Source: Ligilactobacillus cholophilus (GTDB taxonomy: Bacteria; Bacillota; Bacilli; Lactobacillales; Lactobacillaceae). Taken from it: a stretch of 64,000 nt of DNA. Shown one piece after another: positions 1 through 64,000 of the stretch. The notes under the pieces are model-generated. The model saw only the letters and a program-made list of their open reading frames with translations. It had not been told where the DNA came from and searched no databases. The stretch is from contig NZ_CP127832.1 of assembly GCF_030389495.1 (NCBI RefSeq), positions 930,001 through 994,000 on the forward strand, written 5' to 3'. Numbering within the stretch: position 1 is the first letter of the stretch; each line of letters begins with the position of its first letter. Made by a program: the position numbers and the translations under genes.

Positions 1-25
1 AGAACAAATAAGATTTTCATCTTTA

Positions 26-69
26 CATATATTAACTCGTACTAAATCACAGTTTTGTTGCAAAAAAAA
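26..69 (-). promoter_or_regulatory. ECF-type promoter module, copy B (TGCAAC-N17-CGAG)
   Basis: Read on the minus strand, this 44-base module has T8, then TGCAAC, 17 bases, CGAGTTAATA and ATG. It matches the module in front of the sigma factor gene at 32 of 44 positions, and the matches are concentrated in the two outer blocks. TGCAAC-N17-CG resembles the promoters of ECF sigma factors such as SigV, SigX and SigM of Bacillus. It points left, towards genes outside the window, presumably xis/int. It directly abuts the terminator of the orf7-orf8 operon. Confidence 0.5.
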
Positions 70-106
70 TAAAAGAATCATATTTTTTATAAACGTGATT
101 CTTTTA
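62..106 (-). terminator. Terminator of the sigma factor/HTH operon
   Basis: The inverted repeat AAAAGAATCA/TGATTCTTTT (71-80 with 96-105) is followed on the minus strand by a run of eight T. It lies just downstream of the HTH gene, and its T run merges with the next promoter module. Confidence 0.7.
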
Positions 107-117
107 TATTAATTTCT

Positions 118-363
118 TCACTTTACATTTTTCTTCCTATTAATTTTAAAATTTAATATCTCTTTTATTAATTTTGTTCGCATTCTTAATTTTAAACTGT
201 CATCTACAGCTAAATTTATATTTCCACTGTCATCTTTAATTGGGCGTACCGCTTTTTTATTTATATATTGTTCATAATGTTTAATCACTTTTCCAATTGC
301 TTTAACATTTCCACTTGTTGCTTTTTTTATAATAGAGTATGGAATTAATTTATATTCTTTCAT
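118..363 (-). CDS. Helix-turn-helix protein, Tn916 Orf8-like
   Basis: An 81-residue protein of the small helix-turn-helix family found next to the sigma-like Orf7 in Tn916-type elements. The segment around residues 14-35 (SGNVKAIGKVIKHYEQYI) and the central NLAVDDSLKLRMRTKLIKEI are typical of that family. The start codon overlaps the stop of the sigma factor gene by four bases (ATGA), so the two are translationally coupled. In Tn916 the homologous pair acts in the regulatory region that leads to xis/int; that role is inferred here from synteny. A terminator follows directly. Confidence 0.8.
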   Translation of the reverse strand: MKEYKLIPYSIIKKATSGNVKAIGKVIKHYEQYINKKAVRPIKDDSGNINLAVDDSLKLRMRTKLIKEILNFKINRKKNVK

Positions 364-779
364 TTATTTCTTCTTTCCATAAACTTCTTGATAAAAGTTA
401 ATCCATTCTTTCTATTTCTATAAATCGTTGATCTATCAACTCCCATCTTTTTTGATATTTCATCATCACTCATGTCCAGAAAATATCGTAATAAAATTAT
501 ATTTCTTTTTTTCTCTGGTAATTGATCCAATGCTTCCGCAAGTGAATCATTTTCTATACCAACTTTTATTCCCTTAATATTAAAAAAATGATAATCAATA
601 CTATACTTCTCGCTTATTGAAAAATTATTAACCACTACATCCCCAACTGTAGAAAAATTTTCTTCATGTTTAGCAATTCTAAACAGATTGCGCAAATAAT
701 CCTTTCTTTCATTTTCAATTACTTTTTTGCAAATATAATCAAACTGCTTTTCAATGATTTCTTCAAATGATGATGTCAT
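360..779 (-). CDS. Sigma-70 family (ECF-like) RNA polymerase sigma factor, Tn916 Orf7-like
   Basis: About 139 residues from the start chosen here. The C-terminal half has a clear sigma region 4 (LPEKKRNIILLRYFLDMSDD, then EISKKMGVDRSTIYRNRKNG), a DNA-binding helix-turn-helix for the -35 element. An ATG at 833 in the same frame has no ribosome binding site. The ATG at 779 is preceded by AGGAGGG eight bases upstream, so 779 is preferred. A 13-codon leader frame (776-817) ends on this start codon. The gene is preceded by a promoter module repeated once more in the window, which suggests autoregulation. The distal gene is the Orf8-like HTH protein. The sigma assignment is firm; its regulon is inferred. 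Confidence 0.85.
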   Translation of the reverse strand: MTSSFEEIIEKQFDYICKKVIENERKDYLRNLFRIAKHEENFSTVGDVVVNNFSISEKYSIDYHFFNIKGIKVGIENDSLAEALDQLPEKKRNIILLRYFLDMSDDEISKKMGVDRSTIYRNRKNGLTFIKKFMERRNK

Positions 780-817
780 GAGGTACTCCCTCCTCTTAAT
801 AAGGAAAAGCGATTCAA
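776..817 (-). CDS. Possible 13-residue leader peptide upstream of the sigma factor
   Basis: A TTG start with AAAGGAG six bases upstream opens a 13-codon frame (MNRFSLLRGGSTS). Its TGA overlaps the ATG of the sigma factor gene (TCATGA). The AGGAGGG that serves the sigma factor lies inside this frame, so translation of the leader would reach and clear that site. This is the geometry of translational coupling or attenuation. It rests on sequence arrangement only and could be chance. Confidence 0.3.
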   Translation of the reverse strand: MNRFSLLRGGSTS

Positions 818-830
818 TATCATCTCCTTT

Positions 831-874
831 CATTTATTAACCCGATATAAAAATGTTATTTGTTGCAAAAAAAA
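831..874 (-). promoter_or_regulatory. ECF-type promoter module, copy A (TGCAAC-N17-CGGG)
   Basis: On the minus strand: T8, TGCAAC, 17 bases, CGGGTTAATAA, ATG. It lies upstream of the sigma factor gene and has the same length and layout as the module at 26-69. The T8 tract is also the 3' end of the terminator upstream. The hypothesis is that the sigma factor recognises it and so activates its own operon. Confidence 0.5.
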
Positions 875-904
875 GCAAACTTTCTCATACTAGAAAAAGT
901 TTGC
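867..904 (-). terminator. Rho-independent terminator before the sigma operon
   Basis: The stem GCAAACTTT/AAAGTTTGC (875-883 with 896-904) is followed on the minus strand by eight T. It insulates the regulatory genes from the restriction-modification operon. The rest of the gap 905-1092 holds a second possible hairpin terminator and no gene that I can see. Confidence 0.7.
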
Positions 905-1002
905 CTTTTATACATAAACTAATAAATGTTTATCTCCGAAAATTATATATAAGTTTACACTAAATTTGTTCACTGCGCAAACTAAATCGAGTCTAAAGCC
1001 AT

Positions 1003-1040
1003 AAAAAAAGTATCAACTACGTAGTGCAGCCAATACTTCT
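1003..1040 (-). terminator. Possible terminator of the restriction-modification operon
   Basis: On the minus strand AAGTAT and ATACTT enclose a loop containing the palindrome ACTACGTAGT and are followed by seven T. It lies 53 bases downstream of the methyltransferase stop codon. Confidence 0.45.
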
Positions 1041-1092
1041 TCAAAATTTTAGAATCTATTTACTAACACAATTTTACAAATAGCACATTTTG

Positions 1093-3771
1093 TTAATTAT
1101 ATAATTTTTTAACAATTCCATTTAATTTTTTTTCTTCGACAGATATATCATTATTATCTTTTGATAATTCATGAATTTTCTTCGATATGTCTGAAATTTT
1201 AATATGAATTGGATCTCCATTATCAAATTTAGGCACTTTAATATTCTTTAAAACATCAATTCCACGGTTTAAACCAATAGCATATGCATCTATTATGTTT
1301 CTAATAAATGGAGCATTTAATATACCTGCTACATAATATGCTTCTCTCATACTATTTGTTGCTAACATTAATACCTTAGAATCAACCACTACAGGTTTAT
1401 CTTTGCCGTTAAATATTTTTAAATCAGCATTAGGTAAAGTACTATATTCACCGATGGCAACAGCAGAAAAACTTTTAACTTGTTCTTTCCACACAACCTT
1501 ATATTTAGAAAATGTATAATTTCCTACATTATCCAATCTATACCATGGCTGTTTATCAGGATCAAAAAATTTCCCACTTTGCTTTCTACTTGCTAATAAT
1601 CCTTTTTTATAAAATTCTAACCATTCATATGTTTGTGGAGCTTCATCTGCAAGTTTTTCTTCAGCTAAACCATAAGGAGTATCAGGTTTATGAGGGACAA
1701 TCATAAATTCATTAGAAACTACTTTCCACCGTTTAATATTTCTCCCTCCAAGCATTGGATAAATAAAATTGTTTTCAACAATTCCCTTGTGTTCTCCCTT
1801 ACTTTTTAAATCCATTCTTCTTTGACGTGTCATATCATTCACAATTTCTAAGCCATTAGAAGTTACTTTTGGCTTTTTAAGAACATAAACACCTTTAGCT
1901 CCGGCAGGTTCAATTCCTTTTCTTCCACGATATGCTGGATTAACACCATTTAAGAGTACTTTATCTGAAATTTTATATTCAGAATTGGTAAGAGTAAGCC
2001 ATGACGATTGTAAATTAGATGAATCAATTGGTTTGGCAATTAACTTAGTATTTGTTATATACTTTTTAACTGTTTCCCATGTTGCATGTGCATCAAAATT
2101 AATTTTCTTCTCATATTTCCATTCAAACCAATTACGCATTGGATATACTGTTCTTTTTCCTTTACGAAATAAAACACCTATTGTTCTAACAGTATGTTTA
2201 GGTTTAAAAATTTTAATATCATTAAAATCGTCCACTAATTCAACTTTAATAGGTATTTTTTGTCCATTTCTAGTTATCTCAAATTTTCTAAACCCTTCAC
2301 CGCCTTTTGTAGATTTTATGAAAGTCCAAGGCAACAAAAAATATAATTTACCATTGTCTTTTAAATATTGATCTAAAGCTACATATGTTACAGCCATACC
2401 AAAGTCATCGTGTGTGGTTTTTTTATCATATGCATTTTTTTCAAAGATACCATAACTTTTCCAAACATCTAGAGTTCCTTCTCGATATGTTTTACTCATT
2501 GCTTTCCACGCAATCCATGGTGGATTTCCTACTACGTAATCAAACTTTTGTTTTAACATTACAGGGGCAAAACTATTTTTCAATATATGTCCCCAAAAAG
2601 AATCTTGCGAACTACGATGCAATGATGACAATTCTTCATACAACTCTTTAACAGCTTCCTGTTGGTGAGTACTTAAATTAAACTTTTTAAGAACTAATTT
2701 TTCAAAAACAGAATATCCTCGTGTTCGTTCAATAGAATCACTTATTTCATCTAGAAAGTCACTTGCTTCCGAAAAAGTATTAAACTTGGGAATTACAAAA
2801 TTTGAAACTGATGTTTTGGCTACAAACGTATCATCAGATTCTTCGGAATATACAACCGGTGACAATACAGAATCAGATATATAAATTGGAATACTTAACG
2901 GTTCTGGGAATTTTGTAATAGGATCCTCAATAGAAGAAAATAATGTTAAGATATAATTTGCCTTTGCAGAAATTGCTGATATAGGGTTTAGATCAAAGCC
3001 GACAATATTATTTGTAATTTTTTTAGCTTCCAAATAGCTAATTTGATTATTTTTATTCGCTAAAACTCTTTTTAAAGATTGAATCACAAACGTTCCTGAA
3101 CCACAAGTAGGATCGATAATTGTTTTGTCTATATTTCCATCATAACCAATTCGATCTAATGAGTGTTCAACAATCCAATCAGGAGAAAAATACTCTCCTA
3201 ATAGATGTCTAATTTTATTTGGAATTAGCGTCATATAAATTTCTTGTAATATATCCTGAATTTCTTCTGGACGAACAATATATGTTGCAAGATCAAACTT
3301 ATTAACAGTATCAGATACGTTTTTTATGATCTCTGATACTGTATTTTTATCATCTTTTGATGATAAATAGGTAAACCATTCATAATAATGAATTTCAAAA
3401 AAATTTGAAATGATTTTTGCGTTTTGCGTTCCTTTTCCTTCAAAAAGTTCTGCTATTTCACTCCAGGATAAATGAAAATCTATCTGTTCTGAAGGATCGG
3501 TTATTTTCTTGATAAAAGAGTCAATTAACATCTTCAAAACTATATTGAAAAATGTCTGTGTAGCAAATAAAAATGGTTTTGATTCAATTAATGAATTTTC
3601 AGAAATTCCGTAAAGTTTTCTAATATCTTCAGCTGTTGAATTAAATTCTGTTTCTTGATTTTCTTCTCCAAACATCTTTCCAAAAGTTCTGTCCCATTCA
3701 TTATATAAAGTAGTTGTTCTTTGTGGAATAGGTATTTTCAACTGATTTTTAATTATTTGGTATAATTTCAT
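1093..3771 (-). CDS. Type II/IIG-like N6-adenine DNA methyltransferase with specificity region
   Basis: About 892 residues from the start chosen. The SAM-binding motif DPTCGSGTF is near residue 220 and the catalytic NPPW near 416, the pattern of N6-adenine (gamma-class) methyltransferases of the Eco57I/Type IIG kind. The long C-terminal part (about residues 560-890) is of the size of a target recognition domain. There is no nuclease domain in this protein; a PD-(D/E)XK protein is encoded by the gene immediately upstream. The ATG at 3771 overlaps that gene's stop (TAATG); an in-frame ATG at 3789 lies inside it. Neither has a good ribosome binding site, so translational coupling is likely. It probably modifies, and with its partner restricts, a specific DNA site. 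The recognition sequence cannot be read from the gene. Confidence 0.8.
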   Translation of the reverse strand: MKLYQIIKNQLKIPIPQRTTTLYNEWDRTFGKMFGEENQETEFNSTAEDIRKLYGISENSLIESKPFLFATQTFFNIVLKMLIDSFIKKITDPSEQIDFHLSWSEIAELFEGKGTQNAKIISNFFEIHYYEWFTYLSSKDDKNTVSEIIKNVSDTVNKFDLATYIVRPEEIQDILQEIYMTLIPNKIRHLLGEYFSPDWIVEHSLDRIGYDGNIDKTIIDPTCGSGTFVIQSLKRVLANKNNQISYLEAKKITNNIVGFDLNPISAISAKANYILTLFSSIEDPITKFPEPLSIPIYISDSVLSPVVYSEESDDTFVAKTSVSNFVIPKFNTFSEASDFLDEISDSIERTRGYSVFEKLVLKKFNLSTHQQEAVKELYEELSSLHRSSQDSFWGHILKNSFAPVMLKQKFDYVVGNPPWIAWKAMSKTYREGTLDVWKSYGIFEKNAYDKKTTHDDFGMAVTYVALDQYLKDNGKLYFLLPWTFIKSTKGGEGFRKFEITRNGQKIPIKVELVDDFNDIKIFKPKHTVRTIGVLFRKGKRTVYPMRNWFEWKYEKKINFDAHATWETVKKYITNTKLIAKPIDSSNLQSSWLTLTNSEYKISDKVLLNGVNPAYRGRKGIEPAGAKGVYVLKKPKVTSNGLEIVNDMTRQRRMDLKSKGEHKGIVENNFIYPMLGGRNIKRWKVVSNEFMIVPHKPDTPYGLAEEKLADEAPQTYEWLEFYKKGLLASRKQSGKFFDPDKQPWYRLDNVGNYTFSKYKVVWKEQVKSFSAVAIGEYSTLPNADLKIFNGKDKPVVVDSKVLMLATNSMREAYYVAGILNAPFIRNIIDAYAIGLNRGIDVLKNIKVPKFDNGDPIHIKISDISKKIHELSKDNNDISVEEKKLNGIVKKLYN

Positions 3772-4388
3772 TACACCATTTGATACCATTTTGGACTTAG
3801 GATTGAATACACGAGATAAGTTTTCTTTATCTTGTTGGTTGATGAAATTAACGTAATAATTTGTTCAATACCTTCTTTAAAGGGAAACGTTTTATATTTG
3901 AATTTATAATTCAAAGAAATTTTTTGTTTCCCATAAATATCCTCAAATCTTGTACGAGTTAAATCCAATTTATTAGATTCTTTTGATTTAGCAAATCGAG
4001 CTACTAACCACTGTTCGCCATCAAAACCTAAACCAAAAGTTTCCAAAATGGAATCATTAATCTCGTTTCCATTAATACTATTAATAATGTATTGATATAA
4101 ACCACTATCATTTTTTTCTTGCTTTCTTCCAAAAAGAGCATCTTCTTTACCTCGTTGTTTTTTAAAATGTCCTTTTTTCTTATATTCAATTACTAAATTT
4201 GAAATTGTACCATCTGCACGACCGCCCCTTAAATAAGTGTGCTCAGATTGAAATAAAGCATTGGGTGCATAAATATTTTGAATTGGCAAAATTATATCAG
4301 AATACGCATAAATTTTAATATCATCTTCATTATAAAATTCATGAGATTGAAAATTTTTTGCTATTTCATTTATGTCTATACTTTTCAT
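3771..4388 (-). CDS. PD-(D/E)XK-type restriction nuclease subunit
   Basis: 205 residues with a plausible nuclease core GRADG...IEYK: Asp59, Glu68 and Lys70 fit the PD-(D/E)XK pattern. It lies between a small unknown protein and the methyltransferase. It overlaps the former by four bases (ATGA) and touches the latter at TAATG. The three make a tightly coupled operon. In Type IIG enzymes the nuclease and methyltransferase are fused; here they appear as separate chains, so this may be a split version. The nuclease function is inferred from the motif and the neighbour. Confidence 0.6.
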   Translation of the reverse strand: MKSIDINEIAKNFQSHEFYNEDDIKIYAYSDIILPIQNIYAPNALFQSEHTYLRGGRADGTISNLVIEYKKKGHFKKQRGKEDALFGRKQEKNDSGLYQYIINSINGNEINDSILETFGLGFDGEQWLVARFAKSKESNKLDLTRTRFEDIYGKQKISLNYKFKYKTFPFKEGIEQIITLISSTNKIKKTYLVYSILSPKWYQMV

Positions 4389-4816
4389 ATATTTTTCCTC
4401 CAGTTAAAATTCAAAGCCTTTTTTATCTTCTTATCAAAATCAGACAGATTATTTTCGTAATTGTTATTAAAGAGTTTATTCAAATTTGGTAATGATCGTT
4501 TAAACTTCTTTTTAAACATCGTTTTAAATTCTTCTCCATCATTACTCAACGATAACATTGTTGTGATCTCAAATATCCTTTTATCAAGGCTTTGTCTATT
4601 GTCTATAATATCAGCAAAAATTATTTGAGAAAAGGTTAAAATCAACGTTTGTTTTTGATAAATAATTCTTGCCGTCAGCGTTTCATTCCATAATTTAAAT
4701 AACGTTTGATACATTTTTAATAAATTTTCTTGATTACTATTTTCTAGTAGTTTGTTTAATTTATCTTCGTGAATAAAAATCCGTGTTAATTCATCAACCA
4801 TTACTTGTTTATCCAT
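4385..4816 (-). CDS. Unknown protein, first gene of the restriction-modification-like operon
   Basis: 143 residues, predicted largely helical and rich in Lys, Asn and Leu. I do not recognise a family. The start has AGGAG seven bases upstream. The last codons overlap the nuclease gene by four bases, so it is co-translated with it. It may be a structural or connector subunit of the nuclease-methyltransferase complex, or a control protein; no DNA-binding helix-turn-helix is obvious. Confidence 0.5.
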   Translation of the reverse strand: MDKQVMVDELTRIFIHEDKLNKLLENSNQENLLKMYQTLFKLWNETLTARIIYQKQTLILTFSQIIFADIIDNRQSLDKRIFEITTMLSLSNDGEEFKTMFKKKFKRSLPNLNKLFNNNYENNLSDFDKKIKKALNFNWRKNI

Positions 4817-4962
4817 AGATTGTCTCCTGATATGTTTGCGTATAGCACAGTTATTAATAATGAGCGTAGTCAGTTAAATTCCGTGTATTATAATGAAAAA
4901 CAAACTCATTAACATATTTTTATAAGTGTTCCTTCGACCAAAAATGGTAAATTCCTAAAATA

Positions 4963-5650
4963 CTAGTTTAAGTGTTGACCAAAAGTCTTCAATGATATTA
5001 GTTGTAATTTTGTCATTGACGTTGTGATGTAAATATAATTCAAAAACTTTGTCTTTATCGGTATAAAGTTCCATTGTTTGTTTAATATATGCGATAATTT
5101 AGTTAGTTCAAATAAATGTCTACTTCTACTCGATGAGTGGTAATTTACCATTACGTTGTATTAAGCCACAATTAGTGTTTTATCTTGCGTTGATTGTCCT
5201 TGTTTCTTACTAGCATGACGATTCTTATTTTTACCGCTAATATAAGTTTCATCAACTTCAACATTGCCATCAAAAATGGTTACCATTTTCATTCAAAAAG
5301 CATTTGCGAATGCGTTGTAACATAAACCAAGCTGTTTTTTGCGTTACACCAATATCACGTGCTAGTTGCACTGATGAAACTTTCTGGTTAGATGTTACTA
5401 GCCAAATTACCATAAACCACTTACGTAATGGAATTTTAGTGTTATCAAATAAAGTACCTGTTTTAACATTAAAATACTTACCACTTTCCTTACAGCGATA
5501 ACGATTATTTTTACATTTATATACTTTTGAACCTTCAACGAATGGACTGGTAACATAACCATGCCAACGCATTTCAGTTAAATAGTCAATACAAGTTTGT
5601 TCGTTGGGAAAAGCTTTCTCTAAATCGAATAAGGAATTAAAATTACGCAT
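4963..5650 (-). pseudogene. Degenerate IS1595-family transposase
   Basis: The N-terminal part (5270-5650) has the zinc-ribbon region of IS1595/ISXO2-like transposases (YRCKESGKYFNVKTGTLFD, with one ribbon Cys changed to Ser) and the following HTH (LARDIGVTQKTAWFMLQRIR). The continuation is in another frame at 5160-5279. There the catalytic-domain start NVEVDETYISGKNKNRHASK can be read before a stop, and further remnants run to about 4963. At least two frame disruptions make it inactive. It lies between the two defence-like modules and is a plausible relic of their assembly. Clear terminal repeats were not found. The gap 4817-4962 holds only the leader of the neighbouring operon. Confidence 0.75.
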
Positions 5651-5873
5651 GTTTACATCTCATTTCTATAATTTAATATACTATAAAGCAGATGATTGGT
5701 GTAATATTACAAAATAGAATAACTAACTAATTTGAGAGATTATCTCTAATTTATTTAAACTTGTATATAGTTTCCACTTTTTAAATAACTTTTATTCAGA
5801 TCATATCAGATCATAATAAATATCAAGTTGCAAAAAATTCGATACATATTATTTTATCTTGCCTCGAAAAGCG

Positions 5874-5922
5874 CATAAAAAGCACCTAAAATCTTAAATT
5901 TATTTTGTTCAAGATTTTAGGC
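5874..5922 (-). terminator. Terminator of the PHP-ATPase operon
   Basis: The inverted repeat CCTAAAATCTT/AAGATTTTAGG (within 5883-5921) is followed on the minus strand by GCTTTTT. It lies just downstream of the small partner gene. Nothing else was seen between 5651 and 5934. Confidence 0.65.
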
Positions 5923-5934
5923 ACATATTCTTTA

Positions 5935-6207
5935 TTAATCTATAAAAGTACTATTTATAGATTTTTTCATATTGTCAACATTATCTTTAAAGTCAGTAAA
6001 TTGTTTTATTAAATCTTCTACTAAAGATTTATATACATCATTTTTTATGCTATTTTTATCATAGTCAAGATCATAATAATCGTTATTATTTGATATATTC
6101 TCTAATATATTAAATATATCCCCTCCATCCAAATTGTCTATACTTTTTCTTTCTCTTTCATTTATATTAAAATAAACATTATCATTAATGATCTCTAAGA
6201 TTTTCAT
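5935..6207 (-). CDS. Small acidic partner protein of the PHP-ATPase
   Basis: 90 residues from the ATG at 6207, which has AAAGGA upstream; a longer in-frame start lies inside the ATPase gene and is less likely. The protein is acidic and rich in Asn, Asp and Ile (GGDIFNILENISNNNDYYDL) and looks helical towards its C-terminus. I do not recognise a family. It overlaps the ATPase gene by 23 bases and ends at a terminator, so the two form a closed two-gene unit. That fits an effector or regulatory partner, but the function is unknown. Confidence 0.6.
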   Translation of the reverse strand: MKILEIINDNVYFNINERERKSIDNLDGGDIFNILENISNNNDYYDLDYDKNSIKNDVYKSLVEDLIKQFTDFKDNVDNMKKSINSTFID

Positions 6208-8290
6208 ATATTTTTCCTTTCTCACGGTATGTATCAAAACCTGCTTCCATAGCATTAATAAAATCTTTATCACTTGGAATTTCTAAATTACCATTACTAA
6301 TTTTCTTCTGTTTGAATCCTCCTGATAAGTAACTGTAGTCATTATGCTCACGCTTTGCAACAATTAAATAATTAGGACACAGTAACGACCCTAAGGTTGA
6401 ATTATGCGTTACAACAAAAACTGTACTCTTTTCTGAAACTTCTTGTAATTTGGATATCAAACGTTCTTTAATAAATTTATTATCTAATGATGCTTCAGGT
6501 TCATCAACTATAACATATTGCTTATCTTTTGCTTCTTCCAATGCTAACATCAGCGAGAATCCTACTTTTTCTCCTCCTGAAACAGGTATATCATCTGAAG
6601 TTAACAATTCAGCTTTTATATTTATAAAAATTTTTTCTAAGCTATCTCTTGGAATATCACCAATACTTGTTTTAATTTCTTTTAAGAATTGAACATATTG
6701 TTTTTTCTTATAAAATTTATTAAATGGCTCTTGAAAAGAAATATTTTTTAATGAACAACTCTTTTTAAATTCTGTTACTTTCTCATATGGAAGAAGATTT
6801 ACTTTAATCTTGTAAATATCTACATTACTAACTCCTAATGTTTTTTTGTTTACGATTTTATTCAAAAACATATTCACTTTTTTTGTAAAATAGTACCTCT
6901 TATATAAAGAAAGTATATTAATTTTAGGAATTAAAGGAACACCCGTTTGACTAGTGATTACATTTTGAATAGACTGTAAAATGCTATTTACTTTTTCTTT
7001 TATTTTTTCTTTAAGTTTATCGTTTTTTAATTTTTCTTCTAAAAGTAACTTAAAATGGACAATATCCTCTTTTAGTTTATAGACGCTGTTATTAGTATTT
7101 ATTTCCATATAATTCCAAAGTTCAAGTGAATTAGTTAAATTATTAATTTGTCTTAATTTATCATCTAATATGCTTATTAAATCATTTGGTACAAACTTAG
7201 TTTCTTTAAACAAAACAATCTTATTTGCAATAGAATTATTATTATTACGTTTATGATAACTTCGTAAATTATCTAAATAATTATCTAATTTTTCAACAAA
7301 ACTTTCTTTCATTAAAAATTGATCATTTTTAATGAAATTATCATATATAAAATCCCATTGATCTTTATAGTCACTTTTCCATTGCTTAAACTCAGTATTT
7401 ATCGCTTTAGTTTTTTCAGTATCTAATATATCATTGGCTTTTTCAGCAGACTGAAATTGTGCAATTTCAAATAATTCAGATTCATCAACTAATTTTTTTA
7501 TATTCTTTAAAAAATATGTTTTTCCTGATCCTCGATTCCCGATAATTAAATTTAATCCAGTAGAAACTTTTACATTCTTTCCATTATCTATTTTTATATT
7601 AAATGAATCTTTCAGCATATTTGAAGTAAGTCCTACACAACTTTTATTTTTTAAAGCATTGTAAATACTCATATATCTGGAGTCATCACATTCAACAAAA
7701 GTTTGTTTAAACATTAATTTGTTAATATTATTTCGAGTAACATCGGAATTGTTCTTTGTTGCATGAGCATCACTAAAAAGAACAGGAGTTGGCATATCTT
7801 TTTGAAGATAAACTTTATTAAATTTATGAGGACTCGATACACCCACTAAACATAATGCATCCGATAATTCTGTAGAAATATTTTTTATGTTATTACTTTT
7901 TCCAAATTCAAATACTAAAATTGAATTCTTCCAATCCACAAATATTTCTTTAAATTGTGATATAGAAATCCCTCTTCTATCACCTAAATTTAAATCCTGC
8001 AATCTTTGAGAAGCATGCATTAGCTCATTTTTATGTATTTTATCATTATCATAAATTACTTGAACATGGTAATTTTCTAAACTTAATTCCATACCTGGAA
8101 ATACTTTACAATTTAAATTATTATCTATTTCATTAAATTGATCAATATCGAATAAATTATGATTAGTTACTGCGATAGCATCTAAACGAGATTGTTTAAC
8201 ATACCTTTCTAACCAGTCTAATGAAAATTTAAATTCATTATCTTTAAATATATCTGGTTGTGTGTGAATATGAAAATCTATTTTTTCCAA
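6185..8290 (-). CDS. PHP-domain protein fused to an SMC/RecF-like ATPase (candidate defence protein)
   Basis: 701 residues. The N-terminal part is a PHP phosphoesterase domain: HIH at residues 7-9, TNHN near 43, a later SDAHATKN motif. The rest is an ABC/SMC-type ATPase split by a long coiled region: Walker A GNRGSGKT near residue 250, signature SGGEK and Walker B YVIVDEPEASLD near 590-620, and the switch VFVVTHN. This resembles the TrlF-like PHP-ATPases annotated in bacteria, several of which occur in defence islands. The start is TTG with AAGGAG nine bases upstream. It overlaps a small partner gene. The position among restriction genes in a conjugative element supports a role in defence against foreign DNA. 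Enzyme activity is inferred from motifs. Confidence 0.75.
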   Translation of the reverse strand: MEKIDFHIHTQPDIFKDNEFKFSLDWLERYVKQSRLDAIAVTNHNLFDIDQFNEIDNNLNCKVFPGMELSLENYHVQVIYDNDKIHKNELMHASQRLQDLNLGDRRGISISQFKEIFVDWKNSILVFEFGKSNNIKNISTELSDALCLVGVSSPHKFNKVYLQKDMPTPVLFSDAHATKNNSDVTRNNINKLMFKQTFVECDDSRYMSIYNALKNKSCVGLTSNMLKDSFNIKIDNGKNVKVSTGLNLIIGNRGSGKTYFLKNIKKLVDESELFEIAQFQSAEKANDILDTEKTKAINTEFKQWKSDYKDQWDFIYDNFIKNDQFLMKESFVEKLDNYLDNLRSYHKRNNNNSIANKIVLFKETKFVPNDLISILDDKLRQINNLTNSLELWNYMEINTNNSVYKLKEDIVHFKLLLEEKLKNDKLKEKIKEKVNSILQSIQNVITSQTGVPLIPKINILSLYKRYYFTKKVNMFLNKIVNKKTLGVSNVDIYKIKVNLLPYEKVTEFKKSCSLKNISFQEPFNKFYKKKQYVQFLKEIKTSIGDIPRDSLEKIFINIKAELLTSDDIPVSGGEKVGFSLMLALEEAKDKQYVIVDEPEASLDNKFIKERLISKLQEVSEKSTVFVVTHNSTLGSLLCPNYLIVAKREHNDYSYLSGGFKQKKISNGNLEIPSDKDFINAMEAGFDTYREKGKIYENLRDH

Positions 8291-8419
8291 TTTGGTATTC
8301 TCCTTAAATTATTTTTCTTAAAATTATTAATTAGCATTATTTCTAAAATATTTAACTAGATAAAAAGTAACTTAATTATTAGAAAATCAAAAGTCTACTT
8401 TATATTTAATTGATTTAAA

Positions 8420-8743
8420 TTAGAAAAAATAAAATATAAAATTTAAAATTGAAGCAACTGCAATAACTATAGTGAATAATTTTAAGTAACCTGATGCAAC
8501 TAATAATCCCAAAACGCCACATAGCAAGCATAACAATAATACTAATACTTGATATATTAATATTAATTGATTAAAGTACCTACCAAAAATCATAAATAAA
8601 ATACCAAGAATAACAGCAGCTATTACCATTATCCACATTCCCTTTGTTCCAAAGGTATTCATTCCATTAATAGGATAAAATGCTATTGCAAATATACAAA
8701 ATACCGAAAGTAGAATTGAAAATAATACTGAAACTCTCCTCAT
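8420..8743 (-). CDS. Small membrane protein at the end of the lantibiotic transporter operon
   Basis: 107 residues, almost entirely hydrophobic, with four likely membrane segments (about 8-25, 33-53, 58-78, 85-107). The start has GGAGG eight bases upstream. It lies 21 bases after the BceB-like permease and is read in the same direction, so it is very probably co-transcribed. I do not recognise a family. Lantibiotic clusters often end with small membrane immunity proteins (LanI/LanH types), and this is a candidate for one. The gap 8291-8419 downstream is AT-rich and shows no clear terminator. Confidence 0.65.
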   Translation of the reverse strand: MRRVSVLFSILLSVFCIFAIAFYPINGMNTFGTKGMWIMVIAAVILGILFMIFGRYFNQLILIYQVLVLLLCLLCGVLGLLVASGYLKLFTIVIAVASILNFIFYFF

Positions 8744-8764
8744 TTTCTAAACCTCCATAATTTT

Positions 8765-10693
8765 TTAATTTTTAGTAATTTTATATTGATATATTCTTGA
8801 AGTTAAGAAATATGTAAGAACATAACATATTATATAGATTCCAATAGAAATAATAATTGTTTTTATAAAAATTAAATTATTATTAAACCCAAAAATTTGC
8901 ATATTTTTCAATAAAATAGGACTTGAAACTATTAAATTCAATATAGAAAACATCAAAGGTAACATAAAAATCCAAAACATTTCAATATGAATAGATTTTT
9001 TTATTAAATCTTCTGACATCCCTAACTTTTTTAATTTTATATACTCTTTTTGATCTTTAGTTCCTTCTGATAATTGTCTGTAATAAATAGTTATAATTGT
9101 TAATATTGCAAAAATAATACTAAATATTATCCCTATAAATAAAAGACCTCCAAATAAGGAATTTACTAATACTTTACTAAATTTTTTTGTTACAACATTA
9201 GCTCCTTGATATTTAAAGTTATTACTATTATTATTTATTAAATTATAAAATTCATTTTTACATGTTTCGCTACCATTTACAGTATATCCTTGCATATAAA
9301 TCATACGTGGATTCTGTAATAAAATTTTTTTGGCGATATTTTTATTATTTGTAATAACAAAAATATTTGGCATTAATGCTCTTTGTGGCGAAAACATAAA
9401 TTTTAATGATTTAATTTGTTTTTTTACTTTTAATTTTTGGTGATTTATATATATATCATCAGGAACATTCCTTTTATTTTGAAAATAAACTAATACTTCA
9501 TTTTTCTTTAATCCATAATGTGTGTTATTACTTTTATTAAAACTATTAAGTGACACACAAGTTAATTGATAATCACTTGTTACTCCTCCATTTTTATCAA
9601 CTATAATATCGTTTTTGTTCATATTTGCATATACAGATTGAGATACAATAAGTTCTTTCTTTTTACATAAGGTCACACTTGCTTTTTTTGACAATGAATC
9701 CAGTTCTTTGTTAACATTCGTCACTGATTGAATAGTTAAATCTCTTGGACTTATTTGCGATACAATACTATTTCTTTCAATATAAAGACTCCCCAAAACC
9801 GATATAGAAATTAACGTAATTGTACTTAAAATGCATATTGACGCTAATGAAAAGGCATTTTCTTTTAATCTATGAATCATTTCAGCTGTCATCACAAAAA
9901 ATTTATTATTGTAATAAAATTTTTTATTGCGTTTCAAACATGAGATTAAATAAATTAATGTTGAAAAAAAGATACCAAATATTCCAATTATTACAAAAAG
10001 TACTGCCAATATAAAACTTCTAAAACTTGTAGTTAAATTATGAGGATATAAGGCAATACTGTATCCTACTACTAAACAAATAAGACTAAGTACAGCAATT
10101 AAAGCTTGATATTTAACTTTATGTTCTCCTTTTGAACTTGAATTAAAAATAGCATTAATTGAGCTATTTCTTATAAAGTTAAATTCAGAAATATAAATAA
10201 TTAAATATATTATCAAAAGCATTATTACTGTATATATTACTGACATATAATTATAATTTACATTTGCTTTTACTGAATCACATATTTTTTCAAGTAAAAG
10301 ATATGCAAATTTATTATATGAAATTCCTAATAATAATCCTCCTAAAATATTAAATAAAAAGAGAATAATTTTTTCATAAAGTACAATAAGTGAAATTTCT
10401 TTCTTAGAAATTCCAAGCATTAATAAAATTCCCATATTTCTGTTTCGATTATCACTAATAAATTTATTAGCGTATTTTCCATAAAATAACATTATTAAAC
10501 CAATAACTGTAATTCCTAAAATTATTAAATTATCAATTATCTTATTACCTGATAAATTTTTAATTTGGTTATCTAACGCTAAATTAAGTAAATTATAGAA
10601 AAAACCAACAAATATCGACATTGTGATCACATATGGAACTACCAATGCTTTATTTTTTGAAAGATTGTTAAATGCAATTTTTAAATTAAACAA
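8765..10693 (-). CDS. BceB-type ABC transporter permease (lantibiotic resistance and sensing)
   Basis: 642 residues of the FtsX/BceB family. Membrane segments lie near residues 18-40, 55-72, 105-125 and 150-170, with two more around 200-250 and one near 285. A large extracellular loop of roughly 200 residues (about 305-510) follows, and three segments close the protein. That architecture is the hallmark of BceAB-type transporters, which protect lipid II from peptide antibiotics and signal to an associated histidine kinase. The start is TTG with AAAGGAG ten bases upstream. It follows the ATPase gene by 16 bases. It differs from the usual LanE/LanG immunity permeases, which are about 250 residues and lack the large loop. 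The likely role is immunity to the lantibiotic made upstream and sensing of it. Confidence 0.85.
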   Translation of the reverse strand: MFNLKIAFNNLSKNKALVVPYVITMSIFVGFFYNLLNLALDNQIKNLSGNKIIDNLIILGITVIGLIMLFYGKYANKFISDNRNRNMGILLMLGISKKEISLIVLYEKIILFLFNILGGLLLGISYNKFAYLLLEKICDSVKANVNYNYMSVIYTVIMLLIIYLIIYISEFNFIRNSSINAIFNSSSKGEHKVKYQALIAVLSLICLVVGYSIALYPHNLTTSFRSFILAVLFVIIGIFGIFFSTLIYLISCLKRNKKFYYNNKFFVMTAEMIHRLKENAFSLASICILSTITLISISVLGSLYIERNSIVSQISPRDLTIQSVTNVNKELDSLSKKASVTLCKKKELIVSQSVYANMNKNDIIVDKNGGVTSDYQLTCVSLNSFNKSNNTHYGLKKNEVLVYFQNKRNVPDDIYINHQKLKVKKQIKSLKFMFSPQRALMPNIFVITNNKNIAKKILLQNPRMIYMQGYTVNGSETCKNEFYNLINNNSNNFKYQGANVVTKKFSKVLVNSLFGGLLFIGIIFSIIFAILTIITIYYRQLSEGTKDQKEYIKLKKLGMSEDLIKKSIHIEMFWIFMLPLMFSILNLIVSSPILLKNMQIFGFNNNLIFIKTIIISIGIYIICYVLTYFLTSRIYQYKITKN

Positions 10694-10709
10694 TTAACTT
10701 CATCTCCTT

Positions 10710-11450
10710 TTATAAATTTGACTGAGATAAAATAATCTTTTTCATAAAATTCTCTGATGAGTCGGTTCCTTTTGAAAGTTGATTAAAAATAATTCCATCC
10801 TTAATGAATAAAACTTTATCTGCATAACTTGCAGTATTAGGACTATGAGTTACCATTAAAATTGTTTTTTTCTCCGAATGAATGTCATCTAAAAGATGCA
10901 TAATTTTAATTGTAGTTTTTGAATCCAACTGACCAGTTGGTTCATCGGCTAATATTAAATCAGGATTTAATATTAGTGAACGTGCTATAGCTACTCTTTG
11001 CATTTGTCCTCCAGATAATTCATAGGGAAACCTATTAAGGCTTTTTTTAATGCCAACTTTTTTTGCTAAACTTTGAAGTTTATTTTCATAATTTTTAATA
11101 TTTTTTCCCGAAATAACTACCGGTAATAAAATATTATCTTTACTATCAAATATGTCTAATAAGTTAAAGTTTTGAAAAATAAATCCAATATGATCTCTTC
11201 TAAACTTTGTAGCCACATCTTCTTCTAAATTTTCTAAATGAATTCCGTTAATAATGATTTCACCATTTGTTGGAACATCTAATCCAGACATCATATTTAA
11301 TAATGTCGATTTACCTGATCCTGACTCTCCCATTATTGCAATAAATTCTCCTTTTTCAACTAAAAAATTAATATCTTTAAGAGCTTGATTTTCTAAACCA
11401 TTTTCTGTTTCATATGTTTTTTGTAAATGCTGTATCTCAATAAATGCCAT
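10710..11450 (-). CDS. BceA-type ABC transporter ATPase
   Basis: 246 residues from the ATG at 11450 (AGGAGG 11 bases upstream); an ATG at 11477 overlaps that ribosome binding site and is unlikely. Walker A is GESGSGKST, the signature [16 protein letters not shown], Walker [13 protein letters not shown], and the switch MVTHS. It is a standard MacB/BceA-class ATPase paired with the long permease that follows 16 bases later. A BceR-like box lies 77 bases upstream of the start, and a terminator separates the gene from the histidine kinase gene. The transporter therefore seems to have its own regulated promoter. Confidence 0.9.
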
Positions 11451-11526
11451 TTTTATTAATTCCTCCTGTTCATTCATATTTTAAACTATTTTTCATCTAT
11501 ATATTCTTTCATTTAATACTATTAAA

Positions 11527-11540
11527 TTACAAAAACGTAA
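11527..11540 (-). promoter_or_regulatory. BceR-like operator upstream of the transporter genes
   Basis: TTACA-AAAA-CGTAA differs in one base from the consensus TnACA-N4-TGTAA described for BceR-type regulators of Firmicutes. It lies in the 100-base gap between the kinase gene and the transporter ATPase gene. A weak promoter (TTTAAT, 17 bases, TATATA on the minus strand) follows it. Confidence 0.55.
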
Positions 11541-11542
11541 GA

Positions 11543-11567
11543 AAAAGACCTCATTTGAGGTCTTTTG
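11543..11567 (-). terminator. Terminator at the end of the lanA...bceS operon
   Basis: The stem AAAGACCTCA/TGAGGTCTTT with a two-base loop is followed by T residues on the minus strand. It overlaps the last codons of the kinase gene. It divides the biosynthesis-regulation operon from the transporter operon. Confidence 0.75.
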
Positions 11568-12537
11568 AATAAATATAAAATTTCGTTCCTTGGAATTTTT
11601 TAGATTTTACTTTTACTCTTAAAGAAAGCATATCTGCAATTTGTCCCACTAAGTATAATCCCAAACCTGTTGCATCAATTTTATCTCTTCCTGTTTGGCC
11701 TGTAAAACCATTCTCAAAAATTCTACTCATATCTTTTAAATCAATTCCAATACCATTATCACTTATAACTAACATATTGTTTTCAGAATAAACTGATATT
11801 CTACCATTTTTTGAAGTATATTTCATAGCATTAATTATTATTTGTTCTAACATTATTTCGAGCCATCGTTTATCTGACACAAAATTTGGAAGCTTTTTTG
11901 AAATGCTTATACTCTGACTTTTTGAAATCATTAACCAGGAATATTTTTTTATAATTTCATTAATGATTTTTTTAGTATCAACTTTTTCAATTTTTAAATC
12001 ATTATTGCCATTATTTAATGAAATTAAATTTAACATTTCATTCAAATATTGTTTAATGATCGTCAACTGCTCATTTATTTTATTAAATTCATCATTATTT
12101 AAATCCTCGCTATTCGAAACAATCAATTGCAAGGCTGTGATTGGTAATTTTATATTATGTAACCAAGTAATATATTGATCATGTAATTTTTTTTCTTTTA
12201 ACTTTAATTCACTGATATCTTCATTATTTTTTTTATAATTAATTTTTATAATTGTTTGATACTTTTTTTCAATAAAATTTGTTGCGAATGGTAGTTTTTT
12301 GTCTTTTGAATAGTGTTTTATCTTTTCCAATTTAAAAAATTTATTTATATCAAAATAACACTTTAAAAAAATATAAAATAAAATTATAGGAATACCCAAT
12401 AATATAAGATCAAAAATCATATTAATAGGTATATTATTTAAATAGAAGTCAAAACAACAAAATAACATTATTATAGAAATAAACAGTATAGTTTTAAAAA
12501 TATCACAACATATAATTTTAAATACCTTTCTTTTCAT
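11551..12537 (-). CDS. BceS-type (intramembrane-sensing) histidine kinase
   Basis: About 328 residues. Two membrane segments near the N-terminus (about 9-26 and 34-56) are joined by a very short external loop, so there is no sensor domain. The H box is WLHNIKLPITAL (as in BceS kinases). It is followed by the N and G boxes (INAMKYTSKNG, ISDNGIGIDLKD, GLGLYLVGQIAD). Such kinases receive their signal from a partner BceAB transporter, which is encoded just downstream. It overlaps the regulator gene by about 20 bases. The exact start is uncertain: an ATG at 12549 and a GTG at 12540 are in frame. Confidence 0.85.
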   Translation of the reverse strand: MKRKVFKIICCDIFKTILFISIIMLFCCFDFYLNNIPINMIFDLILLGIPIILFYIFLKCYFDINKFFKLEKIKHYSKDKKLPFATNFIEKKYQTIIKINYKKNNEDISELKLKEKKLHDQYITWLHNIKLPITALQLIVSNSEDLNNDEFNKINEQLTIIKQYLNEMLNLISLNNGNNDLKIEKVDTKKIINEIIKKYSWLMISKSQSISISKKLPNFVSDKRWLEIMLEQIIINAMKYTSKNGRISVYSENNMLVISDNGIGIDLKDMSRIFENGFTGQTGRDKIDATGLGLYLVGQIADMLSLRVKVKSKKFQGTKFYIYSKDLK

Positions 12538-13207
12538 CACATAATGCATATCCTTTTCCTCGAAATGTTTTTATATATGTATCTAATTTAATTCCCCTTA
12601 GTTTTTTACGTAATCTTGTAATTGAAACTTGTAATGCATTATTATCTATAAAATTTTCATTATTCCAAAGAACATGCATTATTTTTTCTTTTGAAACAAT
12701 ATTATTTAAATTTTCAAATAATACTTTTAAAATAATAAATTCATTTGTAGTTAAAATAATATCCTTATTTCCTAATGTTACTTTAGACGTGACTAAATTT
12801 AAAGTATATGATTTGAATTTAAGTTCATTATTACTATTGCTAAACTCATATGTTCTACGAAGTAATGCTTTTATTTTTGCAATCAATATATCTATATCAA
12901 AAGGTTTTTCAATATAATCATCAGCCCCAGCGCTTAATGATGCTACGGCATTTATACGTTTCTCAGCGGATGAGATAAAAATTATTGGACAAGTAGAAAA
13001 ATCTCTGATTTTATTTGTCCAATAATAACCATCACTTTCAGGAAGATAAATATCCATCAATATAATGTCAGGATTAAATTCCATAACATTTAACATAATA
13101 TTATGAAAATCTTGAGGATAACTTATTTGAAAACCTCTTTTCTTTAAAGCATGTGATAATTGAAATACAATTTCTTTATCATCCTCTATTATAAAAACTT
13201 TGTTCAT
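12518..13207 (-). CDS. BceR-type OmpR-family response regulator
   Basis: 229 residues from the ATG at 13207, preceded by GGGGAAAAG; the in-frame ATG at 13225 lies further inside the exporter gene and has no site. The receiver domain has the acidic pair near the start (IEDDKE), the phosphorylation Asp in IILMDIYLPE and the conserved Lys in EKPFD. The winged-helix C-terminal domain ends RKKLRGIKLDTYIKTFRGKG. It overlaps lanT by 29 bases and the kinase gene by about 20, so it is part of the lan operon. It probably binds the inverted repeats upstream of lanA and of the transporter genes. Confidence 0.88.
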   Translation of the reverse strand: MNKVFIIEDDKEIVFQLSHALKKRGFQISYPQDFHNIMLNVMEFNPDIILMDIYLPESDGYYWTNKIRDFSTCPIIFISSAEKRINAVASLSAGADDYIEKPFDIDILIAKIKALLRRTYEFSNSNNELKFKSYTLNLVTSKVTLGNKDIILTTNEFIILKVLFENLNNIVSKEKIMHVLWNNENFIDNNALQVSITRLRKKLRGIKLDTYIKTFRGKGYALCDEKKGI

Positions 13208-14825
13208 GTACTTTTCCCCTTTCAATAAGTTTTTTATTTTTTAATTCTAGTACTCTACTCTTTTTATTTATTTGACTAATATTATGAATTACTTCAATTA
13301 CAATAATATTATTTAAATTTAGATATTCATACATTCTTTTTCTTATAATATTATTATTTTTTTCATCAATATTAGCAAATGCTTCATCAAGTAATAGTAC
13401 ATCGCATTTCCTTAATAAACCTCTTGCTAAAATAAAACGCTGAATCTGACCATATGAAAAATTATTACCAAATTCACCAATACTTAAATCTAAGCCTTCT
13501 TTATATGTTTTAACTATTTGATCCATATTTACAATATGTAATACGTTCCAAAGATCTTTTTCAGAATAATTTTTAGAGTTAAACGTTAAAAATTCCCTTA
13601 ATGTCCCAGGTATAATGACCTTTTCATCTGAAATATAATTAATTCTATTTCTTAATTGAAATATTTTAAATTCAGAAAGTGGTACATTATTAATTAAAAT
13701 ATCTCCTTTTGTTGGATAAATAAAACCTATTATTAAATTTAATAATGTAGATTTTCCAACGCCACTTTCACCAATAACAGAAATATAATCTCCTTTTTTT
13801 AAACTCAAATTTAATTTTTCCAAAATATTTGATTCATCGTATGAAAAACTCACATTTTTAAATTGAATCGTGTCTATATGATTAATATTTTTTCCAAAAT
13901 TAATTTTATTCTTTAACTTACAATATCCTATAATATGAACAATACTTCCATTTAATAATTTGAATTGTGCAACAAATTGCATAACTTGCATTATGGGATT
14001 TACAACTTGATTTAAATAAATAATGAAAATCGTAGCCGATCCAATAGATATAGTTTTATTTCTTACTTCTAAAATACATAATAAAACTACTATAATGGTT
14101 ACAAATAACATCATAATATTTATAAGAGGTGAATATAAACTAAATATTTTAATTCTCTTCATACTTTCTTTATAAAGACTTTGATTCATATGTGAAAATT
14201 TGTTATAAGCATAATCTTGAGCATTAAAACTTTTAATATCTTTAAGATTTCCACGTAATTGAGAAGTAATATTTATCAGTTTGGCTTTTCTTTCCTGAAT
14301 TTTCTCACCAATAATATTCAATTTTCTAGAAAAGGGAATAATTATGATAACTATTAAAAAACATATTATACAAAGTTCAATAGACATCTTATTACTTATA
14401 CGAAACATCATAATAATGGAACATATGCCTATAATTAAAGAATTAAATGTTTGTGGAAAAGTTGATGTTAAAAAATTTTCAATTAGCTCAATATCATTAA
14501 CAATATGCCCTCCAACTTCCGATGAATCATCTTTTATAGAAGATGAATCCAAAATCTTTGACCAAATACTATTTCGAGTATTTAAAATTATATTATTTCC
14601 AACATATGAGATCATAAATTGAGATATAATGCTTAATATAAAAATATTAATTCCAATTATTAAGAGAAGAATAGTATATCTTATAGGATTAGAAACATCA
14701 ATTAGTATTTTTATCATATATGTCAGTCTTACTGTAAGGAGTCCGGTTACTATTTCTATTACACATCCTAAAAAATATAAAATATAGTCTTTTTTACTTA
14801 AACTTAAGATATTAAGCCATTTCAT
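13179..14825 (-). CDS. lanT: Lantibiotic exporter, ABC transporter LanT
   Basis: 548 residues: an N-terminal membrane domain with about six segments (to about residue 300), then an ATPase domain with Walker A GESGVGKST, Walker B VLLLDEAFANID and the degenerate signature FSYGQIQRFILARGL. There is no N-terminal C39 peptidase. That is typical of class I lantibiotic exporters, where leader removal is done outside by LanP. The start overlaps the lanP stop (TGATG) and has AGGAGG upstream. It exports the modified precursor. The signature motif lacks the usual LSGGQ, which is common in LanT proteins of this group. Confidence 0.9.
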   Translation of the reverse strand: MKWLNILSLSKKDYILYFLGCVIEIVTGLLTVRLTYMIKILIDVSNPIRYTILLLIIGINIFILSIISQFMISYVGNNIILNTRNSIWSKILDSSSIKDDSSEVGGHIVNDIELIENFLTSTFPQTFNSLIIGICSIIMMFRISNKMSIELCIICFLIVIIIIPFSRKLNIIGEKIQERKAKLINITSQLRGNLKDIKSFNAQDYAYNKFSHMNQSLYKESMKRIKIFSLYSPLINIMMLFVTIIVVLLCILEVRNKTISIGSATIFIIYLNQVVNPIMQVMQFVAQFKLLNGSIVHIIGYCKLKNKINFGKNINHIDTIQFKNVSFSYDESNILEKLNLSLKKGDYISVIGESGVGKSTLLNLIIGFIYPTKGDILINNVPLSEFKIFQLRNRINYISDEKVIIPGTLREFLTFNSKNYSEKDLWNVLHIVNMDQIVKTYKEGLDLSIGEFGNNFSYGQIQRFILARGLLRKCDVLLLDEAFANIDEKNNNIIRKRMYEYLNLNNIIVIEVIHNISQINKKSRVLELKNKKLIERGKVHEQSFYNRG

Positions 14826-16174
14826 CAGTTTCCTCCTAATGCACTATATACATTTATCTCTTTATATCCATCATTTGTAGTTGTTGTTTTATTTAACAAA
14901 ATATATTTTGCTGCCCAAGGCCTTTCTTTAAGTCCAAATGTACTCATTATTTCGGCCAATTCACCTGATACTTTTCCTGTAGATACAGATGTTCCATTAA
15001 AATAGTTATAATTTCCATCATTACTTGTAGATAAAATTGATTCTTGCATAAATAATTTGTCTTCATACCATTTCTTTTCTCCATACTTATTTAATAATTC
15101 TGTTCCACCTCCAGGAGCCAAAACAAAATGAGAATCATATTTATTGAAATGATTGCTAAATGATGAAATCCTGTTATTATTATCTGAAGATCCAACTGCA
15201 ATCGTATTATTTAAACAAGCTGGTAAATCAATTACTTGATAATTTAAATTTCCAACAGTACCATTTTCTTTTTCATATAATTTTTTTAATGAAGTAGGAT
15301 CTTCTCCTATACCATCATTTCCAACAGCGGAGACTACTATAACATTGTGTCTTTCCGCATAATCTAATGCCAACTTATAGCCAATAGCATCAGCAGAATT
15401 AAAGAAATTACCTTGTGGCAATTTAACATATTGTCCTAAACTTAAATTTATTATATCTGCACCATTATTTACTGCATCAATTATGGCTCTTAAAACCCAA
15501 GATTCTTTGGACTTTGATTTACCAAAAACACGATAAATTTGCAATTCTGCACCCGGAGATACTCCATATATTTGACCATTAGCAGAGACTTGTCCCGCAA
15601 CTGCAGTTCCATGTCCTTTAAAATCTTGTAAGTTATCTTTATTTCCTTTTTCTTCAGGTTCAGTATTGTCATATCCTCCAGCAGGAACTAAATTTTCAGA
15701 ATGTTTAAAATCAATTGATCCTTTAAACGCTTCATGAGAAGTATCAATTCCGGAATCAATTATGGCCACATTTATTAATTTTCGATTATTATGATTTATT
15801 CTATATGATTTCCCACTGTTTGTTATTCTATTCATTCCCCACTGATATGAAAATAGTTTAGGTAAATAATTAGGCTCTGGTTGAGCTACTACAGAATCTC
15901 CAAATAAATCCGGGTCTGTTTGATTTACTGTATCTTCTATACATTTTATGTTTTTATCTTCTAAACGAATTTGTTCTTTAGTAAGAGATCCATCTGTTTC
16001 AATATATCCAATTTCTGGAATAGATGTTTTAATTGTCATATGGTTCGATTGTAAATAAGAAAGCGTTTGATTATAATTATCTGTGATAATGTTAAATTGA
16101 TTTGCATCAACTTCATAATTTGAGAATAAAAAAGTACAAAATAAACTTAGCAAAATTAACTTAATTTTTTTCAT
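14825..16174 (-). CDS. lanP: Lantibiotic leader peptidase LanP (subtilisin-like, secreted)
   Basis: 449 residues. A signal peptide (about residues 1-24) and a pro-region of about 80-100 residues precede an S8 protease domain. The catalytic triad can be placed at Asp140 (IIDSGID), His188 (GHGTAVAG) and Ser396 (NGTSVSTG), with oxyanion Asn285 (AVGND). There is no LPXTG anchor, so the enzyme should be released or loosely held. By analogy with EpiP and MutP it removes the leader after the Arg in PDTR. It directly follows lanD (the two touch) and is coupled to lanT. Confidence 0.92.
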   Translation of the reverse strand: MKKIKLILLSLFCTFLFSNYEVDANQFNIITDNYNQTLSYLQSNHMTIKTSIPEIGYIETDGSLTKEQIRLEDKNIKCIEDTVNQTDPDLFGDSVVAQPEPNYLPKLFSYQWGMNRITNSGKSYRINHNNRKLINVAIIDSGIDTSHEAFKGSIDFKHSENLVPAGGYDNTEPEEKGNKDNLQDFKGHGTAVAGQVSANGQIYGVSPGAELQIYRVFGKSKSKESWVLRAIIDAVNNGADIINLSLGQYVKLPQGNFFNSADAIGYKLALDYAERHNVIVVSAVGNDGIGEDPTSLKKLYEKENGTVGNLNYQVIDLPACLNNTIAVGSSDNNNRISSFSNHFNKYDSHFVLAPGGGTELLNKYGEKKWYEDKLFMQESILSTSNDGNYNYFNGTSVSTGKVSGELAEIMSTFGLKERPWAAKYILLNKTTTTNDGYKEINVYSALGGN

Positions 16175-16726
16175 CTATTTTATCCTTCCTAAAATATTTT
16201 TTATATCATTGAATAATTCTTCTAAAGATGGAAGTACAATATTTTTTTTCATTTTTCCGCTTGCAATTTCAAAGCATTCTTTCTTATCTCTCACAATAAT
16301 TTTATAGTTAGTGTTTTCTAATTTCTTTATATTTCGTTGAACTATAATATTTTTCCACATTAGGTTATTCATACAAGGATAAATTAAAACATTGCCATTA
16401 AATGATATTAAGAAAGTTGTCATAAACGTATCTGCAATCCCATTTGAAATTTTTCCTATAATATTAGCAGTGGCAGGGATAACAATAACTATGTCTGCCC
16501 ATCTTGCTAAATTAATATGATTTTTCTCTTTGTCAGAAAAGGAAACATTATCTGAATATACATGTTCACAAATCATATTTGCTGATGATATTGGTAATAT
16601 TTTTTCCCCATTTTCAGTTAAAATAATTCTAACATGCTTAAATTTGGCAGTTAAAAATGCAATATATTCAGTAATTCCTAATGTAGCTCCTGAACCACAT
16701 ATACATAAAACAATATTTTTTTCCAT
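16175..16726 (-). CDS. lanD: Peptidyl-cysteine decarboxylase LanD (flavoprotein, EpiD-like)
   Basis: 183 residues of the HFCD flavoprotein family. The motif IPATANIIGKISNG corresponds to the PASANT motif of EpiD, and PCMNNLMW to the PXMNXXMW substrate/FMN motif. A His in KNHINLARWAD matches the active-site His. It oxidatively decarboxylates the C-terminal Cys of the precursor; the product forms the S-aminovinyl-cysteine ring with Ser19. The precursor ends SYCC, the exact end known to be accepted by EpiD. It lies between lanC and lanP, the order found in epidermin and mutacin clusters. Confidence 0.93.
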   Translation of the reverse strand: MEKNIVLCICGSGATLGITEYIAFLTAKFKHVRIILTENGEKILPISSANMICEHVYSDNVSFSDKEKNHINLARWADIVIVIPATANIIGKISNGIADTFMTTFLISFNGNVLIYPCMNNLMWKNIIVQRNIKKLENTNYKIIVRDKKECFEIASGKMKKNIVLPSLEELFNDIKNILGRIK

Positions 16727-16744
16727 TAAAATCGCCCCACTATT

Positions 16745-18007
16745 TTAATTTAAAAGAAAAATTTCATTCCATTTTGCAATATTATTATTTTGTACTACTG
16801 ACAAATATTCTAATAATACTAATAAAACACCTAATGTACCAGATAACAACCCAAAATTATCCCAATAAGTATAGTACTTTTCCTTTATGTTCATACTATC
16901 TTCTACATCTATAAAACCAAATTCATATTGTTTAGAATATGTATTTAAAATTTTATCAACCAATTTATTTGCACATTTTAAATACGTGGAATTCGATGTT
17001 CTTTTATACTGTAAAAGTAAATAAGCTAATTGTCCTGATAATCCATGACAAAAAGTTGGAGATACTATCTGGACATATTTGCGGTTTAATATAGAGTTAT
17101 TAGTATCATACATTTGATTAATATCTTTATTATCATTAATTACTTTCCTAACAATGTAGAGTGTATTATAAATACCCAAATCACCATAACACCAACCATT
17201 TCGAGAATTAAAATCACCTTCTTCTCTATAACAATCCCACCGTATAGGCCAAAAATATCCGAATTGATCTTTTTTTGAATATTTTTGTATAATTTCTATA
17301 TTTTTCATTAAATAGTATTTATTTTCATAGTCAGATAATTTTAAACGTTGGTATAATGCCATAATGACCGTTGGTCCAATAAATCCATGTGCCAAGCCAA
17401 AATTAACATTGCCCTTAATAAAATAATTCTTTTCATCATTTAGAAATTGATATTTTCTAGGAATTATCCAACCTTGCTCAGAAGCAAAATAATATTTTTT
17501 TAAAATTTTTTTTACCAAGGCAATATTAAAATCACTTGGCCTAGATAATAAATATCTAGCAATTCCTGCATTTCCTAAAACAGTATCATACTCTAATGGA
17601 TTAACAGCATTTTTATACTCTATTTTTTTTAACCTTTTATATAATAATTCATGAATCTTATTATCAATTAAATCAAGATATTTATCATATTCTCCATGTA
17701 TATTAATATAATTTATTGCATATCCGATCCCTGATAAGCCCTCAAATAATGATATACTATGAACATATTTTAAATTTTTTAAAATTAAGCTTACAAGTTG
17801 TACTTTTTCTTTAGATAAATCAATAGTTGGAAATAAGTTTTCTAATTCTTGATAATAAATTAATATTGCAGGTAATCCGGATGAAAGTGAAAATATATTT
17901 TGGCAATCTGTTCTTTTTAAATTCTTTGTTTTTTTAATCAATGATTCAATATTTAAAAAATATCTTTGTTCATCGATTATATTTTTTATTTTATTTAAAT
18001 TATTCAT
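16745..18007 (-). CDS. lanC: Lantibiotic cyclase LanC
   Basis: 420 residues from the ATG at 18007, which has GAGG nine bases upstream; an ATG at 18022 precedes that site and is less likely. The zinc ligands are visible: Cys in NGWCYGDLG and the Cys-His pair in TFCHGLSG, with the catalytic His in GLAHGF. It forms the thioether rings by adding Cys thiols to dehydroamino acids. It overlaps the end of lanB by eight bases and precedes lanD by 18 bases. The length is normal for NisC/EpiC-type enzymes. Confidence 0.93.
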   Translation of the reverse strand: MNNLNKIKNIIDEQRYFLNIESLIKKTKNLKRTDCQNIFSLSSGLPAILIYYQELENLFPTIDLSKEKVQLVSLILKNLKYVHSISLFEGLSGIGYAINYINIHGEYDKYLDLIDNKIHELLYKRLKKIEYKNAVNPLEYDTVLGNAGIARYLLSRPSDFNIALVKKILKKYYFASEQGWIIPRKYQFLNDEKNYFIKGNVNFGLAHGFIGPTVIMALYQRLKLSDYENKYYLMKNIEIIQKYSKKDQFGYFWPIRWDCYREEGDFNSRNGWCYGDLGIYNTLYIVRKVINDNKDINQMYDTNNSILNRKYVQIVSPTFCHGLSGQLAYLLLQYKRTSNSTYLKCANKLVDKILNTYSKQYEFGFIDVEDSMNIKEKYYTYWDNFGLLSGTLGVLLVLLEYLSVVQNNNIAKWNEIFLLN

Positions 18008-20957
18008 TATCTTTAACCTCATTTAAAAACAATTCATACCTCTTGGACGCTAAAATTTTATTTACAATGAACATTATTTCTTTTTCTACTTTTGAATTTA
18101 TTCCAAATACTCTGTTACATCTCATATGTATTAAACTTCCAATAATTCGCCATTTACTGGTTGTTAAATCACTATTTTTTAACATAACTTTTAATTTTAA
18201 AGTTATATCTTTCATATTTTTATCACAAAAACTTTCAACATTTGTTTTATCATCATGATTATATAAATGGTTTACAATTTTATTTATTGATTCATGATAT
18301 TTCTTCTCATATTCTCTATTTGATTCTGTGGGATTATAAAGATTTGATATAAGAAAACGTTGTTCATTTATAGTTAAACCAATATTTTTCAAAAAATATA
18401 ATATACTTAACGCAGTAAAGATTTTAGTATGTTTATTTTGTTTAATAATTAAAATAGCTAAAATGCTATCAAAATAAAAGAAATCATGAATTACGCAAAG
18501 ATATTTTTCTCCACCATATCTATATATTTCTGGAATATACTGAGTCACTTGAAAATCAGATATCGTAAATGTTTTATATAATAAAGGCATATACTTTGTA
18601 AATTTTAAATATAAATCACCCTTTTGAGTTTCGTCACATTTAATGCGTAACCGAATACTATCTTTGCCTTCCTCCTTATATCGAATAAAAAACCATTTAT
18701 CTTGACCTTTTACACCTAAATAATTTAACAATTTAAATAATTCGTTTTTAATAAAAGCATTTTGATTATCTTTATTTATTATCAATTTTACATAAAAATA
18801 ATTACGATCCACATTGTTGACTGAATAAATATTTTCTGGAACATAATTAACCATATTAGACTTTACATTTTTATTTATAAATGGAATGACTAATTCAATA
18901 TTTCTATTCTTATTTGTTGCTTTAAGTAATTCTACTAAACTATATTTTTTAATATTCTCATAAAGAATTTTTAAATCGATTTGCCTATGCAAATTCAAAT
19001 AAATAGTATGGTCAAAATATTTTAGTTTTACAAGATTAGGAACATTATTTTTACAGATCCATTTTTTTAAATCATCAACAGAAGATATCTCTTCTTCTTT
19101 TATATTCCATGTTTCTGGTCTTAAAACTATATTTTTATACATAACAGCAGGTGTATGTTTAAATTCATCAAATATATCAGAAATAATAGGCGTTACTCCT
19201 GAAAATTTGAAATTTGAAACTTCAATTAAAAAGCGTAATAGTTTAGATCCCTTTTGATAATTAAACATATTATTCATTACAAAAATAATTTTTTTCTTAT
19301 ATTTTTTTGAATAAAAATATAGTTCTTCACTTGTAGCACCAACATAGATATCAGATAATAAAATAGATTTTTTGCTATTATCTGAGTAATTTCTTAATTC
19401 TAACTTCATATCATCTAAATCATTGCACATTTGCACATTTGCTGATCTCCCATAATATGGAATCTCATCTATTTGTGCAATAATAGTATCAGCAAAAGTT
19501 TTATGGATTGTCTTATTTAATAAATCAGAATTTTTTTGCATAATATCATTACCCAATCCATTATAAAAACGTCCAAAAGATGCACCTACATTAGGTGAAA
19601 TATTTGCACCACTTAGTTCAAATCTTCCGGTACTTTTATCGTATAATGTATAGAGGTCGCCCGAAAGTTGTCCTGGTCTAAAGTTTTCATCTAATCCAAA
19701 TTCTTTTACTTTATTCTTTGTTAGTTTAATACTTTTATTTTTATTCAAAGCATCTGCTATTTCTCTTAAGAAAAAATTTTTTATTTTATTATTTCTTTGA
19801 TTAGACAATAATTTTTCATTTTTATCTTCATAATTACTAGGAAATCCTATTCCTGAAGAAGAATTTAATAACTGTTGAATTGGTACTAACTGCTCATATC
19901 CATAAGTTCCAATAAACTGCTCATGATATTGTTTTAGCACTTCTTTTGAATTTGTATCAAATGAAATAGAATCTAAAATAGCTATTACTTCCTCAAGAGA
20001 TTTTTTTAAGTCAAGATTAATATATTTTTTTTGTGAATTAAATAGATCCACTCTTAAATATTCTTTATTTTCAACCAAATTTTCCATTCGATATTTTAAT
20101 TCTTTGATGAGCTCTTCTCCATTACCGAGTTCTAAATTCTCATATTGCTTCATTAATTGTTTTATATCTTCTAATTCATCAATGAAGCTTTTAGATAAAT
20201 GATACTTTTCACAAAGGTTAATTAAATGTACTAGCGGATCCGTACTAATTAAACTAAAATTAAATTCTGAAATTAGTAATTCTTTACGTTCTAATTTTTT
20301 TATAAAATTAAATACTTTTTCAGCAGGTAAACTAAATTCCTTTGATATTATCTTTGTAAGTTTCTGAATTTTTATTGGTTTTCTTGCAAGATACATAATT
20401 CGATCTATTAAATTATTTGAACGAATTTTAATATCTTTAGAAAAATTATTATCTTTAGTTAATCCCCCATTAGTTCTAGTATCTAAAAACCAATAATTAT
20501 CATTTTTTTGCAAAGCATTATTAATAATTAAATTTATATTTTTATACACGTCTGGATCATTTTTTATTTTGTTATATAACTTATACATCCATAATGAGTC
20601 TGCATTTACCTTTTTATAGTAATTTTTTTTATCATTTTCGCGTATATTATCAATGAAATTACCAATACCCACACAAGAAAAAATTCCAAAAGGAGTGGTC
20701 CTAGTATTATATCTGGAATAATATTGAAATAATGATCTGCGAATCTTTCTTATTTTCTTTTTATTTATAAAGTCTTGATCTAATTTTTTTATAGATGATA
20801 CAAGTGATGGGCTAGCTAATAAAGTTCCTTCTTTAAAAATAGCATCATTTTTATATGCAAATAGTAAATCATTAAAGTTTTTAATTTTCAAAAAATTATT
20901 AAGATTACCCAAAGGTTCTCTATACATAAAGTAATTGCTTAAATCATAATTGTTCAT
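18000..20957 (-). CDS. lanB: Lantibiotic dehydratase LanB (full length, class I)
   Basis: 985 residues, the normal size of a class I dehydratase. The N-terminal two thirds is the glutamyl-tRNA-dependent glutamylation domain; the conserved N-terminal RTTPFGIFSCVG segment is near residue 90. The last third (from about residue 700, FYVKLIINKD... IRLRIKCDE) is the SpaB_C-like elimination domain. It dehydrates Ser and Thr in the core of the precursor. The start has AAAGGAG eight bases upstream. It is separated from lanA by a strong hairpin, which probably lowers enzyme expression relative to the precursor. Confidence 0.93.
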   Translation of the reverse strand: MNNYDLSNYFMYREPLGNLNNFLKIKNFNDLLFAYKNDAIFKEGTLLASPSLVSSIKKLDQDFINKKKIRKIRRSLFQYYSRYNTRTTPFGIFSCVGIGNFIDNIRENDKKNYYKKVNADSLWMYKLYNKIKNDPDVYKNINLIINNALQKNDNYWFLDTRTNGGLTKDNNFSKDIKIRSNNLIDRIMYLARKPIKIQKLTKIISKEFSLPAEKVFNFIKKLERKELLISEFNFSLISTDPLVHLINLCEKYHLSKSFIDELEDIKQLMKQYENLELGNGEELIKELKYRMENLVENKEYLRVDLFNSQKKYINLDLKKSLEEVIAILDSISFDTNSKEVLKQYHEQFIGTYGYEQLVPIQQLLNSSSGIGFPSNYEDKNEKLLSNQRNNKIKNFFLREIADALNKNKSIKLTKNKVKEFGLDENFRPGQLSGDLYTLYDKSTGRFELSGANISPNVGASFGRFYNGLGNDIMQKNSDLLNKTIHKTFADTIIAQIDEIPYYGRSANVQMCNDLDDMKLELRNYSDNSKKSILLSDIYVGATSEELYFYSKKYKKKIIFVMNNMFNYQKGSKLLRFLIEVSNFKFSGVTPIISDIFDEFKHTPAVMYKNIVLRPETWNIKEEEISSVDDLKKWICKNNVPNLVKLKYFDHTIYLNLHRQIDLKILYENIKKYSLVELLKATNKNRNIELVIPFINKNVKSNMVNYVPENIYSVNNVDRNYFYVKLIINKDNQNAFIKNELFKLLNYLGVKGQDKWFFIRYKEEGKDSIRLRIKCDETQKGDLYLKFTKYMPLLYKTFTISDFQVTQYIPEIYRYGGEKYLCVIHDFFYFDSILAILIIKQNKHTKIFTALSILYFLKNIGLTINEQRFLISNLYNPTESNREYEKKYHESINKIVNHLYNHDDKTNVESFCDKNMKDITLKLKVMLKNSDLTTSKWRIIGSLIHMRCNRVFGINSKVEKEIMFIVNKILASKRYELFLNEVKDNE

Positions 20958-20975
20958 AATAAAAACTCCTTTCCA

Positions 20976-21021
20976 ATATAAAGATAGGGAGAGAATTAAT
21001 TCTCTCCCCTATCTTTATAAA
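20976..21021 (-). terminator. Attenuating hairpin between lanA and lanB
   Basis: A nearly perfect inverted repeat with a 19-21 bp stem and one bulge (AAAGATAGGG.GAGAATT with AATTCTC.CCCTATCTTT) starts two bases after the lanA stop. It lacks a strong T run on the minus strand. It is therefore better read as a leaky terminator or RNA-stabilising structure, as seen after many lanA genes. Confidence 0.7.
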
Positions 21022-21204
21022 CTAGCAACAATAACTGTTAAAGCTTCCAGTATGTGCACATCCTGGAGTACATAAGGAGTAACTTGTAAGCCGTGTATCA
21101 GGATCATCATTACTCATTACAATTGTTTCTGATTCATTTAAATCCAATAAATCAGATGTTGTTTGCTCATTTTCCATTACTTCTAATAATTGTTCTGTTG
21201 ACAT
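21022..21204 (-). CDS. lanA: Lantibiotic precursor LanA, epidermin/gallidermin/mutacin 1140 family
   Basis: 60 residues: a 38-residue acidic leader (MSTEQLLEV...SNDDPDTR) and a 22-residue core. The core is LTSYSL followed by CTPGCAHTGSFNSYCC. Ser3, Cys7, Thr8, Cys11, Ser16, Ser19, Cys21 and Cys22 match the ring positions of gallidermin: Lan 3-7, MeLan 8-11, Lan 16-21, AviCys 19-22. Ser5 and Thr14 should become Dha5 and Dhb14 as in mutacin 1140. The leader ends NDDPDTR like that of mutacin 1140. Compared with known members, positions 1, 2, 4 and 13 (Leu, Thr, Tyr, His) are new as far as I know, and no Lys or Arg remains in the core. GGGAGG lies upstream of the ATG. No second lanA' copy is present. 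Confidence 0.96.
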   Translation of the reverse strand: MSTEQLLEVMENEQTTSDLLDLNESETIVMSNDDPDTRLTSYSLCTPGCAHTGSFNSYCC

Positions 21205-21258
21205 TTTATTTTCCTCCCAAATATATTAATATTTTATGGATGAGCTCTCCACACGCAT

Positions 21259-21287
21259 ATAGTACTTTATACATCTGTTATTATCAA
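21259..21287 (-). promoter_or_regulatory. Promoter of lanA
   Basis: On the minus strand TTGATA (21282-21287), a 17-base spacer and TACTAT (21259-21264) lie 55 to 83 bases upstream of the lanA ATG. The -35 region is inside a small inverted repeat (CTGTT...AACAG). The -10 is imperfect, as expected for a promoter that needs an activator. Confidence 0.6.
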
Positions 21288-21307
21288 CAGATTCATCAAT
21301 GAAAGTT

Positions 21308-21323
21308 ATTACATTTTTGTAAT
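21308..21323 (-). promoter_or_regulatory. BceR-like operator upstream of lanA
   Basis: A perfect palindrome ATTACA-TTTT-TGTAAT fits the published BceR-type consensus TnACA-N4-TGTAA. It lies 20 bases upstream of the -35 of the lanA promoter, a typical activator position. The rest of the gap (21324-21449) is AT-rich; I see no gene there. Confidence 0.7.
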
Positions 21324-21449
21324 CTAAATTGCATTTAAAATCAAAATTAATACTGTTTTATGATTATTTATCTTTTACTTAAGTTAAATATCTTGAAATT
21401 TAAAGTCTTATTCTCTTTCATAAATGTAAGATTCATAAAATATTCTCTC

Positions 21450-22019
21450 TTAAAATGCTTTTAATACCATTACTTTATCTTGTTGTTTGTTATACGTAAA
21501 TTGATAATGAATCGTCTGTTTACTATCAGATTCATTACTATTCGTTTGCACTGTTCCAATAAACACACCATTGATATCATCACCATCAACTTTTTCTGGT
21601 GAAAAATAAATATTTGATTCAACTAAAGTTGATGAAGCGTTTAAATTTTGTAACTGCTTTTGAGCTTGATTATTCTTTTGCGTCCCATTACCACCACCAA
21701 AATACTGAATCACGCCTTTAGTTGCATATTCTTCAGCGGTTTGTTGATTAGTTAACCAATTATTTGCGTCCCAATTTTCTAAATGATTAAATAAATGTTG
21801 GACTGTTTCATAAGTTTGTTTAAATTCATTTTGATTATTTTTTTGGTCAATCACTTCACTTTTACGTTTTAACTTTGTATTCTGCTTTTGTAATTTTTCA
21901 ATTTGTGTACTTTGTGTCTGGTTATCTTGCTTAAGATCTTGGTTACTGTGCCACAAAACCAAACAGAATATAACTAACATGCTACAAGATAATATCCATA
22001 CAAAATTTTTCTTTTTCAT
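21450..22019 (-). CDS. Conjugation protein, membrane-anchored, VirB8-like fold suspected
   Basis: 189 residues. One N-terminal membrane segment (about 7-24) is followed by a short coiled coil (Gln/Lys-rich, about 28-62) and a C-terminal globular domain facing outwards. The size and layout resemble VirB8/TcpC-like assembly factors of Gram-positive conjugation systems, but the family match is not clear from sequence alone. AAAGGA precedes the ATG. It is the last gene of the transfer operon, next to the lantibiotic cargo. Confidence 0.55.
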   Translation of the reverse strand: MKKKNFVWILSCSMLVIFCLVLWHSNQDLKQDNQTQSTQIEKLQKQNTKLKRKSEVIDQKNNQNEFKQTYETVQHLFNHLENWDANNWLTNQQTAEEYATKGVIQYFGGGNGTQKNNQAQKQLQNLNASSTLVESNIYFSPEKVDGDDINGVFIGTVQTNSNESDSKQTIHYQFTYNKQQDKVMVLKAF

Positions 22020-22042
22020 TTTAGTTATTCCTTTCTTTTACT

Positions 22043-23125
22043 TTAATGATGATAGAGATTTTCTTTAATTCTGCCATATCTAATTTTAGTGATATTACTA
22101 TAATCTGGATTATTCTTTGGCCAGACTTTCTCTTGAATAATCCCACTTAATTGTTCATCAATCATTTCTCCATTGCCAATGTAAATACCTACATGACATA
22201 ACTCACCTTCATCAGCGCTATCAAAAAAGACTAAATCTCCCGCTTTCGCATCTTTTTCATTCACTTCATCACAGGCTTGATGAAACTGTTGTTCTGCCGT
22301 GCGTGGTAATGTTACTCCAATCTTGCCAAATGCCCATAAAGTAAATCCAGAACAGTCCGTCGCCCCATGTACCGCTTTGGCGGTCGCGGTATTATCTAAA
22401 GAACCTGGATTACCACCATAACTATAATTTTGTGGCACTTGATCGACCCATTTATGTGCCCACTTTGATAAGTCGTTCCACCAAGGATCTGTGGGACCTT
22501 TCACAGCTAATGCCTTACCTGCTTCGGCATTACAAGTTGCGTTTGTATCAGTAATTTCCGTTGAATTATCATTTGTAACTGTCGTTTTACTATCTTTGAG
22601 TTTGTTATACCAATTAACTGCATTTTGTGTTCTTAAATCATTTCTTGCCTCTGCACTTCCAGCCCGTTCAAATCTTAACTCCCATTGAACCGCTGCGGTT
22701 GCGGGATCAGTTTGTGATTTAGCATAATCTCCTAAATTAGCTTTTTCTGCACCATTGGCTTCCTCATATAAAAACATGATTTGTGCTTGAATACTGTCAG
22801 GATCCTTGCCATGTTGTTTGGCAAAATTTTGTTCATTTGTTAACCGATCACCTAACCACTGACAAATTCCATGTGCCCCTGATGTTGGATTGGTTGAAGT
22901 CGGATTAATTTGTGATTCTTGTTGTAAATTCCCTAAAATTCCCGCCACGGAAGCTGGCGTCCAGCCTTTACTAATTAGAAAACCCCATAATTGTTTTGCA
23001 TTTTTCTCTTGATCTTTAGAAATATTATTACCTTGTAAATTCAAATTATTTGCACAATCTAAATCCATGGTTTCAGATTTATTATTAATTGAACCAAACA
23101 TTGAAATCATCATTACAATTAACAT
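22043..23125 (-). CDS. Conjugation-associated cell wall hydrolase: lysozyme-like plus NlpC/P60 (Tn916 Orf14-like)
   Basis: 360 residues as read. Residues about 45-170 form a phage-tail-lysozyme-like domain (GWTPASVAGILGNLQQES). Residues about 215-355 form an NlpC/P60 peptidase with Cys in TDCSGF and His in CHVGIYIG. It opens the peptidoglycan for the transfer channel. The listed start (ATG 23125) has no ribosome binding site. An ATG at 23183, one base after the upstream gene's stop and behind AGAAGGG, is out of frame by one base because of an A10 run at 23133-23142. With nine A the protein would begin MKHWKKWLIIILLPFF and gain the expected N-terminal membrane anchor. So this is a frameshift, slippage site or sequencing error. 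Confidence 0.85.
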   Translation of the reverse strand: MLIVMMISMFGSINNKSETMDLDCANNLNLQGNNISKDQEKNAKQLWGFLISKGWTPASVAGILGNLQQESQINPTSTNPTSGAHGICQWLGDRLTNEQNFAKQHGKDPDSIQAQIMFLYEEANGAEKANLGDYAKSQTDPATAAVQWELRFERAGSAEARNDLRTQNAVNWYNKLKDSKTTVTNDNSTEITDTNATCNAEAGKALAVKGPTDPWWNDLSKWAHKWVDQVPQNYSYGGNPGSLDNTATAKAVHGATDCSGFTLWAFGKIGVTLPRTAEQQFHQACDEVNEKDAKAGDLVFFDSADEGELCHVGIYIGNGEMIDEQLSGIIQEKVWPKNNPDYSNITKIRYGRIKENLYHH

Positions 23126-23184
23126 AATGATTAAAAAAAAAAGGCAAAAGGATAATGATTAACCATTTTTTCCAGTGTTTCATA

Positions 23185-25104
23185 TTAATCACGCCCTTCT
23201 CGTAAATCTTCTAAACGTTGCTGATAATTTTCTTGTTTTTGCCGTTTAGTAACATCATTTAAGTCCTTTTCTGCTTTTCTAAGTTGTTGCTTGTTATGAT
23301 TATTAATATCAGACATTTGCAATCTTTGTTCATTAGTATTGATTTGTTGATGATGACTTTCATTATGCTGATTTAAATTGTGTTGCTGATTATCATAAAT
23401 ATTTTGTTGTTTGTGATTAATATTTGATTGTTTAATATCATTATGAAAATGTTTTTCTTGATGAATTTGGGGTTGTTTTTGTTGACTACGTTCCTGCTTT
23501 TGTGGCTGTTGTGTATCCGTTATATGAATAGTTTTCTCTTGCTTTTGATTAATATTATTCTGTTCTTCACGTGGTTTACTTGTTTTTTGCTGATTTTGAA
23601 TATCTGATCCATTTTCATTAGCTGACTTGTTATCTTGTTTATTTGGATTTACAGTTCCATTTTGTGGTGTTCGTTGAACTTGCTTCATTTTTTCTTGTGC
23701 TTCAGCAACGTCATTAGTGGTTTCATTTGGCTTTACGCCATTTTTAAAAACTAAAATTCGTTCTTTAACTTTATTTAATCTGTCTTTGCCACGCTCAATT
23801 CGATTATTCCATGTATGAAATTTCTCTACGGCTTGTTCTTTTTGATTTTGAATCGTTGTAATCACTTGCTTTGAAGTTACTTGATTTAAACGTCCACCCG
23901 TTAATTTTTGAATAATCTTATTCCGGTTCTTCCATGCAAAAATTAAAATCAAGTAAAAAATAAACGCATTGAGAAAATATCCGGATAATGAATTTGGTGG
24001 AATGATAATATCAATCACGCTTTGACAAAGATTAATCCCTAAAATTGCTAAGACTAAAATAGCTTTAGAAATAAATAACATAAAAACGTCCATTAAACCC
24101 TTAAAAAAGCTATCTGAGTATTTCGGAATTAAACTCAATAATGCCATTACTGGTAATAGTAAATCTAATAAAAGCGCAAAAATCTGAACTGCTAAGTTAA
24201 TAAAACCAACCATAAATAATGGAATTCCATATGCCAATGAGACTAATGGTGAAAATAAAGTAATTAACACTTTATAGTACATATAGCTTTTTTTCGTATA
24301 TTTAGTACCATCTTTTTTTACTTTATTTTGGATTTTATCTGAATCTTTATCATAATTTGCACTTAAAAATTCATAAGGATCTTTTTTATCTTTTTCAACA
24401 GCTTCCGCACTGGTTTCACCATAATTCATTAAATAATATGGTCGCTCGATTGCTTCTTCAAAATAGGTTTTACGGACAACGTCCGTTGCACTGGCATTTT
24501 TAACTTTTTCAGAATCATCTAATGTCATTAATTGGCTTTGAGCGGTTGTTGAAATTGAATTAAACGTTTTTAACACAAAACTTGAATTTTTAAACCATAC
24601 CATCGAAAAGCCAACAATAATCAAAGATAATAACACCCGTTTAATTCCGTCTTTTTCATTTTTAAAGGCAAAATGATAAAATCCCGCAATTACTGCTAAT
24701 ACAAATAAGATAATTCCAAATTTACCAAAAATTGAATCCCATAGGTTACCGGTCAAATCTGTTACATGATCTATTAAGTCATTAATCGCATCATTAACTG
24801 TTGAAGCCCCAAACATTAATTTCAAAGCATAATCAAAAATTTGATAAACAAACCGATTAATCTCCCAGAAAAAGCCAGCTAATCCTGTCATTGCTTTAAA
24901 AATAATTTCCGTTAAACCAGCTTTTTCCATATAAGGATTAAATGAATCTAACGTTTTAGAGATGTCATTCATGTTATAACTTTGAAGAATATCTTTAACG
25001 CTTTCCGCATGCACATTGATTACACTTGCTAATAAAAAAAGACTAATAGTTAAAACTATCAGTCCAAATTTTAAATATTTATCTTTTATATTCTTTTTAT
25101 CCAC
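23185..25104 (-). CDS. Polytopic conjugation membrane protein, VirB6/TcpH-like (Tn916 Orf15-like)
   Basis: About 639 residues. An N-terminal signal-like segment is followed by several membrane helices up to about residue 400. A long hydrophilic tail follows that is extremely rich in Gln, Asn, His and Lys (about 450-640) and is probably cytoplasmic. It should form the inner-membrane channel of the mating apparatus with VirB4. The start is a GTG at 25104 behind AGGTGAG; a GTG at 25113 is also in frame. The gene ends one base before the likely start of the hydrolase gene. Confidence 0.8.
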   Translation of the reverse strand: MDKKNIKDKYLKFGLIVLTISLFLLASVINVHAESVKDILQSYNMNDISKTLDSFNPYMEKAGLTEIIFKAMTGLAGFFWEINRFVYQIFDYALKLMFGASTVNDAINDLIDHVTDLTGNLWDSIFGKFGIILFVLAVIAGFYHFAFKNEKDGIKRVLLSLIIVGFSMVWFKNSSFVLKTFNSISTTAQSQLMTLDDSEKVKNASATDVVRKTYFEEAIERPYYLMNYGETSAEAVEKDKKDPYEFLSANYDKDSDKIQNKVKKDGTKYTKKSYMYYKVLITLFSPLVSLAYGIPLFMVGFINLAVQIFALLLDLLLPVMALLSLIPKYSDSFFKGLMDVFMLFISKAILVLAILGINLCQSVIDIIIPPNSLSGYFLNAFIFYLILIFAWKNRNKIIQKLTGGRLNQVTSKQVITTIQNQKEQAVEKFHTWNNRIERGKDRLNKVKERILVFKNGVKPNETTNDVAEAQEKMKQVQRTPQNGTVNPNKQDNKSANENGSDIQNQQKTSKPREEQNNINQKQEKTIHITDTQQPQKQERSQQKQPQIHQEKHFHNDIKQSNINHKQQNIYDNQQHNLNQHNESHHQQINTNEQRLQMSDINNHNKQQLRKAEKDLNDVTKRQKQENYQQRLEDLREGRD

Positions 25105-25176
25105 TTTTCTCACCTACTTAATCCAACCCACCCACCACTTACTTAATTAATATCAAATAAAATTAACTCTACTTCA

Positions 25177-27672
25177 TTAATCGTATAATTCTTCACTTGC
25201 CGAAGAAGCTGATTTATTAATCGTTTTAAAGGAACTCGTCATTTCATCAAATAAAGAATGTACGGCAATTTTACCCACACGTCCGTATATATCTCTAAAT
25301 AAACATTGTCCTTTAATCATGTTGGCTAACCAGTTTAAATTTTGTTCATTTACTGGTAACTGCACATGTTGTAAAATTTGTTCTCGTTCAGAAGGTTCAT
25401 CAAATGCAAATAATACCCCAAATTGTCCATGATCTTCTTGATCAGTAATATCAGCGACCGACTGGGTCGCATACAATAACATGTTATTTTGCGAACGACC
25501 GACCCGTTTCATCGACTTAAGAATTTTCTTACCGTCTTTAGCTACATTAAAAATCCATGCTTCGTCAAAAACTTCTGCTGTATAAGTATTAGTATCATCA
25601 GAACCAAATTTTTCACAAAACTTACCTAATGGAATCATTAACGCCACTGATTTCTTTTCTAAATCAGAATAATTATCGGGATTATCGCCTTCTTTTGGCA
25701 ATTCCAATCCTGAAACTTCCAAAATATTAATCCGTTCTTGTAAAGAAACGGCATCATTAGTTCCGTCAGAAAAGCCTAATTGTAAAACTGAATCCGTAAC
25801 CATTTCATACAACAAATTGCCTGCACCACGAATTTCAGGATCATCACTCTTTTGTAGAATCTCAATTACATTTAACATACCAACTTTCTCACCTAGTTCA
25901 CGTTGATTAATTACAGTTTTAATTGCTTTTAGAATTGCCGTCTTAGCAGTATCTTTATCTTTGGTTGAATAAATTTGTTCGATCATCGCTTCTGCTGTGT
26001 CCTTTGCGTCCGAACCTTTAAGAAAAACAATCGGATCTAAGACACCCCAGTTTTTCTTATCGGTGGCATCTAAAGTTACATAATGAAAAGATTTTAGATG
26101 ATTAACAAATAGCGGGTACTTTTCCTGCATTTCTTGATTCTCAATAACTTGATTAAACCAATGGCGAATTTCTTTTTTCGGGTCAATGTATAAAAGACGT
26201 GTTTTCATAAATGACATATAAATAAAGAGTAATTTTACTAAGAAAGATTTTCCTTTACCAGTTTCACCGGTAACCGCAATATGTGGACTATCTGTTTTAG
26301 CACCTTTAATTCCTTTATTGGCAATTGTCGGATTAAAAAGTACAATTTTACGGCTAGAGTAAATTGATTGTTCCAACGATTGACTTTCTGCCATATCATC
26401 AACTCTGCCAATATACCAACCAACATTATTACCTAAGCGATTACTTACCGCAAATAAATTTTCCGCAAAACCTTCATTATTTGTAACTTGAATCCAGTTT
26501 TTCGCTCCTTGAATTGATTGACCTTGGAGTAGCTGATAAAAAAGTGATAATTGATCAGCATTAGGACGGTAAGCATCAATTTCTCTTAAACCTAAGCGGT
26601 TAATTAAACGATCACTTCGTTCTTTAATCTCATCTTTATCATGACCAGTAATCACAAAACATGCTAACCATCTTAAAATCGCTTTGCCATCTTCAATATC
26701 ATTTTGAAGTTCATCAACCAATAATTGATTAGTTACGTTGCGTTGACTATCACGTTCTCCGGTTTGATAGGCTTCTTGACTACTACTTTTAAATCTTCTT
26801 CTCAAACGTGAAAGTTGCGAATTTAGCCCATTTAGCCCTTCAACTTCTTCATATTGTGCTTTAATTTGTAATTCTACGGGAAACTTTAAACTTTGTGCCA
26901 CTTCATATAAATGTGTAAAACTAATATTATCAGGTAAAGCACCAACTGGAATAAAAGCAACATAACTACTACCATTTTCATTTTCTAACTTGAGATAGCC
27001 TTTTTCAGTTGGATCTAAAATTGTATCCGTAATTTTATACAAATCATGTTCTTTACCTGTTGCTAAAACGTTATGTGGTAATTCTCTTAAAAAGTTGTAA
27101 TGCAACAGGTACGCTAATTCATTCTCACTGACTGGCGAGCCGTTAATGGTTCGCATAACTGAATCTAACTCATTTAAATCTTCACTAAATTGCTTAAAAT
27201 AACTAGCATCAACTTCCATATCATAACCAACGGCAGTTAAGAGTTTTCTCACTAAATAATCATAAGAATCTTTAACCACACCTTTCATATTATCAGAAGT
27301 TTGAAACGTCTTAAGTTTAACGCCAACTAAAAATTCTTCATCAGTAATTGTGCCTAACTCATATTCTAATTGTTTCACCGTTTCATTTGCATAATAATGT
27401 GCAACATCATCAGCGCTTGGTGAAAAATCCTTCGCTAAATGATTAAACCGATCGGCTAAATTCATATCTTTAGGCAACATCATTAAATGTAATTCTTGAT
27501 ATTTGGATAATGTCCCATATACAAACGCCATCGTCTTTTTATTTTGTTCTTTATGTTCTAAATCATTAATCGCAATGCTTTCAGGCTTAATTTTATAATA
27601 TGCCCACACATCACCCGTTTTTGTAAGTAATAAATTGTCTTTAAATAACTTAAATGGAATTTCTAACTCCAT
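25177..27672 (-). CDS. VirB4-like conjugation ATPase (Tn916 Orf16-like)
   Basis: 831 residues. Walker A GETGKGKS lies at about 469-476, and the Walker B EVFDEAWIFN is near residue 705. It powers assembly or transport in the type IV-like secretion apparatus and acts at the cytoplasmic face of the membrane. AGAGG lies eight to nine bases upstream of the ATG. The neighbours on both sides are transfer genes in the order of Tn916. Confidence 0.92.
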   Translation of the reverse strand: MELEIPFKLFKDNLLLTKTGDVWAYYKIKPESIAINDLEHKEQNKKTMAFVYGTLSKYQELHLMMLPKDMNLADRFNHLAKDFSPSADDVAHYYANETVKQLEYELGTITDEEFLVGVKLKTFQTSDNMKGVVKDSYDYLVRKLLTAVGYDMEVDASYFKQFSEDLNELDSVMRTINGSPVSENELAYLLHYNFLRELPHNVLATGKEHDLYKITDTILDPTEKGYLKLENENGSSYVAFIPVGALPDNISFTHLYEVAQSLKFPVELQIKAQYEEVEGLNGLNSQLSRLRRRFKSSSQEAYQTGERDSQRNVTNQLLVDELQNDIEDGKAILRWLACFVITGHDKDEIKERSDRLINRLGLREIDAYRPNADQLSLFYQLLQGQSIQGAKNWIQVTNNEGFAENLFAVSNRLGNNVGWYIGRVDDMAESQSLEQSIYSSRKIVLFNPTIANKGIKGAKTDSPHIAVTGETGKGKSFLVKLLFIYMSFMKTRLLYIDPKKEIRHWFNQVIENQEMQEKYPLFVNHLKSFHYVTLDATDKKNWGVLDPIVFLKGSDAKDTAEAMIEQIYSTKDKDTAKTAILKAIKTVINQRELGEKVGMLNVIEILQKSDDPEIRGAGNLLYEMVTDSVLQLGFSDGTNDAVSLQERINILEVSGLELPKEGDNPDNYSDLEKKSVALMIPLGKFCEKFGSDDTNTYTAEVFDEAWIFNVAKDGKKILKSMKRVGRSQNNMLLYATQSVADITDQEDHGQFGVLFAFDEPSEREQILQHVQLPVNEQNLNWLANMIKGQCLFRDIYGRVGKIAVHSLFDEMTSSFKTINKSASSASEELYD

Positions 27673-27695
27673 AAATTAACCTCTTTTCACAACTC

Positions 27696-28004
27696 TTAAA
27701 AAAGTAAAAGCTCTTTTAACACTCTTTCTAAAAATGAAGATTGTAACTTTTCAACAATATCCCTGACATCATCTTCAAATAAATAACCATCTTCAATTCC
27801 CCGATAACGAGGAGTTCCTTTATACATACTGACTTTAATATGAAAAGCATTTGAAAAACGAAAACGTTCATTCATAAAGAATTTTCCTATATATTTAGGT
27901 TCTAGTTTTTTAAAACGTTTATCTAAGTCTAAAGTCTTCTCAACCCATAACATGTATTCAGCTTCGGCATGTTTTTCATCAAGTAATTCTTGTTTATTGT
28001 TCAA
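27696..28004 (-). CDS. Unknown small protein in the transfer operon
   Basis: 102 residues, soluble, mixed charge, no recognised motif. The start is TTG with AGGGGGC seven bases upstream. It overlaps the ArdA gene by 11 bases and precedes the VirB4 gene by 23 bases, so it is part of the operon. A role in transfer or in control of host defences is possible but not shown. Confidence 0.65.
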   Translation of the reverse strand: MNNKQELLDEKHAEAEYMLWVEKTLDLDKRFKKLEPKYIGKFFMNERFRFSNAFHIKVSMYKGTPRYRGIEDGYLFEDDVRDIVEKLQSSFLERVLKELLLF

Positions 28005-28476
28005 TCACAAAGCCCCCTTTAAGATAAATCCCACCAGAATTAATGCGATAATCTTGTCCTAATTTTTCATAATCAATGTAATATGATAATTTATCTGGAA
28101 CTTCACCGTATTCTTCATGTTCAATTAAATACATTCCCAATTCATCATCATCATGAATATTAGGAAAATAAATTAATTTATCTTGGTAACTTGTAATCAA
28201 ATCGTACATATCTTTAAACCACCCTTGATTAATTAATGCTTGTGCATTCTCAACAATATAATCTGGGGCTGTATCCATAAGTTGAGCTGTCTCATTTAAA
28301 TGTTGCAAATTATCATATTCATTAATTGTAAACGGCGCTTCATAATCAGTGATGGCAACTTCCCCATCATCAAGTTTTAACTTTTCATGAACTTTACTTA
28401 AATTAGTTGGTAGATCAAACCACTCCCCAAGATGATTATGAATATTTTCAACATAAACGCTAATAGTTTTATCCAT
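27994..28476 (-). CDS. ardA: Antirestriction protein ArdA (Tn916 Orf18-like)
   Basis: 160 residues, strongly acidic. The N-terminal SVYVENIHNHLGEWFDLP and the ITDYEAPF segment are typical of ArdA, a DNA mimic that blocks Type I restriction enzymes when the element enters a new host. AAAGGAGG precedes the ATG. It overlaps the TcpE-like gene upstream by eight bases and the next gene by 11, so it is embedded in the transfer operon. Confidence 0.9.
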   Translation of the reverse strand: MDKTISVYVENIHNHLGEWFDLPTNLSKVHEKLKLDDGEVAITDYEAPFTINEYDNLQHLNETAQLMDTAPDYIVENAQALINQGWFKDMYDLITSYQDKLIYFPNIHDDDELGMYLIEHEEYGEVPDKLSYYIDYEKLGQDYRINSGGIYLKGGFVIEQ

Positions 28477-28894
28477 GATTTTTTTCCTCCTTTATCTTGT
28501 AATTAAATGATTCAAACACATATTTTTGATCAATATAATTAGTTGCTACATCGTGGCAAATCTTCTTATGTTTTAACTTATAGTTAAAAAGATACCTAAT
28601 ATAATCTAATAGAAACCACATAATGTTTTTACCATCTGGTTGTAAGTGTTCAATGATTCTAACTACTAAATAAGGAACACCTAGATAAAAAACAATGCCA
28701 AATATTGAAATATAATGGTCAATAAAACTGACAAATTGATGTAAAAATAAAAACAGTAATAATAACGTCAACACATAAATCCCAATATCTCTTAATTTAA
28801 TAAAATATGGTAATGATACGTTATTCGTTAACTGTTTAATCTTAATCGGTTCATTAAAAACGTTACGATAATTGTAAATAGGATCTTTCTTCAT
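28469..28894 (-). CDS. TcpE-family conjugal transfer membrane protein (Tn916 Orf17-like)
   Basis: 141 residues with two close membrane segments (about 33-52 and 57-75) between hydrophilic ends. This is the pattern of TcpE, a small component of Gram-positive mating channels. It lies between the TcpD-like and ArdA genes and overlaps the latter. Confidence 0.75.
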   Translation of the reverse strand: MKKDPIYNYRNVFNEPIKIKQLTNNVSLPYFIKLRDIGIYVLTLLLLFLFLHQFVSFIDHYISIFGIVFYLGVPYLVVRIIEHLQPDGKNIMWFLLDYIRYLFNYKLKHKKICHDVATNYIDQKYVFESFNYKIKEEKNHG

Positions 28895-28908
28895 TTACAA
28901 TCATCTCT

Positions 28909-29160
28909 TTATCCAAATAACATCTTAAATAAATTGGCAATTGCCGTAAAAATCGTTTGCGGATCAGTAATTACAAACCAAACTAACCCAGCAAAGACCG
29001 CTAAGCCAACGGCTTTACCAATTTGTTGTTTAAAGACATATTTCAATAAAACAAACACCACAATCATAAATAAAATATCTTTTCCTTGAGTTACCCACCA
29101 ACTAGTTACGTTATCTAAACTTGGTAAAGTTGCGCCTAAAACAAACATTAAATTATTCAT
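28909..29160 (-). CDS. TcpD-family small membrane protein
   Basis: 83 residues from the ATG at 29160, which has AGGAGG eight bases upstream. Two membrane segments (about 27-45 and 52-70) and the TcpD-like spacing of the operon identify it. It overlaps the TcpC gene by eight bases. It probably sits in the transfer channel; a longer reading from 29199 would begin inside the neighbour without a site. Confidence 0.75.
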   Translation of the reverse strand: MNNLMFVLGATLPSLDNVTSWWVTQGKDILFMIVVFVLLKYVFKQQIGKAVGLAVFAGLVWFVITDPQTIFTAIANLFKMLFG

Positions 29161-30133
29161 CTGTATTTCCTCCTTGATCATGAATAAATTCATCAACAAA
29201 ATATGTGCGACTTTGTTGATGAAGTTTTAAAGTTACATTTTCTAATTGTTGAATATCAGTGTTACTATTTTGTAAAGTAATTAAACATTGGACAACTGGA
29301 TTTTCTTTTGAACCATAAACCGTTATATTCTCCACTTTAACAACTTTAAATTGACCATTTAAACCTTCCGGTTTAGCCATTAAAAAACTCATTTCTTTAG
29401 GTGAAGAACTCGCGTATTTATCTAAAAATGATTTGGTAAAATCACTCACCGCACTTACTGTTTTAGTATGGTTATTTTGTTGACTACTATAATTAGTCTT
29501 TAAATGCCCAACATGTCCGACTGGATCAACTGGTTTAGTAAAATAAGGATAACTAACTACCGTAAATTGATGATCCTTTTCTTTAAACGGAATATTTAAA
29601 TAATCCGAGTGTTGATAGTCTTTTTTATCTTTAGTATGTTGTGTATAATCAACTTGATATTGCGCAATTTTAACGCCATTTTTAGTAAACACGCTGTAAA
29701 GTGTGGCATTTTCTAGTGTTTGACTATCATCAGAAGCCTTAATCGTTCCATTCAAATTAGTTGCCAAATACTGTTTTAATTCCTTATTTCGTTTTTTCAT
29801 CTCGTCATCGTTATTCGGAATATTCATATAAACGCCTAAAAAGTCCTGCATATAATGATCTAACAATGGACTATAAGCACTCATTCCCGTGGAAGCATTA
29901 TCTAACTTTTTTTGATAAGTATTAACTTGTTTTTGGAGTCTTTCATTTTGTTGTTGGACAACACAGGATTTAATCCACGCTAAAATTCCCGAAGAAAAAA
30001 TAAAAATCATTGCGATTAACACAATGATTCTTGCCGACTTCATTTTCACTTTTTTACGATGAACGGGGATTTTATTTGGTTCACGTTTTGTTTTTTTCTT
30101 AAATTCAAATTTACCGAGTTTAATAACTATCAT
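29153..30133 (-). CDS. TcpC-family conjugation protein (Tn916 Orf13-like)
   Basis: 326 residues. A basic cytoplasmic N-terminus and one membrane segment (about 33-52) are followed by a large outer part with two NTF2/VirB8-like repeats. It ends near VDEFIHDQGG. TcpC recruits other channel components at the membrane. In Tn916 the homologue lies at the end of the operon; here it is near the front, so the order differs. Confidence 0.85.
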   Translation of the reverse strand: MIVIKLGKFEFKKKTKREPNKIPVHRKKVKMKSARIIVLIAMIFIFSSGILAWIKSCVVQQQNERLQKQVNTYQKKLDNASTGMSAYSPLLDHYMQDFLGVYMNIPNNDDEMKKRNKELKQYLATNLNGTIKASDDSQTLENATLYSVFTKNGVKIAQYQVDYTQHTKDKKDYQHSDYLNIPFKEKDHQFTVVSYPYFTKPVDPVGHVGHLKTNYSSQQNNHTKTVSAVSDFTKSFLDKYASSSPKEMSFLMAKPEGLNGQFKVVKVENITVYGSKENPVVQCLITLQNSNTDIQQLENVTLKLHQQSRTYFVDEFIHDQGGNTDE

Positions 30134-30759
30134 TCCTTTCTTTTAATTAACACATTGATTTCTGATTGATACTTTTCTAATAATGAATGATGATAAACCT
30201 TATCAACTTTTTCAGATTTTTTAACTTGTTTCCATAATAAAGAAGCAATCTTCAATCTTTTGTTTTTAAATTTTTTAGTTTGAGGATCAGAATTAAAATC
30301 TTTAACAAATTGATTCCATTGATAAGTTTTTTCTTCTTTATTGACAATTTTATTATTAGAATCATGCGCTTCTATAAGATCTGCAACCGTAGCATTCATA
30401 TCATGATTTTGTTCTATTTCACGCATTTTAATTGCCATTGGTTTGTTAAAAGAAAATTTACTTACGTTATAATAATTACGAAACCATTCACGTGCAACAT
30501 TATTTAATGAGAAACCTGATTCTAAAATTTTAGTATCTAAAGTAATTTCAGATAAACTTAAATCATTTTTTCTTTTTAAAATTCGCTTTGGTTTAATATC
30601 TTGCTCTCCATTTAAAAAGCGTTCAATATATTCTTGTAACTCTGCTTTAGTTCCATAAGTTGATAAATTATACTTTCGACAAATCTCTTGTAATTCTGTT
30701 TTATACCAATATTGTGTTCTAAACTTATCAACTGTCATATTTTTGTCAAACATTTTCAT
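30130..30759 (-). CDS. SAP-domain protein in the transfer operon
   Basis: 209 residues from the ATG at 30759 (GGAGG seven bases upstream). The N-terminal part (YKTELQEICRKYNLSTYGTK, then AELQEYIERFLNG) is a SAP motif, a helix-turn-helix-like DNA-binding fold. The rest is basic and helical, ending in a Lys-rich tail. Such proteins occur in lactic acid bacterial elements, but their role is unknown to me. As the first gene after the toxin-antitoxin-like locus, it could bind element DNA. It overlaps the TcpC start by four bases. Confidence 0.65.
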   Translation of the reverse strand: MKMFDKNMTVDKFRTQYWYKTELQEICRKYNLSTYGTKAELQEYIERFLNGEQDIKPKRILKRKNDLSLSEITLDTKILESGFSLNNVAREWFRNYYNVSKFSFNKPMAIKMREIEQNHDMNATVADLIEAHDSNNKIVNKEEKTYQWNQFVKDFNSDPQTKKFKNKRLKIASLLWKQVKKSEKVDKVYHHSLLEKYQSEINVLIKRKE

Positions 30760-30820
30760 AATTATCCTCCAAAGAAAAAATTTTTCTTGCAACTAAAAAA
30801 ATAAAATGTAATAATGTAGT

Positions 30821-30940
30821 TATAATAAAAAAGGAAGATGTACTGGCATACATCTTCCTATGAGATCCGTTTAAAGCGGTAACCAAATAACTATCTTTTA
30901 AAACCGTTACTCAGTTAAAGTTGAGTGGCGGTTTTTTCTT
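30821..30940 (+). ncRNA. Candidate antitoxin RNA convergent to the small toxin gene
   Basis: A TATAAT (30821-30826) precedes a sequence that begins with a perfect hairpin (GGAAGATGTA/TACATCTTCC) and ends at a terminator (30905-30937) usable from both sides. A transcript of about 100 bases would converge on the 3' end of the toxin mRNA, as in type I systems of the Fst and TxpA kinds. The -35 is poor. No long complementarity outside the terminator was found, so this is a proposal. Confidence 0.4.
30904..30938. terminator. Bidirectional terminator between toxin and candidate antitoxin RNA
   Basis: The inverted repeat AAACCGTTACTCAGTT/TTGAGTGGCGGTTT has T runs on both sides, stronger on the plus strand (six T). 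It separates two convergent units. Confidence 0.65.
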
Positions 30941-30943
30941 TGC

Positions 30944-31042
30944 TTATTTAAAGTGCTTGATCAACTCAATGATCAGTTGCACTAAGACAATGGTTGCGGT
31001 GAAGACCGCAATCATTAAGCAAAGTGTCTGGTAGACAGACAC
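30944..31042 (-). CDS. Small hydrophobic peptide, holin-like type I toxin
   Basis: 32 residues from a GTG: a start SVYQTLCLMIAVFTATIVLV, one membrane helix and a charged end (ELIKHFK). This fits the putative holin-like toxins of Firmicutes. The ribosome binding site AGGAGG lies eight bases upstream and is locked in a perfect hairpin (CTCCTCCT/AGGAGGAG, 31048-31069). That is characteristic of type I toxin mRNAs, whose translation is blocked. A good promoter lies 115 bases upstream. It sits between the relaxase gene and the transfer genes and could serve to keep the element. Confidence 0.65.
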   Translation of the reverse strand: MSVYQTLCLMIAVFTATIVLVQLIIELIKHFK

Positions 31043-31155
31043 TACCTTCTCCTCCTTTCTTTAGGAGGAGATAGACCAACGAACTTAGCTTTTCATTGGC
31101 ATCGCCTCCCTTCTGGGAATTGAAGGCTACCGCTTTTCAACTTATCTCATTAATT

Positions 31156-31184
31156 ATTATACTAAAAACCACATCTTATCTCAA
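31156..31184 (-). promoter_or_regulatory. Promoter of the small toxin gene
   Basis: On the minus strand TTGAGA (31179-31184), 17 bases and a perfect TATAAT (31156-31161). The leader of over 100 bases between it and the GTG contains the hairpin that hides the ribosome binding site. Confidence 0.7.
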
Positions 31185-31235
31185 TTCAATTTAGAACTTA
31201 TGTTCTAGTAATTAAAATATTATTTAAAATTTCTT

Positions 31236-32426
31236 TTATGAACTAGGATCAAGAATTGTCTTGATCATTTTTCTTTGTCGTTCCTTTAACTTAGCTTGGC
31301 GTAACATACTCCCAACTTCATCACTCCCTAAAGTATCATCAATCATTTTTAACGCTTTAATCGTGGGCATAACTTGATAGGACAACCACGCTCTAGTTTT
31401 TTCAAAAGTCATTTCTTGCGGTTCGATTACAAATTTAATCGAACCAACATCACCTAAAAAAACTTCCCATGGTGGATAAACGTCCCAATTACGTTTACTT
31501 TTCTTACTTGGTTTTAAAAAAGTAACATAACTTTTAATATAGCCAAAAACTAAATTTAATAATAATTGGTCTTTTGCTTGTTCGTCACTTTCTAAAACTT
31601 GTCTGACCATATTTTGTGCCCGTTTTCCCATAAAACGTAATTCATACCGATTTTTAATATCAATATCTTGAGGCTTAAGATGTTTTTGATGTGCCAATTG
31701 GTAATTTTTCTGATAAAAGCACATATAAAAATCACTTTGCATTGAGCCAAAGTAAAGTGTAATTCCGGTATCATGCTTTATATTATCATCAGAACATTTA
31801 ATTCCACCTTGATAACTGGTACTTTTAAACTTACTACGATATTCACCTTTACGCATTTTATTTAACAAACGTTTTAAAGAAATCGCTTCTTTATAATCAT
31901 TGATCGCTAAATCTATACGAGTAACGTTACCATAATGAGCAAGGCAATCACTTAAAAAATCAAACCAACTACGCTTTTGATGATTTAAATAGGTTTCAAA
32001 TTGCCGGCAACCTTGACCAGATAATTCAATCAAAGTCCCCCGCGGATCGCCTTGAGCCGATTCATAAACTTGAATCATATCTAAACTGTAACGATCAAGA
32101 TAACCATAACGGTGAACATCTTCATTGATGAAATCTTTTTGTTTAATCCGTAAGACTTCATCAAAGATAGCATTTAAATCATGTGTTGGTAACCTTATTC
32201 TTAAATAATCAATCATGACTTCCATCTTAGTATCATGACTAATTAGATTAATAAAAAAATTCTTAATTTTCTCAAATGTTTTTGGATTTATAGTTCCGTT
32301 TTCTTCAAAACGTTCATATGTCCTTAACGGCAAATCAATTTTTTTAGCAACTTGTTTTTGCGTTAAACCTTTATTAAGGCGTAAACTTCTAATATAACTA
32401 GCATTCCATTTACTTTTATTTTTCAT
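31236..32426 (-). CDS. mobT: MobT relaxase / replication initiation factor (Tn916 Orf20-like)
   Basis: 396 residues. A helix-turn-helix of the Xre type at the N-terminus (about 8-45, LRLNKGLTQKQVAKKIDL) is followed by a Rep_trans-type nicking domain. Typical segments are DYLRIRLPTHD, ELSGQGCRQFE, TRIDLAINDY and KNRYELRFMGKRAQ. It nicks oriT, stays bound to the DNA 5' end and guides it to the coupling protein. It can also start rolling-circle replication of the excised element. The ATG follows AGGTGAG. The oriT lies 270-290 bases upstream. Confidence 0.92.
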   Translation of the reverse strand: MKNKSKWNASYIRSLRLNKGLTQKQVAKKIDLPLRTYERFEENGTINPKTFEKIKNFFINLISHDTKMEVMIDYLRIRLPTHDLNAIFDEVLRIKQKDFINEDVHRYGYLDRYSLDMIQVYESAQGDPRGTLIELSGQGCRQFETYLNHQKRSWFDFLSDCLAHYGNVTRIDLAINDYKEAISLKRLLNKMRKGEYRSKFKSTSYQGGIKCSDDNIKHDTGITLYFGSMQSDFYMCFYQKNYQLAHQKHLKPQDIDIKNRYELRFMGKRAQNMVRQVLESDEQAKDQLLLNLVFGYIKSYVTFLKPSKKSKRNWDVYPPWEVFLGDVGSIKFVIEPQEMTFEKTRAWLSYQVMPTIKALKMIDDTLGSDEVGSMLRQAKLKERQRKMIKTILDPSS

Positions 32427-32533
32427 TATCTCACCTAAATTTAATTAATTTGAATTATTTATATATTTAAGTTATTATAGAAATGTATGATTATAGGATT
32501 TTTCTCCTATTCATATAATTCTAGCTTGTGTAT

Positions 32534-32592
32534 AAAAAAACTATCGTTTAATTTTATCTGGATCCTTACCTTAATAAACGATAGTTTTTTTT
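32534..32592. other. Long hairpin between relaxase gene and oriT
   Basis: AAAAAAACTATCGTTTA and TAAACGATAGTTTTTTT form a 17-bp stem around a 24-base loop. With T residues on either side it could act as a terminator in both directions. Its place between oriT and the relaxase gene would also suit a single-strand origin. Confidence 0.55.
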
Positions 32593-32691
32593 GGCGGTTT
32601 TAAATTTTTCATCCGCCAAATGAAAAATTGCGATAAACATTGATATTATCATATCCGTGTTTGGTTTCAGCGCATGTGTTTTATCCGTGTT

Positions 32692-32716
32692 ACCCCCCTG
32701 TTAGCATTCGGGGGTT
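32692..32716 (-). other. oriT: Origin of transfer (oriT), ICEBs1/Tn916 type
   Basis: On the minus strand AACCCCCGAATGCTAACAGGGGGGT: an inverted repeat of C and G runs around GCTAACA. It closely follows the ICEBs1 oriT, where nicking occurs within the GCTAACA region, and the related Tn916 site. It lies between the coupling protein gene and the relaxase gene, the conserved position. The gap 32427-32744 otherwise holds only hairpins. Confidence 0.8.
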
Positions 32717-32722
32717 AAACTT

Positions 32723-32750
32723 TAAGTGAGGTGCTAACCGCACCTCACTT
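32723..32750. other. Perfect hairpin at the end of the coupling protein gene
   Basis: AGTGAGGTGC/GCACCTCACT with the five-base loop TAACC overlaps the last codons of the coupling protein gene and lies six bases from oriT. There is no T run, so it is probably a structure recognised by transfer proteins or an RNA-stabilising hairpin rather than a terminator. Confidence 0.5.
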
Positions 32751-34133
32751 GTCGGCTTCCGCCGTTCGCTGGTCAGTCCCTGACCCCGCTCCGCTGTCGC
32801 CTCCGGCTCCCCGCTTCTCGGCGTTCACCGGCAAGCTCTTTAAATAACTCAAGAAAGAAAAGTCCTGACTGACAAAGGGCGCAAAAAATGCCCGGACATC
32901 AGCACCACCAATCGAAGCATAACCCCAACCACGGATATTTTCAGGTTGCACCTTATAATCTTTTTCATTCTCACCAAACATCATCGTATAACCAGATGAA
33001 GACATTTGACCTAAAGTAACCCGCAATCCGAATTGATCACGCATACCGTCTTCAAAATATTTAGCGTCTGGTCGTTGCATACCCGCAATTAAGAAAAAGC
33101 CGAGTTGACGCCCTAACAGAATGATTTGTTTTAACTGACCTAAGACCTTAGTTTGTTCTTTATATTCTAAATTACTTAAGTAAGCGACATATTCATCAAT
33201 GAATAAAACCTTCGGTTGCATGTTAAAAGAACGATAATCTTTACCAATTTCACCAGAATCAGTCAATTTTTGTTGATACTCTTTTTGACGTTCAACCATG
33301 GCTTCATAAAATTCACGAATACACTTACCAATTTGCCCACTGGTTGCAAAGACTTTTTCTTTTAAAATTGGTGCTTGATCTAATTGTGATAAATCTGACA
33401 TTTTCGGATCACAAACATAACAATCAGCCCCTAAATCAAGAAAAGCCTTTAATAGTGCTTGTAAGAAATATGTTTTACCACCACCAGTAACGCCGGCAAT
33501 TAAGGCATGCGGAAACTTATTATAGTCCCAGACATAGCCATTCATTAATTCAATCTTGCCATTATCAGCGTGAATATCTTCAATTTGGATTCGTTTGCTA
33601 ATCGTATTTGTGTTTAACCGATAGGCTTTATAGCCTTTCTCATCACGCACTTCAAATAAATCACCATAAAGAGCTTGTTCAAGTTGTTCGCCAATATGAT
33701 TAAACTTATCTTGATTCTTTTGTAAATCCATTGGAAACCTTACGGTTATCACTTGATTTTTATATTGATAATAAACTTTAGGAAAATAAATAATCTTCTC
33801 CCGTTTTTGATTATTTAACCGCGTTTTAGTTAAATATAACTTATTATCAACAATCATTCTTGCTAGTAATTGACGATGTTTAACTCTAGCAAAAAATTTA
33901 TTTTGGCTTTCACTACGTTTATAAATCAGAATAGTAATCACTAATCCTAAAACAATAATAATTAATGGCAAAATTATATTTTTAATTGATAAAAAATTGG
34001 TAGGACTGCGGGCATGTTCCCACAAAATTAAAGCAATCCCACCAATTAAAAACGGCAATTCCATTAATAAGCAATACCATAAAATGATATTACGATGAAA
34101 TTGTCGAATCCTAATGCCTTTCAAATAGAACAT
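32745..34133 (-). CDS. FtsK/SpoIIIE-like coupling protein (Tn916 Orf21-like)
   Basis: 462 residues. Two N-terminal membrane segments (about 15-37 and 48-68) precede an ATPase domain with Walker A GVTGGGKT near 213-220 and Walker B VLFIDEYVAYL near 310. It takes the relaxase-DNA complex to the mating channel. AAGGTG precedes the ATG. The very C-terminal tail is Gly/Ala-rich and low in complexity; its codons form part of the GC-rich stretch beside oriT. Confidence 0.92.
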   Translation of the reverse strand: MFYLKGIRIRQFHRNIILWYCLLMELPFLIGGIALILWEHARSPTNFLSIKNIILPLIIIVLGLVITILIYKRSESQNKFFARVKHRQLLARMIVDNKLYLTKTRLNNQKREKIIYFPKVYYQYKNQVITVRFPMDLQKNQDKFNHIGEQLEQALYGDLFEVRDEKGYKAYRLNTNTISKRIQIEDIHADNGKIELMNGYVWDYNKFPHALIAGVTGGGKTYFLQALLKAFLDLGADCYVCDPKMSDLSQLDQAPILKEKVFATSGQIGKCIREFYEAMVERQKEYQQKLTDSGEIGKDYRSFNMQPKVLFIDEYVAYLSNLEYKEQTKVLGQLKQIILLGRQLGFFLIAGMQRPDAKYFEDGMRDQFGLRVTLGQMSSSGYTMMFGENEKDYKVQPENIRGWGYASIGGADVRAFFAPFVSQDFSFLSYLKSLPVNAEKRGAGGDSGAGSGTDQRTAEADK

Positions 34134-34143
34134 TTAATTCACC

Positions 34144-34533
34144 TTATTTCTTTGTATCCGCTGGATTACTTGGTTTAGTAACTTTATCAATACTTTTATC
34201 TTCGACTAAATCATCAGCAGTAATCCGAATCCCAACACGTGGTAGAAAGTTATTATTTGGAATCGCATAATTAGTAAACTCTGGATTGACTAACTTAACT
34301 TTTTGTCGGAAAGTAAAGTCTTTTTCTGGTGTATCAGCTGGCAAAACTACCGTATAGGCTTGACGTTGAGCAGTTGAAAAAACTTCATACCGGCGGTCTT
34401 TGATTTCTCCTGTTGGCTCACCGTTCTCATCAATTCCGATATTTTGTCCTTTGCTTTGTAAGAATTGTAATTCACCAAAAGTTTGATTAACATCAACATC
34501 AATACCATTTCTAAAAGTCATGTATCTTGTCAT
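34144..34533 (-). CDS. YdcP-family protein (DUF961; Tn916 Orf22-like)
   Basis: 129 residues. The family pattern (TFGELQFLQSKGQN, TYVVLPADTPEKDF-like segment, VKLVNPEF) is shared with the next protein upstream. Paired YdcP-like genes open the transfer operons of Tn916 and ICEBs1. In ICEBs1 the homologues assist element replication or processivity. AAAGGAG lies eight bases upstream of the ATG. It ends ten bases before the coupling protein gene. Confidence 0.85.
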   Translation of the reverse strand: MTRYMTFRNGIDVDVNQTFGELQFLQSKGQNIGIDENGEPTGEIKDRRYEVFSTAQRQAYTVVLPADTPEKDFTFRQKVKLVNPEFTNYAIPNNNFLPRVGIRITADDLVEDKSIDKVTKPSNPADTKK

Positions 34534-34536
34534 AAA

Positions 34537-34839
34537 TTATTCTCCTTTCTTGACAATATCTTTCGCACTTAAACGCCAGTAACTAATTGCTCGATTATCA
34601 CTCGTAGCTTGTCCTGCTGGTTCAAGTTTAGGTTCAACTAATTCAACTTCCGTATCAGGGTCAAAAGTTTTTGATCCCGCAATTACTGGAATTTGTACTT
34701 CTAATAAATCCTTTTGTTTTTCTGAAATTACATTATATTTAACCGCCGTTACACGCCGATTAGTTCTAACTTCTTCACCTTTACCTTGAAATAATAACTT
34801 ACCAAAAGTAGAAACCTTTGGAATTAAATATTCATTCAT
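34537..34839 (-). CDS. YdcP-family protein (DUF961; Tn916 Orf23-like)
   Basis: 100 residues from the ATG at 34839 (AAAGGA nine bases upstream; the ATG at 34848 touches that site). It contains STFGKLLFQGKGEEVRTNRR and LEVQIPVIAGSKTFDPD, paralogous to its neighbour downstream (three bases away). It is the first gene of the transfer operon. The terminator just upstream leaves no room for an obvious promoter, so transcription may come by read-through. Confidence 0.85.
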   Translation of the reverse strand: MNEYLIPKVSTFGKLLFQGKGEEVRTNRRVTAVKYNVISEKQKDLLEVQIPVIAGSKTFDPDTEVELVEPKLEPAGQATSDNRAISYWRLSAKDIVKKGE

Positions 34840-34860
34840 AGTTTTCATTCCTTTCCAAAA

Positions 34861-34888
34861 TAAAAAGAGCTATTCTAAGTAGCTCTTA
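34861..34888 (-). terminator. Terminator of the membrane protein gene at the head of the element
   Basis: The stem AAGAGCTA/TAGCTCTT with a seven-base loop and trailing T on the minus strand lies 12 bases after the stop of the 243-residue protein gene and in front of the transfer operon. Confidence 0.7.
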
Positions 34889-34899
34889 AATAGTATTAT

Positions 34900-35631
34900 T
34901 TAATTTTCTTTCTCAGATTCTATAATATGTTTTATTTTAATTTTAAATGATTCATTTTCTATCTTCTCTTTTATATCTTTAACCGTTGGAATTATCCAAA
35001 ATCCTAAAACAGGTACTAAAAATAATTCTATCAAATCACAGTTACAATCTAAAATGATAAATAAAGATGTAAATATTAATTCATATTTTATAAAAATGAA
35101 AATAAATTTTATTCCCCTAATATTATCGACTTTCATAATAGGATTATTTATAAAATTTTTTTTGTATTGATAAATTGCTGAAAATATATCAATTAATCCT
35201 AATGATAATACTAATGTTACTAAAATAAGTAAAGTATCAAAACCACTATTTTTAATAGGGTCATATAATATTTTAATAAATAATTCCATTAGGTCATTAT
35301 CAATATAACTCTTATTGCTAAATAAGAGCATTATAAGTAAAATGAAACCAGTATTGTAAATTCCATTTAAAAATTTATAATATTTATAATATTTTGTTTT
35401 ACACATGGATAAAGATAAATATATATATTTGTAATTAAAGATTATATATGTTGTAACACTTACATATAGCATATAACCCAAAACAAAATAATTCGAAGTA
35501 GTTGTTAATATACTTTGCCAATAGTTAATAGTCAACATAGCTATGCAAAATATATGCAATAAAATAATTTTTGAGGCCTTGCTGTCTATATTTTTAAAAT
35601 AATCTTTAATTTTAAAACAATACTTTTTCAA
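34900..35631 (-). CDS. Unknown polytopic membrane protein
   Basis: 243 residues with about six membrane segments (near 23-40, 44-63, 92-103, 134-156, 175-195 and 200-215). Both ends are hydrophilic and cytoplasmic, and the Cys/Asn/Tyr content is high. I do not recognise a family. Its base composition is very AT-rich, like the cargo genes. It lies at the outer edge of the element, before the transfer operon, and ends at its own terminator, so it is probably an accessory gene. Confidence 0.55.
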   Translation of the reverse strand: MKKYCFKIKDYFKNIDSKASKIILLHIFCIAMLTINYWQSILTTTSNYFVLGYMLYVSVTTYIIFNYKYIYLSLSMCKTKYYKYYKFLNGIYNTGFILLIMLLFSNKSYIDNDLMELFIKILYDPIKNSGFDTLLILVTLVLSLGLIDIFSAIYQYKKNFINNPIMKVDNIRGIKFIFIFIKYELIFTSLFIILDCNCDLIELFLVPVLGFWIIPTVKDIKEKIENESFKIKIKHIIESEKEN

Positions 35632-35796
35632 AAAAATTACTCCTATCTAAAATATTATTAAAAATCAAAACATAGCAGTTATTTATTTTCAAATTTTTTA
35701 TTAAATATCCATCATGGAGTTTCGCACATTATAGTAAAAATAAAAATTATTCTTGTTAAATCATACTATATAAATCAAAAAATGGTTATATTAAAC

Positions 35797-35930
35797 TATA
35801 ATGTATATTTAGAGATAAAAACACAGTTTTGGTTGGTAGTCCAAACATAAACTATTATTTTTAATATTTATTAGTAACCTTCCTCCGGGTCGTTCATTCT
35901 CTATCTTATTAAATCTAAGGAGGAATTATC
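35797..35930 (+). promoter_or_regulatory. Leader of yjdF with candidate yjdF-type riboswitch
   Basis: TATAAT (35797-35802) is followed by a leader of about 120 bases with a hairpin (TTTGG/CCAAA). Near the gene, TTCCTCC (35880-35886) is complementary to the ribosome binding site GGAGGAA (35919-35925). A known RNA motif that senses azaaromatic compounds lies upstream of yjdF genes in Firmicutes and acts on translation. The context and the hidden ribosome site agree with it, but I could not check the consensus fold. The gap 35632-35796 shows nothing further. Confidence 0.45.
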
Positions 35931-36356
35931 ATGACTAATTGCTTAAAGTTAACTATCATTTTTGATGCTCCTTTCTATAAAGGAATCTTTGAAAATCAAA
36001 TTGATAATAAATATTTTGTTGCTGCTATAAATTTAGGAACATCTGAACCTAAGATTCGTGATATTTATCAACTAATCTTGCAAAGATGGCAAACTATATC
36101 TTTTTACGCCAGTTCAAGAGAATCATCACAAGTTATTAAGAATATTAGCGTAAAAAAAATGCAAAAACAAGCTCGCCAAAATAAACACAAAATTCTAAAA
36201 TTTCACGGTACCAAGGCACAACAAGTTTTACAAGCTCAACATAATAATCTCAAACTGCAACGCAAACAAATACATAAGCAGCAACAACTCTTAATTAAAC
36301 AACAACAATTTGAATTAAAACAACTAAAGCGTCAAGAAAAACATAAAGGACATTAA
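35931..36356 (+). CDS. yjdF: YjdF family protein (DUF2992)
   Basis: 141 residues. The N-terminal half (LKLTIIFDAPFYKGIFE...) is the YjdF/DUF2992 domain. The second half is a long Gln/Lys/His-rich helix (LKLQRKQIHKQQQLLIKQQQ). The function is not established; the family is controlled by a riboswitch for azaaromatic compounds, suggesting a role in handling toxic aromatics. AGGAGG is upstream of the ATG. It is the only plus-strand gene in the left half and may be chromosomal rather than part of the element. Confidence 0.85.
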   Translation: MTNCLKLTIIFDAPFYKGIFENQIDNKYFVAAINLGTSEPKIRDIYQLILQRWQTISFYASSRESSQVIKNISVKKMQKQARQNKHKILKFHGTKAQQVLQAQHNNLKLQRKQIHKQQQLLIKQQQFELKQLKRQEKHKGH

Positions 36357-36400
36357 TTATTTCTATATTTTCTCTAATCATATAACTATAATTTATAAAT

Positions 36401-36466
36401 AAAAAAGTCTTTGATTATTTTTAGTATCTTCATTTGATACGATCAAAACATCAAAGACTTTTTTTA
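36401..36466 (+). terminator. Terminator of yjdF
   Basis: AAAAAAGTCTTTGAT (36401-36415) pairs with ATCAAAGACTTTTTT (36450-36464) and encloses a smaller hairpin (GTATC/GATAC). T residues follow on the plus strand. Confidence 0.7.
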
Positions 36467-36560
36467 TTATTGATTATTTTTCTATAATCTTCTAATAAAA
36501 ATGAATTTAAATGGTTGTCTTGTTTTCATAAATAATATCTTTTTATTAATTTTTACTTAA

Positions 36561-36590
36561 AAAATCCTAGATTATAAAGATCTAGGATTA
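36561..36590 (-). terminator. Second terminator-like hairpin between tRNA operon and yjdF
   Basis: The stem AATCCTAGA/TCTAGGATT is followed by a T run on the minus strand. Further right (36630-36690) are short repeats of TTTATGTGTTT with an inverted copy. I see no gene between 36467 and 36759. Confidence 0.5.
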
Positions 36591-36722
36591 AAGACTAAAA
36601 GTTAAAATATAAAAGTATACAACTCATAATTCAAATTTTTATGTGTTTTCTGTGTGTTTTTATGTGTTTACTAGTACTAAAACACATAAATTTTACTTAT
36701 TAATATAAACATAAAAGCCTAA

Positions 36723-36753
36723 TAAAAAAGGATTCTTTATAATTAAGAATCCT
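36723..36753 (-). terminator. Terminator of the rRNA-tRNA operon
   Basis: The stem AGGATTCTT/AAGAATCCT is followed by six T on the minus strand, seven bases after tRNA-Leu. Confidence 0.75.
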
Positions 36754-36759
36754 AATAAA

Positions 36760-36844
36760 TACCGGTGATCGGGGTCGAACCGATACGTCCTCAACGGACA
36801 CTGGATTTTGAGTCCAGCGCGTCTGCCAATTCCGCCACACCGGC
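36760..36844 (-). tRNA. tRNA-Leu (CAA)
   Basis: 85 bases with acceptor GCCGGTG/CACCGGT, a long variable arm and anticodon CAA. It is the last gene of the tRNA cluster downstream of the rRNA operon. Confidence 0.95.
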
Positions 36845-36889
36845 ATAATCAGATATGGTAACGCCTTTAAAATCCAAGCATTCAATTAA

Positions 36890-36960
<71 letters not shown>

Positions 36961-36985
36961 ATCAAAAAGGAACAAATCCTTAAAA

Positions 36986-37057
36986 TTGGGCTAGCTGGAT
37001 TCGAACCAGCGCATAAAGGAGTCAAAGTCCTTTGCCTTACCGCTTGGCCATAGCCCA
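36986..37057 (-). tRNA. tRNA-Gln (TTG)
   Basis: Acceptor TGGGCTA/TAGCCCA; anticodon TTG. 72 bases. Confidence 0.95.
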
Positions 37058-37065
37058 ATAAAAAA

Positions 37066-37142
37066 GGGCGATAGATGGGATTCGAACCCATGCGTGCCGG
37101 TGCCACAAACCGGTGTGTTAACCAACCTTCACCACTATCGCC
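37066..37142 (-). tRNA. tRNA-His (GTG)
   Basis: Acceptor GGCGATA/TATCGCC with discriminator C and anticodon GTG. The extra 5' G of tRNA-His is not encoded directly before the acceptor. Confidence 0.95.
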
Positions 37143-37156
37143 ATCAAAATAATAAG

Positions 37157-37227
37157 CAGGGATAGTAGGAATTGAACCCACACCGACGGTTTTGGAGACC
37201 GTAGTTCTACCTTTAAACTATATCCCT
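37157..37227 (-). tRNA. tRNA-Trp (CCA)
   Basis: Acceptor AGGGATA/TATCCCT; anticodon CCA; discriminator G. 71 bases. Confidence 0.95.
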
Positions 37228-37237
37228 ATAATAAAAA

Positions 37238-37320
37238 TGGAGGGGAGTGGATTCGAACCACCGAACCCGAAGGAGCGGATTTACAGTCCGCCGCGTTTAG
37301 CCAGACTTCGCTACCCCTCC
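37238..37320 (-). tRNA. tRNA-Tyr (GTA)
   Basis: Acceptor GGAGGGG/CCCCTCC, a long variable arm and anticodon GTA. 83 bases. Confidence 0.95.
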
Positions 37321-37324
37321 GTGG

Positions 37325-37397
37325 TGGCGCGGGACAGAATCGAACTGCCGACACAAGGAGCTTCAATCCTTTGCTCTACCGACTGAGCTACCGAGCC
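37325..37397 (-). tRNA. tRNA-Phe (GAA), atypical
   Basis: Acceptor GGCTCGG against CCGCGCC has a T4-C69 mismatch. The anticodon loop is TTGAAGC, so positions 37-38 are G and C instead of the usual two A. CCA is encoded after the discriminator base. The rest of the cloverleaf pairs well. It may be a diverged copy; whether another tRNA-Phe gene exists cannot be seen here. The 66 bases between it and tRNA-Val are AT-rich. In related genomes tRNA-Met and tRNA-Asp often lie at that place, but none is present. Confidence 0.85.
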
Positions 37398-37463
37398 ACA
37401 ACTACATATTAATGATAACATATATTTTGTTAAAACACAAATTAAATTTAAATTAATTTGCAA

Positions 37464-37536
37464 TGGAGGATACAGGGTTCGAACCTGTGACCCCCTGCTT
37501 GTAAGGCAGATGCTCTCCCAGCTGAGCTAATCCTCC
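37464..37536 (-). tRNA. tRNA-Val (TAC)
   Basis: Acceptor GGAGGAT/ATCCTCC; anticodon TAC. 73 bases. Confidence 0.95.
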
Positions 37537-37541
37537 ATAAA

Positions 37542-37613
37542 TGACCCGTACGGGATTTGAACCCATGTTACCGCCGTGAAAGGGCGGTGTCTTAACCACT
37601 TGACCAACGGGTC
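37542..37613 (-). tRNA. tRNA-Glu (TTC)
   Basis: Acceptor GACCCGT/ACGGGTC; anticodon TTC. 72 bases. Confidence 0.95.
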
Positions 37614-37625
37614 AGAATTATCTTA

Positions 37626-37717
37626 CGGAGAGTAAGGGATTCGAACCCTTGAAACAGGTCATTACCCGTTTACATGATTTCCAATCATGCTCCTTCGGCC
37701 AACTCGGACAACTCTCC
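37626..37717 (-). tRNA. tRNA-Ser (GGA)
   Basis: 92 bases with a long variable arm; acceptor GGAGAGT/ACTCTCC; anticodon GGA. Confidence 0.95.
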
Positions 37718-37730
37718 ATAATATATCAAA

Positions 37731-37803
37731 CTCCGGCAGGCGGACTCGAACCGTCGACACCCTGATTAACAGTCAGATGCTCTACCAACTGAGCTATGCC
37801 GGA
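37731..37803 (-). tRNA. tRNA-Asn (GTT)
   Basis: Acceptor TCCGGCA/TGCCGGA; anticodon GTT. It is the first tRNA after the 5S gene. Confidence 0.95.
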
Positions 37804-37811
37804 ATAATTAA

Positions 37812-37928
37812 GCACGGCGACTTCCTACCCTTGCAAGAGGCGTTCCTCTAACTACTATCGGCGTTTTGAAGCTTAACTTCTGTGTTCGGAATGGAAACAG
37901 GTGTATCCTTCAAGCCATCATCACCGCA
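37812..37928 (-). rRNA. rrf: 5S ribosomal RNA
   Basis: About 117 bases, from TGCGGTGATGATGGC to GTCGCCGTGC, with the conserved CCGAAC stretch. It lies about 80 bases after the 23S gene. The ends are approximate. Confidence 0.95.
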
Positions 37929-38007
37929 CTTTGTGCTTTTGAGAAAACCTTGTTCTCTCAAAACTAGCTAATAATTTATTCTTTTGACCTTCACCGCTTT
38001 TTTAACC

Positions 38008-40919
<2,912 letters not shown>

Positions 40920-41068
40920 GAACTGATTTGATCAGTTGGTTTATGAGTTTAGCGAATTAAGAACTTTGATTCTTGTTAAAACTCTTAAAAACGCGGTGTT
41001 CTCGGTTTATTAAGAAATAAATTATTATCTAGTTTTCAAAGAACAAGTTTGATGAACTAATTCATCAA

Positions 41069-41141
41069 TGGAGCCTAGGAGAGTCGAACTCCTGACCTCC
41101 TGCGTGCAAAGCAGGCGCTCTCCCAACTGAGCTAAGGCCCC
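41069..41141 (-). tRNA. tRNA-Ala (TGC) in the 16S-23S spacer
   Basis: Anticodon TGC. The acceptor GGGGCCT/AGGCTCC has one C-T mismatch at position 5-68 as read. No tRNA-Ile accompanies it in the spacer. Confidence 0.93.
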
Positions 41142-41196
41142 GAAATAGATCTCTCAAAACTGAATAAGTTTCGACAATGTGCAGTTTCCGTATTTT

Positions 41197-42770
<1,574 letters not shown>

Positions 42771-42908
42771 GTTTTGTGACTCATAAATTTTACTAGCGAA
42801 TTGACTTCGCAAATGTTTTTGCATTCATTTTCATGAATTGCCCTGCACATTTGTTCATCGAAACATATTCAGTTTTCAAAGATCTATCGTTTGAATAATG
42901 CATGAACA

Positions 42909-42938
42909 ATTATATCATGTTCACCTTTTTAATGTCAA
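42909..42938 (-). promoter_or_regulatory. rRNA operon promoter P2
   Basis: On the minus strand TTGACA, 18 bases and TATAAT with an extended -10 (TGA before it), about 140 bases upstream of 16S. Confidence 0.75.
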
Positions 42939-42967
42939 CACATTTTTTAATGCGAAACAATAATTTA

Positions 42968-42996
42968 ATTATACCAGATATAACAACATATATCAA
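42968..42996 (-). promoter_or_regulatory. rRNA operon promoter P1
   Basis: On the minus strand TTGATA, 17 bases and TATAAT preceded by TGG (extended -10). Tandem with P2, as usual for Bacillota rRNA operons. The gap 42771-43111 holds these promoters and AT-rich leader sequence only. Confidence 0.7.
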
Positions 42997-43111
42997 GGAT
43001 AAATATTTATCAAATGAAATATTTAATTATTTCACTGACAACATTTAATATATTACCAACATTAATATTAAACGTCAACACTTTTTTCAAAAAAAATTAT
43101 TTTTTTGAAAT

Positions 43112-43150
43112 AAAAAAAGACCAAGCTTTAATATAGCTTAGTCTTTTTTT
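43112..43150 (-). terminator. Terminator of ltaS
   Basis: AAAAAAAGACCAAGCT and AGCTTAGTCTTTTTTT pair around a short loop, directly after the ltaS stop. T runs on both sides would also let it protect against transcription from the other side. Confidence 0.75.
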
Positions 43151-43151
43151 A

Positions 43152-45260
43152 TTAATGCGCCGTAGAATATTCTTTATATAACTCTTTATTTGAAATATTT
43201 TTCAGTTCTGGAGCATCAGTTTGAAAATCATTTACAGTAGTTTTTCCACCATTCTCAGCTAATACACTAGTTGGATATTTCTTTTGATCTTTCTCTAACT
43301 GTTTAATTCCAGCATTATAATTATAATTATAATCTGCCTTATCTACGTTCTTAAATCCTTTTGGATGATAGAATCTTAACAAATCTCCAGTAATAATTTG
43401 ATCAGAAATATCTAATTGCTTATCTACATTTTCTTGTTGTTGATCTACCCATTCTTTTTGTTGAGTATTTAATTTATCAGTAACAACTTCACCCTTATTA
43501 TTATAGACTTTGCTTCCAATTTTTGAGAAAGTTGGAGATACAAAATCACCATTACGAAATGCTACAGTTTGACTATGCTTAGGATTTAATAAATCTTGCC
43601 CAAGCATTAAGTATTGACTATCTTTAATACCTAATAAATCTAACAATGTTGGCATCACATCAATTTCGCCACCATATGTATGATTTACACCGCCCTTTAA
43701 TCCAGGACCATAGATCATAAATGGAACTTTTTGGAACATTGCTAAATCATAGCTATTTACAGATTTCTTGCCTAATAATTCCGCAATTGCCTTAGGATGA
43801 TTATTAGATATACCATAGTGATCACCGTATACAACAATCATTGAATTTTCATATAAGCCTGTCTTCTTTAAATAATCAATAAATTCACCAAAACTTTGAT
43901 CTAAATAACGAGCAGTTTGAACATAACCATCAACTGTATCATCACCTGTCTTAGTCTTAGAAATAGTTTGATTCTTCTTATCTAATTCATATGGATAATG
44001 ATTAGTCAATGTGATAATTTTTGCATAAAATGGTTGAGGTAACTGTTGTATATAGTTCACAGCTTGTTTTAAAAAGATTTTATCTTTTAATCCATATCCA
44101 ACATTATAATCTTCCTTGCTTGTAAAATAATTTTTATCGAAGAAGTAATCATAACCCCATGCTTTATATGTATTAATTCTGTTCCAAAAACTACCTACGT
44201 CTCCATGAAATGAAGCTGTAGTGTAACCATGCTGATCTAAAATTGCTGGCATTGCATTAAATGTATTAGAACCACCATACTCTGTCATAACAGATCCTGA
44301 TGGTAACCCATATAGAGAGTTTTCTAACATTGTTTCTGCATCTGAAGTTTTTCCTTGTCCAACTTGATTAAAGAAATTATCAAATGCAAGTGTATTTTTA
44401 TTATGATAGAAAGCATTTATATTCGGAGTGACTTCTTGTCCATCCCATTTATAATCAATCATAAATTGTTGAAAACTTTCTAGGTGAATTACAAAAACAT
44501 TTTTTCCCTTTTCTTTTCCATAATATTCCATATTAGGCGGTAAATAATTCTTTTTAGCATATTTCAAAGCTTTGTCTAAATCGCTTTTCTTTGCATTTCT
44601 TCTTGTTTGAGTTTGCTTAATTGTTTGATATGAATTATACCCAGCATAAAAATTCATTCCCAAATATTTAACAATATAATTATTATCAAATGTTCTTGTT
44701 AATAATTGAGGACGATCTTTATCTGCAACTCCTAAATTAATACCAAATAAAATAATACCAGAAATCACAGAAATTAAGCCTTGACGATAACGTACAGGCC
44801 TGTGATCTATTTTAATAACCTTCGCAATAAGCAATACAGTTAACACAACTACATCAAGGAATACTAAAAAATCTGTTGGATGTATAATTTTCATTATACT
44901 TAATCCTAAGTTATTAGATACCGCTCCTGTTGATTTAACTACACCTAATGTAATAAAATCTGAAAATTCACGATAATACAAAATGTTTGCAAATAACCAA
45001 ATAGATTCAATCCAATCAATTACCATCATAATCCAATACGATGTTTTCCCTCGGAAAAATAATGCAATTCCAAACAAAATTAATGCAAACGGAATTGGAT
45101 TAACAACTAATAAAATATTTTGAATTGTACCAGATACACCTAACGTAAAGTCAGTTTGATATGCAACATACGTTTTAAGCCAAAATAGTACAATTACTAA
45201 TGCAAAAAATCCTAATTTTTTATTGAAAAAATTTTGGATATTTTTTAATGCTGTACGCAT
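43152..45260 (-). CDS. ltaS: Lipoteichoic acid synthase LtaS
   Basis: 702 residues from the ATG at 45260 (GGAGG eight bases upstream); a GTG at 45275 overlaps that site. Five N-terminal membrane segments (up to about residue 190) precede an extracellular sulfatase-like domain. The manganese ligands and catalytic Thr are visible: Glu in IHLESFQ, Thr in GQGKTSDAE, Asp-His in YGDHYG. It polymerises glycerol phosphate from phosphatidylglycerol onto the glycolipid anchor outside the membrane. The anchor enzymes LafA and LafB are encoded a few kb upstream. Confidence 0.95.
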   Translation of the reverse strand: MRTALKNIQNFFNKKLGFFALVIVLFWLKTYVAYQTDFTLGVSGTIQNILLVVNPIPFALILFGIALFFRGKTSYWIMMVIDWIESIWLFANILYYREFSDFITLGVVKSTGAVSNNLGLSIMKIIHPTDFLVFLDVVVLTVLLIAKVIKIDHRPVRYRQGLISVISGIILFGINLGVADKDRPQLLTRTFDNNYIVKYLGMNFYAGYNSYQTIKQTQTRRNAKKSDLDKALKYAKKNYLPPNMEYYGKEKGKNVFVIHLESFQQFMIDYKWDGQEVTPNINAFYHNKNTLAFDNFFNQVGQGKTSDAETMLENSLYGLPSGSVMTEYGGSNTFNAMPAILDQHGYTTASFHGDVGSFWNRINTYKAWGYDYFFDKNYFTSKEDYNVGYGLKDKIFLKQAVNYIQQLPQPFYAKIITLTNHYPYELDKKNQTISKTKTGDDTVDGYVQTARYLDQSFGEFIDYLKKTGLYENSMIVVYGDHYGISNNHPKAIAELLGKKSVNSYDLAMFQKVPFMIYGPGLKGGVNHTYGGEIDVMPTLLDLLGIKDSQYLMLGQDLLNPKHSQTVAFRNGDFVSPTFSKIGSKVYNNKGEVVTDKLNTQQKEWVDQQQENVDKQLDISDQIITGDLLRFYHPKGFKNVDKADYNYNYNAGIKQLEKDQKKYPTSVLAENGGKTTVNDFQTDAPELKNISNKELYKEYSTAH

Positions 45261-45335
45261 TTTTTGTGCCTCCACGTTTAAATTATTAAAAAAGATATGA
45301 CATTTACGCCATACTTTTTTAATTTAAATATTTAA

Positions 45336-45569
45336 TTAATCAACTAATAAATCATAAATTTCAAGAGCAGCTAAATCAATATTATCAAATTCAAATCTTT
45401 GTTTAGTTGCAACTTCTTCTAAAGTGAATGTTTCACTAGCAGGATTATATGTTACAATCCCACGTTCATCTCCATCCTTTTCAAAGCGACGTGACTGTAC
45501 TTCACTTCCAGAAGCTTTCATCATTGCATCTAATCGTGAAATGATAGCTACAAGTTGAGATTTTTCCAT
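45336..45569 (-). CDS. ykuJ: YkuJ family protein (DUF1797)
   Basis: 77 residues with the family pattern (SQLVAIISRLDAMMKA, RRFEKDGDERGIVTYNP). It is a small cytoplasmic protein of unknown function that is common in Bacilli. It lies alone between ltaS and the YbhN-like gene. The gap 45570-45775 is AT-rich and shows no other gene. Confidence 0.85.
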   Translation of the reverse strand: MEKSQLVAIISRLDAMMKASGSEVQSRRFEKDGDERGIVTYNPASETFTLEEVATKQRFEFDNIDLAALEIYDLLVD

Positions 45570-45775
45570 AGTTAAGTCCTCTTTCTTTTTATAAATTCAT
45601 CCTCGGTCAAAAAATAAGCAACCATTGACATTTTAGCAAATTTTGCGCCATCATAATAGACCAAATAAATAAATTCATAAGAATTTAACAAAATAACCAT
45701 TATAAAAGCACAATTTAACAAAAAAATGTTGTCAAACTATTAAATAAAATTCAATAATTCGCAACATTAACTAAA

Positions 45776-46810
45776 TCAAACTGAAACTGTTCTTTCCGAT
45801 TTTTTTACTTTGTGTGGTTTCTGAACCAACGCAATCATTCCTAAAAACATTCCAAAATAATATGTAACAATCCGCCATAGAATCATTGCTATCACCAGTT
45901 TACTATTTGAATGGATATAAAGAGAAAAAATTACATCAAAACTAAATTCTGCTCCACCCGTTCCCCCTGGAATAGGAAATAATGAAATAACCATTACAAT
46001 TAAAACATGTAATGTTGTCACTTCAATAATATTTACATTTTCCACTCCTAGAGATAGTAATATAAAGTAAGGGATAACATAATATAACATTAATTGAACT
46101 AAAGTAATTAATGATATTTTTAAAATTGCCCTTTTATCTCTTTTTAGTCTTAAACTTTCTTGATAAAATGTATCAATTTTTTCATCTAACTTTTGTTTCC
46201 ATTTTGGATATATTTCTTTATTTGGAAGCCATTTTAAAGGCTTCAAACATGCATTAACTAATTTGCGGGTAAGTTTATTCCAATACATTACCATTAAAAG
46301 TCCTATAATAACGGAAAAATGAATTAAAAAACCAAACGCAATTAATATTGCCATTACATGCATTTTAGCCGCAATTAAGTGAAATCCAAATAACATACAA
46401 ACAACGAAATTCACTACAATCATTGCTTGATATACAATGAACTTCATTAAAAGAATGGATATCGCCTGTCCTCCATCTACTCCAGTTTGTACCAATGCTA
46501 AAATCTGAGCTGGCTGTCCTCCAGATGAAAATGGAGTAATTCCATTAAATAATTGTTCTACCATTGGAACACGTAATATATCTCGCCATCTCAAATCAGG
46601 ATATCTTTTAATCAATAAGAAACGAACTATTATCGCTTCACAAACTAAAGAAAGAAACATTAACGCAAAAGCTATTAAAAGCCAGTACCATTTCAAATCT
46701 TTTAAATTTGCAATTAGACTACTCATTGGCACATCTCGTAATGAATATCCAACGATACATACTCCAATCGCAATCATAATTCCTAGTACAATTTTATTTT
46801 TTCGAGACAT
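45776..46810 (-). CDS. YbhN-like membrane protein (UPF0104, flippase/MprF membrane-domain family)
   Basis: 344 residues with about eight membrane segments and the family motifs LVCEAIIVRFL and GITPFSSGGQPAQ near residue 93. The family is related to the membrane part of MprF. It overlaps the LafB gene by 17 bases and follows LafA-LafB, so a role in handling or flipping the LTA glycolipid anchor is likely by context. No enzyme domain is present. Confidence 0.85.
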   Translation of the reverse strand: MSRKNKIVLGIMIAIGVCIVGYSLRDVPMSSLIANLKDLKWYWLLIAFALMFLSLVCEAIIVRFLLIKRYPDLRWRDILRVPMVEQLFNGITPFSSGGQPAQILALVQTGVDGGQAISILLMKFIVYQAMIVVNFVVCMLFGFHLIAAKMHVMAILIAFGFLIHFSVIIGLLMVMYWNKLTRKLVNACLKPLKWLPNKEIYPKWKQKLDEKIDTFYQESLRLKRDKRAILKISLITLVQLMLYYVIPYFILLSLGVENVNIIEVTTLHVLIVMVISLFPIPGGTGGAEFSFDVIFSLYIHSNSKLVIAMILWRIVTYYFGMFLGMIALVQKPHKVKKSERTVSV

Positions 46811-47834
46811 TATTTCTATCCTTTACCAAATTTGTATAATAGTCTAACCAAATATTAGCTAATCGTTCCTCCGAATAATAATTTGCACCTTTGAGAGCTC
46901 TCTGTTTAAGTTGTTCTAGTTGATCAGGATTTTCACTCAAATTTGATAGCATATCATCCATTTGATCTACATCTTTTGCACCCTCATAAAAGCCATCAAT
47001 TATTGCGTGATATAAATCTAGTTCACGTAACATAACAGGCAATCCTACATTAAATGCTTCTAAAACACTCATCGGAAACAACTCATTAAATGATGGCAAT
47101 AAAAACAAATCAGCAGCATTGTAATAATCATTCATCTCAGAGCGTTCTAAAATTCCAGGAAATTTTAAATTTTCAGGAGGATTATCGACTACTTCTCTAA
47201 GTTTACTATAGCCGTCCGTCATTTTCCCAAATGAAAATCCACCAACCCAAATAAATTCCATCTCAGGATGTCTTTGGGCTAACTCTATAAAATCTGGCAC
47301 ACCTTTTCTTTCCTGAACTTGGCCAACACCAATTACAACAAATTTATCATTAGGAATTCCTAGTTTCTCTCTTATCTTCTTTTTTTGATCTAGTGTCTTA
47401 GGGAAAAATTCCTTTTTAGAAACAAAATTTGGAATATAAGTAATTTTATTTGCTGAAATACCATATTTTACTAGTTTTTCTTTAAAAACTGGATTAACAA
47501 CTACAATCTGATCCATTCTTTTGTAAAAACTGATTATATATTTATAAAATATTTTTTTTACAAAATTCGGCAAATCCAAACTACCTTCAATTGTTTCAGG
47601 AATAAAATGTACGTATCCCACTTTAACTCCTCTTCCAGGAAGAAATGTCTCTAAATAAAAAAGCGGGTCAATCGTATGATAATGACTAATATCCGCTTTT
47701 CCTAATTTATTGATGACAATTTCTAACTTATCTGGATAATATTCTTTCAACAATTTAATTAATTCTGCATATGCACTGCCGACTCCTTGGCCTTTTACAC
47801 TTAAAGCAGAAGAATACATATGAATCTTTAACAT
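46794..47834 (-). CDS. lafB: Glycosyltransferase family 4, LafB-like (second sugar of the LTA glycolipid anchor)
   Basis: 346 residues with a two-lobed GT-B fold: the donor-binding lobe has GVGQVQERKGV and the E-X7-E motif (LPSFNELFPMSVLEAF). By analogy with LafB of lactobacilli it adds a second hexose, often galactose, to glucosyl-diacylglycerol. AAAGGAG lies upstream of the ATG. It is 19 bases after lafA and overlaps the membrane protein gene. Confidence 0.82.
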   Translation of the reverse strand: MLKIHMYSSALSVKGQGVGSAYAELIKLLKEYYPDKLEIVINKLGKADISHYHTIDPLFYLETFLPGRGVKVGYVHFIPETIEGSLDLPNFVKKIFYKYIISFYKRMDQIVVVNPVFKEKLVKYGISANKITYIPNFVSKKEFFPKTLDQKKKIREKLGIPNDKFVVIGVGQVQERKGVPDFIELAQRHPEMEFIWVGGFSFGKMTDGYSKLREVVDNPPENLKFPGILERSEMNDYYNAADLFLLPSFNELFPMSVLEAFNVGLPVMLRELDLYHAIIDGFYEGAKDVDQMDDMLSNLSENPDQLEQLKQRALKGANYYSEERLANIWLDYYTNLVKDRNNVSKK

Positions 47835-47853
47835 GAAAGTCTCCTTTTATAAA

Positions 47854-49020
47854 TTAATCTTGAACATCATTGTCCTGATTATAATTGACGATACACTCCT
47901 TATAAAAGTCAACAACCTTCTTTCCAAATAACTCTGCTGAAGTAGCCATTAACTTTTGTTCAAGGACTTTTTCATTTTGATATAAGTCAGGATGTTTTAG
48001 ATATTCAATTACATCATCAACGAATTCATCTAATGAAGAAAATGTTTTTCCTAAACATTCTTCATCTAATAATTCATCTGTATATGGACTATGAGTTGTA
48101 ATAACCTTCAGACCAGATGCCAAAGCTTCATTATATGTTAATCCTTGTGATTCAGATACAGAAGTTGAAACAAATATATTTGCCATATGATAATAATGAG
48201 CTACTTGATCATTATCAATTTCTCCTGTAAAAATTACACTATCAGTTAAATGTAACTTTTTCACTTGATCTTCTAAATCTTCACGTGCAGGACCATCCCC
48301 ACAAATCATCAAATAAGCTGCAGAAATTTTTTCCTTTATCTTCACAAATGCATCTATTAACTGATCAATATTTTTTTCATAGGCTAATCGACTCAAAGTC
48401 AATAATAGCGGTGTATCTTTAGATAAACCATAACGTTTACGATAATTAGTATGATCTTTTTTACGAAATTTCACTAAATCAACACCAGTAGGAATAACTG
48501 TTATTGGTTCCGTTACACCATAGCTTAATAAGGTATTTAATACTCGTTCACTTGGTGCAATAATTCCACTCATATTTTGTAAAAATGAACGTGAAATTTG
48601 TTTTACATGAACCGGTTTTAAAAGTTTTCCCTTTGCAACATAATGTAAATAATCTTCATACATTGTATGATATGTGTGAACACACGGTATTCTCATTTTT
48701 CTTGCAACAAATTTTCCCATTATTCCTAAAGAAAACTCTGTTTGTGTATGAATAATATCTAATTTAAGTGCTTGTGCAATTTTTAATGCACGGTGCACAC
48801 CCTTTATTGCAATCCGCCGATCTGTAAATGAAACAAACGGAATACTAGTAAAGCGAAATATATTCCGTTCAAAAACATTTTTATCAACGCCTGGATCTGT
48901 TGTCGTAAAAATATATACATTATGACCTTGTCGTTCTAATTGATTACGTAAAGTTTTAATTGAGGTTGCTACACCGCTAACTTGTGGATAATAAGTATCA
49001 GTAAATATTCCAATATTCAC
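47854..49020 (-). CDS. lafA: Diacylglycerol glucosyltransferase LafA-like (GT family 4)
   Basis: 388 residues from the GTG at 49020: it has GAGGG six bases upstream and gives the conserved start MNIGIFTDTYYPQVSGVATSI-like. In-frame ATGs at 49026 and 49035 are less suitable. The GT-B motifs are TLSRLAYEKNIDQLI and SESQGLTYNEALASG. It makes glucosyl-diacylglycerol at the inner face of the membrane, the first step of the LTA anchor. Confidence 0.88.
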   Translation of the reverse strand: MNIGIFTDTYYPQVSGVATSIKTLRNQLERQGHNVYIFTTTDPGVDKNVFERNIFRFTSIPFVSFTDRRIAIKGVHRALKIAQALKLDIIHTQTEFSLGIMGKFVARKMRIPCVHTYHTMYEDYLHYVAKGKLLKPVHVKQISRSFLQNMSGIIAPSERVLNTLLSYGVTEPITVIPTGVDLVKFRKKDHTNYRKRYGLSKDTPLLLTLSRLAYEKNIDQLIDAFVKIKEKISAAYLMICGDGPAREDLEDQVKKLHLTDSVIFTGEIDNDQVAHYYHMANIFVSTSVSESQGLTYNEALASGLKVITTHSPYTDELLDEECLGKTFSSLDEFVDDVIEYLKHPDLYQNEKVLEQKLMATSAELFGKKVVDFYKECIVNYNQDNDVQD

Positions 49021-49148
49021 GAGCATCCCTCGCATTTCAATTAGTCAGCTTTTATTATATTATTTTCAAATTTAATTTTCAATCTAGATTAACTAATTTA
49101 ATAATCAAAACTTTTTTAATCATCTTTTGTTATAGTAAAATCAAACAA

Positions 49149-49185
49149 TAAAAAAGACTATGACACATTTATGTCAAAGTCTCTT
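49149..49185 (-). terminator. Terminator of ptsHI
   Basis: AGACTATGACA and TGTCAAAGTCT pair around CATTTA, followed by five T on the minus strand, 21 bases after ptsI. Confidence 0.75.
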
Positions 49186-49205
49186 TAAATTCGACTATAC
49201 CAAAA

Positions 49206-50924
49206 TTAATCAGTATATTTTTTTACTAATTGTTGTACTTCTTCTTCAGTCTCACATTCTAGCGATTTATCTGCTAATTCTTTCATTTTATCAGCTGATA
49301 AATTCTTAATAAAGCTTCGTGTCTTCAAAATTGAAGTAGCACTCATTGAATACTCATCCAATCCTAATCCCAACAATACTGGAACTGCAGTTGGATCTCC
49401 TGCCATTTCACCACACATGCCAGTCCATTTACCTTCTTTATGTGATGCATCAATAATATTTTTAATTAAGCGTAAAATTGATGGATTTGTTGGTTGATAT
49501 AAATATGAAACTCGCTCATTACCACGATCAGCTGCCATTGAATATTGAATCAAATCGTTTGTTCCAATACTAAAGAAATCAGCATATTTTGCTAATTTAT
49601 CAGCTAACATTGCTGCAGCAGGAATTTCCATCATCATTCCGACTTCAATATTATCAGCAACAGGAATGTTTTCTTTTATAAGTTTAGCTTTTTCTTCTTC
49701 ATAAATTGCTTTTGCATCTTTAAATTCTTGTACAGTAGCAATCATTGGGAACATAATAGCTAATTTTCCATATTTAGATGCACGTAATAAAGCTCGTAGT
49801 TGAGTTCTAAAAATTTCTTGTCGATCTAAGCATAAACGAATAGCTCTATAACCAAGGAATGGATTTTGTTCTTTTGGTAATGGTAAATAAGGTAATTCCT
49901 TATCACCGCCAATATCCATTGTTCTAACAACAACTTGTTTACCATTCATTCCTTCTAAAGCTTCTTTATAAGCTTCAAACTGATCATCTTCAGATGGTAA
50001 TTCAGTTGCATCCATATATAAAAATTCTGAACGGAATAAACCAACTGCTTCAGCACCATTTTCATTTGCTCCTTTTACATCTTTAGGAGTTCCAATATTA
50101 GCTGCTAAAATAACTTTTTTACCATCTTTAGTTACAGAATCTTCATTTTTTAGGCGTTCCCATTCTGCCTTTTGTTCAGCAAATTTTTCTGCTTTTTGCT
50201 TATATTCTGAAATTTCTTCTTTGGTAGGATCTACAATCGCTTCACCTTCAATTCCATCAATTATAACGATATCATCTTCGTTAATATCTTTTGTTGCTGT
50301 TCCTGAACCAACAACAGCTGGAATTTCAAGTGTACGTGACATGATAGCGGAATGAGATGTACGGCCACCAATATCTGTAATAAATCCCTTTACATACCTA
50401 CGATCAAGTTGAGCTGTATCAGAAGGAGTTAAATCATGTGCAACAATCACAACTTCTGAATCAATCAACGCTGGGCTAGGCAATGTAACTCCTAACAAAT
50501 GACTCATTACACGTTTTGTAACGTCACGAACATCCCCTGCACGTTCTTGCATATAAGCATTGTCTTTCATTGCTTCAAACATTGCAATAAATGTGTCAGT
50601 CACATTTTTCAATGCAGCTTCAGCGTTTAGTTTATCATCCTTGATTTTTGATTCGATTTGACCAATTAATTCAGGATCAGACAAAATTGTTAAATGTGCT
50701 TCAAAAACTTGAGCTTCTTCTTCACCTAAATTTTGTTTTGCTTTTTCCTTAATTAACTCTAATTCTTTTTTAGAAGAATTAATTGCATCATGTAGACGTT
50801 CTATTTCTTTTTCTGGATCATCTATTGTTTTTTCTGTAAATGACAAATCAGGTTCTACAAGCATATATGCCTTAGCACAAGCGATTCCATCACTTGCAGC
50901 GATCCCCTTTAATTTCTTTGACAT
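49206..50924 (-). CDS. ptsI: Phosphoenolpyruvate-protein phosphotransferase (enzyme I)
   Basis: 572 residues, full length. The phospho-His motif [12 protein letters not shown] is near residue 185-195, and the PEP-binding domain has [14 protein letters not shown] and the catalytic Cys in GMCGEMAGD. It passes phosphate from PEP to HPr. Its start overlaps the ptsH stop (TAATG), the usual operon. Confidence 0.97.
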
Positions 50925-51190
50925 TATTCAGTTAGGCCTTCCTTTTTCATTGTTTCTGCAATTGCTTCAATTGCTTCTTTTTCATCTGCACCATCAGCAC
51001 TAATTGTTACATCAGCATTTTGACCAACACCAAGTGACATTACACCCATAATTGACTTCAAGTTAACTGATTTGTCGTTATATGTTAATGTGATGTCTGA
51101 GCTAAATTTACTTGCTGTTTGAACAAGTAATGTAGCTGGACGTGCGTGAATTCCTGTTTCTGCGATTATGTGAAAATCTTTCTTTTCCAT
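50924..51190 (-). CDS. ptsH: Phosphocarrier protein HPr
   Basis: 88 residues with phospho-His15 (GIHARPAT) and regulatory Ser46 ([12 protein letters not shown]). With enzyme I it feeds sugar PTS systems; phosphorylated at Ser46 it is the CcpA co-regulator. AAAGGAG precedes the ATG. Confidence 0.97.
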
Positions 51191-51250
51191 GATGTATCAT
51201 GCTCCTTTAAATAATAAATTAATCAATTATGAAGGCCTTCTTTATTATTA

Positions 51251-51264
51251 CGAACACGTTTTCA
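51251..51264 (-). promoter_or_regulatory. Candidate CcpA (cre) site upstream of ptsH
   Basis: TGAAAACGTGTTCG on the minus strand matches the cre consensus TGWAARCGYTWNCW at 12 of 14 positions. It lies about 60 bases upstream of ptsH. Confidence 0.4.
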
Positions 51265-51339
51265 TAAAACTGTAACAAAAAAAGGCGTTCCGCATGCATA
51301 AATATTAACATGTAATAATTTAAATAGCAAGCGCTTTTT

Positions 51340-51537
51340 TTATTTTTTGGAATTGCTTCCATCGTCGAAATGGTAGACAATTCCGCCTCCTCTTTTAGCT
51401 TGTCCAACAATACTCTTTTTGTAACGATAATTCATTAATATTTTTTGAAATTCCATAAAATTTTCCATATCTACATCATATTCTTTTATTTTTCCTGTTC
51501 TTAAATCATCTAAAATCTGTTTATAATCTTCTTGCAT
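51340..51537 (-). CDS. Conserved hypothetical small protein
   Basis: 65 residues (MQEDYKQILDDLRTGKIKEY...), mixed charge, no recognised domain. AAGGA lies upstream of the ATG. It is read in the same direction as ptsHI and divergent from clpE. A weak hairpin (51275-51340) with T on the minus side follows it and probably ends its transcript. Confidence 0.6.
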   Translation of the reverse strand: MQEDYKQILDDLRTGKIKEYDVDMENFMEFQKILMNYRYKKSIVGQAKRGGGIVYHFDDGSNSKK

Positions 51538-51601
51538 TATATCTTTTCCTTCTCAAAACATCTTTCTATTAATTATAACATGATTGGTCGAAAGCTTAAG
51601 C

Positions 51602-51629
51602 TTGCACTTTTAATAATTACTTGTATAAT
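51602..51629 (+). promoter_or_regulatory. Promoter of clpE
   Basis: TTGCAC (51602-51607), 16 bases, TATAAT (51624-51629). The CtsR operator begins 13 bases after the -10, so the bound repressor would cover the transcription start region. Confidence 0.7.
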
Positions 51630-51642
51630 ATAAATTGTTAAA

Positions 51643-51659
51643 GGTCAAAAATGGTCAAA
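51643..51659 (+). promoter_or_regulatory. CtsR operator upstream of clpE
   Basis: GGTCAAA-AAT-GGTCAAA is a perfect tandem heptad for CtsR, the repressor of class III heat-shock genes. It predicts induction of clpE by heat and protein stress. Confidence 0.9.
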
Positions 51660-51697
51660 TATTCTTTGTATTATATAAAGAAAGGACGTGAAGCTTT

Positions 51698-53854
51698 ATG
51701 TTATGTCAAAATTGCCATAAGAATCCTGCAACTATTCACTTAACGACAAGTATAAATGGTCAACAAACATCTATTGACTTATGCCAAAGTTGTTATCGTG
51801 AACTTAAAAATCTTAATAATCCAAATAATAACTTTTCTAACCCATTCAATATAGAAGGACTAGAAAATTTATTCAATGCAGCAATGGGAGCAAATCCCTC
51901 AAAACAATTTATGGGGCAAACTCCTCCTACGCAAAATCAGTCGAATAATAATGGAGACTCAATCTTATCTCAATATGGATTAGATTTAACCGAAGAAGCT
52001 CGTAAGGGAAATATTGATCCTGTTATAGGACGTGACAAAGAAATAAATCGTGTAATTGAAATATTAAATCGTCGCACTAAAAACAATCCAGTTTTAATTG
52101 GTGAAGCTGGAGTGGGAAAAACTGCTGTTGTAGAAGGACTTGCTCAAAAAATTGTAGATGGCGACGTCCCTCAAAAACTATTAAATAAAAAAGTAATCAG
52201 GCTTGATGTTGTTTCGCTTGTTCAAGGTACTGGAGTTCGTGGACAATTTGAGCAAAGAATGCAACAATTAATGACTGAACTAAAACAATCTCATAACACT
52301 ATTTTATTTATAGATGAAATTCATGAAATTGTTGGTGCTGGAAATGCTGAAGGAAGTATTGATGCAGGCAATGTCTTAAAACCCGCATTAGCTCGAGGCG
52401 AACTACAATTAGTTGGTGCAACAACATTAAATGAGTATCGTTCTATTGAAAAGGATGCAGCTTTAGCTCGTCGTTTACAACCAGTTCAAGTTAATGAACC
52501 AAGTACCCAAGAAGCAATAAAAATTTTAAAGGGTATTCAATCTAAATACGAAAGTTATCACCATGTAAAATATACAGATGATGCCATTAAATCAGCAGTT
52601 ACATTATCTAACCGCTACATTCAAGATCGATATCTACCAGATAAAGCTATTGACTTGCTAGATGAAGCAGGCTCAAGAAAGAATTTAACTTTAGAAGCTG
52701 TTGATCCTGAAGTATTAGAAGAAAAAATTAAAAATGCAGAAACTCAAAAACAAAGTGCATTAAAAGAAGAAGACTATGAAAAAGCAGCATACTACCGTGA
52801 TCAAGTCAACAGATTTGAATCAATGAAACAAGATAGTCTTAATAACCAAAATGTTCCTACTGTAACTGAAAAAGATATGGAAAAAATTGTTGAAGAAAAA
52901 ACAGATATTCCAGTTGGCGAATTGAAAAATAAAGAAAAAGAACAATTAAAAAACCTCAGTCAATCTTTAGAGGAACATGTTATTGGCCAGAATGAAGCAG
53001 TTGATAAAGTTGCACGTGCCATTCGTAGAAATCGAATTGGTTTTAATAAATCAGGACGACCAATAGGATCGTTTTTATTTGTTGGTCCAACAGGTGTTGG
53101 TAAAACTGAAACAGCTAAACAATTAGCACGTGAATTATTTGGAACCGAAGATTCAATGATTCGTTTTGATATGAGTGAATATATGGAAAAGCATTCAGTT
53201 TCTAAATTAATTGGCTCACCTCCTGGTTATGTTGGTTATGAAGAAGCTGGTCAATTAACTGAACAAGTACGACGTCATCCATATAGCCTAATTTTACTTG
53301 ATGAAGTTGAAAAAGCTCATCCAGATGTAATGCATATGTTTTTACAAATTCTAGATGATGGGCGATTAACTGATTCACAAGGTCGAACAGTTTCATTTAA
53401 AGACACAATTATCATTATGACTTCAAATGCTGGAAGTGGCGATTCTGTAGTAAATGTTGGCTTTGGTGCCGATAGTAATGGTAAGTCAAATTCAATCATG
53501 AATCGTTTAACCAATTACTTCAAACCTGAATTTTTAAATCGTTTTGATGATATCGTTGAATTTAACCCTCTTTCTAAAGAAGACTTGTTAAAAATAGTGA
53601 ACTTAATGTTAGCAAATGTAAACTCAATGTTAGCACAACAAGATTTAACAATTCATGTCACTGCACCAGTAGCTAATAAACTTGTAGAATTAGGTTATGA
53701 TCCTAAGATGGGAGCACGTCCATTACGTCGTGTAATCCAAGAACAAATTGAAGATAAAATTGCTGATTATTATCTCGATCATCCAAATGTAAAACATTTT
53801 ACTGCAAAATTAGAAAATGACGAGATAAAAATTGTCAAGGAAGAAAGTAAATAA
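51698..53854 (+). CDS. clpE: ATP-dependent protease ATPase subunit ClpE
   Basis: 718 residues. An N-terminal zinc finger (CQNCHKNP ... CQSCYREL) is the mark of ClpE. Two AAA+ modules follow with Walker [12 protein letters not shown] and [11 protein letters not shown], separated by a UvrB/UvrC-like middle region ([20 protein letters not shown]). It unfolds proteins for ClpP. It is transcribed alone from a CtsR-controlled promoter and ends at a clear terminator. Confidence 0.96.
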
Positions 53855-53867
53855 AATCAACAAACAT

Positions 53868-53908
53868 AAAACTGAAAGTTAAAGAAAATTTTAGCTTTCA
53901 GTTTTTTA
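53868..53908 (+). terminator. Terminator of clpE
   Basis: AAACTGAAAG and CTTTCAGTTT pair and are followed by a T run on the plus strand. Confidence 0.75.
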
Positions 53909-53982
53909 TTTACTCGCATCTCGCACATTAATTAAAATTACGCTATAATAAAACTAGGAAGGAAATTAAGGAGGAAAATTTT

Positions 53983-54258
53983 ATGCAACTTATCGATGTT
54001 ACCAATAGTTATGCCCGTGTTATTAGCCAGGAGTTGCTTCAATCCTCAGCTCACTTTATCAAAGTGTATACTCTAGGCAATTCAAAAGTCGTTTATAAGA
54101 AAAAAAGAGAAACTGCTGAAATTGTCATCTCAAATAAACTACGTCCTATTACTGAAAAAGAAATTAAATTTGTTACCCAAAAATTATTAGGTGATAAAGC
54201 TAAAAATGCCACAATTACTCATGAAAAGAAACTTGTGGATATTAGCGTTGAGCATTAA
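53983..54258 (+). CDS. DUF1827 family protein
   Basis: 91 residues with the family start MQLIDVTNSYARVI and a basic middle part (VVYKKKRETAEIVISNKLRP). It is found in lactobacilli, enterococci and streptococci; the function is unknown. GGAGG lies upstream of the ATG. It has its own terminator. Confidence 0.85.
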   Translation: MQLIDVTNSYARVISQELLQSSAHFIKVYTLGNSKVVYKKKRETAEIVISNKLRPITEKEIKFVTQKLLGDKAKNATITHEKKLVDISVEH

Positions 54259-54280
54259 AATTCAGGTTAAAATTAAAATT

Positions 54281-54325
54281 AAGAAACTCCACGAAAATAT
54301 AATAATTGTTGGGGTTTCTTTTTTG
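54281..54325 (+). terminator. Terminator of the DUF1827 gene
   Basis: AAGAAACTCC and GGGGTTTCTT pair around a 20-base loop, with T residues after it on the plus strand. Confidence 0.7.
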
Positions 54326-54418
54326 ATTAATTCTTAAAATTATATTATTTAATGTTAAAAATCGGCTTACTTTACGTTATAATTATAGAGAAAAGTTATT
54401 TAACTGGGAGGTGAAATA

Positions 54419-55690
54419 ATGGCATTTAAGTTTATGAAAAAAATCCGTTCCTTTAATACACGACGTGCTAATCGCAAACGGATGCATCATACTTCAATTG
54501 ATAATTCAACTGAAGAAAATGAACTTCAAATAACTAATTTAAATGAGCATTCAAATGAAAAGGATTATGCTAACACAGACCAAAATAAAGATCTTCAATC
54601 ATCTCCTGTTGAAATTGAAGACACTCCGACTAAGTCTGATAATACAAAATCTGATACATCAAATGAACATTTAGAATCTCCAGTAGAAGTTTCAGAAAAG
54701 AGAGAACTAAATTGTAAAGAAAATCAAACACCTTCTTTACAGCAAGAACTTAAAAAAGCAACAACTCATCAAGATTCGACAATTATTATTATTTATCAAG
54801 ATGAGAATCATCAAAGTTTAAGCTCACCACAAATTATCTCTGGTAAACGTGGTGAAGCAATTAATTTTAAATTTAAAGAATTCGATCATTATGATTTAAT
54901 TAACATTAATGGTTTTACTTCTATTTTTGTTGAACCATATGGATCAATTACTTTAACCTACCGCCGTCAAAGTGGAGCTAATATTTGGTTATTTAGTCAA
55001 GACATTGACGATCTACATATGCTAGGTAAACCACGCTTTGTATCAGGAAAAGTCGATGAAAAATACGCATTAACTCCACCTGACTTTATTGGATATAACT
55101 TACTACGTGCCGAGGGAAATGTTAAAGGAAACTTTACTGACAAACAACAAGTTGTAACTTACTACTATCGTGATGCAACTTGGAAAGAAGTCGATTTTAA
55201 TGTTAAATATTTAAAAATGAAAGTTTCACAACCAGGTTATGATGCTCCTAAAGGTAATGATACATACATTACTTTAGCTAAAGATACCGTATGGCAAGTA
55301 TTTGAATCTGTCCATCTTACAAATGGTGAAAGATGGCACTGTTTAGGTGGTAATCTATGGATTTTAGAAGATTATGATAAAGTGAAATTTGTAGATTCAT
55401 TACCTCAATATTCAATTGGTACAAATGATGGATATCAATTTTCAATTGACTTAAATGTTCAAGCAATTATTGATTTTGTACCAGGAGAAAAATTAACTTT
55501 ATATGATCGACCATTTGGTGATCCAATTGACTCAATAGAGGATGGATCAATCGTTACCATCACTGAACGTCAAGGTGGTCGAGACATGCAATGGTTTAAA
55601 ATCGATGATCGTGGTTGGACAATTCGACAATACCTTGATTTAGATATTGAACGTAAAGTTGCACAAGAGCAAGAAGCCAAGCATTTCTAA
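54419..55690 (+). CDS. MucBP-like/SH3-like protein without signal peptide
   Basis: 423 residues. A basic N-terminus (FMKKIRSFNTRRANRKRM) leads into a long acidic, Ser/Glu/Thr-rich disordered part (about 20-115). MucBP-like repeats follow (about 120-185, with VEPYGSITLTYRRQ; and 205-255, with VVTYYYRD). The C-terminus (about 260-415) contains two possible SH3-like units. MucBP domains normally lie on secreted proteins, yet there is no signal peptide, membrane segment or LPXTG motif. The role is unknown; it might act inside the cell or leave by another route. GGGAGG lies upstream of the ATG. Confidence 0.75.
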   Translation: MAFKFMKKIRSFNTRRANRKRMHHTSIDNSTEENELQITNLNEHSNEKDYANTDQNKDLQSSPVEIEDTPTKSDNTKSDTSNEHLESPVEVSEKRELNCKENQTPSLQQELKKATTHQDSTIIIIYQDENHQSLSSPQIISGKRGEAINFKFKEFDHYDLININGFTSIFVEPYGSITLTYRRQSGANIWLFSQDIDDLHMLGKPRFVSGKVDEKYALTPPDFIGYNLLRAEGNVKGNFTDKQQVVTYYYRDATWKEVDFNVKYLKMKVSQPGYDAPKGNDTYITLAKDTVWQVFESVHLTNGERWHCLGGNLWILEDYDKVKFVDSLPQYSIGTNDGYQFSIDLNVQAIIDFVPGEKLTLYDRPFGDPIDSIEDGSIVTITERQGGRDMQWFKIDDRGWTIRQYLDLDIERKVAQEQEAKHF

Positions 55691-55691
55691 T

Positions 55692-55740
55692 ATAATAAAT
55701 AAAGGACTATGACAAATGTCATAGTCCTTTATTTATTATA
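55692..55740. terminator. Shared terminator between convergent genes
   Basis: A perfect 21-bp stem (AATAAATAAAGGACTATGACA and its complement, loop AA) lies between the plus-strand MucBP-like gene and the minus-strand prfC. It works in both directions. Confidence 0.85.
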
Positions 55741-57316
55741 ATTTAGCAGTTAATTTTACGTCTGGATACTTATCTTCAAACCATCGTTCAGCGAATTCAT
55801 TTTCAAATAAGAATAAAGGTTCATCATTACTATCCTTAACTAAAATATTACGTGAACTAGACATTTTTTCATCTAGTTGATCAGGATCGATCCAACGCGC
55901 AATTTTATGTCCCATTGGCGTCATTACAACTTCTGAATTATATTCATTTTGCATTCTAAATTGAAATACTTCAAATTGTAATTGACCTACAGCACCTAAA
56001 ATATAATCTCCCGTACTATATGCTTTATATAGCTGAACTGCCCCTTCTTGAACTAATTGCTGAATTCCTTTATGGTATGATTTCTGCTTCATAACATTCT
56101 TTGGTGAAACTCTCACAAATAATTCAGGTGTAAATTGAGGTAATTTTTCAAATTTTACTTTTTGTTTTCCTGTGTAAATCGTATCACCAATTTGGAAATT
56201 ACCAGTATCATATAAACCGATAATATCTCCTGCAACAGCATTTTCAACTGTTTCTCGTGAATCAGCCATAAATTGTGTTGAATTTGAAAGCCGTATTTTC
56301 TTTCCTGTTCGTTCTAAAAATACATCCATTCCACGGTCAAATTCACCTGAACAAATTCTTACAAACGCAATTCGATCACGATGATTAGGATTCATATTTG
56401 CTTGAATCTTAAAAATAAAACCACTGAAATCTTTTTGTGTAGGTTCTACTGATCCCCCATCTTGGGTTTTATGTGCTGATGGTGCTGGTGCAAATTTCAA
56501 ATATGCATCAAGAAAAGTCTTTACTCCAAAATTTGTTAAAGCTGATCCAAAAAATACCGGCGTTAAATCACCTGTTGCAATTTTTTGTTCATCAAATTCG
56601 TTACCTGCATTTTTAATTAAATCGACTTCTTCTAAAACTTGCTGAAAAATACTTTCTTCTTGTAATGGATTAGGCTCAACAAGATCTCCATTTTCATTTA
56701 ATTTCAAAAATTGTTCATTTTTATCTTCACGTTGATATAATTCAACACGATTGTTATAAATGTCATAAAGTCCTTTTAATCCCTTACCCATTCCAATTGG
56801 CCAATTCATTGGATATGCTTCAATTCCTAATGTTTCTTCCAATTCAGCAATTAAATCTAATGGCTCTCGTCCATCACGATCTAATTTATTCATAAATGTA
56901 AAGATAGGAATTCCTCTCATTTTACAAATTTGGAATAATTTCTTTGTCTGTGGTTCAATCCCTTTAGCAGAATCGATAACCATAACTGCAGAGTCAACTG
57001 CCATCAATGTACGATAAGTATCTTCTGAAAAATCTTCGTGTCCAGGTGTATCTAGAATATTTATTCGTTTTCCCGCATAATCAAATTGCATTACAGAACT
57101 AGTTACCGAAATTCCACGTTTCTTTTCAATTTCCATCCAATCTGATTTAGCAAAATTTCCTGTCTTTTTACCTTTTACTGTTCCGGCCTGACGTACAACA
57201 CCACCAAAAAGTAATAATTGTTCAGTTATTGTTGTTTTCCCTGCATCCGGGTGTGAAATAATTGCAAATGTACGTCTTTTATTAATTTCTTGGGTTAATT
57301 CCTTCTGATCCATCAT
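55736..57316 (-). CDS. prfC: Peptide chain release factor 3
   Basis: 526 residues, a translational GTPase. G motifs: [12 protein letters not shown] (G1), RGISVTSS (G2), DTPGHEDF (G3), NKLD (G4). It recycles RF1/RF2 after termination. Two ATG codons are adjacent (57316 and 57313). It stands 20 bases downstream of the TagH-like gene and ends at a shared terminator. Confidence 0.96.
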
Positions 57317-57336
57317 AATAATTATCCATCCACTTC

Positions 57337-58656
57337 TTAATTTTTAGGAACAACCAATGTTTGTCCTTGCTTTACATCAGTTTCCGATCCTAAGTTATTT
57401 AAATCTTGTATTTTTTGTACAGTAGTTTGATATTTTTCAGCAATAGTACCTATTGTCTCTCCGTCTTGTACAGAAATTGTCTGTGTTTCTTCTTTGCTTG
57501 AAGAGCTACTTGTACTACTTTGACTTACTGCTGAACTTGATGATAATTTAGCTACACTACTCATTTTATTTTTTGAACTTGAACTGACTTTAACAACGGA
57601 ATCAGCAACAGCCTGTTGTTTATTATTATGTTTATGATTTGCTAAAACATATCCACATGCAAAAATTATGCTAATTAAAATAATAATCATAAATAAAATC
57701 CATGGCCATTTGTGTTTCTTTTTCTTTTTAGGTTTTTGCTGCTCCATTTGATCTTGATATACCGGATCAATTCCCTTATCAACAAAAAATGCTTGACGCA
57801 TTCGTGGTTCATCTTTTCGTGTATATCCGTTTTTGAATAATTCTATTTTAAACTCTTCATATACACTGTCAATATTGAATGCCATTTGTTCTCTTTGCTT
57901 TTTAGCAATAAAATCATTCTTTTCTGGTCGAGATAAAGCATTATACCAATCTAATGAGTAGTTATATTGTTGTACAACTGATTGAGTAGGTCCAAAATCT
58001 TGCACTTCACCATATTGTAACCATAATGCACGTTCACAAAAGCCTTCAATTACAATACTTTTAGTATCCGAAATTATAAAAGATATTCCCTTATCTTTTA
58101 ATTCTTGAACCTTATTTGCAGTTTTTAAATAAAATGATTGATCTAAAATGCCAAACACATTATCAAGCAAAACTAAATCTGGCTCTAAGAATAATGCAAT
58201 TCCAATTGATAATCGTGCATATTGTGCTGTTGAATATGCTTTAACTGGACAATAAATCCATTCACCTAACTCTGTAAAGTTTAAAATGGCATTTATTATA
58301 TGATCACCTTTAAACGCATCAATATCGGATTTTAGAATCGATTGTCGAATATTTTCTAATCCAGTTAAGCTATTATCTAAAACATCTCTTGTACCAGCAT
58401 AAGTAATCTTCGAACGGCTTGTAATAAAACCAGTAGTTTGCTCTTCTTTTCCGGCAATAATACGCATTAAAGTTGATTTTCCTGACCCATTCGCACCTAC
58501 AACTCCAATTGCTTCACCATCATTAATATTTAAATTAACACCACGTAACATCCAAAGATGTTGTGTTTCATCTTTTTTCTTTGCCTTTTTAGAAACCTTT
58601 TTATCTGTTATTAAAGGCATTTCTTTTGTGATATATTTAATTTCTAATTTTCCCAT
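57337..58656 (-). CDS. tagH: Teichoic acid ABC transporter ATPase TagH-like, with LysM domain
   Basis: 439 residues. The N-terminal ATPase (about 1-240) has Walker [10 protein letters not shown], a divergent signature ([15 protein letters not shown]) and Walker [13 protein letters not shown], in which the usual catalytic Glu after the Asp is Asn. A linker and one membrane segment (about 315-337) follow, then a Ser-rich stretch and a C-terminal LysM domain (about 390-437, [15 protein letters not shown]). That layout resembles TagH proteins. No TagG permease gene is adjacent, so the partner must lie elsewhere. The missing catalytic residue is worth noting. Confidence 0.8.
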
Positions 58657-58760
58657 TATTTCACCTAATCATTGATTTATCCTAAAATAATACTACAAAA
58701 TTAAATTATTTCTTTCAAGGTTACAACTACTATAAAATCATAAACATCTCTTAAATATAA

Positions 58761-58790
58761 TAGAGGCTGCGACTTCTGCCACAGCCTCTA
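58761..58790 (-). terminator. Terminator-like hairpin after gpsA
   Basis: The stem TAGAGGCTG/CAGCCTCTA lies 26 bases after the gpsA stop. The T run is weak. Confidence 0.55.
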
Positions 58791-58816
58791 CTTTAATTAA
58801 TAAAAATAATTAATGA

Positions 58817-59851
58817 TTATTCTTTATGTCCATAATTTTCTATTTCTGATTTTCCTGGACGTTCCATTAATTTTTCAATTTCTTCAGGAATATTTGCACC
58901 ATTATAAAGCACATTGTACATTGCACTACAAATTGGTAAACAAAGATTTAATTGGTTACCTACTTCGTATGCAGCCTTGCAAGTGTTAATTCCTTCAATT
59001 ACCATTCCCATATTTTCAATGATATCATCGAGCTTCTTGCCTTGACCTAATTGATTACCACATCTCCAGTTACGAGAATGAACACTAGTACATGTAACAA
59101 TTAAGTCACCAACACCACTTAATCCCATAAATGTTGCTGGATCTGCTCCCATTGCTACACCTAAACGACTGATTTCTGCTAAACCACGTGTCATAAGAGC
59201 TGCTTTAGCATCATCACCATAATTTAAGCCATGTAAAATACCAGCACCAATTGCGATAATATTCTTAAATGCTCCACCAACTTCTACACCAACAACATCT
59301 GTATTAGTATAAATTCTTAGATAATTGTTCATAAAAATATCTTGAACTGCACGAGCACATTCAATATCTTCACATGCTGCTGTAATTAATGTGATATCCT
59401 TATTAGCAACTTCTTCAGCATGACTTGGGCCTGAGAATACTACCATTCCAGAACGATATTGTTCTGGTATTTCTTCTGTTATAACTTGTGATAAGCGCTT
59501 ATGCGTACCTAATTCTAATCCTTTACTTGCATGAATTAAAATTGGTTTAATATCTAATTGCTTAAGTACTTCAACTACTTGTTGAGCAACTGAACGAATA
59601 ACTTTTGTAGGAATTGCAAACAAAATAAAATCAGCACCATCAACTGCTTCTTTTAAATCAAGCGTTGTTTTCAATTCTTCTGGATATGTATAATCATGAA
59701 TATAATGTTCATTTGTATGCTTTTCATTTAATTCTTTGACTTGTTCTTCATCAATAGTCCAAAGTACTACTTCATTACCATTTTGTACAAGTACACTAGC
59801 TAAAATACTTCCCCATGAACCTGCACCTAAAACTGCAATTTTTTTTGACAT
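58817..59851 (-). CDS. gpsA: Glycerol-3-phosphate dehydrogenase [NAD(P)+]
   Basis: 344 residues from the ATG at 59851 (AGGATG nine bases upstream), which gives the standard start [14 protein letters not shown]; a start at 59917 would add 22 residues not found in the family. The nucleotide-binding GAGSWG, the catalytic Lys in [13 protein letters not shown] and the motif [11 protein letters not shown] are present. It makes sn-glycerol 3-phosphate for phospholipids and so for lipoteichoic acid. Confidence 0.96.
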
Positions 59852-59929
59852 ATCACTCATCCTATCTATTCGATATAATTCACTGTTAAAGTTATCACAA
59901 AAATTAATATTGAGCAATCATAAAGACCA

Positions 59930-61069
59930 TTATTTAGTATCTTCTTTGGAATTTTCTGATGTATCTTTAATTTTTGCGATGTTATAAACAAATTTTACTA
60001 CAACTTTTGAAACTGCGTATAATGGAACACCTAAAATCATACCTAATAATCCAGCAATATTACCTGCAACTAATAATATAATAATTATTGTTAGTGGATG
60101 TAAATTTAATGATTTACCAATCACATTTGGATATACTAAATTTCCATCAAGTTGTTGGACTACAATGCAAACAACTACTACCCAAATTACAGTTGAGAAG
60201 GATTTTGAAAAAGCTAGGAATAATGCTGGCATTAATCCTATATATGGTCCTAAGTAAGGAATAATATTAGTAATACCAGCAAATAAACCAACTAATAAAG
60301 CATATGGGATTCCCGTAAGACTATATCCGATTGCAGAAAATGTCCCAACAAATAAACATTCAATCATTTGTCCTGAAATATAACGTGAAAGAGTATAGCT
60401 CAAATCATGTAATAAACTTGACACTTTGCTTCGGTTTCGTTCTGGAAATGCACGTTCAATTGTTGGTGCGAGTTTTTCTCCATCTTTTAACATATAAAAA
60501 AGAATAAAAGGAACTGTTACAATCGTCACAGTAACATTAGTAATCGTTCCAATTACTGAGCCAATTGATGTTGTCAATGATAAAATAAAGTTTTTAATCA
60601 TTGAGGTTAATGACCCTTCAAATTTGTTCATATATGTATGCAAATCAATTTTTTGTAACCATTCAATATGCGAATTATTAAATAAATTCGTTAAGAATTG
60701 TTGTAACTCATGCAAATACCCTGGTAATCCAACTACAAGAGATTTAATTTGTTCAATCAGATGCGGAATAAAAAATGAAATTATTATTCCTAAAATTGAA
60801 ATCAAAAATATAAATACCATTGCAATTGCAGCTAAACGATTTACCTTAAACTTTTTATACTTTATTTTTGTTAATAAATTTACTAAAGGATTTAACAAAT
60901 AAAACAAAAATCCAGCTAATAAAAAAGGTGCAAATAAAGTCTGAAAGAACGTAAACACTGGGCTAAAAACAAATTGAATTTTTGTAAACACTAAAACAAG
61001 TGCTGCTAACAAAAGTAATTCAGCTGACCAAAACATCAACTTCCGTTTACGTTGCTCATTAAAAAACAT
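59930..61069 (-). CDS. AI-2E family transporter (PerM/YtvI-like)
   Basis: 379 residues with about eight membrane segments. The family motif GITNIIPYLGPYIG is near residue 265. The substrate is unknown; the family includes AI-2 exporters and Na+/H+ antiporters. AGGAGG lies upstream of the ATG. It is followed by gpsA after 78 bases. Confidence 0.88.
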   Translation of the reverse strand: MFFNEQRKRKLMFWSAELLLLAALVLVFTKIQFVFSPVFTFFQTLFAPFLLAGFLFYLLNPLVNLLTKIKYKKFKVNRLAAIAMVFIFLISILGIIISFFIPHLIEQIKSLVVGLPGYLHELQQFLTNLFNNSHIEWLQKIDLHTYMNKFEGSLTSMIKNFILSLTTSIGSVIGTITNVTVTIVTVPFILFYMLKDGEKLAPTIERAFPERNRSKVSSLLHDLSYTLSRYISGQMIECLFVGTFSAIGYSLTGIPYALLVGLFAGITNIIPYLGPYIGLMPALFLAFSKSFSTVIWVVVVCIVVQQLDGNLVYPNVIGKSLNLHPLTIIIILLVAGNIAGLLGMILGVPLYAVSKVVVKFVYNIAKIKDTSENSKEDTK

Positions 61070-61110
61070 AAAAATCCTCCTATGTAAATGCTAATAAGAC
61101 ATATTTTGTT

Positions 61111-61147
61111 AAAAAAAAGGCTGCGAATCAACTGTCGCAGCCTTTTT
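61111..61147 (-). terminator. Terminator of ntdP
   Basis: AAAAAGGCTGCGA and TCGCAGCCTTTTT pair with a short loop; T runs are on both strands. Confidence 0.75.
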
Positions 61148-61168
61148 AGAGTTATAAACCGGTATTTA

Positions 61169-61714
61169 CTACTGTCGGCGCGACAACTCTAGGTACCTAT
61201 TATACCAAATTTCAACATACTCTTTTGAAAATGGACCTTTTCCATTATTGATCCAATCAACTAAGGTAAGTACATTATGTTTCAAAATTTTATCGATTTC
61301 CTTAGAGTAATGCCATTTTTTGCCATGTTCTTCATATTCATCTACATCCAAAAGCCTTTTTTCACCATTTGGAAAAACTTTTACATCTAAATCATAATCG
61401 ATATATTTCAAAGCTTCACGGTCCATAATTGATGGTGAGGCTAAATTACAATAGTATGAAACTCCATTATCGCGAATCATTGTTACAATGTTAAACCAAT
61501 AATGTTTGTGAAAATAAATTAAGGCCGGTTCTCGAGTCACCCATCTACGCCCATCAGCTTCTGTAACTAAAGTGTGATCGTTACAACCAATAATAGCATT
61601 ATCACTAGTTTTAAGTACCATAGTATCACGCCATGTTCGATGTAAACTACCGTCGTGTTTATAACTTTTTATGGTAATAAACTCGCCTTCTTTAGGGCCT
61701 TTTGAATGACGCAT
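61169..61714 (-). CDS. ntdP: Nucleoside tri-/diphosphate phosphatase NtdP (YgaC, DUF402)
   Basis: 181 residues from the ATG at 61714 (AGCAGG six bases upstream). It closely follows B. subtilis Yga[50 protein letters not shown] and the C-terminal [20 protein letters not shown]. It hydrolyses nucleoside di- and triphosphates. It is a single-gene unit. Confidence 0.92.
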
Positions 61715-61794
61715 ATTTAACCTGCTTTCTATAAACACAGGTGTATTTTACACCGAATCATCACGAATATTATACCAAAGTTTAATCAAAATTC

Positions 61795-62961
61795 CTAAAA
61801 AATTTTGTCATCATCTATTAATTTTTTATAAATTGGAACATCCAATTTATAATTATTTCCGGCAGGTCGATTAGCAGAATTAGAAGCAAAAATCACTGCA
61901 GTTTGCCCGTCTTTTGAAATATCACCAACTGTTTCAAAGCCAAATTCTGCTCCATGAAAATGATATCCTTGATATTGATTGCCAAGTAATCCAGGAATTT
62001 TTTTATTTAATGGATATAGACCAGCTTCATAATCAGATTTTGTTTTTCCTGTTGAATATAAATTTGCTGTTTGTTCAGGAGATAAAATTTTTGCAGTTAA
62101 AAAGGCTCTTAATGTTCGATACAAATCACCATTTGACATAAATAAGTTTCCCGTGCCTAACTGATTAGTATATCCACTTATCGGTTCATTATATATGCGA
62201 TATGGTGATACTTCACTAAAATGATAACCTTGTGCCTGTTGAAATTCATGTTTTTTCATATCTTGAAAAAAATAAGTATTTTTCAAATTCAATGGTTTTT
62301 GAATTGCTTTTTTAAAATATTCATAATAACTTTGGTGAGTTACTTTTTGGATAATACCTGATAAAAGCACAAAATTAACTGGTTGATACTGGATATTTCC
62401 AATATGTGATTCAACTATGTGGGTATTTTTAACTGTATAATCCAAAAATTGTTTATCAGTCATTTCTTTATTAGGTAATGGCTCTGACAAAATTCCCGAA
62501 GTCATTGTTAACAAATTCCTTAATGTAACTTTATCTGCATTTTTTATTTGTGGATAAAAATGACTTAATGGTGTATCAAGTGAAAATTTATATTTAATTG
62601 CAACTTTTTTTAACATCATTGCGGTTATTCCCTTTTGAATTGAAGCAATTTGAAAAGTTGTTCTTCCTGAATTTTTAAGACCTTTTGCACGATTAGCGTA
62701 ACCAAAGCCTTGTTGATAAACTAATCTTCCATTCTTTATAAGTGTTACTGTTCCAATAAAATGTCGTTTCTTAACCTGCTTATTTAAATTCTTTTCAAGT
62801 TCAGTTCCTTTAATTTCATTAACATTTTCATCAAAAGAATGTAATTGGACTGTACTTAAACTAGCAGCTTTGACTTCTGTTACAGAACTACTAGTAAATA
62901 TAATTGAAAAAGCAATAATTATAATACTAATTACCCATTTATTTTTTCTTAAATTTAACAA
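61795..62961 (-). CDS. Beta-lactamase-related serine hydrolase, secreted
   Basis: About 388 residues from a TTG at 62961 with AAGGTG eight bases upstream; other in-frame starts up to 63021 lie further inside rlmD. A basic start and one hydrophobic segment (about 9-27) act as signal or anchor (cleavage after VKA is possible). The active-site motif SIQK (S-x-x-K), a YQPVN segment in the place of Y-x-N and the later HGAEFG box are class C-like. It may be a penicillin-binding esterase or D,D-peptidase; the substrate is not known. It overlaps rlmD, so the two are co-transcribed. Confidence 0.78.
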   Translation of the reverse strand: MLNLRKNKWVISIIIIAFSIIFTSSSVTEVKAASLSTVQLHSFDENVNEIKGTELEKNLNKQVKKRHFIGTVTLIKNGRLVYQQGFGYANRAKGLKNSGRTTFQIASIQKGITAMMLKKVAIKYKFSLDTPLSHFYPQIKNADKVTLRNLLTMTSGILSEPLPNKEMTDKQFLDYTVKNTHIVESHIGNIQYQPVNFVLLSGIIQKVTHQSYYEYFKKAIQKPLNLKNTYFFQDMKKHEFQQAQGYHFSEVSPYRIYNEPISGYTNQLGTGNLFMSNGDLYRTLRAFLTAKILSPEQTANLYSTGKTKSDYEAGLYPLNKKIPGLLGNQYQGYHFHGAEFGFETVGDISKDGQTAVIFASNSANRPAGNNYKLDVPIYKKLIDDDKIF

Positions 62962-64000
62962 TTGCTTCACACCTTGCTGTTTGAGGAAACATATCAATTG
63001 ATTGAATATATTCCACATCATAATCTTTTACTAAAGATACTAAATCACGAGCTAATGTTGAGGGATTACATGAAACATAAACAAATTTTTCAGGTTTAAA
63101 ATTGTGGATTGTATCAAGTAAAGTATCATCTAATCCGGTTCTTGGGGGATCAACAACTAATGCATCTGTTTTAAATCCCTCTTTACCCCACTTTGTAACC
63201 CATTTTTCTGCAGTTCCTACTTCATAAAATGCGTTTTTTCTTTCCGACAACTTAGCATTTGTTCTTGCATCCTCAATTGCTTCTGGAATAATATCCATTC
63301 CACGAATTTCTTTAGCATTTTTACCTACATATAATCCAATGGTTCCTACACCACAATAAGCATCAACTAAGTTTTCATTGGGAGATAATGCTAATGCTTG
63401 CTTTACTTGGTCATAGAGCTTAATTGTTTGAAGTGGATTTAATTGGAAAAAAGCACGTGCAGATAGTTTAAATTCAACATCTCCTAATTTTTCACGAATA
63501 TAAGTTTTTCCAGCTAATTTAATTGTTTCATCTCCCCAAACTAATGAACCTCTACCAGGATTTATATTTTGCATAATTGAAACAATTTGTGGATATTTTT
63601 GCTGTAAATCCATAATCAATTGATTTTTTTGAGGAAAATTGGTTTGATTCGTTATGAAAGTAACTTGAATTTCGTCAAATGCACTTGATTGTCGAATAAC
63701 AACTGTTTTTAAATTTCCAGAATTTTTCTTTTCATCATAAATCGAAACATTCCATTTTTGTAACAATTTTACAATAGATCGAATTATAATCATCGATAAA
63801 GGCATTTGTGTGCTAAAATCAGGTAAATCGACCAAATAATGAGAATTTGGTCGATATAATCCTGCTTTTATCGTCCCATTTTCCATTTTACGAATTTGAA
63901 ATTGCAATTTATTGCGATATTCATATGGATAATCCATTCCAATTGTATCTTTAATTTCAAAATCTTGATATCCAGTCGGCTTAAACTTATTTAATGCTTG
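62939..64000 (-). CDS. rlmD: 23S rRNA (uracil-5-)-methyltransferase RlmD, 5' end outside the window
   Basis: The frame is open to the right edge of the window; at least 353 residues are visible. The segment IGMDYPYEYRNKLQF is typical of the family's middle region, not of its start, so the first 80-100 residues (usually a TRAM domain) lie outside. The SAM-binding motif VDAYCGVGTIGLYVG, the catalytic region DPPRTGLD and the nucleophile Cys in YVSCNPSTLARD are seen. It methylates a uridine of 23S rRNA. Confidence 0.93.
   Translation of the reverse strand, partial: QALNKFKPTGYQDFEIKDTIGMDYPYEYRNKLQFQIRKMENGTIKAGLYRPNSHYLVDLPDFSTQMPLSMIIIRSIVKLLQKWNVSIYDEKKNSGNLKTVVIRQSSAFDEIQVTFITNQTNFPQKNQLIMDLQQKYPQIVSIMQNINPGRGSLVWGDETIKLAGKTYIREKLGDVEFKLSARAFFQLNPLQTIKLYDQVKQALALSPNENLVDAYCGVGTIGLYVGKNAKEIRGMDIIPEAIEDARTNAKLSERKNAFYEVGTAEKWVTKWGKEGFKTDALVVDPPRTGLDDTLLDTIHNFKPEKFVYVSCNPSTLARDLVSLVKDYDVEYIQSIDMFPQTARCEAIVKFKKK

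Follow-up and report, generated by a model that had tools for sequence, protein, structure and literature searches.

A gallidermin-group lantibiotic gene cluster with a Bce-type sensor-and-pump module as predicted cargo of an integrative and conjugative element in Ligilactobacillus cholophilus

The 64,000-nucleotide stretch of the Ligilactobacillus cholophilus genome analyzed here (contig NZ_CP127832.1, positions 930,001 to 994,000; hereafter the window) very probably harbors a class I lantibiotic cluster of the gallidermin/epidermin/mutacin 1140 group that is carried as cargo by an integrative and conjugative element (ICE), and this high confidence refers to the cluster and the peptide class. 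Our confidence is lower for the Bce-type control of production and immunity that the adjoining genes suggest. With this cluster a group of drug leads would gain a peptide from a lactic acid bacterium that has a core combination unmet elsewhere in the searches made and is devoid of Lys and Arg. If the Bce-type reading is true, the locus would constitute a compact, movable system with production and self-protection under one sensor, and the timing of immunity versus production by producers would become directly testable.

The precursor gene lanA (21022..21204, minus strand), whose ORF runs from 21204 to 21022 with a GGGAGG ribosome-binding site upstream of its ATG, encodes a 60-aa peptide composed of a 38-aa leader ending in NDDPDTR (MSTEQLLEVMENEQTTSDLLDLNESETIVMSNDDPDTR) and a 22-aa core (LTSYSLCTPGCAHTGSFNSYCC). 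Its assignment to the gallidermin family by the first-pass annotation of this DNA was supported by scores of 75.1 bits for Pfam PF02052 Gallidermin (cut-off 21) and 55.2 bits for the gallidermin/nisin family model TIGR03731 (cut-off 29.3), and a chance ORF was rejected since two curated family models were exceeded. The score of 77.3 bits against the NCBI mutacin equivalog NF037999 was below the cut-off of 115, so that this model would not call LanA a mutacin; mutacin 1140 itself was rejected as the lanA product. All ring-forming residues of gallidermin are retained (S3, C7, T8, C11, S16, S19, C21 and C22), as previously claimed, and proved invariant across five aligned precursors. The core comprises seven Ser/Thr and four Cys residues and, lacking Lys and Arg, should carry less positive charge than mutacin 1140 or gallidermin. 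The leader end had likewise been ascribed to mutacin 1140, in agreement with Table 2 of PMC3930743, where mutacin Ny266 exhibits the same one.

Comparison to other precursors identified 18 of the 22 core residues as identical in the database precursors of Alkalihalobacillus macyae and Marininema halotolerans (hand count for both), and 16 in paraplantaricin TC318, which differs at six positions. Relative to the sequences that we take to be the cores of the classical members, identity was 18/22 for mutacin 1140, which differs at positions 1, 2, 4 and 13, 17/22 each for gallidermin and B-Ny266, and 16/22 each for epidermin and clausin. The combination of Leu1, Thr2, Tyr4 and His13 had been regarded as new, and the exact core was indeed met nowhere else in the searches made. 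Judged by the sequences compared, every unusual core residue except Leu1 has a precedent elsewhere: Thr2 is found in both the A. macyae and M. halotolerans precursors, Tyr4 in A. macyae, the two together in the A. macyae precursor as well as in nisin S, and His13 in paraplantaricin TC318 (PMC7372301). The stretch from residue 2 to 11 (TSYSLCTPGC) recurs unchanged in nisin S of Ligilactobacillus salivarius and that from 14 to 22 in gallidermin, and the precursors of A. macyae, Marininema and Priestia exhibit ITS(Y/V)S(F/L)CTPGC plus a gallidermin-type tail. The new aspect thus appears to be a peptide with an unmatched core combination, while the kind of cluster and a Lactobacillus relative were already known. 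The earlier view that known members are only staphylococcal or streptococcal did not hold, since paraplantaricin TC318 comes from Lactobacillus paraplantarum (PMC7372301).

The exact core was not found in the literature text searched, a search that leaves figures and supplements outside and absence from print unproven. Core-fragment word matches were obtained in the nisin S paper and in PMC11594732, and the tails TGSFNSYCC and TGSFNSFCC do occur in published text. Paraplantaricin TC318 was the only case of an epidermin-group lantibiotic in lactobacilli recognized in the literature searched, and its genes were not found in the collections searched. LanA matches at 0.001 were present in 16 of 72,556 plasmid records (Staphylococcus 4, Priestia 12), all with less than 60% identity and annotated as gallidermin or gallidermin/nisin family. 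Exact peptide patterns, which would miss relatives such as TC318, revealed three relatives out of 58 pattern matches on genome contigs. There was no LanA or LanB match on viral contigs, and the two LanB matches in phage records were both below 30% identity. Among the genome draws, which are samples and overlap, the source genome itself provided the only LanA match in the genus (1/26) and in the family sample (1/397), the order sample (4/395) added three genomes (G594, G605 and G610) with precursors that read as nisin-type, and an alignment-based search of the phylum sample (2/398) added G867 with a nisin-like precursor. The G594 locus (L006) contains six almost identical nisin-type precursor ORFs in tandem, and the M. 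halotolerans locus (L003) four consecutive gallidermin-type precursor matches, two of which read as ORFs.

The remaining biosynthetic genes are all encoded on the minus strand and include lanB (18000..20957; 985-aa dehydratase with PF04738 and PF14028, best solved relatives 9g04 and NisB [4wd9, 8.9e-52], motifs HMRCNR and FFIRY), lanC (16745..18022; 425-aa cyclase with PF05147, related to 8byk and NisC, motifs WCYG, CHG and LAHG), lanD (16175..16726; 183-aa cysteine decarboxylase for aminovinyl-cysteine [AviCys], MrsD 3.5e-37 and EpiD 2.1e-27, motifs HINL, PATAN and PCMNNLMW), lanP (14825..16174; 449-aa subtilase and leader protease, EpiP 1.9e-67 and NisP 6.3e-63, motifs IDSG, GHGT, GND and GTS) and lanT (13179..14825; 548-aa ABC exporter with PF00664 and PF00005, a Walker A motif and no peptidase domain matched). 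Full-length ORFs with the expected motifs, which we take to be tied to the catalytic sites, bear out the earlier statement that lanB, C, D, P and T are complete and none is broken. The LanP N-terminus resembles a signal sequence when read by eye; the hydropathy threshold listed no segment. LanT matched 22 plasmid records, all at less than 80% query coverage and, where named, annotated as ABC transporters. Separate LanB and LanC proteins plus a LanD flavoprotein decarboxylase are present as in the gallidermin/epidermin group. In a tree of ten LanBs that left out those of mutacin and TC318, the window LanB was placed with six AviCys-type LanBs (three staphylococcal and three from Bacillus relatives; 90/99) on an unstarred branch with a long row and an unsure place, and two nisin-type LanBs as well as one streptococcal LanB stood apart from this group.

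In the predicted pathway, LanB would dehydrate Ser and Thr residues of the core, LanC would close rings 3-7, 8-11, 16-21 and 19-22, and LanD would convert Cys22 to AviCys by oxidative decarboxylation, with LanT exporting the peptide and LanP presumably cleaving after DPDTR. Binding of lipid II through rings A and B is established for gallidermin and nisin, and by analogy the mature peptide would be expected to bind this target in the same way. Neutral monoisotopic masses computed by script were 2159.847 Da for six dehydrations plus AviCys and 2141.837 Da for seven, and the values near 2160 and 2142 Da calculated by hand in the first-pass annotation were right (2159.85 and 2141.84 Da). Position 2 of nisin is Dhb2, and if Thr2 is dehydrated as in nisin, seven dehydrations and a main product of 2141.84 Da are expected. 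For paraplantaricin TC318 the same script gives 2263.900 Da, which equals the published value (PMC7372301). Folding of positions 20958-21030 between lanA and lanB indicated a hairpin (20978..21019, minus strand; -25.4 kcal/mol, z -4.06) that may serve as a transcript stabilizer or partial terminator. Although it was also listed by a simple terminator scan, this hairpin was rejected as a plain terminator because the coding strand shows no clear run of T residues.

Adjacent to the biosynthetic genes and on the same strand are ORFs for a response regulator (lanR, 12518..13225; closest solved relative 5dcl, 4.8e-50, which we take to be NsrR), a BceS-like kinase (lanK, 11551..12549; BceS 8g3a, 3.3e-27) with two membrane segments and a very short loop according to hydropathy, a BceA/PsdA-like ATPase (10710..11450; PsdA 1.5e-62, BceA 2.3e-60) and a BceB/PsdB-like permease (8765..10693; PsdB 2e-26, BceB 3.3e-26). 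The ATPase has 246 aa with the start chosen at the ATG after AGGAGG, and the first ATG would give 255 aa. The hydropathy profile of the permease, with overlaps merged by eye, suggested roughly ten membrane segments, the seventh and eighth of which are separated by a loop of ~198 aa. A ten-segment permease with a large loop and a kinase without a sensor domain are features of the Bce class (PMC5786555). With an ATPase, a permease containing a large loop, an intramembrane-sensing kinase and an OmpR-type regulator, these four proteins are of the Bce type as judged by sequence. They resemble BceRS-BceAB, PsdRS-PsdAB and NsrFP-NsrRK in the homology of all four proteins, the permease loop of ~200 aa and the kinase lacking a sensor domain, and differ from these modules in residing inside the cluster of a lantibiotic producer and in a near-identical palindrome that is also present upstream of the structural gene.

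No match to MutE/MutG (LanE/LanG; TIGR03732 and TIGR03733) was obtained in the source genome at 0.001, a search that has no positive control since the cut-off of these models was passed in none of 14 control genomes and weak matches were seen in three each. A second, chromosomal BceB-like permease of this genome is 28% identical to the cluster permease and could contribute. BceB-like matches at 1e-10 were present in 17 of the 26 genus genomes including the source genome, and identities between the cluster permease and the other full-length genus matches ranged from 23 to 29%. The four gallidermin-type loci used for comparison (L002, L003, L004 and L048, of which L004 spans just 8.8 kb) yielded no BceB-like match, and no BceAB-like pump was detected on plasmids at 1e-20. 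A bceAB next to a nisin-like cluster is mentioned in PMC12506125.

Two palindromes, both listed without strand, are candidate operators of the response regulator: TTACATTTTTGTAA (21309..21322) upstream of lanA and TTACGTTTTTGTAA (11527..11540) upstream of the BceA-like gene, which are identical at 13 of 14 positions. The distance from the palindrome to the candidate -10 box, read by eye, is 45 bases for lanA and 44 bases for the pump, whose -10 box was chosen by eye and lacks a good -35. The candidate lanA promoter TTGATA-17-TACTAT (21259..21287, minus strand) is a pattern match at 9 of 12 positions, and promoter-like matches in the region are no commoner than in shuffles. An inverted repeat, ATCTGTT-N6-AACAGAT (21273..21292, no strand), overlaps the -35 box of lanA and is the sole exact match in the window, with two more places exhibiting two mismatches. 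The pattern of the twin palindromes, which was derived from the two sites themselves after seeing them, had two exact matches and one with a mismatch in the window versus 0.48 expected, and was reached in 0 of 5000 single-base shuffles, again with the pattern set post hoc. Of no more than 300 randomly drawn, size-matched pairs of regions from the AT-rich window, 16 share a 14-mer with one mismatch at most, and the looser pattern TNACA-N4-TGTNA was found twice versus 2.1 expected, with the pump site off by one base. The GraR target vraFG contains a palindrome with an ACA-N4-TGT core (PMC3128592), which the lanA site fits and the pump site misses by one base. Taken together, the twin palindromes are a lead for shared operators, and the evidence is modest.

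The mutacin 1140 locus has the gene order A-B-C-D-P-T and contains MutR and FEG. The present cluster shares this order together with the leader end NDDPDTR, and differs in that MutE/MutG are without match in this genome and the NF037999 cut-off is missed. The likeness to gallidermin and epidermin includes the AviCys decarboxylase and LanB, C, D and P proteins that are 32-39% identical to the pEpi56 enzymes. Local alignments with the enzymes of this epidermin plasmid resulted in 33.5% (LanB), 34.4% (LanC), 32.2% (LanD), 39.3% (LanP) and 26.8% (LanT) identity, and tblastn in 31.1, 32.2, 31.6, 36.1 and 26.2%, respectively. In contrast, pEpi56 carries FEG-type ABC immunity genes in another gene order, and the gallidermin/epidermin leader is unlike that of LanA, which has Thr2 and Ser5 in its core. 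The leaders of A. macyae and M. halotolerans are also unlike, the A. macyae LanB is 30% identical to the window LanB, and the 20-kb loci of A. macyae and Marininema lack BceB-like and LanP matches.

Paraplantaricin TC318 of Lactobacillus paraplantarum OSY-TC318 is an epidermin-group lantibiotic of 22 residues with His13, which was found by mass spectrometry and whose production is confined to solid medium (PMC7372301). Compared by published gene order, lengths and core, its cluster resembles the present one in the order A-B-C-D-P-T-R-K (listed as K-R-T-P-D-C-B-A), in separate permease and ATPase genes, in a mobile-DNA setting and in the sizes of LanT (547 aa in TC318 and 548 aa here), LanD (186 and 183 aa), ATPase (246 aa in both) and permease (649 and 642 aa) (PMC7372301). 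The TC318 permease and ATPase genes are located beyond lanA after a 114-aa ORF, whereas those in the window lie beyond lanK, and transposases flank the TC318 cluster, whereas the present one is ICE-borne (PMC7372301).

We propose that a single flux-sensing circuit controls production and immunity. The BceAB-like pump would free the target and thereby confer self-protection, the BceS-like kinase would read pump activity, and the regulator would activate both lanA and the pump via the twin palindromes. The broader proposal, that in the lactobacillar epidermin branch a Bce circuit replaced the usual regulator and LanFEG, with pump workload rather than peptide concentration setting lanA transcription, production thereby depending on how well the cell can protect itself, and the whole unit moving by conjugation, is a tentative one. 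A somewhat unlikely alternative to this circuit is that LanRK senses the mature peptide as a standard quorum sensor of the NisRK kind and that the Bce-like pump provides general resistance and is not an immunity device. Nisin expression is autoregulated through NisRK (PMC9958725), and Bce-type pumps are common in the genus (17/26 genomes). However, the best solved match of the kinase is BceS and it has two membrane segments with almost no loop between them, the pump adjoins the cluster on the element at 23-29% identity to the full-length genus matches, and LanE/LanG matches are absent from the model searches, which had no positive control.

Two further explanations concern the cluster itself. 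It is improbable that the genes are silent or defective, with open ORFs that yield no peptide or another one, for instance without AviCys; the ordinary match of the lanA -35/-10 boxes, the hairpin between lanA and lanB and a same-species genome without lanA and lanB matches would fit this explanation, but every biosynthetic ORF is intact in length and retains its motifs, a 2.9-kb gene such as lanB should have been disrupted under drift, and TC318, with the same gene order, is produced, on solid medium only (PMC7372301). An origin as a natural hybrid, in which nisin-type rings A/B were recombined with gallidermin-type rings C/D inside lanA, is suggested by the identity of residues 2-11 to nisin S and of residues 14-22 to gallidermin. 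Since A. macyae, Marininema and Priestia already display this combination, it is not peculiar to this cluster; in addition, the leader end matches mutacin and not nisin, and the window LanB stands apart from two nisin-type LanBs (90/99, unstarred, long branch). A hybrid origin was rejected as the main reading and is very unlikely.

The element that carries the cluster comprises ~38,647 bp (about 38.6 kb) between 17-bp direct repeats. Its attR core (CGGTGATCGGGGTCGAA; 36763..36779, no strand) is located at the 3' end of tRNA-Leu(CAA), the partner attL lies outside the window at genome positions 928116-928132, and the integrase (genome 928193-929431) is 0.6-1.8 kb to the left of the window. The conjugation module (21450..34848, minus strand) encodes NlpC/P60, AAA_10 ATPase, ArdA, TcpE, TcpC, a Rep_trans relaxase, an FtsK-type ATPase and two DUF961 proteins, and some of its ORFs have no Pfam match. 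The transfer genes (TcpC, TcpE, AAA_10, Rep_trans, FtsK, NlpC/P60 and DUF961) are presumably of the Tn916 type. The gene content, with integrase, direct repeats, relaxase, coupling ATPase and TcpC/TcpE/ATPase, agrees with the conjugative element named in the first-pass annotation and identifies, at the level of sequence, an ICE with a Tn916-type transfer module and the lantibiotic cluster as cargo. At the DNA level, no close plasmid match to the transfer module was obtained, and plasmid relatives of its ATPase were 39-46% identical among the matches listed (15 of 69 records). Class I lantibiotics on conjugative elements have long been known from Tn5276-type nisin elements and the suicin ICE, which share this type of cargo and carry another peptide (PMC12506125).

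In four genus relatives (L028-L031) an intact 3' part of tRNA-Leu was present in the same locus as the attL-flanking gene (with ARAGORN applied to two of these loci), which supports past insertion at this site. The gaps between flank and att core in L029, L030 and L031 (271, 253 and 396 bases) are near the 266 bases of the window genome and look like empty sites, and the gap of 1256 bases in L028 points to other DNA sitting there. The same-species genome G009 is occupied at this site by a related integrase end whose att core contains a single mismatch; on its contig C16 (L037) ~550 bases of the integrase region are missing and other DNA is found inside the related element at tRNA-Leu. Other pieces of the transfer module are present in G009 as well, with no LanA or LanB match in this genome, and in G025 a related transfer module is situated next to different genes. 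From these comparisons, the lantibiotic genes appear to be cargo that belongs to the present version of the element.

The transfer module includes an ArdA antirestriction gene (27994-28476). Two overlapping minus-strand ORFs match a type IIG restriction-methylase profile, with positions 204-1107 of the profile covered by ORF 1093-3789 and positions 1-189 by ORF 3771-4388, and are either split or frameshifted. A strong PADLOC match to the candidate defence family PDC-M49A was obtained at 6185-8290 (minus strand), where an SMC-type ATPase match was under the Pfam cut-off. At about 4900-5650 we noted an apparent remnant of an insertion-sequence transposase gene, according to our own reading.
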